Of a DNA stretch of 64,000 bases, positions 1 to 64,000 are shown one piece after another. A program made the translations under genes and the position numbers. The notes beneath the pieces were generated by a model. That model ran no database searches. It saw only the letters and a program-made list of their open reading frames with translations, and was not told the origin of the DNA. Origin of the DNA: Phlebiopsis flavidoalba (lineage: Eukaryota > Basidiomycota > Agaricomycetes > Polyporales > Phanerochaetaceae); NCBI GenBank assembly GCA_035772785.1, contig JAOCPU010000024.1, positions 310,001 to 374,000 of the forward strand, written 5' to 3'. Each line of letters opens with the position of its first letter. Position 1 is the first letter of the stretch.

Positions 1-2057
1 CATGAGATGTGAGGGATGTATGTCTTGAGGAGGTTTCCACACCAGAGCCATGGCTAAGCAAGTGCTCTTGGAATGGTGTGGCCATTGGATTGCAGAGGTG
101 GTTTCGACTTTGTCGTTGCGGGCCGACTTCGTCACCATTGGCCTGGTTAATAGCCTGCATGAGCGAAACAGCAAGTTGTTGGTGTCGTCGTCTTCACTGG
201 GATATAAGAGGGATCGGCATCGGGGGGAAGTGTTCTCACTCACTTATTTCGCCTGCGAATTGGGGAAACGTTCGTCAAGCTGTCCGGCGTCACCGATTCC
301 AGAAGATTGTGAAAACTCCTCTTTGCTGATCTCCATTATTTCTTCGTCTGCAGGCCCAGAAGTCTCAGAGACCGACATAGATCGCGCGACCAAAAAAAAC
401 GCGAATCCACTTCGTCCTCGCCTTCGTTCCCAGACTCTGAACCAGAACAAGTCGCCGCTTTCTTCATTCTCGGTCCCACCGTCAGAAGCGGGGTCTTCCG
501 TTTCAAGAGGCGGCGTTGCTGATGCCCACCGACCAAGTGTTTCGGCGAGACTGCTCGACCTGCTACGTTCACTCTGAATGTCACCCTTGGTCAAGTCGAC
601 CTGTTGAGCCTCAAGAAGCTGTCCAGATTGGTCAAGAAGGGCATCGAGATGTTCATGTCCTCTTCGTTTCTCTTCCTCCTCTCTCTTCAGTCGTTCCTGC
701 TCTCGTATATTGCTACAGAAAAAGACATGAGGCCATCGGCGAACACATTATGCATAAATTTAAACGTACAATACGGTCCTTCTTCCATTCCGCTATGACC
801 ATCCGCATCGTCGCCTTCGCCAGCATCTTGAGCCTCCTCTCGTCCTGCGCCCGCGCCTTATCCTCCGCACCGGCGCGCTGGTCCCAATACCCACGTACAC
901 ACCCAGCGACCTGCACCGGCGACATGCTCGCCACGCACACGCGGCGCCTCCGCACGTATAGCCGACAGCCTCAATCACCGCGTCCCAAAAAACACAAGAC
1001 ATCCGGCTTGCGCCTATCCGCGGTCGGGCACCCCTTCAGGATCACGCGTCACGTCGTCGCCGTCCGGCGGAGGATACAGCATGCGGCCTTGTACAGGGCG
1101 CATGGCGTCGCCGATCGTCCGCCACAGACGCGCAGGTCCTTTACGGATGAGGGCCATGCGTCCGGCCATCATCGAGGTCGGCGCCCTTGGGCGCGAGGGG
1201 GGGTGGGTAACGAAGTGAGACAATTCCGTGAGCGTGGCCGCGCAGAATTTCTGGAGGAAGCGTTTTCTTATTCTGGACTAGGGTTTGTTGTGAATATTGT
1301 GGCTTCCGGTTTTGCGCATCGATCAATTTGATGCTGCTTGAGAGGCGAAGACGGTGTCGGTGGGGGAGCGCTACGATGGCTTCGGCGATGGAGTCGTTCG
1401 GCGCGCAACGGTCCCGCGCAGGGTGCGGACGCGATCTGATACGGGCACTCAGCATGGCCTTGGTTTCCGTATCGTGCGGTGGAGTCGCAGTGTCCGCCAT
1501 TTGTTTCGTTGTTCCGCGTCGCTCTCTCTCCGTGCTGAAGTTTGCGTTTCTTACCGCGCCGTCGGTAGCGCAGGCGGTGGACCCATAGCGGTTCTGCGAC
1601 GTTGAGTGCGAGTCGACAGAGGAAGACACTCCCAGTATCGAGCGACTCTTGAGTCGAGACTCTTTTTCCGACCCCCTTCCTCTCCCACTCGGAGCAGCAC
1701 TGATAGATTCTGGTGCTGAACCGTCCTCCTTTCTCCTTGCCTTTTGCCTTTGAGATGATGTTTCGGCTTCACCTCGTCCATATATCTTAGCCAAAATATT
1801 CGGGTCGTCGTCAGCCGGAACGTTTTTTGGACTTCTTTGCAGACCTGGCGGTGCAGAGGCTGACGTGCCGTCAGCTTGGAGGGCTTGTGCGCGTTCATTG
1901 CGTGCGCGACGCGTCTTCCGGCTGTCTCAGACGTGGCCCGCGGCTGGGCGCTGTCCACAGAGAATCGTGTTGCCTCTTTGTTACTAGTCCGAGCTTCCGT
2001 TAGATGATGGGCTAGCAGCAATACGTTCTGGTGGTAGCGTGTACCTTTTAGGAACAC
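1..2057 (-). CDS. SWR1: SWR1-type chromatin remodelling ATPase, N-terminal part (partial, runs off left edge)
   Basis: SWR1 is the ATPase that exchanges H2A for H2A.Z in nucleosomes. Only the region up to and just past the HSA domain lies in the window; the helicase domains would be beyond base 1. The HSA core is clear on the minus strand: KMLAKATMRMVIAEWKK at about 770-835, an intron with a GTACGT donor near 755 and a TGTAG acceptor near 715, then REQERLKREEEEKRRGHE and LLDQSGQLLEAQQ at about 600-710. Upstream come a segment with TLPPEIL and HAHGIVSLRYPPPLAPKGAD (1150-1280), a basic stretch KTRRARNERAQALQADG (about 1870) and VPADDDPNILAKIYGRGEA (about 1790). Downstream is the acidic segment DEEIMEISKEEF. 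The reading frame breaks several times (for example between 840 and 1010), with no single intact ORF. The start is uncertain: residues like SFDEVTRELCTSREN at about 2230-2270 could be the true N-terminus. Family assignment is firm; exon edges are not. Confidence 0.8.
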
Positions 2058-2263
2058 CAGTCACTGTTGTCGGTTTTTGCAATCTATATTGAGATTTCAT
2101 GATTAGTATAGGCCGAGCAGAAACGACAATAGCATTTTTGCGCGTAAGTAGGATAAAATGGTGGAATACAGGTTGCTACATGGAAGCAAACACTCTCCCT
2201 GTGGCGCGTCGTATTTTCGCGCGATGTACACAGCTCGCGCGTCACCTCATCAAAACTGTCGCA

Positions 2264-2274
2264 GGGGGGGGGGG
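2264..2274. repeat. G11 homopolymer beside the likely SWR1 N-terminus
   Basis: Eleven consecutive G (C on the minus coding strand) lie directly upstream of a minus-strand stretch that looks like a SWR1 N-terminal helix. A run of this length is a likely consensus-length error site and could hide the true start or frame of SWR1. Confidence 0.6.
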
Positions 2275-2399
2275 CCACGTCTTTGCCGCAAAGTCTCATT
2301 TTCTTCGACGGATCACTACGGGACTTGGTTCCCATTCGAATTATCAGTTAGAAATGACGTACCTTTGATTAAAGTCCGTCATCAACTTGAAGTGCTGAG

Positions 2400-4900
2400 A
2401 TGAAACGCCTCCCTCAGCTGCAGGGAGTTAGAGGCTAGTGTCCTGTGGCGACACACAGCTCATTCTTGGTTCAGCGCACCAAGTCCGTCATGTTTGTCCA
2501 GCACGCGCGCCGTATCACTCTGCCTGTCCGCATCATCCTCTGCTCTCCGCCTCCACCAACTTCCTCCATAATCTCCTCCGTAACTTCTCTCAACCACCAC
2601 TTCCTGGCTCTCTTCTAGTCCGCCAGCGCTGCCACCAGCCGTCCCATGCTTGTTTCCTCGTACTGTAAGTGCGCTGTGAAGCACGCATCGGTTCTACCTC
2701 GCGTTCATCAGGGACGTGTAGCACCGTGAGAGGAGGTGCACGGGTCGACCCTCTTGTGTGATCTCGGCGGATCCCGCACGGTTTCGCGAGGTTGTTGGAC
2801 AAGCAGGCAGATAGAGTGTGGAAGAGGCTGTTTGTTATTGCCGCGGGATGGTCGTGGCTCCCTGTCGTCGGCGTCGAAGAGGAAAGGTTGTCGCGAATAC
2901 ATTTCGAGACACGGAGGATGGTGTGTTTGGCGCGAACAAACAACTCATCAGAACGGCGTTTATTGGCGCCCCTCGGGAGGAGGCGCACGCCGAAGTTTGC
3001 ACTGAGCCGAGATGTCCAGAGAGTCTATTCTGACTATTCATGGTCATTCAAGTCTATATGCGGTAGACAGAGCCTATGGTGTAAGCTTCTGCGCTCAATA
3101 TTGAGAATGACCGGGCAAAAGTACCATCTCATGGCGCCTATTTCGACCTGGGGCCTCGAGGTCCACATTGGGAAGGTCGTTCCCGCTCAGTTTTTTGATG
3201 ACGGTCCGTCCACGTTCCAGTTTTGCTCTACTATCTTTTATTGCTACACTCGCCGATGTTTACTCACGAAAGACTGAAGCGATTTCCTGAAAAATATAGC
3301 TCTCTCAAACAGTAATGAACGGGGTCTTGCTGCGACATCGCACGCACAACTCCGCTACGTCCCGGTACCGATGATGTCACCTCCCGGACGTATTTCGCGA
3401 TGCCAGTAAGTACTCGAACTTTCTCGTTCAACTGCCACTGTCACGTACTCATTCAACTCTGAGATAGATGGCGCTTACATCAATTGAGTTTACTGTCAAG
3501 GGCACTGTACAGGCGTGGGCTTCAGATACTTCGTGTGAGGAGCGTCGCGCGTGCAGACGGCCTTGTAGGATGGGTGAAGAATGACGCAGTGAGTCTATCA
3601 TATAAAAAAAAAAAAAATCTGCATTTCTCACTCTGACACTTATGTTTACTAGGGAGGTGATGTAGTTGGAATGGCTCAGGGCGAAACGACTGCAATCGAG
3701 AAGCTGTACGTCTCTCCACCAATTTTCTCTACTCACAACTGACATTGATGGTAGGAAGAAACATCTCTCTGTCGGTCCTTTGCACGCCCATAGTCAAGAG
3801 CGTGGAGATCACGTCGGAGACAACCGTCGATCGGCCTTTCAGTTTACATCGTTCGATATTGCACATTGACAAGCGTAGCTGTGCTGGGATATGTAAGAGC
3901 CAAGTTGCTTGATCTCCTTATCACAAGTGCTTAAGCTGCTGACAAGTCACAGGTGTGTAGACGTGCAGAGAGCATGACAACTACTTGGTGGGCACAATAA
4001 TAAAGCTCGACCGTTCGTGCAGACACGTAGATAAGGCACTTACAAAGGGCTCTGCGATTGTACGCGCTGCTGAACTCGGAGATAGCACTTTAGAGATCAA
4101 GAGCGACCCACTCGAAATGTAGGAATTGATATTTTAAACTCATCCGCCTTGTCGTATCGCGCATGGAGGTCTCTTGGGCCAATGGGGAACTCACTGCTCG
4201 GGTCGATCAAACTGTATTGTGCGCAGCTGGCCCCGCAGTGGTTCTTGCGAGTAGCGAGGCGAATCGCTTGAGTTGGCTCGTACTTTTCCTGAAACATGTC
4301 TTTGCATCGCGTGCAATATTACCGCCCGTACGCGCTCTACGCTGATGCGAATGTCGGAGGCATGCCTTTACAGCAAGGCCTCTGTGCGTCGGACGGCACA
4401 TGCAATGAGCAAGGGTTTATGTGGCGACTCGGCCAGGGACGAAGTTGCCTTACAGAGCCCGCCCACTTGTTTGATAAGCGGCATTAGGCCTGCACATCTC
4501 GGTGCCGTAGAGACGCGCAAACTCGTTGTTGACAGTTTGCCGCCATCACCGCTGCACCATAATCGCTCGATGGTGAGTTCGCATAGCAAAGAGGGGTATA
4601 TGCCTCAACTTCGTGTGTAGATCTGGCGCAAACTCTGCGGACGAATGGCTTTCCGTTGACATCCGACTGAATCGGGCCTGCCAAAAGGAGCGGCGCCACA
4701 ACGGAAATCGAGATGGCGGGGGCGGCGTGCTGAGTCATCGCCATGGGTCAGAGAGCAGCCCCAAGGGCCCGACTGGGCCGTACGGCTCGCGGAGACAGGC
4801 AGTTTCACAACATTCGAAGGTGGATGAGATGATGACCAAACCCCGTACGGTGCCCGCGATCGCTCCTCCACAGGCACCCCGCCCGTATCCCGCCCGCCAG
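2400..4900. other. No supported gene; short unlinked ORFs only
   Basis: Between SWR1 and the DUF3533 gene I find no family motif, no run of ORFs that splices into one protein, and no repeat unit. Plus-strand frames at 2792-3277 give a 161-residue ORF without recognisable similarity. An A14 run lies at 3604-3617. The stretch may hold 5' regulatory sequence of both neighbours, since SWR1 (minus) and DUF3533 (plus) are divergent. Confidence 0.5.
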
Positions 4901-4907
4901 CCGCCGG

Positions 4908-4917
4908 CCTTATAATG
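4908..4917 (+). promoter_or_regulatory. TATA-like element of the DUF3533 gene
   Basis: CTTATAATG followed by a CT-rich leader (4930-4990) ends at the ATG at 4998, about 85 bases downstream. The spacing and pyrimidine-rich leader fit a fungal core promoter. Confidence 0.5.
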
Positions 4918-4997
4918 CACACTCCACTGGTCCAACATCCCTGCGCTTTCCTTTCGCCACTCACCCTCACCTCCTCCTGCTCCCCTTTCCTCGACAA

Positions 4998-6980
4998 ATG
5001 TCCACCATGTATTCCGAGAAGATGGACGAGCCGTTCACACACCACATCATCGAGAAGACAACCGAGTCGAGAACAAAGTTCAGACTATACGTCAAGATCA
5101 ACTTTATGATAACCGTGTTCATTACCTTAACGATATGGGCAATTCTCAGTATATACTGGGGTGTGTCTTCTATGCGCATATACCCAGCAGTCAGTACTGA
5201 CAGCTTGTCTTAGGTGCCAACTGGACATTCCAGACGGGCATCCACAACCTCAATGGTTGGATAATAGTGCGTGCTCCACCCGCTCGAACTTTGAATAGCA
5301 TTTACAACCGCGCTCTAGGACTTTGACGGCGACCTCGTTGGCCAAACGATCACACAAGCATACCTCAATAACACGGGGCAAAAGAGCCAAATCGATTGGT
5401 ACACGGTGCCCGCGAGCATGTTTCCGAACGGAGAGTCTGACATCGCCGACGCGATCGTAAATGAAAAGGCCTGGGCGGCCGTCGCAGGTACGCCCATAAT
5501 TCATTCTTTCGCGCGCTCGGTTCTCACACGCCGCACCAGTCCACTCCGGAGCCACAAGCCGCCTGGACGCCGCGATTGCATCCGGGTCAGGCGCGAATTA
5601 CGACAACCAAGTCGCCACCGCGTACGCCGTCGAAGCGCGGAATGAGAACTCCTAGTGAGTTTCCACCCACTCTGCAACTCCGCTTGAAGTGCTCAACGCA
5701 GCAGCCTGTTTTTCGTAGAGCCTCAGATCCGGGCACCGCTCGAACAGGCGGTTGCTGCGTTCCCCTTGATCCAATCGCAGCGGCTGGGGAGCAACCTGAC
5801 CGGCCTCCTCGCGACCGCACCAAGTCTCGTTTTCCAGCCCGTAAACTTCACAATTGCGAATTTGCGGCCGTTTGACATCCAGGTGTAAGTAAGCTTTCGA
5901 TATGACTATATGCGGTGTAGCTGAGCGGCTCTATTCAGCGGAACAGCGATTGACTTCGTGGGCCTCATTTACCTGCTTATCCTGTCGTTCATCGCCGTCG
6001 TAAGCCCTGCTATCGCGCCACCTACCGTCTACCATGCTCACTAATCAATGCAGTTGGGCAACTATCAAGCGCGTGTAATGGTCACGGGCCTCGACAGGCG
6101 GCTTACGCTCGATCGCCTCATCCTGCTGCGCCTCATCGTGCCCGTTATCATCTACTTCGTGAGTCCCCGTATAGTATTTAGTCAGTTTTCGCATCTTACC
6201 GGTCTGATGCAGTGGCTCTCGTTGGCGTATTCGCTTTTGAGCTTGTACTTCCATGTACCATTTGACCGAGAGTTAGTATATGCGTCGATATACGCGCTTA
6301 CATAGGCCCTAATCGAGTGTTGCCTAGGTTTGGACATGCCGGCTTTGTCGTGTACTGGATGCTGTCGTGGATGGGCAGTAAGTCGCATTAATCGGAACAC
6401 TACTACTAGTTTGCTTACCACATGTCCCTCCTAGTGCTTTCGCTGTATGTTAATCCACCGCCCACCCGAGTACTGATACTGACCTTTTAAATCTCAGGGG
6501 CCTAGCAATCGACGCCCTCGTCACAATCCTCACCCCGCGCTTCATCCCCTTCTTCCTCGTCCCCTGGATCATCAGTACGTCCCCACCTTCTTCTCCACAC
6601 ACACAGCTCACATTCGTCACAGCAAACGTCTCCGTCGTCTTCTTCCCCATCGAAGTCCTCCCACCATCTTCCGCTACGGCTACGCGATGCCCTTCTACAA
6701 CATCTCGCGCGCCGTGCGCACCATCCTCTTCCGCACGCGCAAACCAAGGTACCTCTTCCCTCTCTGCGCCTTTACTCTTTTGCTGACAAATGGTGTAGTG
6801 GGCATGAACTTTGGCATTCTCTTCGCGTGGGTCGCGGCGTCGATGGTGACGATACCGCTCTTCACTGCGATCATGCGGAGACAGCAGGTGCGCGCGTGGC
6901 GCAAGCAGCGCGCGGCAGAGGGCGCGGCGCCGGGGTCTGAGTCGAGCTCGGAGGCGGATGTGGCGACGACGCAAGGATGA
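4998..6980 (+). CDS. DUF3533 / SNG1-family multi-pass membrane protein
   Basis: This family (yeast SNG1, nitrosoguanidine resistance) consists of fungal plasma-membrane proteins with an ABC-2-like topology. The start ATG at 4998 gives a short cytosolic N-terminus, then one helix (FMITVFITLTIWAILSIYWG). A large extracellular loop follows with GANWTFQTGIHNLNGWI, DFDGDLVGQTITQAYLNNTG, PASMFPNGESDIADAI and PQIRAPLEQAVAAFPLIQSQ. A C-terminal set of helices then includes VGLIYLLILSFIAV, RLILLRLIVPVIIYF, GHAGFVVYWMLSWMG and LTPRFIPFFLVPWII. About ten introns were placed by GT/AG and frame, for example after 5160, 5270, 5486, 5652, 5884 and 6368. A 10-base micro-exon (6435-6444) is needed to keep frame. 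One base appears missing near 6661-6664, where EVLP should run into IFRYGYAMPFYNISRAVRTI. Otherwise the gene reads through to a stop at 6980. The specific substrate is unknown. Confidence 0.85.
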
Positions 6981-7436
6981 GCGCGAGCAGTGGTAGTTTT
7001 TAATTGTTATTGGTGTGAAGTATGTTATTCGACACGCGTAGTGTCTTAATGTCGTAGACATGGATTTTATCAACATGGAAGGATTGATTGCGTCTTATAT
7101 GTCTCGAACGTCCCGGTGGAGAAAAGTGTGTCAGATTCCGAGTCCTAAACCTTGAACTGGTCCTACAGGTCGTCTGGGTAACCGGCGCATGTCGAAGCAG
7201 AATGGGATGGAAAGAAACAAAAAACAACCCATAACACGTGTTGAAACCAGAAACGGCGTGTAGGTGCGCGTCCGAGTCCGGGGCTGCCCTCGAATCCAAA
7301 TTCGGCGCAGGACGTTGAAGTTCGATCGGGCGCCAACGAGCAGCGGCTGCGATTGGCTGACACGCGAGCACGTGACCTCGATCACTGTTTACCGCGACGC
7401 GCAGTGTCCAGGAAGAGGCTGGCACCCCAAGTTGGC
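6981..7436. other. Intergenic: 3' region of DUF3533 and upstream region of a TATA-led candidate
   Basis: No coding motif is seen. It holds the 3' flank of the DUF3533 gene and GC-rich sequence leading to a TATA box at 7437. Confidence 0.4.
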
Positions 7437-7444
7437 GTATATAA
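7437..7444 (+). promoter_or_regulatory. TATA box with long pyrimidine-rich leader
   Basis: GTATATAAA is followed by 7470-7580, which is strongly C/T-rich, the pattern seen at fungal transcription starts. The next ATG is at 7602. This is the best promoter-like signal between 7 and 14 kb. Confidence 0.5.
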
Positions 7445-7601
7445 ACCCCGCCGCGCCCGCCAACCTCTTCACACTGTCTCACCCACCACCCACCTCGCTC
7501 ATCACTCCTCCGCTTGTTTTCCCTCCTTTGCTTGTTTTCTCTCTCGGGGCCGTCGCTTGCCCAGCGCACCGCCCTCGCTACCCCACCACGGGGCGCGCGC
7601 G

Positions 7602-8390
7602 ATGGCGCCGTCGTTCAACGCGCCGTCGGTGCAGCTCAAGAGGAGAGCCGCGGGGGTACATCTTCGTCTGAAGCGTAAATGTCTTGGCGGAGTCCTGACT
7701 TGCTGCCAGACGGGGACACGGCCCCCGTGTATATGCCCGGACGGGAAGCCAGGTCCGCTCATCGTTCCCCTCCCTCACTTTTTACTTTCTCGCGTGTTTC
7801 GTCACGCAAAACTGGCTTCATCTCTTCTGGTTGTCGGCATGGCTGTCCCTTCCTGGTTGTTGACATGGCTGAGCGTGCGGGTGGTTGGTTGATCACCACG
7901 GAACGGGCCAAGGGGGGCGGCGATGCGACCTGTGTGACCGGCGACCTCAACTTCAGCCTCAGTCTGGCTTCACTGTGGGGGCCGACGGCTTTCATACGGC
8001 TTTCGACTGTGCTGTGATGAACTGGGTGCACATGGTGGTGTTTGATGTGATTGCAGTACTCGCGAGTAGACTACGCCGTATGTTGGCTGGGGCAGATGTT
8101 CTCGAAGGCGGGTGACATATGTCATCCGGGCGCGGACCTTTACGTGGTCTTCGGGATAAGTAGCCCTCGACGCCGAAAGACGCGAGGGTGAAACCAACAC
8201 GCGCCGAATGTTGAGTTCCCCGTGCTGTAGTATGTAGACATGCTTGTGCTCGCTTCGTGAGCTCCATTGATTAAGGTCTGCGGGGAGCTATGCATTCGAG
8301 AGTGGGCGACCCACGGATATCTTCGTGGTGGATACTGGCGGGGACGGCGTGAGCAGATGAAGTATTTGGATATCGTTCCCATGACGCACC
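7602..8390 (+). CDS. Unrecognised candidate gene downstream of a TATA box
   Basis: I do not recognise this product. The ATG at 7602 (MAPSFNAPSVQLKRRAAGV) follows a TATA box and CT-rich leader at a sensible distance. Further down, plus-strand segments look protein-like but sit in different frames: ATCVTGDLNFSLS at about 7936, SGFTVGADGFHTAFDCAVMN at about 7963, YSRVDYAVCWLGQMF and AGDICHPGADLYVVFG at about 8060-8155, then ELCIREWATHGYLRGG and MKYLDIVPMTH up to about 8390. The protein would need introns and at least one frame correction. There is no signal peptide or transmembrane segment at the N-terminus. It could also be a relic. Confidence 0.3.
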
Positions 8391-8790
8391 TATAACTACT
8401 CGAAGTGTGGCTTTCCCTGCTATGCTCTCAACAGCCCAGTATCCCTCGTCCGCGCTGGCCTTGCAAGCTAGGGTGTTATGCTGCTAACGTGCTTCGGGAC
8501 GACGATGTCATGCAAAGACGGTGTGCTCTAGAGTTGCTGACCATCGCGTATGTCCTATCGAAGTGACGTGATGACCCGCAGCCATAGCTATCTTGAAGAC
8601 GATATGAATGCAGGCTAAGTGGTAGACGTAGCCTGGTGCCACATCGCGCAGACTATGCCCTTGGGACTGTGGCAATGTGAGTACTTCCTTCCCATGGTCT
8701 TGACTCGAAGGATCAGAGAGCTGACCTTGTTTCCTCGCGAGGCCCTACACAGCGTTCCGGGGAAGCCTATGTAAAGTGACTCCCTCGTGT

Positions 8791-8810
8791 AGGGTTAGGA
8801 AGGGTTAGGA
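8791..8810 (+). repeat. Short interstitial telomere-like direct repeat
   Basis: Two perfect tandem copies of AGGGTTAGGA, each holding the fungal/vertebrate-type telomere core GGGTTA. It is isolated, far from any window edge, and too short to be a functional telomere. Confidence 0.5.
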
Positions 8811-11270
8811 GTGCATGTACCAGAAGGAGTCGGTATGCAGGGGTTTGGCACTGGACGTTGTGAACGACGCCCCTCCGAGAGCCTAAATCGTGCCTGTCCC
8901 ACGGTACCACTCATGGTACGCATCAGATTGAAACTTCCTATAGCAGTAATCCGGATCAGATGCATCCCCTTGCCGTCCGCCATTCCTGCACCGAAGCCTC
9001 CCAAACACAGCATATGGGTTTGCTCCCTACCACTTGCATTGCCTCGTTTCTTTCGGTCGACCGAATACACAATGTATGGGCCCGGGGGCAAACAGTAGCT
9101 CAAAACAAACTCTTCCGCCTACCACTACCATCCTCCTCCCTGACCCCACTCCGCGGACTGCGGAACACGCCCGCTCTTGACTTGGACGCAGCACTCTTGA
9201 CTACGCACGACTCGCTTCCTCTTCTTTCAACCACCCACTCATCGCGTTACACTCGACGAAGAGAAGCATGTCTATCTCATACAAACTCCACACACGGTAC
9301 ATTGTAATCTCTCGACGCGTCGTACATGACTCTGACGCGCTTCTCCACTTAGGACGCGAACGTCCCCCCTCAGGCCACAACCACTACCCTCCCGCCTCCC
9401 CCGCCTCACCCCAACGCGGGGCATCCCGCACAATGCGCCTCGTATGAGGACCGTCCCCACTCCCTCCTGTTCCCCCCTGCCCCTACATGACCACGACACC
9501 GGTGCCGTCGTCACTGGCCCTCTGCGGGTGCGAGTCGATAGAGGGACGAATGGGCTCTAAGTGCGCAGTCCAGAGATCATTAACTCGAAGGTACGTTCAT
9601 AACATGTCATATGCGAGTGCTAAGCGACTAATGTGATATGTGACGAAAGGCTGAAAATGAAATCATTATGGACATTTGACGACGCGGGCCGCAGCTGGCT
9701 GCAGACCCTTTATGAAGCATATCCTGGACCTCTCACACACTCTGTGTTTCCCCCTCTCATAACCTCAACCCATGTTGTATCATAGTGAACACTGCGTTAT
9801 CTGTTTCTCGTTGTAACTTCCCTACAGGGTAGTTTCTTCGCCGTCCGTGTAACAGTATGGACTCCTTCGAATCTATAGCCATTTCAGCCGGAAACCCCTC
9901 CCCATTGACAAATGTCATACTTATGCATGCCAGCATCAAGCCTCCAGAACCTTCCTTCTTTATACAAGCACTTCTCATGGCTTTATGGTCCCCACAGGTG
10001 CGCCCAGTGTTGATAACCCGTACTGTCGCACCCGCCAGCAATACCGGGGCCATACTTCAGACAATGCGTGGGAACGTTAGTCCGATTACTCGGGCGTCTC
10101 CACATTCCGATCACATTGATGCGCCCCTCTCCGTGTGAAGAAGCGCCCCCCCCCCCCCCCCCCGCTCCCCATGCTTGACTTCAACCTTCACGAGCGTCGA
10201 GCTCAAATACCGCAGGTATACGGGTTCACAATACGCCCATGAAACCTTACACTTCATAAACGCTGTGCACAAAGCTTGTGTTTCTCCGTTTTGACCTGTG
10301 GGAGATCCCGCTGCTCTCGCGGGAATGAACGTCGATGTCCCCGCGGATTCCCATAGACTACGCTGGTGAGTGACCCGAGGTCGTCCGAAGGGTATTATCG
10401 AGAATTCTGACCGCTATAGAACTCAAAGGGTCTTGCATGTGATGATCATGGTCATCTAATCGTGACCTAGAGAAGTCCGCCTTTCTTGCTTCGCCGAAAC
10501 CGAACTGCTAGGTTATCATGATTCCCAACCTATCGTGGTTCCCATTGAAGGAGTCTCGCTGTGAGAGCCACAAGATCATTAGAAACCTACTATGAGAATT
10601 CTGATTGATAATATCAGGATATACTCTGCCCTCTTAGTCGTCTGACGGAAGCCGTCAAGTCCTGCGACAAAACCTCGGCAATAACGAGGATCACGAGCTT
10701 GAGACTGCTTTGTCTCTTCTGCAAGACCAAACGAGGATGTAGAAGGGCCCCTCAGCAGATCTAGGTACAAGGCACCTTGTTGGTGCTTGGTCGGCGGTCC
10801 TGTGCTTATATCTTGATATCACAGGTCCCGTACCCAAAAATCTTCCGAAGCTCGCCACGTCGGCCTCGCTTTACCTTCATCGCCTTGCGGATCAGGTTGA
10901 CCTGCTCCGCTGATGCGAAGACGCCCCTGCCAGATCTCGTACCTGTGCATAACCCTTTGCGATGCTACAGATCTTTCCAGTCTGTGTGAGTCCTACATAC
11001 TTGACGGGTATGTTGGGTTCATCATCCGCTATACGGCAGGCTGATGAACCACCATTGCGCACTCAGATATTCCATGTGCTCAAACGCATCCCGCAGTGCT
11101 GCATCTGTCAAAATCGCCGGCTTAATCGAGACGAGTTAAGGTTCGTTGTTTTTCAAACGCTGGGAAACCAATAGTTGACGCCATGTTTGCCCCGGTCCGA
11201 CAGCGCAACGAGCCAGTGATCTAGTCCTCCAAGCACACTTGACCCAGAATACAGGGTTCCCTGTCAGGAG
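8811..11270. other. Gene-poor stretch without a supported gene
   Basis: ORFs occur on both strands over the same bases (for example around 8800-9100 and 9760-10140), as expected by chance in GC-balanced DNA. None shows family motifs or plausible splicing partners. A C18 homopolymer lies at 10146-10163. Confidence 0.45.
10146..10163. repeat. C18 homopolymer
   Basis: Eighteen consecutive C in a gene-poor region, one of the longest mononucleotide runs in the window outside the G-rich tracts. Confidence 0.9.
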
Positions 11271-11277
11271 TATAAAA
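11271..11277 (+). promoter_or_regulatory. TATA box upstream of a weak candidate gene
   Basis: TATAAAA followed by a C-rich leader (11300-11430). An ATG at 11293 is too close to the TATA box to be downstream of the usual start site; the in-frame ATG at 11464 is better placed. Confidence 0.5.
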
Positions 11278-11463
11278 GGGTGACTACTGAAGATGTATTA
11301 CAACCCGCACTTCACCCCCAACCCCCACCTCTTCCCCTCACTTCCACCGTGCGAACGGCCTCCAAGGCGCTGTGCAGGCGACAGCTGTACGCTACGTCCC
11401 CCGCACCTTCAACCAACACCTTTCACCATTCCACGGACCCGCACCGCGGTGGACAAGCAAGCA

Positions 11464-11787
11464 ATGGCCTACACCGCCAACGACGAACCCAAAGTGAGCG
11501 CCTCCCCCCGTGCCCTGAATGCCGTGACCGATGGATCTGACATTGTTTGGGCATATCCAGTATGCACCGGGTGTTGCCGGCCCTGCTTCAGCCGATCCGT
11601 CCTGCACAATCGTGCAGTGCAAGAGCAGCTCCGCACGGGCCGGGCGCCCCCCGCCTTCGGCCCATCACCGCTCCCCGACGTGGACTTAACCCCACATTGC
11701 GCTTCCCGCGCCGGCGGTTGCCGGCGGCTGTTTTGTCCACCACGGCATATCCCGCCGCTCCTCGTCACTCCAAACCAAAACCGAAAA
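11464..11787 (+). CDS. Weak candidate gene, unrecognised
   Basis: From the ATG at 11464 the frame reads MAYTANDEPK and meets a good donor (AAAGTGAGC, 11492). A CCAG acceptor near 11560 would join it to YAPGVAGPASADPSCTIVQC. Read without splicing, the frame stays open to 11787. No domain is recognised. The support is only the TATA box, the C-rich leader and the splice signals. Confidence 0.2.
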
Positions 11788-12384
11788 TGATACTCAAACA
11801 ATCTCATCTGTGTGGCCGCGAATATAGACCCTTCTCCGCATTCGGCGCTCGCCTCCTAACAGATACGTCAGCTGCGCAGAACGCCGCTCCATCCCGAGCG
11901 ACGATTGCACATCCATGATTACCAATCACTTCTCATTTCCGCTTGCGATAGATCGCTGTCCCACATCTGTGTACTTCATAATCTCAAAATCGGACTGTGT
12001 TAATCACTATCTTCTTCCCTTTACCCTCACTGCGTCTGTCCTGTACATACCTATCGGTTTCCCCTCCGTCGTCTTTATCTGGTTACACAGCATTCCCGTC
12101 CGTTTGGTAGAGTCGTGTACAATGACCTAGACAAAAATGGTTCTTCATCTCGTGATAGCGTATATTCGATCGATGCCTGATCACGCGCTAATCAAATGTG
12201 TCGCACGCAGACAGACGCCAAGTGTACGCGAATATGTGGTCCGAACTACTACACTTGCCAATTGTATGGATGTTGCAGTGGACGCTATATCGAGTACGTA
12301 CATGCGTTGGGGCGCCTCCAAATCATGACACATGCCATGGTATACATCCGTCAGCATGAGACGTCCACCATGGCGATATCCGCA

Positions 12385-12618
12385 GGGGGGGGGAGGGGGG
12401 CCAGTCTGTGGGGGTGGAGAAACAGTGGAGGGGACAGAGGGGGGGGGTGGGGGGGGGGGGGGTGGCAGGAGGGGGGGGCAGGGGGGGGGAGGCTGGGAGG
12501 GAGGGGGGGATTGGGGGGGCAGGGGGGATCGAGGGCGGGGGGCAGGCGGGGGGGGTGGGGGGGGGGGGGAAGGGCAGGGTGGCAGAGGAGAGAGGGGGGG
12601 TGCAGGGGGGGAGGGGAG
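12385..12618 (+). repeat. G-rich low-complexity tract (about 0.23 kb)
   Basis: The plus strand is almost only G, in runs of 4-13 broken by single A, T or C bases. It creates artificial Gly-rich and Pro-rich ORFs on the two strands. The flanks are ordinary sequence. It matches in style the much longer tract at 50.8-52.3 kb. Confidence 0.9.
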
Positions 12619-14861
12619 TTCAAGCAGTCGTTTGTGCATATTGCTCGGAGCCACTTACATATTTCTAAAAGCCCACTGTGCATAGACCTGGTCATCAAAC
12701 CGTCGCCGAGTTAACGCAGCCCAATGTCCTCCGAGTCGTAGGGCTCCGTTCGCCCGGGTCGAGGCACTTACTACGACGATCTTAGGTAATCGATGCTCGG
12801 AATCGTCCGTCAGGATATCCAAACCCAACCCATTGCTTGTGAAACCAGCTTCATCTTCTCTTCTTCGCTTTTGACACTCTACGACTCTTGCGATAGGGGG
12901 AATACTCTGGGCTACCCGATGGTGAAGCAACCTGCGTCTCTCACGCTCGGCGGCACACATCATGATAAGGATACTCTGGGTCTACTAGCTGGTGAAGCAT
13001 AGCCCGTCGTCCTTAGATTTGCAAGAGACGTTTAACGGTACATTACGGTGACCAATCATGTGCGTACTCCAGGTCCGCGAAGGTATGAAACGCCAAATAA
13101 CGAACATGTACCGAAGGACTGGAATGTTGCCGGTGATCGAAACACCTGCGCCAGAAGTCCCTGAATGGCATGTTCAGCAGAGCCACTCAGTCACGTGCAA
13201 GAAGGTCTCACCATAGGCGCAATGAGCCCTCGGCTGGATGATACTCACCCTATAGCTTTCATCGAGAATCTCTGTCGGTGCTTCTGACACGCCGGTAATC
13301 CTAAACAACGTCAGAGGCCTTGGCGAAACTTCTTGAAGAACGAGGGGATTCGAGGAGGGACGACTTCATCTTCAGGTCATATTCACACCTGGGGGTGCTG
13401 ACGTGCGGGACGGGACAGGTACGAGGTGGGAGGTGGGAGCGTTGGAGGAAGGCTCCGCTGGAGAAGCTCCGATGCCTCTGGCCGTAACGCTTCAAAACCT
13501 TGCAGCACTGAGAGTAGATCTTCCGGTAGAGCTAGTGTCTGCGCCTCATCTCTGGTAAATATGACATTAGCCAGTGTATTGATTTCATTTGTGGATGTAC
13601 TCACCAGGAGTTTCCCGCGCCAAATCGCAGTCATATCGTAGAATAGCATCAGGTTTGGACGCCCGATAGAAGCTTGAGTGTACCAGTATAATGCCAGCGA
13701 GATGGCAAACGGCTTTTGCCAAAAACCATCCTCTGTTATCCACGATACTTCCTCAGTTGCTATAGACCATACTTATTCAACAGTTTTCGGAACCAGACCT
13801 CGGGCCTTCCTCCACACTTGTTAGGATCGTGAGAACTCTCGTGGCCGAATCGTATTCAGTTCTCATCGTTTCGTGGCGTTCCGTCAGCCCAAGTTGACAG
13901 CCGGAGGTGCCGTTATTGCGGTTGTGCGGCGGCCGCCTTGCGAGACGTATGCTACGTCGTGGGGAAATCCTCTCATCTGCACGGGGCTTCACCGGCCGAT
14001 CTTGAAAGTGCATTCTACAGTCGTAGAAAAGAAGGCGGACGTGCAGATTGGACAACAAATTTCACATGTCCGATTGCAATCACCGGTTTGTTATTTTATC
14101 GGCCGATATTGTCAAGTCTAGAACAGCAAATCGAGTTTTGTAACATGGGTGTTGCGGAGCTATGGGTGGGCGCATTTTCAGATCGGAAAGTGTTTAGCGC
14201 TTCCAACGAAGTACATCACATTTATAACCATTATCACCATTGGAAATTTGCTACCATCCACCAGCACGATAGCCAGTATGAGAAAGGCTCACTCTGTCAT
14301 AGCACTGCATCTGAAGAGGTTTATGCAAGGGTATAGCAGTCGCATGCGTGTGATGCAGAATACGAGAGCGCTTAGTGAAGGACTTTTCATAAGATGTATG
14401 CCTGTTCATTGCCAAGTAGAGGCGCACAAGCTTCGTGGGAACGATTCGGGCTGTCAAAGATGCTGTAGACTGAACAGAATGTATACACATTCGGCAACTT
14501 CGGTCAGGATTCACGCAGGGCGCGCGTGAGTTTCACCCCATCGTTTCCCCGAATATCGGGCTTCAGCAGCCTTGACTCGTCGTCTAGCAACGTTGCCGTG
14601 ACCACGAGAAAGCCTTCGACAAAATCCATCACGTCATGGATTATCTGCCATTCGGGTTTGGTTTGTGATGAGCGGGACGAGAAGGAAGCCCATTGGGGGT
14701 ATACCAGCAGCGGCAGAGCGGCGCCGACCTACTGGACCTGATCCGGGGTTTCAGCGTTTCGCGGTCATGGAGCGCAGAAGAGAGCCGTATAGCTGCAGCG
14801 CGGATCGCACGGGTTTTAATGCTAAACCTGGGGGGAGACGGCCAGGGTAGATATAGTCTCC
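12619..14861. other. No firm gene; possible minus-strand coding relic near 13.4-13.75 kb
   Basis: On the minus strand around 13400-13745, GWFLAKAVCHLAGIILVHSS and NLMLFYDMTAIWRGKL look protein-like and lie in two frames, but I cannot assign a family or build a gene. A degenerate repeat (ATACTCTGGG then GGTGAAGCA) occurs at 12902-12929 and again at 12970-12999. The rest shows nothing I can support. Confidence 0.35.
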
Positions 14862-17800
14862 TCAAAGGCCGGTTAACGCGTCACGGTCTAAAAAGTACGA
14901 GTCATGGTAAAGCTGAACCAGGGTGGGAGCCAAAGGCGCGAATGCTCTTGAAGGTTTTCCATACTCCGCGTGATTTGATTCGCGAATTTTATCATTGAGC
15001 CAGATGAAGGACTCGGTGTTAAACATGATACTCCCGAGGAGGTGGCTAGCTGATTGAGGGAGCTCCATACCAGATACGGAGAACAGGGCAAAAGACCGCA
15101 TCAGTTTCGAGCTGTATCTCATGCTTGCGATGAATGCCCGGTAATCTGGCAGCCAAGGCACGAGAGGTTGCCCATCCATGAGTTTGTGGGTATGCCGGCT
15201 TGGGTATTCCGCGGGACATGCATTATTGTTCCAGTGTCGCTTGTCGCAAATTGTCTCAGAAGCCGTCTGGTAAAAGTGAATGGTGAGTTCGGGTTCTGAG
15301 TCAATGAGCCAAGTCAGCGTTTCCAGATCCAAAAGCCTCTAAAAGCCTCCAGAACCTCGAGGCGTGGGAACAGACGTTTGGGCGGGGGAGAAGAATAAGT
15401 CCAGAGCACGCTTCAAGTAAGTGAGGTAGCCCTTCTGATTGCTGCGTGGGAAGAGAATCGAGCTCGTTCACGGCCAGCATTATCCTGCTTGCGATGACGG
15501 GTAACAGCTGTTTAGATACGCGTTCAGTAGGAGCTGGACCAGCAGAAACGCTCATTTGCAGCGGCTTCTCGACACGGCCACGGAGGTATGGTGTCGCCCA
15601 CAAGGCTAAATCGATTGCAAGTGCCGGCCGGAGCTGTAAGCACGTCGCAGCTCTTACGACTGACAAAAGGGCGGCGACAGAGTCGATGTCAAGGATACGT
15701 GGAGTGTATGGAGGCGGTGGTGAGACCAGTAGAGCAGACGCGCGCATTATCCATGATGCATTCGGTGAGGTGTCGGAGGTGGGGATTGGAGCGTTCGCAA
15801 CAGTTCTCAGAAGAAGATTGCGTAGGCCGACATAAACTGGGATCGACAGCATAGTAAGGTCGCCCGCTGCCGATGGTGTCGCCTGTTTCTCTACCCGGGC
15901 TCCGTATATTGTTCTCAACGAAAACGACGATAATCTCAGGGTCAAGTTGATATAACTGAAGGGCGTCACAGGCCATGGTGAGGGCCGTGTCATCATTGGC
16001 AAGTATAACAGGAGAGCCAGACCTGGGACTCGATTGGAAGGAATCATACGTAGGTCCTGAGACAATGATGTTTGCCAGTGGTCTCCCCCACGACGAAGCA
16101 GAGTAATGCTGTATCCAGTTTTTCTTCGGCTTTAGGATGCGGAAAATGGTGGATATGAGGGCGTGTCAATGTGTCGTGGGAGAGAAACATGCTCGAATCG
16201 TGCTAGCTTGTCCTTGTTGAGGGCTTGCGCGATGTGTGGCGAGACGGAGATTGACAACTCGCAAGACAAATAGAGCAGCAGTAGTCGGACTCGATTTTGT
16301 CAGGACCATAGCTGAGCAAATCCGGTTGACTAATTCGTCTTTTTGAAGAATTGGTGAGTGGTCAGTGCTGTCTGCCATAGCCCGGAAGATGGCGTTGATG
16401 TAGCTCCCATTGGCGGATAGCTGTTGCCAAGATATTTTCCTCTCTCGTCGACCCAGATACCAAGTGCATGTGTGGTGAGTTCGATGGTAATGTTGTAGGC
16501 ATCCCGTGATAGATACGTCAAGTCGATTTGTCCATCCAGGTCAGATGGCAACAAAATCGCGCGATGATGGATTACGCCGCTGACGAAGGGATAGAATCGC
16601 GCCAGCCTTCGCTTTCGATTGCCTGACTGCTTCCCGCATCATGACCAACAAACCATCATTCAGCATGATGCGGTCAATGGCAAGGAGGAGTTTCTAGGTC
16701 GTCCTGAGCACGAGTAAACCACGGTCCTCCTCCATTCACTCGCCGACGCGTCCCATGTCTAGGACCTTTTGCGCGGCGTAGAAGAAATGCGTAGCGTACT
16801 CTTTGACATAATCAGTTGTCAAACCGTGATGATAAGAGACGATTTTAAATAGCCATCATTGGGGTACGAGAAGGCCGTAAAACGGACTGGAATAGATGTT
16901 AGCCAATCTTTTGGAGGGCCGAAGTGACTCTTGTGGCTGAACCACAAGTGTGAACCGGTAGTGACGCATGAAGGGGTATGGAGATGATGATATCTGGAAA
17001 GGGAAGAGGCCCTTGCTGGGTGGTATAGAGGTGCGATAGCTTCAAACGAGCAGCTCTAGCAAGGGCGAAGGAGAGGAGGCATGATATATTTCCTGCCCTG
17101 GACGCACCGCATGATCCGCGTTCAAAAGCGGAAGCTTGAATGGACAGCGGGGCGAAATGAGAGGTGCAGTGTCGTCATAGCGAGAAAAAGAAAGCCCCAG
17201 GCAATCACGAGAGGTATGGCTGTGTCGCACCGATAGAGGAAAAAAGGAACGATTATCTGACAGCCTGGGTAAAGAAGCAGAGTCCAAGAAAGATTAAAGA
17301 CCAAGTGCGACCCTAGTATCAGTAGAGGTAGCTCGCCGAACCAGCAATTTCGAAGACCGGAAAGACAAATCGTTCTCATTGCTGGATGCCGATATTGAAG
17401 AGACACGGAGCTTTTCTTTGAGGAGCAATCGCACTTTCTCACGGCGGCTAAGATACGTCCCGGCAACCCAGGACTGCACTAGCATTCCCAAGTGAGCGCA
17501 GTTTCCAGGCTGTACGATAGAAGGCTTGGCAAGAACCAGAGAAGGCACCTATTAACGGTTTTACTGCCGGCAACTGTGTACACATGACCACGAGACCCCT
17601 CCGTAACGGCGCGTGGTGGTGACGGGATGTTGGATGTTGACGGGAAAAGTAAGGGTTGACTTGAGTAGTTTTTGGAACGCGATTGTCTGAAGAAGGTAGA
17701 CCACTTGACTGTCGGTGTCTGGTTGGAGTAGCTTATACGATTCAATGAGAAATGCACTGAGTAGTACAGCGGAAAACAACCCAGAGATACCTGCAAGAGC

Positions 17801-17930
17801 TCCTCAGTACATATAATATCAGCAAATGAACCAAATATGGGTAGAAGACGTACAAATAGGCAGTAGCAAGGTATCCAATATCTTCGCTTCGAGTCTCTGA
17901 CTCTTGGTCCTTTTCGGGGGGGGGGGGGTC
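14862..17930 (-). CDS. DUF6535-domain membrane protein
   Basis: DUF6535 is a basidiomycete-specific domain with several transmembrane helices; its function is unknown. The diagnostic start of the domain is at about 17700-17785 on the minus strand: GLFSAVLLSAFLIESYKLLQ followed by PDTDSQVVYLLQTIAFQKLL. Further helices follow at about 17320-17170 (LVFNLSWTLLLYPGCQIIVP, IPLVIAWGFLFLAMTTLHL). The long helical C-terminal part includes DLTYLSRDAYNITIELTTHA (16500), a 254-residue open stretch at 15301-16065 and another at 14862-15332 ending in FLDRDALTGL. Total length is near that of other DUF6535 proteins (800-1000 residues). The upstream exon (EKDQESETRSEDIGYLATAY, about 17850-17915) lies beside a G13 run, so the start is not resolved. 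Several frame changes are only partly explained by introns. Confidence 0.7.
17916..17928. repeat. G13 homopolymer at the 5' end of the DUF6535 gene
   Basis: Thirteen consecutive G (C on the coding strand) just upstream of the EKDQESETRSED segment; it prevents a clean call of the start codon. Confidence 0.85.
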
Positions 17931-18537
17931 AACTTCTCGTACAGTCTATAATTGCCATAGATTGCCACATGGAGGGCTGAAGCACGTCTGCTTTGATCAC
18001 TCCAGGATCCTTATGAGTTACCGCACGATTTGAGTATAGTCTAAGGAAATTGCTGTCATTGCTCCATTGATAGTCGCACACCAGGAGTGATCAGGGATTG
18101 CGTTCATAGTGATGGTCTCCTTCCAAGACCAGATAACCACAAGGTTTTCCCGAAGCGGCGAGGCAGAAACACAGTCTGAGGCTGCGTTTCTTGAAGCTTT
18201 AGAGAGTCAAAGCGAGTCAACGACGCGTCGACGACTGTCGACGGTTGACGCTTCTGGCTTCGATGATCTTATCTTATCTGATGGTTTTTAGTTATCTACG
18301 ATTTTCCCTATTTACACACATTCAGCAGTGGCAACTCTCGCCAGCCGACTCCCGAGTACTGAGTATGAGCCTAGGCAAACCCACGCTGGGGGTTCATCAT
18401 CGTCGTTATGACAGACATCCACCTAGAGTAATTCAAGTATGGGAGATATAGAAGACACGGATGTGTAACAGTTTTCCCGTAGTAAATATCTGCGACGCAA
18501 CAAGGGATACTTGTAAGTACACCGGCCAAGTATGCAG

Positions 18538-20760
18538 TCAGGAATACACGATTAAGGTCTCTTTAGCGAACTTCACTTTCTTGAACATGCTGTCCATCCG
18601 GGCCTTTGTGTCAGCATCTATCCTTATCACAGCTTTCTTGGCTATCTCGTAGGCCAAACCTTCCTGTCAATTCTACGCTTACCACGGACCTCTCCCCACA
18701 ATCCAGTATTTAAACTGGTCGACGTCCCGGCGAGAGCATAGCCGCTGTTCCCCACGAGCCCCTCCACCCCCCTGTCCACGCGGAGCACAAGGAATTCCGC
18801 TACGTCAAACCGGAACCATTTTCCCGTTCTGGAAGCTTGACCTCTTGACTCGGCCCTCGAGCTCATTCTCGCAGTAGTCGCCAACCAGTACTCTCTGGCT
18901 CGTCGTCAGACTCGGACCCTCGGAGGATGAGCTTGGTGGCTTGGTCCTCTTCCTCGGAGTCGTCCGGTCTCGTCGCCCTCATCGCATTCATCGCACTCGT
19001 CGTCCGCTCCCGGATCCCCCCTCGGTGTCAGAACTTCGATCCGAACCACTGTTCATGCGGGCGATGGTGAAACGACTGGTCCTATACGAAGTGATCTCAC
19101 AACACTTGCGAATGAGGAAGCCAGTGTGGTAATAGGCTTCGGAGTAGTCGAAGTGGTGGCCCGCGTCAGGGGCGTATCGCAGAAGCTCGTCCTTGTGAAA
19201 AGTGATGTCGACTGCCATGCTAGGGAGCCTTTTACACTTCATGAGTGCATTCCAGGAGGGACGCCACTCCTCAAGCCCATCTCCTTCGCTTGGCCAACCG
19301 AAAAGCATCTCGGAGCGGTGACGGCGATCAATGTGCTGGACAAGAGCATCCCAAGCGTCCTCGGGGTCAAGGCCGGGATCGTAGATCGGCAGAGTCTTGC
19401 AGCGGAGGAGATACGCCAGACCCCAGATCTGGTCCACAGGTTCGGAGTACTTGCGAGTGCGAATGGCGTTGATGAGGTCGAAGACGTTCCCCTCTGCCAA
19501 GCTTACAACGTCGTACAGCCGTTCGTAGAACTTGGGGCCGATCACCTTGTGCTGGCCATCGCTCTTGAAAGGTATTCATCGTCAAGCCTCCGGGAAGCCA
19601 GCAGGGTGCACACTCCTGCAGTGTCCATACACGTTGCAGCCAGTGGAAGTCGGACGTGAACGTGTCGTGGGTAACAGAGAAAGGGAGTCCGAGGCCGTTG
19701 AAATAGGTGATTATCGTCTGCTGTGCGTTGTGTTGGTAGATGTGGCCGATGGTAGGCACATCCAAACGCCATTCCTTCTTGAGCTGGTAGTCCTTGTCTG
19801 ACCATTTCCCGTCCTTCTGTCTGAGGCATACGACGTCGAGGAACACGTACTCGGCGCCCAGATTCAGGAGCTCAATACGAATGTTGTGGATATCGGTGCC
19901 CCTTGGGAATAGGGACCCTGCCACATTTTGTCGTTGATCCTGGTGGTTACCAGTTTGCGATCCTTTTTGGGCACCCAACTGTGCGAGACCGCCCAGACAT
20001 TCTCAGGTATGTGGTTGGGCGTCTCCAAAGGTAAGGCATGGTAGGGGATGACGCGATTGCTGTAGAGGTCCCAGACGCGTCGTGGGGGGGATTTGGGGAT
20101 GAATGATGCTATCGCCATCCATGGCCCTCTTCCGCATCTTCCTATCCTCCTTCTTCCGCTCCTCTATGAGCCGCGGAACCTCTTCGAAGTCATAATCCCA
20201 GTAAGGGCGCAGGTGCGCATAGGCCTGTCCAAAATCGCAAGACTCGTCAAGGAACTCCTGCAGGCAGTTTCGAAGTCCGGGTTTCGTGGCGAACGTGTAA
20301 CGAGTCCCGAGCACTTCGTTCAACTTCTCGAGTAGGTGGTCAATGCCGAAACGTTCGCAGGGGGACGATCGCAAAGTCTAGCACGGATAGCGAGCTGGCC
20401 ACGATGAAATCTCTCTGGAAGGGGATCATGGCCTCGGAGCTCTTCTGGAGGGTATATACTTTGGCTTTGTCATCCTCGCTGGTAAAGTCAAAGAGCTTCT
20501 CCGGTCGAATAGAGTTACGCGCCAGGATGGCGACGGTCCTCCAGACATTGGTGCGTCTGAGTTCTGCTCGTCCCTTCCAATCGACCTCCTCTCCTCCTCG
20601 CTTGCGACGCGTCGGAACTACGGGCCCTAGTCTCCATCGCAAAACTTCTCGTAGTCCTTGAATCCCCGCCAATGGATCGACGAGATCCTCGTATCGTAAA
20701 AAACCTATCGAACAGGTCTCCGATGTCTAATGAGCTCCGTCTAGAAGTTCTTCTAGACAT
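18538..20760 (-). CDS. HET-domain protein A (heterokaryon-incompatibility-like)
   Basis: HET domains mediate non-self recognition and cell death in many filamentous fungi; the role of the basidiomycete versions is largely untested. The start ATG (20760) gives MSRRTSRRSSLDIGDLFDRF. A conserved N-terminal region follows (KVYTLQKSSEAMIPFQRDF, AYAHLRPYWDYDFEEVPRLI). The HET core is at about 20030-19640: VWAVSHSWV, IRIELLNLGAEYVFLDVVCL, RLDVPTIGHIYQ, ITYFNGLGLPFSV and FHWLQRVWTLQEC. After it come FDLINAIRTRKYSEPVDQIW, GLAYLLR and EEWRPSWNALM, an acidic Ser-rich linker, and a C-terminal domain (RFDVAEFLVLRVDRGVEGL, SGYALAGTSTSLKYWIVG) ending in FKKVKFAKETLIVYS with a stop at 18538. At least four frame breaks occur, at about 20640, 20340, 19920 and 18880. 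It lies in tandem with HET gene B. Confidence 0.8.
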
Positions 20761-21891
20761 GGCGGGCCTGCTTCAATTTTGTGAATATGGGTCGATATAT
20801 CGGCCATGAAGCGATGGACTGACGGGCGTACGGAAGACTTTTCTTCACACAACCTGTCGCGGGGATGGTTTGTACAACGATCGCAGCTAGCTGTCAGGCT
20901 TGGAGGAGCTGAGAGGTAGCGATGAGAGGTGTGAGAGGCGGTTAGCTCGAGAGGCACTGGGGCGGAACAGCACGAGACAGGCATGCAGGGGCAAATATAG
21001 AGTTCAAGCTATACACACACGGTATCAATAACTTGATCGATTGAGGCTGGAGACACTGTACCTAGAAGCATCCGGATATAAGCAGCATTCAAAAACTCGC
21101 TCGCAATGACCATTGGGCAACGCAAACAATGCCAGACCAGTAGTCCTCTTTCGGGGGCTAGAGTCAGCGGCAGCCATTGAGCATACCCCTAACTGACATA
21201 TGGGGATCAAAAGACTAAGGCCAGTTGGAGCTTCCTGATATTGAAAGGGTAAGAACCTCAGTATAGCGTCTTGAAAGTGACCCCTATCAGAGCGGGATGA
21301 AATGAATTCTGAATGGCAACGTACATGAGCACATCTTGGTGTACGTGTCCTGTGACAGGCTCTCACCAACTGGACTCTTGTGCAATGTACCCGGCCCTGC
21401 AAGTCAATGGAAGATGTTCGAATGCTACTCTGGAAAAGCTAGCCGTGGGTAGATCCAAAGTTAGCTCGGAGACTGGAGCTGCCACAGCTGACTGCAAACG
21501 CGCACTCATTGTTCGCGTCGGGATGCCTGGTCATCGAGTTGAAGCCACTAAAGCGAGACACGTCCATCTCAAACTGACTCACGCACAGATGATTTGCGCA
21601 AATTTGAGGTCATATCCAAGAGGCCCGGATTCCGTGGTGGCCTGGAGGATAATCGACAACTTTCGGATGCGGGCGACGACTCTTGAGAATGATGAAGGCG
21701 CGCGCTCGGAAGTATCCGATGATCAGATTAGGCAACTGAGTTAGTTCGGGGTCGGCAAGTCGAGTCAGGGCTTGGTGATCTGACTACTGCACGAGATAAT
21801 TATAGAGTTTGACATAGTCTCAGCATAAATACAGCTACATCTCGATTAACACAAAGCTTCAGAGAGCCGGCTCAAATTTGCCCTGTCCTGC
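20761..21891. other. Intergenic between HET genes A and B
   Basis: This 1.1 kb lies between the start of HET A and the end of HET B. A 143-residue plus-strand ORF at 21313-21744 has no recognisable similarity. No repeat or transposon signature is seen. Confidence 0.4.
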
Positions 21892-23733
21892 TCACGCGAA
21901 AGACATGCGCACCACTGATAACTTATGGAACTTGAGCACCGCGTGGTTCATCATCCAGACCCCTCTCTACACCGTCAGCCACGCCCAGTGTCCAGTACTC
22001 AAACCCTCCACCTCCAACCAAGGAGAAATGCAGCTCGGGGATGAGCTCTTCGTGACGCGCGAAAATATCAAAGGTGTATACTTTATCTTTTCGTTCGATA
22101 ACGAGCTTTCCTTGCCGTTTTTGCCTGTGATCCGTAGGCAAAGATGAGAGGCCTTGTATCACACAGTCCCTGAGCGTAGGGACCGTTGTACAAGTAGATA
22201 CCGTTGCCGACCTCGGGTGGAAGGTCTTTCAAGCTGTTGTAGACAACGCGCTCGGCGACCTCTGCTCCTGTCCACTTTTGGGTCACTTTTGGAAGCTCCG
22301 TCTGTAGAATTTTGCTTCCATGATGGTCTCCATTCACTTGTACGATCTCCTCGAGAGGGATAGAGAAACAACATGTCTCCCCGGAATCGTTCGTCCATGT
22401 TCTCTATGAGACGTGTCCAAGCATCCTCTACGTCTTCCTTCTCTTTTGTAGATAGGCAGAGTCGGCGACTGCAAGATGTAGCCAAGCCCGGCCACTTTGT
22501 CTACTGGGTTCACGGAGTCACGATTTCGCATAGCATCGACAACGAGGAGAATGTTGGACGGCCGGTCCGTGAAAAGAGAGACGAGATGATCGAGTAGCTC
22601 ATAAAAGCTATCTCCAGGGGTATTTCCATAATCCTCTGGCGCCGTGGGAGATCCGTCCGTCATGCCATCCGACGATCCAATTCGCCTTTGTCTCCTGCAG
22701 CGTCCACGCAACGGTTCAGCCAATGACGAGGATCTTTCAGAAATCCCGTCTCGACGCTGAATGGACGCCCTAGTCCACTGAAATAGCAAACGATTTTGCG
22801 ATCTCGGCCTGCATGATAAACGCGTCCAATCGTGGGTACGTCGAGCTTCCACTCGTCCACACGCAGGTGCTCCTCCACGCCTCCATACTGCCTCAGACAA
22901 AGAACGTCTAGCCAGACATACTGTGCCCCCATGTTCAGCAGTTCGATGCGAACGCGTTCGAGACTAGCGTCGGTGGGAATGGGGACTGGCCACTTACGGC
23001 CGTTGATGTTGGTCAAAATATCTCGACGCTTGTCCAACGACATCCAGCTGTGCGATACTGCCCAGAGGTCGGGCATTGTCAAATGCGAGTTCATGATCCA
23101 GTGAGGAACGATACGGTTGCTCCCATAAATCCCAGACACGCCGCGGGAGGTAGAAAAGAGTTTACGATCGTATCCCCCGTAGGGCGCTGGAAACGTAACT
23201 GCTCGTCCTTGATGCGAGCCTCCTCTATGACTTGATCAAGGAGCACCACAGTATCCCATCGTGGGCGAAAGTGAGTATATGCAAGCCCTATATCGAACGA
23301 ATCTTCAATTGCACGTTGAATGTGCGGTCGGAGAAAGGGCGTATCGAGGGTATAACTAGTGCGGAAGATACGATTGAGGACACTGAGAGTGCCATTGAAG
23401 GCCCAGTTGGACGCATGAGAGGTTGGCGTCATTATCCAAAAGGATATGGATGCCGGGTGGTGCTCGTAAAGCAAGATTGTTGAGGGACAGTAGTTTTTTT
23501 CGCCCGAAGGTAAGAGTGGAGAAGAATCGGAGAACGCACGGGGGAAAAAGTCCAGACCCGATCTGGCCCAGCCTCCGCAGGCGCATTGGCAGATGACACG
23601 CCGCATGCACGTATATCTCGGGGGTTTGCCGTTACATGATCGTCTTCTGCCGCAAGTTTAGCTTTGCGCTGCGCAAGAAGACGATTTTCGCTCCTCCTCA
23701 TAAGGGTCTGGCGAAGGGGGGAGAGTTAACCAT
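21892..23733 (-). CDS. HET-domain protein B
   Basis: Same architecture as HET A and closer in wording to HET C. The ATG at 23733 reads MVNSPPFARPL, then shifts frame to SENRLLAQRKAKLAAEDD. The conserved N-terminal block has GTLSVLNRIFRTSYTLDTPF, LRPHIQRAIEDSFDIGLAYT and HFRPRWDTVV. The HET core lies at about 23060-22720: DLWAVSHSWMSLDKRRDIL, NINGRKWPVPIPTDASLERV, RIELLNMGAQYVWLDVLCLR, EEHLRVDEWKLDVPTIGRVY and CYFSGLGRPFSVE. Then come YELLDHLVSLFTDRPSNILL, DKVAGLGYILQSPTLPIY and, at the C-terminus, YTFDIFARHEELIPE, GFEYWTLG and LKFHKLSVVRM, with a stop at 21892. Frame breaks sit near 23600, 22690, 22480 and 22000. A functional copy would need all of these to be consensus errors. Confidence 0.8.
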
Positions 23734-24170
23734 GGGAGAAGAAAAAGCCGGCCATTCTTATTGCACGGCCCCTGAGTCTGCTCAAATTTATAATGGTTGC
23801 GGTGCTAGACGATCCGTGTCTGGACCATGTGTTCAGTCTCGGAGACTGAGGGGACAATTTCCAACGAATAGATAGAATGCGAGAGACTTGCGAACGGGCC
23901 TCGGCAAATCAGTAGCATATGTTTTTGTGGCGCCAGAGTTCTGAGTGGTGATTAATTCAGCATGTCGAGTGGATATTTGTGAGATGTGGACACCACAAAA
24001 GCTCACTATTATTTTCCGAGTCGTCGAAAGTGTGAACTGTGAGAGGTAAGGAAACGATAAACGACGAGAGATAGCGAGGGATGGCGGCGATGATGTGTTC
24101 TCTGGCGCTAGCGGGATAATATCACGACATACTGAGCCTATCTGGCCGTTCGTGGGACGGGATCCCGGGG

Positions 24171-24178
24171 ATATATAG
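24171..24178 (+). promoter_or_regulatory. TATA-like element of the F-box gene
   Basis: ATATATAG lies about 80 bases upstream of the F-box ATG at 24253, with a CT-rich leader between them. Confidence 0.45.
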
Positions 24179-24252
24179 CGCAGCGTCTACATCGAAGAAG
24201 ACTCATCTCCTGACCGTGCTCTCTATCTACCATTGGAATTGCCATCTCGAGA

Positions 24253-25972
24253 ATGCCTCCGCAAGTTCTTCCCGAAGACCTCATCAAGCCAGTTCTCGAA
24301 CAACTTGAGGACAGAGCTGACCTGTGCACATGCGCTCGGGTCAGTCAAAGCATTCTAGTTCAGAGCTCGGTCGTCGTACTCTATAGAATCTGTATGCGCG
24401 GAATTGTGTTGTGGTGAGTGTCCAGACTTCGCTCGTGTCGCGCAAAAAACCGCACGCCTTACATTACGGAGAGTATGAGAAACAGAAGAGACGTGAGGGG
24501 TGAACTCGAGGTAGTTCATCCGTGTACCACTATCCTACACCAAGCCATGGTATGCAAAGTATGTACGGCACATTACCGAATCCCGTGAGTTTCTAGCGGC
24601 ATCCACCCACTGGCTGTCATACCTACTAACAGATATGCACACCCCTAGCACTCTCGTGGCGTCCCTTGGAACCTGAACTTACCATGGACTTTCTCGCCGC
24701 TCTTCGACTTTGCACAAATCTTCGTTCTTTCACATGGACGTCCCCGCGCGAATGTACGCGCAAAATCGCCTCGATAAAGTTCTTGCCGACTACCTCAACG
24801 TCTTGAAACGTCTACGCGTGCCAAAACTCTCGATTATCGCACCACTCGGTATTAGCTCTCAGGTTCTGTCGAACCTAATGTGCATGGAGGACCTCCGAGA
24901 GATTGAGGTGCACACGCGGGGACGCCGACTTTGTGAGAACTGAGAGTATGGCTGCAGCTCTGCGGAAACGAGTCACACATTTGGACTTCTTGGTCGGCAA
25001 ATGCAACGAGAAGGAATCATACCCGTCTTGTGAGTAGCATTCTCGTCTCGATATAATTATCTGACGATTGAAGGACGGGTATCTTCCAGTTTTCACATCA
25101 ACGCATCCCACGGTTGCGAACACTACACCTGCGAGAAGCCAAAGAGCCAACGCTGTCCTCGACATACTCACCGTCCTACCAGACCTCGTCAGCCTGAAGA
25201 CTCATTACATCCCACAGTCACCCTGGACATTCTCCTCAAAAACCTACCAGCCGTCCGTCTCCGCCATTTGGAAGTTCACGTTTTCAATGGACAAGTGCTT
25301 AACATGTGGGACTGGATACATCATGTCGTACCCCACGCGGGTTCCTTGGAGAGTTTCATTATACGCGACCCGGTGGCCGCAAACAAGACGAATACCTACC
25401 GATTTCCATTCGAATGGACCATTCCCTCGTCGTTCCTACAACAGCTAGCGGAGGACCCATGGCCGGTCTTTGAAGCATCTCATTCTCGATGGCGTGCATG
25501 TATCGCCAGAGGATTTCAGCTTTGTGTGCTCAAAACTTCCACGCGCTCCAGTGGATCACGATCCATGTCGCCTGGCCAGTGTACGGTAGGCCACATCCCT
25601 ATGTTCAGATATCCACAAAGCTGAACGAGCTACAGGAAATTATTAGTGATGCGATTCGACAATCTCGGGAGCTGAAATTCCTCGCTATAGGCTTCCAGTT
25701 CGAAGCTTTCGGCAGGTGATGCAATTCGAAATGCTGAGACGTGGATGCGACAGGGTAATTCCAAGCTGAGAAGGGTTGCAATTCGTGACGATCTGCTCGA
25801 GGTGAGTGTATTGTGGGGTGGAATCAATTGTACAATGCTGACGGGTTGCTCAAAGGGAAAGTGGGCCCGCGGGGATGCCGCGAATGACGTATCTGGAGTG
25901 AGGTTTGAGGTCTCAGTGGGGACGCCTCAAGGAAATATGTATATGTGGCAGCCAAATACCTTGCCAATATAA
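24253..25972 (+). CDS. F-box / leucine-rich-repeat-like protein
   Basis: F-box proteins recruit substrates to SCF ubiquitin ligases. The ATG at 24253 starts MPPQVLPEDLIKPVLEQLED followed by RADLCTCARVSQSILVQSSV, the normal F-box pattern (LPxDLI, then LxxCARVS). Downstream, hydrophobic repeat-like segments alternate in the way of LRR-type substrate domains: FLAALRLCTNLRSFTW, VLKRLRVPKLSIIAPLG, LKNLPAVRLRHLEVHVFNGQ, MWDWIHHVVPHAGSLESFII and IISDAIRQSRELKFLAIGFQ. Introns are likely near 24412 and 25031. Frame breaks are visible at about 24715, where NLRSFTW must continue as DVPARMYAQNRLDKVLADYL, and near 25530. The substrate cannot be predicted. Large F-box families are common in Agaricomycetes. 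Confidence 0.7.
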
Positions 25973-26283
25973 TGAGGGGGCCAGAGAGAGAAAGAGCGCA
26001 TATACCCAGTCACGCCCAATGTTCAACCATTATGACGATACCTGTATTATACCTAGACAGATAGCGAATGTAATACTTCCTGACATCCAGAAGAGATGAT
26101 TCACAAAGTACTTCTCGCGACTGTAGGCTCCGGTAGAAATGACAAATGACGCGTGTATAGTCGCGTGGACAACAGTAATGTGTTATGAAAATACAAAAAG
26201 CGAAACAAGCCTAGATCGATATTTGGGTGGTTGAGCAGTGGGTGGGAGAGAACAACTATTCAAGTCTCATCCAGTGACTACTG

Positions 26284-26983
26284 TTACATTCCTCGACCAC
26301 GACCCCTTCCACCACGTACAGGTCCACCGCGAACGGCTCCCCTCGTCCACCTTTCGATGGATGTTATCAGTCCACACTGACTTAATCGAGCGTATAACTC
26401 ACCTCGTTGGGCCATACCGCGCCGATATGAATATGCACGTTGAGTTTGCAATGTACAGCCAAACAGATAATCGGAACTCACCTCCTCTCGCACCTGCGCC
26501 GCCACCACCTCGAGTTTCGTGAAGCTTCACGGGCGCGGTTCTGCTCTCTTTCACGACATCTAGAAAAAACAGAAGCGTGGTCCGGTACGCGTAAGGTACT
26601 TGATCTAGAGGGAATGAGTCAATCGCAGATGATGCATCCGCTAGAGTCACACGTACTGTGCTGCCGCGGATATAGCACTCCTTGAGCTTCCAAATACTTG
26701 TCTCCTTCCGCGTTTGTCTGGTACACTTCTGCTTCGCGTTAGAGTGATGTTCATGAAGTTATCGCAATTGACTAGATGTCCGCGTTGAAACGTCTCGCCA
26801 TTCTTTCAGCTCGACCAAACTGTGTAGATTATGCTGAAATGAGCTATAAACCTGCCGAAACACTGGTAAGATGGATGAGCTCACCATTGGCTTGTTTTGT
26901 GCGGCATTCAATAGTGATAGTGGGAGCTACCCGGCCTACATGAGCTTCCTCAAATTGACTTGCCAAAAAGGGGCGCGTACCAT
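26284..26983 (-). CDS. LSM4: U6 snRNA-associated Sm-like protein LSm4
   Basis: LSm4 is a subunit of the LSm2-8 ring (U6 snRNA 3' end, splicing) and of the LSm1-7 ring (mRNA decapping). The first coding exon is only the ATG (26981-26983), followed at once by a GTACGC donor. Exon 2 (26885-26926) encodes LPLSLLNAAQNKPM exactly. The next exon gives LVELK, NGETF, GHLVNCDNFMNITL (Sm1), EVYQTNAEGDKY and WKLKECYIRGST. After an intron come IKYL (end of Sm2) and DVVKE with QNRAREASRN, then a short RGG tail that ends GGRGRGRGM with a stop at 26284. A T insertion in TATTTGG near 26711 breaks the frame, and an extra T lies at the start of exon 3. A gene this conserved is very unlikely to be truly broken, so I read these as consensus errors. 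Confidence 0.9.
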
Positions 26984-27356
26984 GGTTCCGAAAGCGAGGA
27001 TTCGTGAATGGTAAGGGTATGGTGGTGGAGGTGATGTTCAAGTCACCGAGAAACGGGCACGCGCGACGCATACGTTGTGCGCGTCTTTGCCTCCGACCAC
27101 CACTCCCCGGTCACCGCTCGTACTCTCACCTCCATGCTCCTCACCAAAGCTGCGTACAATGATGTATAAATCCGCTTCCGAATCTTCGCAATACGTTTCG
27201 TGGTCACCAGGGCCACTTTGGATGTCTAAACGCTTCACCGCAGCCATCCCGCATCGTCGTCGCGGCGCTCGGTAGCGAGCCCACGTGCAACGACTCAGAT
27301 AAAGACTGCCCCCTGCCATTTCGCGTGATCGCTCGACGTCCTCGACTCATACCGCC

Positions 27357-29106
27357 ATGATCCTGCCAGAGGGACAGACCAGATTCGCCGTCAAAAGCTG
27401 CCGCATCAGAGCACCGTCTCCCCAGCCTGGTCGTGTCAATTCAGGATGCTTCCCCTGCGCTACTCCCCCCCTATCTTCCGGTCACGACCCGCGGTCCCGA
27501 TGCGGGAAGCTCAAGAGTCTTTGCTGGACCGTCATCGGTAGAACGAGACACACAACCCCTCAACCCAGTCCGCACAGCCGATATACATCCCCGTCTACGT
27601 TCGAAGCCAGACCCCTAGGTCGGACGACGCACGAGGAGGCGTTTCGCAAAGACGTTTTTTATCGCTTTGATAATTTACCTTGCGTTATGCGCGATCATAA
27701 AAAGCATCATCGACATTGCGAAACTTGCATTCGTGGACGTCACGACGGCAATCGTTATGTGAGTATTCTAGTGCTATAGTGAGTCATCCAAATTCTGAAC
27801 CTTACAGGAGCGTGAAGATGCCGTATCAGCTCAACCGCGCCGCTGACGACGGGAGGATACTGAGTTGCATCAAAGGCGCAGACCACTGGGCAAACACAGA
27901 CGGTCAACCTCAGCACAACCTTCAAACTGAACCGATGGGCACCAGAACCTCTTCCTTTTCTCCCGCGGTATGCAACTCACGGGAAACGTCGTTTATCATG
28001 CAAGACGAATCACTACACCAGCCTGGCGCAGTGAAAGTCGACGTGATTGCACATAATCATGCCGCGGATTGGCTTCACACGGTCTCAATCTGTTCACTCG
28101 AACGTAAACTGGGGGAGCAAGGTATTGGCATTTTCGTGAGTAATATTCACAAGGTGGATGCAAACGCAGACCTGGCTAATTTGTAAAAAGAACCAGTCTC
28201 CCACCCGATGGAGATCAAGAACATACCTACCAGAGCTCGAATTTGAGGTCATCGTGCGGCTTCCTAAGCCTGCAAAAGGCGGACGTACTTTACCATACCA
28301 AGCTTTGAAACCAACATGCCAAACTTCTCGCAACACATTGCCGACTTAAAGGACAAGGTTTTGTTCAAAGACTTGTCGCTCAAGAGTTCGAACTCCCACA
28401 TTGCCTCGCAGGTAAGGGCACATTCTTTCTTGTTAATTGCCTTGGCTCACACTGCTTTAGTCCTTGAAAGCCTTGAACGCTGAAGTTATCACCTCAAACA
28501 GTCGTATTGTCGGTGACTATGAGGTCTCAGAAGTTTTGAAACTATTCACTTCAAACGATGTTATCAACGTGACAGCAACGATGGTGCACTCAAATCCCCA
28601 GGCAGCGGGTACATCCACTCCTTCGTATGAAAACCTCCAACCGGTAAGTTCTACTTCCCGTTTGACCCATCGTGTGCTCATCGCATGTTGAAACAAATTG
28701 TGTCAGCCGTAAACTTGGTGTCACGCCTGCCGACGGTCACATTCCGGCAAGGCGGGTCTTTCGCCATCGAGGCAAACACATCGAACGCACGGACTCGCGC
28801 TCGACTTCCCGACCGCGCCGGTGGAACTCGGTCGTCAGCGTCATGGGGCGCACGTCGATACGCGAAGGCCGCAGTGCACATGCACCCCAACATGGGAGGG
28901 CAGTTTCGAGGTCACCACCCTCGAACGAGATGACAGTCGTCGCCGACAGCCACCCCGAGGACCCGTCAGGCAAGGGGCGCACCAGGAACGTCGCCGTGCT
29001 CGGCGGATGGCAGAAAAGCGAGGAGGGCGTCGCCATGTGGAGCGGTACCTACATGGGCAAGATCGACCTGAGCACGTCGAATGCGCGTGCGGAGTTGCAT
29101 CTATAA
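27357..29106 (+). CDS. DUF7330-type adhesin-like type II membrane protein
   Basis: Proteins of this basidiomycete family have a Pro-rich cytosolic N-terminus, one transmembrane helix and a repetitive extracellular beta-structure. Here the N-terminus (MILPEGQT, then ASPALLPPYLPVTTRGP) leads to the helix FFIALIIYLALCAIIKSII at about 27655-27710. An intron with donor GTGAGT at 27759 and acceptor CTTACAG at 27808 follows. The extracellular part shows the tell-tale 'TSN' repeats: SLKALNAEVITSNSRIVGDY, LKLFTSNDVINVTATMV, FAIEANTSNARTRARLPD and GKIDLSTSNARAELHL, ending at 29106. A TAG at 27616-27618 interrupts the cytosolic part just before the helix, in the same frame on both sides. The frame also shifts near 27380 and within 28800-28990. 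The ligand and role are unknown. Confidence 0.65.
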
Positions 29107-29153
29107 TCGCTTTTATTTGCTTCACTTCGGCCTCCATTTGTTTCACTAGTTGA

Positions 29154-30193
29154 TTATATGCACCGTGTAATGAGTAGTATTTTAGGATGTACTTTTAGTT
29201 TTTGGGTCGAAACACGCTCTCTTTCGCCGCTCAGTCCACCCACGCCTGCTTCGCAAGCTCCGCCACCACCCTTCTTCGGCCCATACCACTCCTTAAACAG
29301 CGCCTCCTTCGTCGCATACACACCGTCTCGAACGCCTGCCCGTTCACCTTTGCGTCCGTAAGCGGCAGCCTGTAGTTGCCCTCCTCCGGCACGCTCAGGA
29401 CGACCTCCGCATCGTGGTTTCCGCGCTCGAGCGTGCCCGCGAGTGGAAGCACCCGGCCCTGCCCGCTGAATTGCCAGACATTCTGCAAACACGAGGAGCG
29501 TGCGGGCGGTCTGCTTCGTGGGTGCCGCGCCCGCGCCTGCTGCGTGCCCGACGGGAGGACGTAGAGCTTGTGCCAGCGTGCGCGACCGTGCGCGGAAGAG
29601 GACCATGCAGAAGGAATCGCGGTGGCTGCGATTTGGACTCCCATCATTGAGAGTCGCTGCGCCAGAGAGGCATATGTAGCTCAAATTGTGGTTCCGTAGC
29701 CGTTGCCTCGGGGGTGCCAGGTTGAGTTTTGGGGTGTTGTCCTTGGACTCGGACTCGACGGGTCGGGTCCACTGGTTCATGGATGAGTTTCACCGCCGAC
29801 TGCGCTATGAACATTTGTGAATAGTACGGACGAATATTCGTATATCTACTCACCAGACTACCAGTTTGGGGGGCCGTAACTAGAGGCCATGTCCATCTCG
29901 CGTACAACGGCGGGCCTGCACTCGAACAGTTTGTGTCGCGTTCCCGCAGAGACTGCACGCCCTGCCTCTTGAGCTATGTCTTGGGCACTCCGCCCGCGAA
30001 AACACGCATGAGTGCCCAGACGTTGCATATCGGCTGCGAAGTAGTCAAGGAGAGTCAATGTACGGGACGGGTTACGACAGTTATGCGCGCCTTCAGGAAC
30101 ACATATTGAGTACTGTATCCCACCATCATCATGGCGGCCACCATACCTCCCACTCACGATCGTGCGTCTATTTACAAACCTCCGTGAAGACAT
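29154..30193 (-). CDS. Unrecognised gene, divergent from the PARG-like gene
   Basis: I do not recognise this family. Minus-strand frames carry protein-like segments in order: RTLTLLDYFAADMQRLGTHA and AQDIAQEAGRAVSAGTRHKL (30080-29930), PKLNLAPPEATATEP, FELHMPLWRSDSQ, RWHKLYVLPSGTQQARARHP (about 29570), NVWQFSGQGRVLPLAGTLER (about 29470), EVVLSVPEEGNYRLPLTDAK and ATKEALFKEWYGPKKGGGG (29290). The VPEEGNYRL / VNGQAFE part looks like a beta-rich globular domain. Segments change frame several times, partly by introns. The 3' end is convergent with the DUF7330 gene. If the first ATG (30193) is right, only 44 bases separate it from the start of the next gene. Confidence 0.35.
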
Positions 30194-30237
30194 ATTTCTG
30201 ACAATAGAGGATTTGTAGAAATATACGATCTCGAAGA

Positions 30238-31212
30238 ATGCCCATAGTTCGCGAAGATTCCACTGCCGACAGGCCCAGAGACCATCGCAAAACCATCTTG
30301 CGGGACATAATTGCTGCGGCTACTCTGGACGCGATAGACCACGGGTCATACCTCCAAACATGGGTACTTGAAGCACAGTCTCGCAGTTCTCAAGACAAGG
30401 AACACGCTACTATGCGCCCAATTTCTCGCTGCTGTCGTCCTGGGCATCGGTGGAGCGACCAGACCGGAAAAACCCTGCGCGGATAACACTACTCGAAGTC
30501 TCCACGCTCGACCTGGGCGCGCGTATTCTCTTCGCTGTCGGAATACGCGGGTCAGAATCCATTACCAAAGATCGGTATGCTGCCAACTTTGCTGTTCTGC
30601 AAAGAAGCCCGGCGGTTGGGTTCATCAACGGCGCACAGGCGCAGGAGGAATCAATCGCCCGCTCATCGACGCTCTACCCGACACTCATGACTAGCAGTCG
30701 CGCAAGAGAGTTCTAGCACACTACACAAGCGCGACCCCAGGGGAGGGTACTACAAACGCACGCAATGATCCTACTCGCCTCTCATGTTGTCGTCTTTCGC
30801 GACGACCAAGGCGGGTGGGTCGAGCCCCTACACGTGGACGTACTCACTCAGCCCGGCGGTGAACGCGGGTATCGTGAGGCGTGCGCTGAAGGACGCCGCG
30901 GACGGACAAAAGGAGGAAGATAAGATCACGCGCACGATGAAGGAACGGATGGCCAGGGTGCTCTACCTATTCGAGAGCCAGGGTGTGAGGAACATACTTT
31001 CTTGGGAGCTTCGTACGGGAGTGTTCCAAAATACGGTGTCACCACTAACTGACAGGGTGGCGTCTCTGTGGGGCACAACTTTCTGCTTGAGGACGGTGTC
31101 GCGGTTCGAGAGGTCGTTTGATCACGTCCTCTTTTGCTGTCCTTGGGAAGAAGACCATTCGACGGACTTCGAAGACGGTGTTTTCCCCCCAATACCCATC
31201 ACGGACCAATAG
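30238..31212 (+). CDS. Microbial-type poly(ADP-ribose) glycohydrolase (DUF2263 / TIGR02452)
   Basis: This family has a macro-domain-like fold that removes ADP-ribose polymers from proteins. The N-terminal helix region starts at the ATG at 30238: HRKTILRDIIAAATLDAID, then HGSY. Next comes ITLLEVSTLDLGARILFAVG. The catalytic signature is at about 30600-30670: KKPGGG, FINGAQAQEESIARSSTLYP and TLMTS, which matches the GGG...QEE motif of PARG enzymes. Then come MILLASHVVVFRDDQGG, AVNAGIVRRALKDA, MKERMARVLYLFESQGV, TGVFQN and FDHVLF, all characteristic. A single extra T at 30616-30617 splits the GGG from the QEE, and other breaks occur near 30390, 30810 and 31010. About 300 residues, the usual size. 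Whether active in the organism depends on these breaks being consensus errors. Confidence 0.8.
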
Positions 31213-32089
31213 GGACCAATAGCCTTACGAGCAACACGCTCCACATCGCGCAGTGAGAATCCAGATACAGCTTCTATAATGTTTTTTTTTTGTCAGCTTG
31301 CATCTCAGTCAGCGGCAATAGTACCTGTTAAGTGTCGGGTTTGTGCTTGGAATCTGAGCGGGAGAAACCTCCGCTCAAGGCCCACATCAAAGGTGAATGT
31401 CATCAGGTCGTTGCAAAGCAGTTTTTGTGATTTGGTCAATCAGTCCATTCATCACGGCCAGTTACGCATGTTTAAGCACTTGCTTATTGGAGCTGACTGC
31501 GGCGTGCAGTGCGTTTTTTGGCCGAATTTCCGCAATGCCCAACGCGAACGAGGAGGGTAGTCGCGTGCCTTCTGGGGTTGCGTACCTCCCGAGTCACGCA
31601 ATGCCGGCGCCGTTGATAAGGGCAGCACTGCTGCCGCGCTGCATGACGAAACCGTTTGTAGCTCCACGCCAGAGTCGTTACTATCATAGAGCGGGTTCGA
31701 TAGGCAGAACGCAAGCACATCTTCAGAGGACACCGCTGCGAGTCAGGACTACAGAAGAGTCAGTGCGCCGTATGATGAGAGGTGTACATGTAACCCTACG
31801 AGAATTCGGGAGCTGTGCCTCGCGAATGAAACTCAGATGATGCGGTCTGCGCCTTGTATGGGAACATTATTTGACTCAGCGCCGGCTCAACGTACCGCGG
31901 ACTGGTTGCCAACCGCGGAAGCAAACGGAGTAGTCGTGAGAATCGTATTAGGTTAGCCGCATACAGCCTTCCCGAGTAAATAGAGCCAAACACGAGCTTT
32001 TCGTGTGTTATCTGGAGCGGAAGACTGGGCGGCGGATTCGCGCTTTCCCCCACACGTCGTCGTTCACCTCTCGAACGTCCGTTCCACCA
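31213..32089. other. Intergenic between PARG-like gene and subtilase
   Basis: Overlapping ORFs on both strands (31397-31840) show no motif. A T10 run lies at 31281-31290. No supported feature otherwise. Confidence 0.4.
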
Positions 32090-33950
32090 TGCCCGTTTTT
32101 GGAGGCTCTCTATCTCATCACCCTACTCGTACGCGTCGCACTCGTGTCGTGGCGGCTACCCCGCTCTCTACCACCCACATGAGGTCCCAGCGGGAGAGGT
32201 CCACTTTTGCTCCATTGCGCCGCTTCACTGTTCTAGTGACACGAGCATCCCCATGGCACTGTCAAACAACTCCTACATTGTCATGCTGAAGCCCAGCAGA
32301 CTCGGCGTCGACGATGTGCTCCATAGAACCACATGAACTTTGTGCAGTTCGCGCACGAGTCGAGCCCGCTCGTCGGAAGCGGACGGCGGTCTCCGCCATG
32401 TGTACGACAGCCACGTCAAGGGGGCTACGCCGGAGCTGATTTCAGGCGAAGCCGTCATTGACCGGATACGAGAGCTTCCGGAGGTCGACTACGTCGAGAA
32501 GGACCAGATCGTCCGCACGTCTGGAAAGTGAGCCGCCACCTCCGAGTCGAAGATACTCAGATTGGTGCTCCTTGGTTACGTGTTTTCACGGCTAGAACGC
32601 GCTTACGCGTCGACACTGACCCCGGCTCTGTGTAAGGTCTCGCTCGCGTTTAGCTCGCGTCGCGTTGAGCCACCGCGCTAAGCTCACCCAAACTGGCACG
32701 TTCACCCAAGTACGTCTACAAGCACCAACATGGCGGCGACGGGACACGTACGACGTATCTACGTCATCGGGACACTCGGTATCAACGTCGACCCACGTCG
32801 AGTTCGAGGGCCGCGCATCGTGGTGGCAAGACCATTCCCCAGAATGACTTCGATGAGGATGGCAACGGTCACGGCAACTCACTGCGCGGGGCACCATCGC
32901 GTCGAAGGCTTACGGTGTTGCACAGGCTGCTCACAAGTGATCGCTGTCAAGGTTCTTGTCTCTAACTGAAGTATGGCACCTATGAGCGAATGTTAGTTTG
33001 CTGGAGTCCTCTTCGCTTCGGATTCTGCTAAGCTCATGCAGAGCAGGCCAAAGAAGGAGTACGCCGCTACCGGCAAGAACACTTCGCACAATAAAGGGTT
33101 CCGTTTTGCCAACATGCTAGTCTCGGAGGTGGCAAGTCCCGCGCCCTTGACCAGGCTGTTGACGCTGCCGTCGACGAGGGCCTCCACTTCGACCGTTGCT
33201 GCTGGTGAGTTCTATGGCTCTCCTGATTTTCAGCATGAATATAAAATCTCACTTTTTTCTCAGGCAACGACAACCGTGACGCATGCAATTACTGCCCTGC
33301 TGCATCTGAGAACGCTGTTACCGTTGGTGCTTCCACCATTGGCGACGAGCGCGCTTACTTCTCGAACTACGGCAAGTGCGTCGATGTCTTCGCCCCTGGG
33401 TAAGCTCTTTTCTTTAGGTTTTCACATTTCGCTTCTCAGCTAATGTTCCTCCAGGCCTCCAGATCAAGTCTACGTACATCGGCAGCAAGACTGCTACTAC
33501 CACCATGTCTGGCACTTCCATGGCTTCTCCCCACACCGCCGGAATGATCGCAAGCGTACCTGCTGTCCCTCGTACCCCTCCAAAGGAGGCGCTAGGCAGT
33601 TCAACCCCAGGTATCCCCCGACCTTGATGCCCCCGCACTCTTCGCGCGACCTTCCGGCCTCCTTCTCGAACATGTACGCCTTGGCACACGCCCGCCCTCC
33701 CAAGCTGGATGACCACCTTCATCCCATCGCCCAGCTTCGTCCAGGAGGAGCTTGCGCCTGTCCCGAGCACTATCTGACGCCCAAGCAGCTGAAGAAGGCG
33801 CTCCTTGCCCTCTCCACGCCCGATGCTCTCCGTGACCCCCCCCAAGGACACCGTCAACCTGTTGATCTTCAACAACGCGACGGCGTGGAGCGGGTTGTTA
33901 GGTTGTACTCTATCTATGCTGCCATCCCATCTCTGAGGCGCATTTACATC
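32090..33950 (+). CDS. Secreted subtilisin-like serine protease (S8A, proteinase K type), many frame breaks
   Basis: The order of domains is standard. A hydrophobic N-terminal stretch (signal-like, about 32105-32160) is followed by an I9 propeptide ([10 protein letters not shown] at 32265; [20 protein letters not shown] at about 32455). The catalytic domain shows [16 protein letters not shown], where HGTHCAG should continue (about 32870), then VIAVKVL and [23 protein letters not shown] sequence follows the intron at 33206-33264, with [31 protein letters not shown], and the serine motif [13 protein letters not shown] at about 33507-33545. The C-terminal part has [18 protein letters not shown] and [11 protein letters not shown]. 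One extra A after HG and one extra G break the His motif, and a C8 run near 33837 breaks the C-terminus. With at least six breaks it may be a real pseudogene or an error-laden intact gene. Confidence 0.8.
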
Positions 33951-34233
33951 GTCTGCATGTTCATAGCCCTTGTGTAACTCTAGCATACACTCCCGGATTG
34001 TCATTGCTTTATCATTCATACGCATCATTTTACTACTATTCCTCGTGTGTCAGTGTGAATCAGTCTAACCGCGCTGAATGTTTGTCTCGGCATGTGTTAC
34101 CGTAAGTCGTCGGAGAAGCCTAGACGCCCACGGACGACTTGCAGCTGCCGGCCGCGGCGGAGGGTTCGCGGCTTTGCTCTCTACACTCGTGTCACGAACT
34201 TTCCGACTTGGACTGCGCGCATACACGCACACG

Positions 34234-34653
34234 ATGTCGGCCTTCCAACGACTGCGTCAGATGCCTATAGGCGATGTTCTGCACCGCGGCCTCCTGTACT
34301 CGCTCGTGGGCATTACCGGCTGGGGTGTCTACATGATCGGCGCGGTGCATATGGACACGCTCAAGCGTGGACGAGGTGTGTAGCCCAAGTGTTTTGTTTC
34401 GTAAAGAGTGAGTGCTGAATATATTGCTGTAGAGGTATGAAATGTCTGTCCGTCATCGTGGGCAGTGCGCTGAGGTTCTGGTTAGGCTCTTGCGTTGAGG
34501 GAGGCTGCTCAGGCGCAGGAACATCAGGTGCGTTGGACTTACTTTCCGAGCTTCAAGGTGATATAACATGGTTTGTCTGCTCTGTAGGAAGCCGCTAAAG
34601 AACACGCTCTGGCGGAAGCCGCGGCGCAACTTGCTGCGTCTCGGAGAAGCTAG
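34234..34653 (+). CDS. Small single-pass membrane protein, COX14-like
   Basis: A short protein of about 65-70 residues. The ATG at 34234 reads MSAFQRLRQMPIGDVLHRGL followed by LYSLVGITGWGVYMIGAVH (one membrane helix) and MDTLKRGR, then a charged Ala-rich tail from two small exons: EAAQAQEHQ (about 34496-34522) and EAAKEHALAEAAAQLAASRR, with a stop at 34653. The introns are at about 34376-34494 and 34531-34586. Size and layout (short N-terminus, one helix, charged helical C-terminus) resemble fungal COX14-like mitochondrial inner-membrane assembly factors, but the match is by shape rather than a diagnostic motif. The acceptor of exon 2 leaves the frame one base off, as elsewhere in this window. 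Confidence 0.5.
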
Positions 34654-35300
34654 TGAGGCTCTAAGCCTTCTGTCTACGACCTGGTGGGACCTGGTGCGCA
34701 TTGTTCCTGGCTCTGCCGAGGATATTTTCTAACATCAAAGTCTCTCAGATACTCCTTTCCGAACTGTCACAACAAGGAGTGAACGCGAATGCGTTGATTG
34801 GAATTCGCGAAACACTCTTCATATGCACATAGAACTACAAGTCGGAGAGAGGCAAGACATGCCGGTCTACACAGCTACGTCTCGCCGTCAGAAACCGAAA
34901 TACATTGCTCTCGGTGTCAGTGGCATATGTACAAGGCCTGTGCGTGGTATACGGTACTGCGCGAATACATCTATATCAATTGATTACTCCTCAGGTACGG
35001 CTGTGTGGGCATTAAGATGATAACTCAGAAGAACGATATTGTATTAACAGCGTGCCGCGCCAGTACGCTGATATATGGGGCACGCTTTGCTCAGGGTGAG
35101 GAGAGGTCAGCGCGCCCACTGCATGTCAAGACGATGCTGCGCGGCGGCCCTTGACGGTTGTAACAGCAGACCTTCGCGACAATGTATCCGTTTCAAGCCA
35201 TCGTCAAATTATATATGTACGTCGGTCTGATTCCCTTGTGACGGCGGCTGATGAGAGATTGACTAGGGAACGCCTTTCGAATGATCTTATTCCCGTCCGT

Positions 35301-37241
35301 CATGTCCTCCGCAAACGCAATGCCCGCCGAAGAGCGTCCTGAGCCAACGGAGGGTACCCAAGTTTCTACTCTCGCTGTTCCCCTGGATCTCCCAAGCTTC
35401 AGCCAGATCCGGAAGAGGCTCGCAGACGGCTCATTGCCGAGCACAAAGCCAAAGTGCGAGCTAACAGGGCTGCAAAAGCTGCGAACACGCCTCCTGGCGC
35501 GGCGCCCGCTCGCCCTGTCGTGGCTGAGGACACAAATCCAATCCCTGTTACCCTCACAGCACCATCATCCGAAACGATTATAGTCCCGAAGCAACTCAAA
35601 TACGAAAGTGCGAAGCTGATTCGCATCATCACCGACGAGGGACGCCGCCGTTCCTGTGTCGAGCTCGGGCTGGAGGGCACCCTAAGTGTTCTCAATCGCA
35701 TCTTCCGCACAAGCTACACTATCGACACCCCATTCCTTCTCCCTCACATCCAACGCGCCGTTGATGAAGGCTATGACATTGGGTTCGCATATGCCTACTT
35801 TCGGCCTCGATGGTATTATCTCGAAGAACTTGGCCCCATGCTCGAGCGAGTGCGACAAAAGGGACGAAGAGTTGCGCGCGAATGTCCTGCGCGACGATAA
35901 AATCGTGAACCCGCTCATACAGCCGCGCCGCGTGTGGGATCTATGGAGCAATCGCGTCGTCCCGTACTGGGTGATGGATGCTCCACTTGGTGCCGCAGCA
36001 GCTGTGGTCTGTGTCGCACAGCTGGATGCCGCTCGAAAAACGTCAGGACAATCCTCACGAACATCAACGGGCGCAAGTGGCCTGTGCCGAGTGCCCACGG
36101 ACTCCACGCTCGAGCGCCGTATTAGTGCGCATCGTGAATTGCTCAATCTGGGCGCCGAGTACATGTGGGCTCCGAGACGTCCCTCTGCCTGCGACAGTAC
36201 GGCGGGTGTGGAGGAGCATTTGCGTGACGGAAGAGTGGAAGGTCGACGTGCCCACTATTGGGCGCGTGATACCACGCCGATCGCAACCAGAGGAACGTTG
36301 AACGTTTGTGTGCTACTTCAGTGGTCTTGGACGGCCGTTACGGTCGAGCAGGGCTTCATGAGCGAACCCAGACACTGGTTTCAATCGGGCGTGGACTCTT
36401 CAGGAAACGAACGCACACGAGGGATAACTGGGGGTATCACGGCGGGCTCGCCCGTTAGAGGGGGACACCGGAGACTATGGTTGACAGCTGATGCCGACAA
36501 ATTCTTTGCTTTCCTCAGTCGCCTCGTCGGGCTGCTAGCGGAGCGCCCTACGAACGTTTTCCCATTATTGCTGGCCATGCATGAAACGCGACTCCGTGAA
36601 CCCCGTCCGGACAAAGTTGCAGGCCTTGCCTACATTCTTCAGTCGTCGTCCGTGCCTGTTTACAACAAAGAGAAGAAGGAAGAAGTCGAGGGACGCGTGG
36701 GGGTCGTCTCGTCGAGAACATGCACGAGCGGTATCCCGGAGACATGTTCTTCTTGTACCCCACACGGGGCGACGGCGCAAGCGGAATGGAGGCCATCCTG
36801 GAGACAGATCACGCAGGAAGAGCTGCCAGCAGTTTCCGGCGTCGAGGTCTCTGTGCCAGTGTTGTACGACTTCATTTGAGAGTGTACCTCTCTCCCGGGA
36901 CTATGGCCACGTCCTTCCAGTACATACGGCAACACTCTGAACGATTGCCTCGTGAAGGGACTATCGCAGCCACCAGTAGGGAACCACAGCACGGCGAGGC
37001 GAAATTGTGATAGAGCGCTCCAGCGGGAATGTGACTTTTTCGGTTTTTGCGACACACCAGCGGAACTCATCCCAGCCACACGAAGAGCGCTTCTATCTGA
37101 TAGGTGGTGGATACGAATATTTGGGTATTGGGTAAAGCCGACGATGTCTATGATATGGCGTTCAGGTTCCATAAAGTCTCAGTGTTGCGTATGGACGAAG
37201 AAGAGCGGGAAAGATTAAGACGATCGAAACTGTGCCATTAG
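35301..37241 (+). CDS. HET-domain protein C
   Basis: Third member of the family, on the opposite strand to A and B. The ATG at 35301 reads MSSANAMPAEERPEPTEGTQ, then ARRRLIAEHKAKVRANRAAK. The conserved N-terminal block is nearly the same as in B: GTLSVLNRIFRTSYTIDTPF, LLPHIQRAVDEGYDIGFAYA and YFRPRW. The HET core at about 35930-36320 has RRVWDLWSNRVVPYWVMDAP, LWSVSHSWMPLEKRQDN, LLNLGAEYMW, GGVEEHL and EEWKVDVPTIGRV. Then come FFAFLSRLVGLLAERPTNVF, DKVAGLAYILQSSSVPVYNK and AEWRPSWRQI. The C-terminus is clear at 37130-37241: GKADDVYDMAFRFHKVSVLR and DEEERERLRRSKLCH, then a stop. At least six frame breaks, notably around 35880, 36030, 36120-36290, 36380 and 36700. Probably a recent paralogue of B. 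Confidence 0.8.
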
Positions 37242-38689
37242 AAAGGATGTTTTCTTTGTGTTGAATTTTCTTCAACATCTCGCAAATGATAGCTCGGTTT
37301 TGAATCCGTGAGGTTGCGAGTCAAGTCTATACTTTATTTACAAATGCCATCCGAGACTCTTGGTATGTCTACATACAGCGCTGATACTGATCCAAATCTT
37401 GTTGTTGCTAGATTTTGGATAGTGCCAGATGGCTATCCAAGAAATTTGCTGATGACAGCGGAGAAGGTGCGGGCGGTATTATGTCAGCGTATTAACAGAA
37501 ATAGGAAATTTGGGACAACTAGATGCGTCATATGCCAGTGCAGGGGGAAACCTGAGGACGGAGTCAACCAAGTACAAACAACAGACAAAACAGGACAGCT
37601 GTCGCTCATTGCCTATTGCCTTTCTCAAGAAAGGGAGCATTTTCAAAGGCAGAATCAGGTGTGCACTGGGTTTTCTCATCCAAAGATCAATCGAAAGTAC
37701 GCCGAAGTAGGTCTTTCTACAAACAGTATCTCGAGGTCTGTTGGTAGTCAAATTATGGTACTCAAATTTGGGTGAGTGTTACGTGAGATTCGTTGCGAGG
37801 TAGAGATTGTGAGTATAGTGGATCAAGCAGAGCGACTGGGTGCGGGACAGGTGGTAACATACGTGCAGGCATCTCCGGATTTGAGAAGAGTGGACATCCT
37901 TTTAATGCAAAAACGGTCATATCTGTTTGGCCGCAGATCTTCCCTTCTTCAGCTATCAAGAATGACGTGTCCTGGGCGCATTTGGTATCAGTCGCCCGAG
38001 TGCTACTTTCTTGGGCTTGCGACTCTATGCCTGACGGATTCTGTCGAAACAATGCGTCTAGAGATTCTTGGTCTGCAGGCTATTGTGCGGAGATCCCGGA
38101 GAATTCCCGCGGATACCAAGCAGGTTAGGGCACGCAGTGATTAGAGCTGCCTAACAGGGTTGGAACGCAAGTTAGCCGGAGCGAAGGGCGGCGGCACGAG
38201 CCTATAGACGAGAACAGGGTGGCGAAGTGCTCACGACGAAGCTCTCAGCCATCTGATTCGTCTCCTCCTCGCGCCAACCACTGGAGGCCCCCGCACAGTG
38301 GGAGCCATTCTTGGTGATGTCATGCATAACCAGGCCGTGGCGCATTGCTGAAGTCCAGCGAATCCCTGGCTCAGCAAGATTCAGTAGATGGGCGTCCTTG
38401 GCAACGCACTCTTGGCTATCATGGGTGCGCTCCTTCCAGCCCGTCACCGTGCAGCACACCGGCAGCCATGTGATGAAATGCACGTTTCAGAGCGATCGGT
38501 CGTGCGTAGGTGAAGCAGCATGGTACATGACGGAACGCCAAAGGCCCCACACCAAGTCGGCGTTTCTCCTAGGGGGGGTCATCCGGAAGTGAAGTGAGGC
38601 AAGGTGTGCCTGAATGGTCAAGCGTTCTGGGGTATGGCCCGTAGGCAGGTCAAAGCAGGGACATGCGGCCCATGAGGTCCGGGCTCGAG
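37242..38689. other. No supported gene
   Basis: Several ORFs of 90-155 residues occur here on both strands (for example 37308-37775 plus and 37762-38052 minus) without motifs, splice logic or similarity to each other. Base composition is less GC-rich than the flanking genes. Confidence 0.4.
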
Positions 38690-39919
38690 TTAACGAGAGG
38701 TGAGTAATGCCGTATTAGCGTGGCGACTCTTTGCTGGAGACATACGATGTCCGGTTACGACTGACGACTGTCTCCCCCCGCACGGTCTGGAGGTAGTTGA
38801 CCGTGGCTTGGTGTTTTCGATGTGAAAAGAACGTAAGCCTGTGGTCATCGCGCCATGCCTGCGGGTGTTCGCCGCCGTTGACCTCGTAGGCATCGCGCTG
38901 GCAATGTATGCCAGGGGCGAGGGAAGAAGATGTCCAGAAGCGACGCGCTGGCCGGGAGCCGAGCTGAGCGCAGTACGAATAGCAATGCTCTTGAGGTCCG
39001 GCCAGAGCGACTAGGCCAGCGGCGTCGAGTGAGATGCCATTGATGGCGAATTGGGTAAACATCTGGCACGGTATAATCGAATATGTCCATACTCATCAGT
39101 GAGCAGTACTTACTTTGCAGTCCCTGCTGAGTGTCCTCGCAAGTGTCGGGACAGACACGGCGCAGGCTCTGTGAAGGAGTTGTCTTATACAAAGGGGATG
39201 CAGGATTGCACTGGAGGGGCCGGTGGGAACACCTCGCTGCACTGCGCATCGTGGCGTACATGCCGTCCGGACGTGTGCGCTAGGGAAACGCCGTGGTCAA
39301 AAAATACCTGTGCTGCAACATGAACCCTTTCCTCTGCATCTCGCATGGTCAGCACGAATGGAACGTTCCCTGAAGAGTGTTCGAGACGAAAGCGAATCGC
39401 CAGCATGTTTGTTGTGCTGTACGCGATGAATCCACTCCGGGTGACGCGAAGTGCCGAGGCAAAACTGCCAACTGGCAGGATCCTTGTTTCATGAAAACCA
39501 TACGGCTCTCGCAATGATAATGCATCAAGGTACATTGTTGGTGACGATTCCACACGCTTCGGAGTTGCAACTCAGGGGCGTTGACCATAATTAATACAAC
39601 GATCTTTGATTCTCACGCACCCCAGTGGTACTAGTACTTGGCAATGAATAGAGTTGGATACGTGCGGTTTATCACATGCATTGCGAAGTTCTGTGAGCGA
39701 AGCTTCTGATATGATCAAGTGGTGTGCTTACCGTGATATAAGTGAGCCCCAAGTGCGTGACATATCGGAGACAAGATCTCAGGCATCATTGAAGTGCTCA
39801 ACGTCCACAACTCCGAGTCCTCCTGTCTGCTGGCCTTTGAGGCGCTTACCCTCGATCAGATCGGCGATTTCATTAGGGGAGAGATCTGGGGGAAATTCTC
39901 TGAATTTAGGGATACTCAT
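38690..39919 (-). CDS. Unrecognised multi-exon gene with a clean start
   Basis: The ATG at 39919 reads MSIPKFREFPPDLSPNEIAD followed by LIE and a donor GGTAAGC at about 39850, a typical start. Later minus-strand exons look coding: SSPTMYLDALSLREPYGFHE and TRILPVGSFASALRVTRSGF at about 39545-39430, LAIRFRLEHSSGNVPFVLTM and RDAEERVHVAAQVFFDHGVS at about 39395-39280, then ISLDAAGLVALAGPQEHCYS (about 39030) and HPQAWRDDHRLTFFSHRKHQ (about 38850). The composition suggests a beta-rich globular protein without membrane segments. I cannot name a family. Some of these segments sit in different frames, so the model is approximate. Confidence 0.35.
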
Positions 39920-40210
39920 TCGAATCGCGGTGAGGGAAAGTGGGACATGTGCATGAATCGTGAACTATCGAGAGCATAGCATCATGCATGGCAGCTGTGC
40001 AATCCGTGACATTCCACAAAGTGGTCGTGAAGCATGACCAAAATGATCTAGTACGAGTTCAAACTAGTATGTTTGATTTTAAAACAGTTGCTTGCAAGTA
40101 ATTACGTGCACAAGATGCCCGCGTCGTCCTCGCTTCTCATTGTTAAGTGGCCTTCAGCTTGGACTTATTTTGCCCTTCTTAAGCCTGTACATACCGCATT
40201 TGCATTACAT

Positions 40211-41775
40211 TCAGGTCGCTCCTGTTTGTATTCCTGTTGATATTATGTTTGGGGTTTTTGATGCTTTCGTAGCGGTTCGTCCGCTCGTATTGTAGTGACG
40301 TAAATGCTGAGAGCACGCTAAGCAAGGTAGGATATAGTCCCTGAGGGGTGGATTTAATTCTTCAAAACATTTGAGCACTATTGTAAAGAATTTCCTTACG
40401 ATGAGATCAATCATGGCAAAGGTTTTCATGACCTCGGCGTCAGAGGTAAACGTTTGCAACGTTCTAATATCCGTCACGATACGGGAACCTACGCTATCAA
40501 TGATGGGCGTAAATTACAATAATCGTCTACCATCAGTGACAATACTTCATCAGTAGTCAAAAGAATTCGGACTTGTTGCACACACCCATAGGATTGAGTA
40601 TACTATGCCAGACTCTATAATCAAGAGGAGGACTTTCTCGGCTCGCGTCTTCATATTAACACCATTCAGATCTCTTCTAATTACCCGTCGATGGCGCCTG
40701 GGATCGTTCAGTCATCCATCTTTCCCGGTATACTCGCAACGGACGTACCATGTTTTGCGAACAATGAGGGCAGTCGCCAAGTTATTATTGACCCACGATA
40801 ATACCAACGCCACAGTCCCCCAGACGTCCTTGAACTCCGTTCCCGGAGGCACAGTGAGTTGGATCAATGTGAAAATACCAGGATTTGGCCTGCTGCAAAC
40901 ATCATCTGCTGCGCTCATGCACGACAAGGCTAAAGAGCGCATTCGTGTTTGTGATTGTGTCAAATTTATGAAAGCCTTGACTCACCAAATGTACACGCTA
41001 TGAAGGTTGAAAATATCGCACCAGTTATTCGATTACACCCGCATATAACCCATGCTCTCCATGAGACAATTATATCGCTCAGAATGATCTAGAGGGCGAG
41101 ATAAACGTGATGAATTAGGATTCTGTGCGGCTGAATAGGCCCACTCGGTATCAGTGCTCACATTGACAATCAGGAGGACCATCAGCGAGCAGTCTCCTCC
41201 TCGCAAAGTTCCACCCTCGCTGAACGAACTTTCGTCATGACTGGGGAAGCAATCCTCGAAGCGACCGTCAATGACGAAATGATTCAAGCAATTGTAAATG
41301 AGAGCCTGCAAGGACCCTAATGTTCCGGTTTATCAGACGCCGACCATCTGATTGTTATAGCTAAGTGTGCTGCAGCCATCGCATACATGACGATGCATGT
41401 CACGGCGACGAGTATCTGATAGTTTGAGGGGCGGCGGATGCCTTTCCTCCTGTGAGGAAGAGGGTGGCCGTCACAAGATGAGTCGAAGTCCTCAATCAAA
41501 ATTGCATACTCACAGAAGAAAAAAGATCACGGAAAACAGAGTCACTGTGGTATAAACAGCTATAAAGTATTAACACCCGCAAGTAATGATTCGCGAAACA
41601 GCGGGTGCTTACAGAACAAAGCCACTTCTACCATGACATTGTACATGGACGAGGCTGGCTCGTTGCCGATGAAGATAGCAGCAGAGACAGTTTGAAGCAT
41701 CGAGTCGCTTGCTTGGTATGGTAGAGATGGAGTATCTCGGATCTCAACAGGATACCTTCTTGCACGTTCGGACAT
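40211..41775 (-). CDS. Multi-pass integral membrane protein (basidiomycete 7TM-like family)
   Basis: Minus-strand exons give a chain of hydrophobic helices in the order usual for the large basidiomycete family of about 300-350-residue membrane proteins. The ATG at 41775 leads to a short N-terminus and MLQTVSAAIFIGNEPASSMY. Then VYTTVTLFSVIFFLL (donor GTGAGT, acceptor CTCACAG) joins RRKGIRRPSNYQILVAVTCI and VMYAMAAAHLAITIRWS (about 41470-41340). Further on come GIFTLIQLTVPPGTEFKDVW, GTVALVLSWVNNNLATALIV, RKTWYVR and RAEKVLLLIIESGIVYSILW (about 40880-40590). The last helix and cytosolic tail near 40210-40480 are poorly resolved. No ligand or signalling partner can be inferred. Frame breaks again interrupt several exons. 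Confidence 0.55.
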
Positions 41776-42258
41776 AGCTGTAGATGTGGAGTGGCGTAGA
41801 ACGAGGAGAGGCAAAAGAGAGAAAGCAACAAGGACCTCGTAGCACGAGTGTATATGAGGGGTTTGGGGGCAGCGGCGTATTTGTCGTTTGATTGATGATG
41901 CTGCTCAGATCATGGCTCGCGCTTGAGATCCTTTGATACTCACAATGTGTGTTCCGATGTCAACGTTGCGTGTTGAAGCCCGGTCCATCTCCAAAACTAT
42001 CACCTGAAAGATATCAGATGTTATGCTTTACGTTCATGAGTGATATCGTAATAGAAGCCTTCTTGCACTGGAATCTCATACCGAATTGGCCGTAATTACA
42101 CTTCGATAAAACATTGATCGAAGGAGGGATACAATCGGATGGTCCGTAGATGCGGAGTGTATCTTCAATTGTAAATGCTGCGTGGGATAGGAGGGCCTGA
42201 GAGGGTACGGTTTAGAAGAGAGAGTGTCAATGCTGAAGGCGACTACGTACCTTACTAG
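41776..42258. other. Intergenic between the 7TM-like gene and DPH5
   Basis: Upstream region of the minus-strand 7TM-like gene and 3' flank of DPH5. A TATA-like CATATAC (minus strand, about 41850) could serve the 7TM-like gene. Nothing else is visible. Confidence 0.35.
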
Positions 42259-43347
42259 TTACTCTAACGCACAGCCGTACACGTCCTTCGCAACTCTTCT
42301 CCACTCTTCTCTGTTTCACCGTAAACGTCTCCGCATACTCGACCTCCAAATGGTGCACCCTCGACCACCAACAATGACCAGACTGTGTAGCGGCTCGCCA
42401 AAGGCCTCCGGCGGGGTCGCGAGGAGCTCCGCCAGTGTGCCGGACACAATCCGTTCTTGCTCACCTCCGCCGACACGAGACACGGCAATTGCTAATGTGT
42501 GTTCTGGGCGAAGGATACCAGCGCCGCGTGTCTCTTCGGTTTCGATGAGCTGGGAGACGGCTGTTGGGATGGACATGTATCGTGGAGGCTCGTATATCTT
42601 GCGACCTCTGCAAAGAGGTCAGGTCATGAGCACTTACATGGTAGTTTGGAGGAACGACGACTTACCGCGCCAAGTTTTCTTCACTCTGTTCCTTGACTTT
42701 AATGTCCAGAAGCACCAGAGTGTGCATGCCCAGATCCGCATTCTCTTTGACGCGATCGTAGAAGCTGTCTGGCTTCCATGTCTCTGTGAAGAAGACCAGC
42801 GAGACGGTCTGTCCGAAGTTGTACAGCTGTAGACCGCACGCTCCGATGGCGTTCATGATCGACGCGTTGTGGATGACCCGCACAGGGATCTTCGCGTTCC
42901 GCGCCCGGAGAACAATGTCTGTGTGGGTAGTCGCGCTACAACAAAACCAATTGTCATGTCATTTTAGCCTTGGGGAATATGAAGTAGTTACCCGAAAGGG
43001 TCGCCTACGACGAGCAGGGCGACGTCTTCTTTGTCGGCATCCCGCAAGATCTCGTCGCTCTCTGTTTCGACCATATCACGATCAGCAAGGATCAACTCCT
43101 TGCCATAGAATGCTTCCTTGCCAACTGGTTAGAGTTGTCCGAGAATGGTTGATGTGTACTCACAAGCTTTTCCTTCTGGACCATGAGGATACTGGTGTAG
43201 GCTTCGAGGTAGATCCTCGAGCACCCTTTAACTGCCTGCGAATCTAGTTCAGCATCTATGTTCAAACCTGACGGAGCTACTTACTTCTAGCCCTCTGACT
43301 GTGATATCCTTCTCATCGCATAGACCCAGCCCGATGATGTAGAACAT
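42259..43347 (-). CDS. DPH5: Diphthine methyl ester synthase
   Basis: DPH5 methylates the diphthamide precursor on histidine of elongation factor 2. Five exons were placed to the base: 43347-43285 ([21 protein letters not shown]), 43235-43164 ([24 protein letters not shown]), 43116-42992 ([17 protein letters not shown] ... VVGDPFG), 42935-42666 ([13 protein letters not shown] ... [20 protein letters not shown] ... [20 protein letters not shown]) and 42607-42259 ([20 protein letters not shown] ... [20 protein letters not shown] ... [13 protein letters not shown]). All introns have GT/AG ends. The true C-terminus, [14 protein letters not shown] with a TAA at 42259, is reached only after two frame changes, near 42355 (before [13 protein letters not shown]) and near 42300. 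About 290 residues, normal for the family. Identification is certain. Confidence 0.95.
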
Positions 43348-44716
43348 TGGAGTTAGAGGTAAGAAAAGGACTCGGAAAAGATCATGTAGATCATAAACCG
43401 GTGAAGTACTTTAGATAAGATTAGATTCGTTGAGCTGGTTAGATAAGATTAGATCTGCCCAGCAAGTTCAGGTCTCGAATCGAAGACATTGCAACTCAAT
43501 TGCGAAAAATATTGCAAGGCATATGCCCTGGATCTCATTAAAGGGCTGAGCAGTACGGGTGACCTTGGGATTTTCGCTTCACTGCCCTTGAGTGATTCTT
43601 GCAACATTGATTCGGGGTGACGAAGTTGAGGAGCAGCTCAGTCACTGGCATTCTCATCTGTGTTTGCATATGTGCAAATTTAAATCGAAGATATGTTGAA
43701 ATTCATGAGTTCAAGCAAGCTTAACAAGCTCTTTCACGGGGGCAAACCTGGCTGCGTATGTGAGAATCAACGAGCGCGCGCAGCAAGTGGTCAAACAAAC
43801 AGTGGGAAATTCCAACCCGCCGACTGATTCCGGACTTCAAAAAGGAGCGAACTGTGCGGCATGTGGAGCGACTAGAAGCTTCGTATTCAAGCGCGTACGT
43901 CCAGGTGAGACTTCAATTGCCAGGTGCCGCCTGACGTCCGTCGACGAAAGCCTAAAAATAATTTAGGCGAATATATTATATCTCGGTTACATGTGTCAAA
44001 TGTGTTTTAAGAAAGGGGCGTATTAGCAGATCGTACGCTGCAACCTGTTCTGAGTGATGATAAGTATGTGTGCCCCATGTTCTCTGGAACGAACCAAGCT
44101 AGAAGGGGTTTTCAAAGCTCGGGGGTAATTCAACAGACGAAGCAGCGAAGTACGTGAGAAAAAGGCGCCCTGATCCGGCGGGATTGATGGGAAACACATG
44201 GTTCCGCAATTGGGAAGGTCTATTTCCATCGACCCTTTCATGTGCTGTCCAACACTTCAAACTCACGCCGGCGATGGGACCGTTGCTCGTTCTCTCCTCC
44301 TTCCATCCTCCTGACTCTCTGTGTGTAGCCAGCTGAGGCCGCTGTCCCAAGCGTCCGAGCCATCACGCGCTACGAGCAAAGGGTGCTGCGGTGATAATCA
44401 TCCGAGCACCCAGATCCCAACCAGCGCCGCTGGGTAAACTCTGAAGGGGATTTTCTCAAAGTACGGCTTCGTCGACCCGAAGGTCACTTGAGGTTGGATT
44501 TTGCTTTTTTTCCCAGCACGAGGGCCTCTCTCGTCCTGCTCTCTTGGTTGCTCTCTCCCCCTGCCCCTCGACGAGCTCCACGACCGGGTCGGCTCCTGCC
44601 AAGGAAAAACCCCTACGCCGTCAGTCTCTTGAGTGCACTCTTATAACCCAAGGGCTGCCCAGACTAGGCCTCCATACCCCTCTTCTTTCTTCCCCAGTCG
44701 CACATCGTCCCCACAA
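43348..44716. promoter_or_regulatory. Divergent intergenic region between DPH5 and the GH5 gene
   Basis: It must carry the promoters of DPH5 (minus) and the glucanase (plus). A direct repeat of TTAGATAAGATTAGAT occurs at 43411-43426 and 43439-43454, just upstream of the DPH5 start. The leader of the GH5 gene (44500-44715) is C/T-rich. A plus-strand ORF at 43760-43966 (CAACGATRSFVF) has no supported function. Confidence 0.45.
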
Positions 44717-47651
44717 ATGTCGAGCAGGCTAGACGCGAACTATATGCCAGGTGAGCGGTCTACGATGACCGACTCAGACTTGGACGCCTATGCCACTCCA
44801 CGACCGCCGCCTCGCCATTCATGCACCCCGCGCCGCTTGGTGATGTACCGACGCACATGCCTTCTGCATACTCTCTAGCAACCTCAACTCCTCGCGAATC
44901 AGGTTACAACGCCTACCCAAACTACGGAGAAGCCGCAGGGACACCGAACAATAACTCTGCGCCGTTGCTGCCGCATGATGGCACGGCCGAGAATTACAAC
45001 AAGGAGGCCGCGGGTCTCTATGGGGGTGCAGCTACGCGCGACGCCCGTTCTACAAGAAGCCATGGTTCTATGTCCTTTTTGGCAGCGGCTGCCGTGGTCA
45101 TTGCGCTTGCCATCGCTTTGCCGGTCAGTCTCGTCAACAAGAACCATAAAGGCACTTCTTCCGCGTCTACCTCTGGCAGCACGAGCTCGGGAGGCGGAGA
45201 TTCTGGACACAATGGAACCAGCGGCGGAAACACCGGAGGAGGTGGCAAGGGCACTACCCTCGCAACAATGGGCGGCGACGGCAGTACTGTCACTAAGGAG
45301 GATGGAACGACTTTCGTGTATCACAACTCATTCGGCGGCTTCTGTAAGTCATTCTGTTGGTCTCGCATCTTTGCAATGTATCATTAAACGCATAAACAAA
45401 GGGGTATCTGATCCTGCAAATCCGTTCAACAACAGTGCGAAGCCCAACAGCTGGACACCGGCCCATCGGCGAGAAATGGACTTGGGGGTTGACCATATTT
45501 ACGGGTGCGTACATTTCTGCAGACCCGCGCAAGCTATCTTACCCATCTATGCGGTTGTGCAGTGTCAATTTAGGTGGCCTGTTCGTTCTCGAGCCATTTA
45601 TTGTACCAGCGATGTTCCAGCCATATCCCGATGCGGTCGACGAATGGACGTTGTCACAAGCGATTGTCGCCTCGTACGTTTCTAATTCGGTGCATATATG
45701 CAGACTACTAACTCATCACTTACTTCACAGAGGCAAGAACTTGACGGAAGTCATGATCGAGCACTACGAGAGCTTCGTACAAGAGGAAGACATTGCCCAG
45801 ATCGCTGGGGCTGGGCTTAATTTCGTCCGCCTGCCAATTCCCTTCTGGGCTATCGAGACTTGGAGTGACGTCGGTGTCGACGCCGGTTCGACTTCCCCCG
45901 TTTGCCGAGCCCTTCTTGGCCAAGGTCTGCTGGCAGTATATCCTTCGCATTCTGTCTTGGTGCCGCAAATACGGTATTCGCGTCAATCTGGACCTACATG
46001 CCGTTCCTGGTTCTCAGAATGGTTAGTTGGAGAACATTGTACAGTGTTTTGCTGGTGCTCATACGTCACTCTTAACAGGCTACAACCACTCGGGCAAGTT
46101 TGGCCAGGTCAACTGGATGAACGGTATCATGGGATATGCCAATGCACAACGGACCACTCGATTACATTCGTACCATCACCGAGTTTATCTCCCAGGCCGA
46201 CTACATCGACCTTATTCCGGTCTTCAGCATTGTCAATGAAGCTCTCATCAGCACCATTGGCAAGGAGCCGATTACCAGCTTGTAAGTCATACCTCGTCCG
46301 ACCGGTTTAATTGTGTTTCATAACTTGGCCGCAGCTACCTTCAAGCTCACAACATGATTCGCTCCGTCACTGGTCTCGGCGAGGGTCACGGTCCGTTCAT
46401 CGCCATCCACGACGGCTTCGAAGGTCTTGGATCTTGGGCGAACTTCCTTCAGGGCTCGGATCGGATACTCATAGGTAAGCACCGGCTGACACTGCCTCCG
46501 CTGTCCCCCAATTAATGACATGTGACCTCTGCAGACACTCACCCCTACTTCGCATTTGATGGGTCTGCAAACGCTGGACCCCATCGACGTACAGCTGCAG
46601 GGAAGCACGGACCCTACGCAGTTCGGTGGCCGTGGCCTGCACAGGCGTGCAATGCGTGTGGGGCGCGAACATGAACCAAAGGTGCGTTAGCCCCTATTTC
46701 AACACGCATAGCGGGGACCGTTGCTGACGGTGGACATGTACAGCCGAGAGGCCTTTGGAGTCACGATTGCGGGCGAGTTCAGTAACGGCATTAACGACTG
46801 CGGTCTGTACGTCCGTGGTGTGGGGAACGGTCCCCAATACAAGGGTGACTGCACGGTGTTCAACAACGCCGGCAACTGGACGGATCAGATGAAGAATGCG
46901 CTTCCTCAACTTCCAGTTGGCAAGCATGGACGCCCTTCAGGATTGGTTCTTCTGGGACGTGGAAGGTCAGTATCTCCGCGTCCGTGACAGGAGGCTACAA
47001 ATGCTGAAGTCTTGTGTCTACAGATCGGAAATGACTCAGTGACAGGCACAGTCCAAGCTCCACTCTGGTCTTACCAACTCGGCCTCGAGGGCGGCTGGAT
47101 CCCGACCGACCCCCGCAAGGCCCTCGGCACCTGCGCCGCCATCGGCGTCGACACGCCTCAATTCAGCGGCTCCTTCCAGCCCTACCAGACCGGCGGCGCA
47201 GGCGCAGGCACCATCGTCGCATCTTCGACGTCCAAGTTCGGCACGTTCCCGCCGACGAGCCTCGCAGGCGTCCCCGTCGGCCAGGTCACACTCATCCCCT
47301 CGTACACCGCGACGCGCGGCCCACTCACGCTTCCTCCGCCGAGTTTCACCGCGAGCGCGACTGTCAGCACACCCAACGGCTGGTTCGACGCATCGGACTC
47401 TGCCTCGTACGTCACCGCGGTCGGCGGCTGTGCGTACCCCGACGCATACAACCAGCAAAGTAGCCCTGTCCCTGCTACCGCGTGTGTGGCGCGACTGCCT
47501 CGCTTGGTGGCGCCGCGGCCCCCGTGACGTCCGCAGCATCGGATGTTGGTGCGCCTGTGCCAACCAGCACTAGCAACACGGTCGTGCCTACAGCCCCGTC
47601 GCAACGAGTGCACCAGTGGCTCCTACAACGGGTCCCGCGACTAACGGCTAG
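44717..47651 (+). CDS. Membrane-anchored GH5 exo-beta-1,3-glucanase
   Basis: It trims beta-1,3-glucan in the cell wall. The ATG at 44717 starts a cytosolic N-terminus of about 110 residues (MSSRLDANYMPGERSTMTDS ... NSAPLLPHDGTAENYNKEAA), then one helix (SFLAAAAVVIALAIALPVSL) and a Ser/Gly/Thr-rich linker. The GH5 domain follows over about seven introns: FVYHNSFGGF, VNLGGLFVLEPFIVPAMFQP, IAQIAGAGLNFVRLPIPFWA, YGIRVNLDLHAVPGSQNG, NHSGKFGQVNWMNGIMGYAN, FSIVNEAL (acid/base Glu, about 46235), DTHPYFAF and FGVTIAGEFSNGINDCG (nucleophile Glu, about 46780), then QAPLWSYQLGLEGGWIPTDP and a Ser/Thr/Ala-rich tail. The stop is 47651 or, in another frame, 47700. Frame breaks occur near 44817, 45470, 45895, 46150 and 46925. 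The topology matches fungal ExgD-type type II enzymes. Confidence 0.9.
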
Positions 47652-48123
47652 CGCTGCGTCTACTACGAGTGCGCCGGTTGTGCCTCCGGTCAGGAGCTGA
47701 GAAATGACACAGACATGAATGTCCATGACAAGCGAAAACTGGTTCAGGTCTATTGGCTTATTCCTCATGGACTCTTTTGGCCTCTCTCGGACACTAACGG
47801 CTGCACTCATTTGGCACAAAAGCACTCATTTGTTTCATTTTGCGTATCTTATCCACTCCAAGATATCTGCTCTATTTTCCTTCATACTAGTTCGATGCAC
47901 GTACCTCAGTGACGTACAATTGGCACGATACCAGAACCATGCTGCCCCATGGACTACTTCCTTTTCGTTTGCACTGTTGGGATTTACTGGCCCATCTTTT
48001 CCATTTCTTATCAGTATCTATGTTGTACATGCTATAATGTGTACACATAATTAATCGGTATCTATCCTGGCGAGCACAACCATGTGAGTACCGTCGAAAG
48101 TAGAAAGTGAGTCTGCACCAGGA

Positions 48124-49339
48124 TCATTGCTTCTTGCGGCCCTTGCGACGCTGCTCTTGGCCGGTATTGGAGATCGCTGCACCGTTCTTTCTCGGTACAG
48201 TGCGCACAAAAACCATTTCTCGGGCAAAGGAGGTTTGAGGTTGACGCAAGTGAGATGGAACTGGAAAGTAGGCCATGAGAAACATGCATAGAGAATATAG
48301 ACACGAAGACTCACCCATTGATCACGGCGGCAATCAGGGTAGTCGCATCCAATCACACATCTCGCCATACCGAACACATCTCTCTGGCAGGTGCAGTTAC
48401 AACCCCTGGTCGTCTGCATCGCACCGTTGTCCTCGACACCGCATGTCGTCGATGTCGTCCTCGCCCTCTGCATCCCTCGGTTCGTCTCGGTGTGTCTGGC
48501 CCGATAGACGCAAAAAAGTGTGTGCGTGGTCGCCCGCGCCCGTGGTCACCGGGTGCACTTGCGGGAAGAGAGCCAGACACCCGAGCGTGAGCCAGCGCCG
48601 CCTGTGCCCTGTAGTGGCGGGGACGGTGGCGGGCGCGGGGGCTATGGGGCAGCGCGAGTTTGATGGAGCCTGCGATGACGCTGTCGCGAGCCACACGTCG
48701 TTCTGTAAACACACCGTCAGTTTTACTCGACTCAAACGATGATGAACGAAAACATACTCTTCTGAGGCGGGCCGGCTTGCGCGGGTAACAACAGGCGTCA
48801 CAGGCGTCTCTGGTATCGCAATCGCACTGCGCAAGCTCTCGTGTAGAGATGTTGCGTGACAAAGGGATTTGCGCGACGCCCGTAGTAGTCAGTAGCCGGG
48901 GGCGCGGGCTTCCAACTCTACACAAGGCTCTCCCGATGGCAGCGCACGAGGATGCTGCGTCAAGTCGCGGTCGAGCCGCCTTCTTTGCACCTCGATGAGT
49001 CAGCACGACGCGTGCAGCCGAATTTGCCTTTGCTTCTCCTCGCGAAGCCCGGTCGATCTCGCCGAAGTGCGCCTGCTCCATCCCGGCGTCGAGTGCCACG
49101 GTCCTTGGTGGAAAGTGGTTGGTTAGGCGCAGAGCGAAGGTAAAATGGCTGATGTATTTCGCGCCCTCGTTAATAAAGGGGAGGGTCTGAATCTCGTTCT
49201 GTAGTTCTACAGTGCCAGCGACGTTGTTAACAAAGTATGCCACACGAGACGCTAAAATCGAAGATGTCTGACCTTGGACTCTTGTGCGTCCTTTTGCTTT
49301 CATCTCGGAGGGGGGGGCCAAGAGAAAACTGTACCTCAC
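48124..49339 (-). CDS. ING-family PHD-finger protein
   Basis: ING proteins are subunits of histone acetyltransferase or deacetylase complexes and read H3K4me3 with a C-terminal PHD finger. The PHD finger is split by an intron: CTCQRDVFG and VIGCDYPDCRRDQW (48440-48315, donor GTGAGTC), then FHLTCVNLKPPLPEKWF and CALCTEKE (about 48250-48190). The Cys4-His-Cys3 pattern is complete. The protein ends in a basic tail, NTGQEQRRKGRKKQ, with a stop at 48124, like the polybasic region of other ING proteins. Upstream, IAIPETPVTPVVTRASRPAS (about 48820) and the helical N-terminal region (VELQNEIQTL, EGAKYISHF, DAGMEQAHFGEIDRA, 49250-49020) fit the ING layout, but the frame changes repeatedly and the start is approximate. 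I cannot tell which yeast paralogue (YNG1, YNG2, PHO23) it matches. Confidence 0.75.
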
Positions 49340-49454
49340 CGTAGATTGTCAAGAACACCTGGGTGCTCTAGAGTTTTAGTTATACAATCAACTCGTGCAC
49401 TGAATTTATGATGGTGTTTGTTCCACCGAGATATAAAGAAAACTCACTATAAAA

Positions 49455-49466
49455 TTTTTTTTTTTT
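49455..49466. repeat. T12 run in the ING / AsnRS intergenic region
   Basis: Twelve T, followed shortly by a T9 run (49481-49490 region). The 49340-49990 stretch separates the two minus-strand genes and contains no supported coding sequence. Confidence 0.7.
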
Positions 49467-49990
49467 AACCCCTTTGTTTTGTTTTTTTTTACTCGGCGGC
49501 TAATGCAGCCGCCTCCATCGATGGTTTGATGCTCGCTGCTCGATGACGCGCAGACAAAAAATCGGCGATACGGTCTAGAGACAGCGGAGTTTTAACGTGT
49601 TACGGGCGTCCTAGTTTTGCGTACAGAAAATCAGAGCAAATCGTGAGATGTGTCCAACGAAAAGATGCGACCACGACCAAGCCATCTTACTCCACCTCCG
49701 TTGGTGGCGGTTGGAAGCACAAGTTAGTAAGCGCCGTATGTAACGGCGATCGGTTGAAGTCAATCGCCCAAGCCAGGCTTTGGAGGGTGCTTTGGCTACC
49801 CCGGCAACCGCCTCTCGAGCCGAAAAAGAAGGGGCGGGGGAATTATATGGGTCGCGCTTAACGTTGCATCAGCAGGCCCAAGGGATTAGTATCGTAGGCT
49901 ACATATTATTTTATTTCGTGTTGATTTCTCTGCTATACATGTCTCTATGCTGACAAATCTGATAACCAGCATCCACAGAGGAGGAATAAA

Positions 49991-52900
49991 TTAAGGAGTC
50001 GCTCGGCCCGGGCCATTCTGTCGTTGGGGTTGCGTGTACATGTGATTTGGAGACTAGAAAATCGAACACATTGACGATATACCTTGGTCTTGCAATATAG
50101 GCATTCACGAACAGTGAATGCTGTTAGCGAGCCAACGCAAGGAAATCGCTGGCAAGACATTTCAATAATTGCACCTCAATAGTGGAGTGGGTGTGCGCTC
50201 ACCTCAACTTACCGAGACCGTAACCGCCGGCTCGCAAGTTCCGTACTCTTGCGCTGGTCCGTGAACCAGTAGTAGGGCGAGTGCAATACCCTCCTTCTTT
50301 ACGCCCGCGAGAAGCTCGTCCTTGTCCGTCAATCGCGCTATTGACCCCCACTATTATCACACGCTAAGTTAGCGATAGCAATACCCTTTGTTGGAAGCCT
50401 AAACTACTTACCACAATCTCATCAGCCTAACACGCGTGCATTCGAGCAAACTCGCAGCACTCGGTGAAGACGATGTGTCGCCATGAGCTTCGCATCCTTG
50501 GGTTCACTACGGCTTCATGTAAGTAGAAGCTCTTGAGCTGCCGCGGGTACGCCGTACAAGAACATGGGGACGCCCAGTGGCTTCCGTCATGCGGCTCTCC
50601 GCAGCTTTCAGCAATGGTCATCGCCGACCGACGTGGTCAACCATTTTCGGTTACCCGCCTCATCCTTGATCACGCAATGCATCCGCATCCCTCGGCCTCG
50701 TGCTGAATCCGTGATGTTCGTTCAGCCTGGCGATCGCGTCGACGTAGAGGACATTCGCAGGAAGGGGGCGCGCGGGCGGGGTGAAGTTCGGGTTCAGCTG
50801 CTGTATGAGGGCTCTGGCGCTTTGTTGGGTTGCCAGTGGAGGTGAACAGGGGGCGGGAGCCAGGGGTGGCCCGAGGGGTTGGGGTGTAGGGCAGAGGGGG
50901 GGTAATATAAGCGGGAACAGGGGAGAGGGAGGGGCGTTGAAGTTGGAGCGGGGGTCATCGGGCAAAAAAAAAAAGGGTGCAGGAGGGGGGGGCGACGTAA
51001 ACAAAACTGTCATGAGTCAAAAACCAGAGCGCGTAAAGGGTGGAGGGTTTGGTTTCGCGGGTTTGGCAAGGGGTAGAGGGTAGGGGCGGGTGGTGGGGAG
51101 GGCGGGGGGTGTAAAGAGGGAGGGGTGGGAGGAGGCGCCTCATGGGCAGGTAAAAAGAGGAGGTACGGGAGGGTAGTAGGAGGATGGTGGGTAAAATCGA
51201 GATGGGGGGGAGCAGGGGGGGGTAAGGGGGGGGACGTTGTAACCATGGGGGAGCAGGGAGGAAAGGGGGGGGGAGGTGGGGGGAGGGGGGGTGGTGGGGG
51301 GGGGGGGGGGGGAGGGGAGGGGCGGGGTTAAAGGACATCCCATGGGGGAGAGGGATAAATCAAGGCGGTAAGTCAGGGGGGGGGGTAGGGTAGGGGTGGT
51401 GTTGTTGTGTGTAGTGGGCAGGAGGGGGAGGGAGGGGGGAGGGGGGAGGGAGGGGGCACGAGGGGTTAAAAGTAAAAGGGGGGGTCGGTAAAGAGGTGGG
51501 GGTGAGGTATGTGGGTGGGGGGGGGCGAAGGTTGGGGTTGTGGGGCAGGTGGAGGAGAGGGGGTAAGGGGTAGAAGTGTTGTGCTGGAGGGGGGTGCGGG
51601 GCGGGCTTGGAGTGTGGTAAACGGTGTGGGGGGTCAGGGGGGGGGGAAGGGGGGGGAGTGGTGGGGGGCGGCGTTGTGGTTAAAAAAGAGGGGGGGGGTT
51701 GTGTAGGTTAAACTGTGAAGTGAGGGCAGGGGGGTGGAGGGGGTAGGGGGTATGGTGGGGGGGGGAGGGGGAGGGAGAGGGGGGGGGTAGGGATTTGGAG
51801 GTGGAGTACGGGGTGAGGGGGGGGGTGGTGGGGGAGGGGTAAGGGGTAAGCGGGTAGTATGGGGGGGGAAGTGTATGGGGGGGTGGTGAGGGGGAAGGGG
51901 GGGGGGAGGGGGTGAGGTGGGGGGAGGTGGTGGGGGTGGCTAGGGGGGAAGGCAGATGTGTGGAGTCGGGGAGGTGGGTGCAGGCGGGGTGGGGGGGGGG
52001 GTTTGTAGGGGGGGGGGGTTGAGGGTGGAGGGGGGGGGGGTGAGGGGGCGGGGAGGTGGTGGGAAGGGGGGGGGAGGAGAGGGGGGGGGGGGTGGGGGGG
52101 GTAGTAGGGCCAGGGAGGGGTAAAGTCAGCGGAGACCGGTGGGGGGGGGGGTGGGGGAGGGGGCACAGCAGTGCGGTAAAGGGGGGGTGCAAGGTGTGGG
52201 GGGGGTGGTGGGGGTGAGGCAGGAGCGGCGGCAGGGCAGGGTAGGGGGGGGGAGGGAGGTGCAGGCAGAGGGGGCGATGGTTGGGGAGGGGGGGGTGGAG
52301 GTGGGGGTGGGTCAGGGGGCGAGGGTATCGTCCGTGTCAAACAGTTTCACAGATTCTATGTCAAGAGTGAATGAACTTTCTAGTGTGCCGTGGGCGGAAC
52401 TATGTCGTACTTACGACTAGCCTCCAGGTGGACCATGAGGTCGTGTAAAGTCGATGAAGGCCAGCTCGCCCTACCAAATGTGTGTATTCACTCAGATGCC
52501 CGGCGAGTGTGCTTTAGCTGGAAAAGGCTCAGACCAGCGCACCATCGCGTGGAATATTAGCTGGCGCATAACCTGTTCTCCCGCACTGGAAGAGCTCTCC
52601 TGAACACGAACACATCGCCGAGAGATGGAAGACACGTCTCAAGATAGCAGCTGCGAGCTCTGCGTCAGGTATGCATCCTGGCCACATAAAGTAGTTAAGC
52701 TTGAACAGGGTAGCGCCACCCTCGACTTGTGTTTGTACACAAGGCACGGAGGATTGACCTCCATGAGTCGTGTGATACGAGTGTCTCGCGGGAAGAGGTC
52801 ATGGGGAGGGCGGCACGAAGTTTGAGTACGGCCGAGGCGGTTTCTCCTCGGGGACGCAGGACGAGGTGACGCAGATCCGCCATGATAGATGGATCCGATT

Positions 52901-53752
52901 TCTGGCAGAAATGAGCAAATTAAAGTTTCCTCAAAGGGCTTAGAGACGTACTTTTCGTTCAATCTGTTGGTGAATATGCCTCGTCTCCGCCGGGTGCGGC
53001 TCCCAAGACTTTCCAGTAATCGACGACAAGCTCGTGTGTCCCCCCCTGGTGCAGTCTTGCCTTCCGGGCAACACGCTTGCAGTGTTCCGACTAGCAAAAC
53101 GGTAGATTCCAGCGTGAGAGTGAGAGCATCATATGTTTGCGCCTGAGGAGACGAGGATGCTTTTGCGTCAATTATTTCAGACATCTAATAATGTAACTCA
53201 CCACTTTGCCCGAAAGGACACATTGGAGGTATCCCGTACCCTCACGCAAAACAATAAAGATAATGTCTTTTTGGCTTCGCAGACGGTGTACCCATCCAGA
53301 TACTGCGACGCGCTCGCCGCGCAGAGAGTCCCAAGTGCCCAATCTTCGACTATTTCCCTACATTAGCACAAAACCCCTCTCTGGAATATACAACAACGCA
53401 CCTTTTTCGCCTTGGGCAACGCAGGATCCTCCTCAAGTACGATCTTCTTGCTCTCTTCGAGCAAGCCGTTCGCGCCGCTCTCAGCTCATCGCTGCGCTCG
53501 CGGGCCTCACGTGCGGCAAGCTCCTCCGCTTTCTTGCGCTTTTTCTCAAGTCCGTCTGCGCCTTTAACGCGCCTTCTCAGTGCACTCTGTGTCGGCTCGT
53601 CGTACGCCGCACTGGCGTCCTTGCGCGCGAGCAGCTTTGCATCTGGATGAGTGAAGAGCGCGAAGGCGAGAGTTTTTGGTAGGGCGCAGTGGGTGTACAC
53701 CGTTGCCAGTCTCGTCGGAGCCCGTGGTTTCGTCGATGTGAATGCTCGACAT
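49991..53752 (-). CDS. Cytosolic asparaginyl-tRNA synthetase, interrupted by a G-rich tract
   Basis: Class IIb synthetase that charges tRNA-Asn. The ATG at 53752 gives MSSIHIDETTGSDETGNG, followed by TLAFALFTHPDAKLLARKDA, a coiled-coil-like EKKRKKAEELAAREARER and ESKKIVLEEDPALPKAKK (the usual eukaryotic N-terminal extension). The anticodon-binding OB domain has GWVHRLRSQKDIIFIVLREG, TGYLQCVLSG and HELVVDYWKVLGAAPGGDEA. The catalytic core begins ADLRHLVLRGE, VQTQVEGGATLFKLNYF, DAYLTQSSQL and ELAFIDFTDLMVHLEA (52420). After the G-rich tract it resumes: LIQQLNPNFTPPARP (50800), YVDAIARLNEH, MFLYGVPA, ARLTDKDELLAGVKKEGIAL-like sequence (50340), then YGTCE and GYGLG, FTVREC and finally PGRATP with a TAA at 49991. 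About ten frame breaks. Order and motifs make the identity certain. Confidence 0.9.
50845..52330 (+). repeat. 1.5-kb G-rich low-complexity tract inside the AsnRS gene
   Basis: The plus strand is overwhelmingly G (runs up to about 14), broken by single A, T or C; the AsnRS coding strand is therefore nearly all C. It sits between the AsnRS segments ending near FDTDDTL (52330) and starting LIQQLNPNF (50805), which in other AsnRS proteins are only about 10-20 residues apart. No tandem unit is visible and no canonical donor is obvious at its 5' (coding-strand) edge. It produces artefactual Pro-rich and Gly-rich ORFs. It could be an expanded intron, or a consensus artefact over a hard-to-sequence locus. 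Confidence 0.95.
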
Positions 53753-56700
53753 AAATCGTCGGTTGGTCGTGGGGAAAGGGTATGGGGGTGGGGGCGGTGG
53801 TCTGTGGTGGATGCGATTTGAGTCAGAGATACGTCGATTTGTAGTCGATAAGTCCGACGGAGTCAGTCTGCAGATCCCCGGTAGTAAGAAGCAGAGTCAT
53901 AAGTTATGAGAACGGTCAGATATCGCAAAGTGACGCATGCAACCATCGATTGCGATTTCCCCCATGGTATAGACGACGTCGGGATGCCACTCTCGAATTT
54001 TGCCAACGAAATGATACATAATGTACTCAAGCTAATTGAAGCCGAGTTCATCGCATACGGGCGCGTCCCTCAAACTGACTCACCAACACCCACGAAGAAG
54101 ACCACGATAGCAGTGCTTGACCGACCGCTGCTCTCCAACACGCTGTCAATACGTAGGGTTCAAAATCAGGGTCAAGTAGAAGATGCTTTCGCCTTCCGGC
54201 GAGAAGGAGCACTATGAATTATGAGAGAAAAGATGATTATACGAGGCCACTCTTCTGCCTCAAAAAGAAGTGCAGGAGACAGGCTTAACTGCTTTTCACA
54301 CTTATGAATTGTTCAGGCTCAGTGTTATGAATATACTACTATCGCATCAAAGTATGCGCACGCTGCATGTTCCACAGGTCCGTGCACGGGTTTCCGGAAG
54401 ACTTATACCTCCATGCTACTGCTACAGATACGATTCTAGACAACAAGGCAAGGTTTAAGGCGAGGTTCCGTTTGTTTCAAAATGAGACTCGGAGTTATTG
54501 TTATTTCGATGGCCTTTCCACTCGACAGGCAACGCAATACAAACTGTTGTTTGTAGGTATTAGTAAAGCAGAGGTAAGTTTTAAAAACGATCCCCAATAG
54601 CCTGCGCTATGCTTATCTTAAACGCTCCCAGTTCCATCATCGTGGCTTACCGTTGCACATGCCTTCCGTAGAGGCAGTGCCTCTATTCCGTCCTAGGCCC
54701 TAGTAACTTGCACCGTCATGACGGTAAAGTGCTATAGACATATTTCTAGAATTTAATGCCGTGTCAATGACGAACTACTTGACACAGCTTTAGCCTCGCC
54801 GGTCGAGGATACTGAAGCCCGCGCTTCTGGCTCGACTCACACTGTTGCACGACTTGTGTACAACAGCAAAGAAGTGCCTTGACCTCATTGCCCAAGAATT
54901 TTAAGGATGCCAAAAGTCCTTCGCTTTCGCCTCCGGATACCCCGATCGACCACGAATGACCTGAGGACTAGCACGTGATTTGAACAGGTACGTGACGGAG
55001 AACTATTTTAGAAGTAAGCTGCTAACGCGAATGATTGATTCTCAAGGCAATTGTCCAAGTCCGCCATAAGCAGAGACCTGATCTGCGGAAAACGCTTACG
55101 ATACACGATCCATGGCCCCTGTGGAATACATGTCGGTCGGGCTAGGCCTCCGAGGTTGTGGCGACCCTCATCCTCATGCACTGGAAAGACTAGCCTACGC
55201 CGACCTTCGTGTTCTGGGACGAGAATGGGATCTGGGCGAATTTTATGTGAGCATCCCACTGTAAACGCCTCAGTCTCGAGTGTTTCACGATGCTATTGGT
55301 GATCTGCAGTTATATGCAGATGACACTCGATCCAAGCCGCTCCAAACCCGTCTCATCGGAAAGCTTTATCTTGATGAAGTCCGCAAACTCCAAACAGCGC
55401 AGGATTCTCTCGTCCCGTGATCTATGTTTCTGGTACGTCTGATATTCCGACACCGTGCTACCTTGGTCTTATACAAGCGTCTTTAGATGAAGGGCCTGTC
55501 GACACATTAGATCACACATATTCAATCCACGCTTCTGAAGCTCTAACATATACATCACTCGCTGAGTCGCCTGCGCATATACTAGGGATACATTAGTAAC
55601 TATACCCAGTAATACCGATACCATAACGCGTACCACTTATTCTATGCAGCACCTGGGACGGGCTGGATCATGTTAGTCGGAGAGAACACTCCACTCCTCT
55701 CATGTTTTGCCAGTATGGTATCGCTCTCAGGTCATTCTCTGTCTTACAGTCCTAGAATGTGTCATATTCACAGCAGAGAACAAAGACTCCCCGTGGTTCT
55801 TAGTGATAACGAAGATGCGTTCAAGGGTTGACTTTGATTTCCATCTGACGCTGCCTAATATTGTACATTTCTTCTGCTCAGATTCTGCGCGATGATCGCG
55901 CAATGTGTCAATTCTTGTCGATATATCCTCCGGGCAAAGCTGAGTGCCCTGAACTAGGGGCCGCAAATGGGTGCAAGGGACGCCACACCTACTCGGTCCC
56001 AGCGCACCCGACCCTTGACACGGTTCATAATCGACTATAGACCTTCTATGTGTGGGGTCAAAATAGCGGCACGAGCATCATTCAGGCTAATTATCGTGGG
56101 TGCAAGTGTCAAAAACTCGGAAATTGTTCTTACATGGTTGATGTGCCACTGCCGTTATCTTCGGGATCCTATATGCGAGCTCAAAACTCTTTTCCTATGA
56201 TTGCTGATGGCGACTGGGAATCAGAACTTTGTATTCTGCCTCGGCTTCACCGTGAAATCCGAGGCCATAATGGGCACGCGCAAGTGGTATGTGCTTCCAT
56301 CTTGGTGTTTCCATGTCCTCCGGTTAATCGCCCTCAATGATTAGCGGACTTCTTTATGTCAACTTATCAAGCCACAGCATTCAAGACGCGCTAAACATCA
56401 GAGATCTCAGACCAGGCCAAAGCAAACAAGGGCCCAAGCTTTAGGTACGCAGGATATGTCGAGTAAACGAACTCTGAGCTTGAACGTTTGTAGTCCACAA
56501 CACAGCCACGCGGACGGGAGCCCTACTTCCATGAAATATCGCAGCTCTCGAAGACAATGCAGCCCTCCCGCTACAGGGTCAAACGAGGGGTGGGACACTA
56601 AGGGCCTCATAGGTGTCGGAGAATCCACATGACTGACAGTTTCCTGAGACCTCGTCATGGCGAACCTGTGGCGAACCCGCCGCCGGCTCGGCATCATGCG

Positions 56701-57094
56701 CGAGGCGGCCCCCCCCCCTCGAAGCCTGTGCCACATTCACGTAGCTCTTGATGCGGTTGTTTTACTCCGCTTAGATATGTACGTCCCATTCCTCATGTCA
56801 TGTCGGCCGAGCATTCACAAATGTTGCAGCGGAATTACCCGGTCATGTCGACTTAGCGAAATCGCGGTCGCTAGAATTGGTGGAAAAATGGACAAGAAAT
56901 AGAATTGTGCGGCATGCATGTCGAACAGCGGTAGCCACACCCCCTCCATGTGCACATGGTCAAAGCCCATCTCTGTAGCGCATGTGTGCGCTCAAAGATG
57001 CCTATGATCATGCGGCAAGTACATGTGCAATTGACTCCGCTGGTTTGCATATGATTCACCTCCAAACGCCTTGAGTCCATGACAGCCAACGCGG
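53753..57094. other. Region without a firm gene; scattered coding-like segments
   Basis: Upstream of AsnRS I cannot assemble a gene. Plus-strand segments such as FPEDLYLHATATDTILDNKA (about 54390), FKDAKSPSLSPPDTPIDHE (about 54900) and DAIGDLQLYADDTRSKPLQT (about 55290) look protein-like but do not splice into a known family. No transposon ends or terminal repeats were recognised. Confidence 0.35.
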
Positions 57095-57101
57095 TATAAA
57101 A
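57095..57101 (+). promoter_or_regulatory. TATA box of the DUF6533-like gene
   Basis: TATAAAA, 40 bases upstream of the ATG at 57141, is a close but possible spacing for a fungal gene with a short leader. Confidence 0.5.
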
Positions 57102-57140
57102 GGGTTAGCGGGTGAGGAGATCTATCTGCTCAGAGTCGAA

Positions 57141-58839
57141 ATGGCTTCAAACACACCTCTCTTGAGATTGCAGCTTTAACAAACACGAGGTGAATACTCG
57201 GGAACGTGAATTTTTGCCACGTTTTAATACTATGCCAGGTTTACTTCCAACCGCGTCAATGCTGCCTTAGCTGGTCAGTCGCAGAGTTCACGTAGACCCC
57301 TAAGGTTTATTACCCTAATTCCGTTTGAATGACATAGCCTTGGTTGGTTTATGAGCCCACATCATCACTGTTCAAGACGAGATCGAGCTTTGTGTGGAGA
57401 AACCGTCGACTCAAGCCTAGTCAATGTGTTACTAATATCTATACGGGCAGGTGTTCTTCTCGTAGATGCTCTGCCGAATCATTTTGGTTCCACATGCACT
57501 TCTAAGAGTAAGGTAAGCGTATATGCACAATCCCTTATGTAGTGTACCGGATCTCACGTATGTCAATTACATCGGTATAGGCCAGTAGTCCCCGCTCATC
57601 AACACGTTCCAAACCATAAGGTCTGACTGCCGTGTCCGCTGCAAACAGGATTCAATCATGAGTGCGCGATTGCGTGTTTGAATTATCCCTTGTTTTCTCT
57701 TCAGGTTGCAGGTCGGTATTCGCTTCTCGCCCTGACGCAAAGCTTTAACTGACCCAGATATCTCTCGACTAAACACTGACTCAGCGATTGTTCTGCTGGT
57801 CCGTGCTGTTTGCCTTTGTCCAAAAAGCACACAATCCTTGTGATAGCCATCCTGTCATTGTTGTGGAAAAATATGAATCTGAAAAATCGCCAACCGATTG
57901 CGACCACACATGCGTAACCGTGCCAAATCATTACTATTCATCTTGCACGTTGGGGTTTATAAACTTTATCATCAAGGTATCTCTGGCGAAATGTCACACA
58001 CAGAATATTCAATGAACTTCTCTTGGAATTTCCCGGTTGATAACCACTACCCTCGATTTTGGCTAGACTAGGATAAAGGAAATGTAAATGTTTCACACTG
58101 CTAGATCTTAAGTTGTGTCAGTTCTAATTTCACTAGCCTCCCGCCAGATGTGAGGCAAGGCGTCGCACGTCCATCGTTATGACCCGCCTTATCTCACCTT
58201 CCGACGCCAAAGTCACATACTGCTAGCGCCGTGTGTCTGCAGCGGATAGTCGGGGATCTGATTGTACTCGCCGTCACCTGGTGGACCGAAAGGAAGATCA
58301 AGATGATGATTGACAAGAACTCTCTGGGAACCAAGTTTCGCTTGTCAACGGCAATGCTACGTGATGGTATGCTTACGGTCACTCTTTTCATAGTGCGGTA
58401 CGGAAAACAACCCATTTATTATACTTCTAGGTACGCATCTATTTTGTTGTGGGCATCCACTGATCTCTCCGAGTCCTCCCTTAGTCACCACGTGCCTAAC
58501 GGTCGTCTTATCCACAGGGTACTCCTCGCGGTCTGCACTATTTGGTCAACTTGCTGCTTTTGATACTTCTGTAGACCCTTATTCACCGTGATACAAAGTG
58601 ACTGATGCGTGCGAGATTTCAGATGGCACAACTACGTCACTAGTATACTGCTTGTCGTACCTAGTATGCATGCCCTTATATTGTTGAGGGTGTTAAGCCT
58701 CACATTCCACAGCCTCAAATGTGTAGCCCGCTTTCATTATGAACTTCGTAGCCTTAGATCCGTCCTATCATTCAGGGTCATCAGCTCGAACAGGTCGGAG
58801 GTCGGCCCAAAAAGTACAGCCCGCGTTTTCCGACTGTAA
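57141..58839 (+). CDS. DUF6533-like multi-pass membrane protein
   Basis: The family is a large basidiomycete set of membrane proteins of unknown role. The ATG at 57141 reads MASNTPLLRLQ. The diagnostic N-terminal domain is degraded but visible at about 57350-57410 as HIITVQDEIELCVEKPSTQ (the pattern 'D..lT...EIELIW.kp'). Further on comes AIVLLVRAVCL (about 57785). The best segment is RIVGDLIVLAVTWWTERKIK, DKNSLGTKFRLSTAMLRDGM and LTVTLFIV (58240-58390), following an intron with acceptor TGCAG; it matches the late-helix 'R...D..VL..TW..T......LLRDGT' signature. The C-terminus near 58700-58839 is uncertain. Several stops interrupt the N-terminal domain in its frame, so the gene is either error-laden or decayed. 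It is convergent with ELP1. Confidence 0.5.
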
Positions 58840-59452
58840 CTTTTCATGTCCCCTCCGATTTCTTTGCAGCCGCTAGATGGGTCCGGCCGACGTAGCCCGT
58901 GGAGGAGAATCTCAAGACAGAGTCCTACTTCTGAGCATATGACCTAGAGTTGGAAGCGTGTCGGTTGTGCGATAATGAGGCATGACAATTTTCTATGCTG
59001 CGTTCTTCCCTCTCAGGGCTTACCGATATGTCCGGTCAGGTGGGCGCAAACCGTAGCCATCTTTGATGAAGAGGTGATTTAAACTTCCGTTCGTGAATGG
59101 AACTCAACGTCGAAGGCTTTTCCTTGGTACATTTGATTTATGAAGCCGTGCTTGCCTTTCTTTAAGTTTCATGAACAGTGAAGCGGCATCAGATCATACC
59201 CGTAGGAGAATGTAAAATAGACTCGAGATCCTCCCGTCTTACCGTCGCGAAGTGAGAGGTATATGGTAGCACGGAAATGCTTTCCTTGTAGCACATCGAT
59301 AGTAAAATAGCCAATATACCAGCACATGGTCGCTCTGAACTGCTTTGATGCTCTTTTTGTGAAGCGTGTTGAACACAAATCAATGGGGTACTGCTACAGA
59401 GGAATAGAAATACATTTCAAGGTCGGCACCCGTGACTTGCGTGGCGCATAAT

Positions 59453-62400
59453 CTATAGTTTTTGCGAGTTTGCTGCTTTCCACTCGACTTTATGTACGTC
59501 CGGCTTTGGCACCTTGTCACGAGGATCCAGCCGCGCATTAAGCTCGTGAACTCCCTCATGCGCTGCGCCCAACCAACCCTCCATGCTCTCCAAACCGGCG
59601 TCGAGAAAAGGATCCGACTGTGCCGTTGATGGAGGACCACCGTCCGCTGGCTGTGGGTGAGGGTGTCTTTGTCCAGATCTCGTCGATAGCAGATTGCAAT
59701 TCTGTCTCGAACCCGGCAACCTCGGCCTGCAACGATAAGCCCCCTCGTCTCGGTGTTCAGGTGTAGGGAATTGGAATAGATGCGGTAGGAGATGTGTGGC
59801 ATCGGCTGAGAGGGCGCTCTGTCAGATCACGCCAGGGCATTCAAAGGAATCATACATACCTTTCGCAGGTATCCCATCGGCCAATAAGCTTCGTAAGAGA
59901 GCGTAGCAAAATATTCTTCCCTCTCGAGTCGACTGTGCCCTTTCTTCCCGAGCCAACTTTTCGCTCCATTTTTCGCTTTGATCGGGAAGACCGTCTTTAC
60001 ATAGGTTAGAAAAAAGGTCCAAGAGTGAGTAGTGCGGACTTACTTCGATGATTTTGACATGGCGGAGGGGAGCGATAGTGTATCGCGTAAAGGCGCCCAA
60101 TATATACCCCTAGTCGGGGCCATAGAGACGTCCGGTCATGATCATCAACGTTATGGAGGTCAACGTTGTCGTCCTGAGTCCCATAAAATGCCTCTGGAGC
60201 TCAGGTTAGTACCATACAGCCCTAAACCACAAACTCGCGCCCGTACCCCCTGGCTCCTCAGCCTTCTTAATCCGTAGCTCCCTAATCCGTGACAGTTGCT
60301 TGCGAAGCTGCTCGCGCATTTCACTCAGCTCTTCAGCAATTTGCGCACGAGTTTCTAAAGCGCCGGGGTATACGATCTCTTCGAGGAGATCCTTACCGCC
60401 AATGAGTGCGACCTACAACAAATGTGAAGCCACGTTCACCATTGTGGACAAGGGTCAAACGAACCACTTCTCCTTGCTTCAGAGAAGCAGTTGCCTGTAC
60501 GAGCGCAATGACGGCCTCACGCACGTCTTGGGAATAGTCCAGCAAGACACGCGATGCATCCAGATACCGCTTCTTCGCACTGAGGTCCTCTTTGAAATAC
60601 ATTAGGTTCTTTTCCACAAAAAGGATGGAATGCAGCTGACCGGCCACGCGATACGCCAGGGCTTTGAGATCCTCTGACTGTAAGTTCTGCTGTATCGCAA
60701 TCTCGAAAAGGTCCTGCCACATCAGTGCTTTCTCATACGCCAGCATTGCTTTCGGCAGTTTCGACGCTTGTCGGAAGACTGAGTGTGGTTCAGAGTTTTG
60801 ATCAGCTTACGATCGAGGGGATTACGGACCAAATGCCGCTTCCGGGAACTCTCGACGCTCGTAGAGATAATCTCCATACACGCTCAGGATGGTCTGGGGG
60901 AGAACTTTGTGACAGATCTTTGTGTGAAAGAATGGGGAAACCTACGTCGTATCTGTCAGTGCCTTTCCAAATATCCAGAGCGGCGTCATAGGAGAGGCGG
61001 TGCTTTTCAGTATATTCCACGGCTTCTTCAAATCTTTCTGACCCTTTAAAAATGTCAGATGGTCGACGCGACGCGCATGACGGTTACCAACCTGCCAGGC
61101 TGAGATTACGCAAAGCCGTCTCGTGGGCGTTTGAGATGGTCGTCGATTTTAAATCTCTGGTAATACTTGTCAAGTGCCCGGAGCTCGCGAAGGCAAGGGA
61201 AGATATTCTCTTGGGTCCTGACATGTAAACCGGTCTCAGCAGGGAGGGAATCGCACATGCCGGGTTGGAGAGATATCGGCTTTCACATTTTGGGCATGTT
61301 GTGCGATCATCAAGAACCAAGGAGAAGTCGTACATCCCGAGAGCTGTGTCGTGAACAAACTATTCGCCATCGACAAGGAAGATGATATACTTGACTGCAT
61401 CCTCGACCAAATCGGGTTTCCGCCCTCTGTGAGACAAAACAGTATTGGTCAAAGTCGTGCGAGACAGAGGTGAGTGTGACATACCCTCTTAGCTGAAGAA
61501 GTTGTGCGAGGCCGGCTTCGTGATCCGACGGACGTTTCATGACATGAGCGGTCAATATCGAGTTGATATAAGTGCTCCATGCCCTTCTTCTCCAACTCCT
61601 GGCGGACTCCATCGCAGACATCGATTCACAACTTCATCTACGAGGGTGCCTTGGCTGGGGCGGAATGAATAATCGGGCCGACTGGCGACAGCCGTACGAC
61701 GTACCCAAGACTTGTGAGGAAGAGGTTCACGAAGTCTACATCTTTCACTTGCTCGACGAAGATGGGGATATTCTTCATGAACGCCTCGCAGTTGTGGTCT
61801 ACGAGCACATTCAAGTCAACACGATGCCTTCGGCAAGCAGAGAACGCCTTCGCATAGTCAACACTTGGGTATCACTTTAGTCCACTGAAGCATCTGTGTC
61901 TTGTCAAAGGCGTACCTATCGATGTCTTGCTTGACGATCTCCATGACCAACGGCCGCGGGTTAATCGTCTCGAGATTACCTCTCGGCATCTGCAACACAA
62001 GACTCATCGTGCTGGGCACCGGCAGTCACGATCCGTGGAGCCGCGCTCCACACTCTTCGGGTCTCCCACTTCGGCTCCTCCTTGGTGTCCTGCTTCAGCA
62101 AGTCCGCGAGGGCCGCAAGTCGTGCAAACTGAGCGACGTGTGCGGTGGTGGTGTATACGAGGAACCCGGATGCGACAGTGAAAAGAGTTGGCATTTGATG
62201 TCAACAGGCGAGATGACCCTTCGTTGTCTGCGATGTGTAGTTTTTGCCCGCTAGGGTGAGACCAACGAACAGGGATGAGGTGGGTAAGGCAATGTGCTCT
62301 GTGGTTGGGCAGAACTCTGAGAATGAGGTGACGGGTTCAAAAGACTCTGTCTCGACGTTCACTAATATCCAATGTTAGAGCGTTTTGAACACGCTATGGG

Positions 62401-64000
62401 CAACTTCGACTTACCTTCCAGGATTTCCCCCTCAGGCGATTGCCACCAAATCCGCTCTTCAGATCGTACAAGCCTGCCGTTAAAAAAAAAAAAAAAACCG
62501 TTGAGGACTTTTTTTTCTGTTGTAACAACGCGGGATACTTCACAATACCATCTATCATCGAGAGGATCGTCGCGACGTCATTTGCATCTCTCCCGGAGGC
62601 CTGTTTCCGAGAACGACAAGCAGCCAGACTACCGCCTCCCGCCCTCAACGCCAATATCTGGCGATACTCCACGCCCTCTGTGCGGCCACCCCTTTCCAGA
62701 GCGATACCGGGTCCATGATCTTGCCTCGATCGGGGGCGATGCGCGTGCGCAGGTCAGTAACTCGACGTATCCGGTCTCCCACAGCGCTGCCAGGACCATC
62801 CTTATCCGGCGAGAAGGATACGTGCACGGGGATAGGCGGGATTGCGGGGGGGATTGGGGGCGACGGTGCTGCTGCGGAGGGAGCTGTGAGTGGTAGCTGG
62901 AAAGATGACATGGGAGGTGGGACATTCTGTTGTCCTGAACGGTGTGAGGAGGATTGAGGCTACGCTGCTTGTGAGTACCTTCGTCGTAAAATAGAATGGG
63001 AATATTACGTACTTCCGTCTAGTACCGCGACTGAGCCGGAATCATGAGGGGTTTGCTCCCGGAGGCATATGTGTCCCAGACGTAGCTACGTTGAATGACC
63101 TCTGCTGCGTGTTATGTCAGAATTGGAAGCGCGAAGTATTGAAAGACGTACAAGCTGTAGTGAGTATTATTCTCGATGGGTCCTCGGATGCCATGTCATC
63201 GAGGTAAATCTGCCAGGCTTGCCATCGTGTGAGGGTGCAACATACTCATGCTTGAGATACCTTCAAGGAATTAATATAGAACTTCAAATCTGCAATTTCC
63301 TGACTCACCAATGGAAATTGCCAGTCGTCCACAACTGAACTGAAGATGAAAAAAAAAAAAAATTCAGCAATGGCTCGTCTTCGACTATCGTATATCTCAC
63401 CGACATCGCACTCGTCTTTCTCAACCCCATATCGACAAGACATTCGAGTCCGCGCTCCAGGCGACCAAAGGAACACGAACCTTGTACCCCCACTTCTCTG
63501 GTCCCCCTCAACCTTCTCAGCCGGCGCACACACCCGCTCAATCTGGAACTCGCTCCTCCTGAGCCCATTTCCGCTCAAACATAACCAAATCATGCCTCCC
63601 TTCGCGTCCCTGCCCGCCCCCAGGAAAACCCATACCTCTGCGTGCCGACGATCCAGTTCCCCGACGGCCGCCACGCGAGCACATGCTCGAGGCCAGGCGT
63701 CGGCTCCGCGGTGCTCTGCAGCGCGCCGGTGTGGCTGTACGTCCGCACCGTGCGCCGCGGGGTTTCGCCCGCGGCGAGAGATGAGACGGCGAAGAACGCG
63801 CCGTCGCCGCGCCAGCTGATCCGCGGGAGCGCGTCGTCGTCGGGGCTGCTCCCCACGAGCGTGGGCTTGGGGGCCTGTGCGCGGCTTTGCCGAGGAGCCG
63901 TGAAATTGGGTCTGTTTGGAGCCCCATCCGACGTTAATCGGGGTATCTGTCGAGGCGAGATTTAAGTTTGGGCTAGAGTGGGTTAGAGGGGGCGTTACGC
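59453..64000 (-). CDS. ELP1: Elongator complex subunit 1 (IKI3), 5' end beyond the window
   Basis: Elp1 is the scaffold of Elongator, which modifies wobble uridine in tRNA. From the right edge: SWRGDGAFFAVSSLAAGETP, LAWRPSGNWIVGTQRYGF (N-terminal beta-propeller, 63800-63620), FSPDKDG, GKIMDPVSLWKG, FLVYTTTAHVAQFARLAALA (second propeller, 62150). Then the alpha-solenoid: RGNLETINPRPLVMEIVKQD (61980), RRHRVDLNVLVDHNCEAFMK, FVEQVKDVDFVNLFLTSLG, YINSILTAHVMKRPSDHEAG, YYQRFKIDDHLKR, HRLSYDAALDIWKGTD, AYEKALMWQDLFEIAIQQNL and KKRYLDASRVLLDYSQDVRE (60600). It continues with a basic tRNA-binding stretch, REQLRKQLSRIRELRIKKAE (60270), and FTRYTIAPL, and ends KVPKPDVHKVEWKAANSQ with a stop at 59453. 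Introns are short. Frame breaks are frequent, including A16 at 62482-62497 within coding sequence. Identity is certain from colinear motifs. Confidence 0.93.
62482..62497. repeat. A16 homopolymer inside ELP1
   Basis: Sixteen A on the plus strand (Phe-coding T on the ELP1 strand), adjacent to the ELP1 segment GLYDLKSGFGGNRLRGKSWK. It may be an intron poly-pyrimidine tract with a short exon beside it; the exact splice is not clear. Confidence 0.7.
63349..63362. repeat. A14 homopolymer inside ELP1
   Basis: Fourteen A on the plus strand, T on the coding strand. Located between the propeller segments of ELP1, probably in an intron. Confidence 0.7.

Follow-up and report, generated by a model that had tools for sequence, protein, structure and literature searches.

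In the parts of the literature on which we draw here, raw PacBio reads are described as carrying about 8% insertions, 3% deletions and 1–2% substitutions, and raw Nanopore reads about 4% of each of these error types (PMC7671305). Insertions have likewise been reported, again in the part consulted, as the commonest error in PacBio subreads but the least common one in Nanopore reads (PMC5553090), and long-read errors as clustering in low-quality 'junk' segments (PMC6833143). As to homopolymers, the sections of the first of these studies used here give all four homopolymer 6-mers as inflated in PacBio data, with T-rich 6-mers dominating and poly-G in fifth place (PMC7671305).

The locus compared here with these error profiles lies in a window, i.e. 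the whole stretch of 64,000 nucleotides analysed, that comprises bases 310,001–374,000 of a contig of 489,662 nt (C24) in an assembly of 36,283,335 nt and 129 contigs. In this window, a G-rich tract interrupts the only gene for a cytosolic asparaginyl-tRNA synthetase (AsnRS) found in the 36.28-Mb assembly. Our data argue strongly that this tract is absent from the DNA of the organism and stems from a single long read that was of low quality here, in a patch that was probably poorly covered and not effectively polished.

A G-rich tract within the AsnRS gene

The features that matter for the argument are, by their positions in the window:

50,845–52,330, + strand: G-rich tract, read here as a base-calling artefact from its composition and from the breakpoints obtained with six homologs
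52,317–53,752, − strand: N-terminal part of AsnRS (residues 1–371 of the homolog P0001), rich in indels, with 5 introns in the alignment at penalty −6
49,994–50,831, − strand: C-terminal part of AsnRS (P0001 residues 370–572), with 3 introns in the alignment at penalty −6
44,717–47,688, + strand: GH5 glucan 1,3-beta-glucosidase gene, a gauge of indel load a few kb away
12,371–12,638, + strand: second G tract, shorter but broadly similar (67% G, with runs of up to 14), which a search with the main tract brought up

The main tract (1,486 nt) consists of 919 G (61.8%), 271 A (18.2%), 199 T (13.4%) and 97 C (6.5%), and contains 129 runs of at least three G, the longest with 17. This G content is far beyond chance: the maximum over any other 1,486 nt of the window is a G fraction of 0.335 (mean 0.262, s.d. 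0.023). Non-overlapping quadruplex motifs number 22 in the tract versus 8 on the + strand and 5 on the − strand across the remaining window. The 1.5-kb tract of G-runs pointed out in the initial annotation is thus present in the assembled sequence where it had been placed, but 'near-pure' is too strong a term for it, since 38% of its letters are not G and an ordinary-looking, G-poor islet of about 45 nt lies at 50,993–51,037. Along the sequence, the G fraction rises gradually from approximately 50,750, peaks near 52,050 and falls abruptly at approximately 52,330. The tract has no stable repeat unit, showing just weak overlapping rows with many periods, and does not qualify as a clean tandem repeat or minisatellite. 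The lengths of its G-runs approximate a geometric distribution, except that runs of 8–12 are overrepresented (23 seen versus about 10 expected), and the mutual information between neighbours, small as it is at 0.042 bits, lies above the 0.005 bits of shuffled sequences, which argues against purely independent noise.

Neither Rfam at its gathering threshold nor ARAGORN gave a match in the window. Other features seen in it are three regions that encode similar protein fragments and look like paralogs of a single family, at 18,988–20,377 (−), 22,334–23,657 (−) and 35,343–36,940 (+), two of which gave no match in a Pfam scan; a match to the TPR domain of the Elongator subunit ELP1 (PF23878, 1.5e-10) at 60,393–60,806 (−); and a DUF3533 match (E 8e-8) at 6,483–6,980 (+). 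Outside the window, another locus (L039) has at its positions 8,148–9,632 (−) an open frame of 495 residues, which by eye resembles a retroelement protease/reverse transcriptase.

The closest AsnRS among the listed protein matches is that of Phlebiopsis gigantea (P0001, 572 residues), which would place the source of the DNA among basidiomycetes close to this genus. It was aligned to the − strand by a frameshift- and intron-aware method, with frameshift penalties of −6 and −9 and with introns required to be GT/GC–AG and 40–120 nt long. At penalty −6 all 572 of the 572 residues align over both sides of the tract, and at penalty −9 the N side ends at residue 363. As had been proposed, the two halves of the gene flank the tract in the correct order and on the same (−) strand, the N-terminal half running from 53,752 to 52,317 and the C-terminal half from 50,831 to 49,994. 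In a query pieced together from them, Pfam recognized AsnRS_N and the OB fold above cut-off and tRNA-synt_2 below it (19.9 versus 25 bits).

The junction between the flanks was scored against six homologs (P0001, P0003, P0005, P0006, P0008 and P0017; six of 120 listed). With the junction left free, the best solutions remove 1,491–1,497 nt, with breakpoints at 50,821–50,846 and 52,314–52,342, and breakpoints that differ by as much as about 28 nt score almost equally. Allowing residues to be skipped at no cost improved the score by at most 6 points, at 3–5 residues. Thus, about 1.49 kb has been added within the AsnRS coding sequence with a loss of 0 to about 5 residues, i.e. the residues at the two edges, initially taken to be normally 10–20 apart, are adjacent in the homologs to within about 0–5 residues. 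This also speaks against the suggestion that the tract marks a collapse, as the assembly has gained sequence here and lost hardly any.

These junctions also bear on the main variant of the artefact. The assembler may have overlapped the noisy ends of two reads, with the tract representing the low-quality tail of one of them; we consider such a mis-join a real but distinctly less probable possibility, and as it is itself another form of artefact, most of the evidence is common to both. The gradual climb and abrupt stop of the G fraction would fit a read tail, and the nearly equal breakpoints could conceal a short duplicated overlap. However, AsnRS continues in order and on the same strand with little or no loss of residues, for which an insertion internal to one read is the simpler account.

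Splice junctions, indel load and the integrity of the gene

The initial annotation had also raised the possibility of a real, expanded intron capable of forming quadruplexes. With its 22 motifs the tract could indeed form many of these structures, and if such DNA is hard to sequence, a genuine G-rich intron or expansion removed from the RNA might be surrounded by local errors, in line with indels being densest near the tract. For all six homologs, however, GT–AG junctions rank only 225–228 among the 240 pairs of donor and acceptor dinucleotides, and GC–AG junctions are mid-field at 88–153 of 240, i.e. no GT–AG boundaries restore the conserved protein, although noise in the flanks could hide splice signals or have wiped them out. 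The approximately 1.49 kb to be removed also contrasts with the 50–76 nt of each of the eight other AsnRS introns (in an alignment that allowed 40–120 nt), a stable repeat unit as a basis for expansion is missing, and kindred tracts occur at scattered loci in either orientation. Taken together with an insertion-rich indel load of the gene that would be incompatible with life, these findings make a spliced intron very unlikely.

This indel load is best seen in the alignment to P. gigantea, which contains 63 insertion-type events, 11 of them insertions of whole codons that could be real differences, versus 10 deletion-type events. Per 57 residues, there are 1–5 insertion events over residues 1–285 and 7–16 over residues 286–570, i.e. 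indels are denser in the half of AsnRS that adjoins the tract and lies beyond it. Nevertheless, in-frame codons are well conserved, with identity to P0001 in 301 of 345 on the N side and 145 of 168 on the C side, or 446 of 513 in total (about 87%; penalty −6), and once the frames are followed, there is no in-frame stop codon at penalty −6 and a single one at −9. Conserved codons together with dozens of frame-breaking insertions point to the error profile of raw long reads rather than to a decaying pseudogene. The read artefact offered as a fallback in the initial annotation is therefore the part of it that holds, with insertions dominating in the flanks as they do in low-quality raw segments of the PacBio type, with high codon identity, and with sequence added at almost no cost in residues. 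A bias towards G is not seen in this neighbouring noise: C makes up 21.5 of the 71 bases inserted in AsnRS (− strand) compared with 28.4% of the aligned codons, so the insertions show no excess of G on the + strand.

By the same method (penalty −9), the N side of AsnRS has 18 frame-changing events in 363 residues and the C side 21 in 203 (39 in 566 together), the GH5 gene has 22 in 718, and a mitochondrial-type AsnRS gene on another contig (C37) has 3 in 480. The homologs used for the two AsnRS genes are equally close, with about 87% of in-frame codons identical. The C-terminal part of AsnRS is the noisiest part measured, and the error load is local, being neither due to the method nor common to all genes. 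From these counts it follows that the quality of the assembly is patchy and, among the places measured, worst beside the tract; in patches, the 36-Mb assembly seems little better than raw reads. The CCT/Cpn60 family as a genome-wide gauge yielded 19 matches at 7 contig loci, with stops inside 9 of the 19, a weak indicator since read-through introns give stops as well.

Searches of the assembly with the P0001 protein and with the DNA on either side of the tract revealed no second cytosolic AsnRS copy. The idea of a haplotig or second copy was dropped, as the other P0001 matches (2 of 9) represent the mitochondrial-type gene on C37. A search with the PF00152 family gave 7 matches on contigs C37, C39, C26, C2 and C7, and missed the interrupted gene on C24 altogether. 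Because an essential enzyme could hardly be so broken in a living fungus, the breaks presumably lie in the data. It is extremely improbable that a real 1.5-kb quadruplex-prone insertion resides in this only cytosolic AsnRS gene, being removed by non-canonical splicing or present in some nuclei only, with its structure causing the local errors. A decaying AsnRS pseudogene with inserted G-rich DNA seems just as remote, since its many broken frames would be expected to come with nonsense codons and decay by substitution, whereas the codons are conserved and almost free of stops, insertions far outnumber deletions and no other cytosolic AsnRS was found in the assembly.

Similar tracts elsewhere in the assembly

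The tract has relatives. A DNA search with it returned 22 matches, i.e. the tract itself, the shorter one in the window and 20 rows at no fewer than 16 loci on 16 other contigs, with 10 of these loci in + and 6 in − orientation; as only the best candidates were scored, 16 is a lower bound. Twenty 10-kb regions were examined, comprising the 16 loci and 4 homopolymer-rich places. Defined by windows of 55% G, the tracts at the 16 loci span 140–939 nt, and the one in AsnRS is the longest seen among the tracts examined. Base composition was measured in 15 tracts (13 of the 16 loci and the two in the window), and in 12 of them C is the rarest base besides G, though the window has 26.8% C over its first 48 kb. 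Most of the remaining tracts show neighbour structure clearly above that of shuffled sequences, and mostly more of it than the AsnRS tract.

Some of these other tracts have GC-rich surroundings and might in part be natural. A bacterial origin of such GC-rich loci (e.g. L025, L038 and L041) was considered, but was not suggested by the open frames when inspected by eye. Around six other tracts, six-frame translations inspected by eye revealed no recognizable gene split by a tract, and it is for AsnRS only that a tract within a gene is shown. A separate observation, made afterwards, concerns contig C1: of 21 distinct places with homopolymer G among the first 100 matches listed, 9 lie in a region of 109 kb (779,597–888,293).

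A probable long-read artefact and its likeness to known systems

How could a long-read artefact of this kind come about? In one long read, probably of the PacBio continuous-long-read type, the signal would have stalled, and noise would have been called as mostly G over about 1.49 kb while the template hardly advanced, before the read resumed along the AsnRS template. If this patch is supported by a single read or very few, consensus and polishing would fail to remove the tract. The AsnRS exon itself would then run uninterrupted through the ICETVDKLLANPTTA region. The platform, the low coverage and the calling of noise during a stall are all features that we infer. A specific preference for G in this process is at odds with the lack of G bias in the AsnRS insertions and with the modest rank of poly-G in the inflation reported in the part of the PacBio study used here (PMC7671305), and our literature search for kilobase-long G-run artefacts found no direct description of one.

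Overall, the AsnRS tract very probably is no feature of the living genome, but something ordinary that should be masked. It matters solely as a warning to users of this assembly, which contains G tracts at further loci as well: before this genome is cited for quadruplex islands, for expanded introns or for essential genes that are broken or missing, the reads should be consulted.

In comparison with known systems, the gene resembles a fungal cytosolic AsnRS (AsnRS_N, OB fold and tRNA-synt_2) in that the whole 572-residue P. gigantea protein is covered, but differs in having its frame broken in this assembly by indels and by the tract. With the spliceosomal introns of basidiomycetes the tract shares its location within a gene, whereas it has no fitting GT–AG junction and is about 20–30 times longer than the other introns of AsnRS. 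Although the parts of the studies on PacBio reads considered here describe no 1.5-kb segment consisting mainly of G, and the inflation published there is strongest for T, the tract and its surroundings have in common with PacBio raw reads and their 'junk' segments the dominance of insertions, the inflation of homopolymers and the local clustering of errors (PMC7671305, PMC6833143, PMC5553090).
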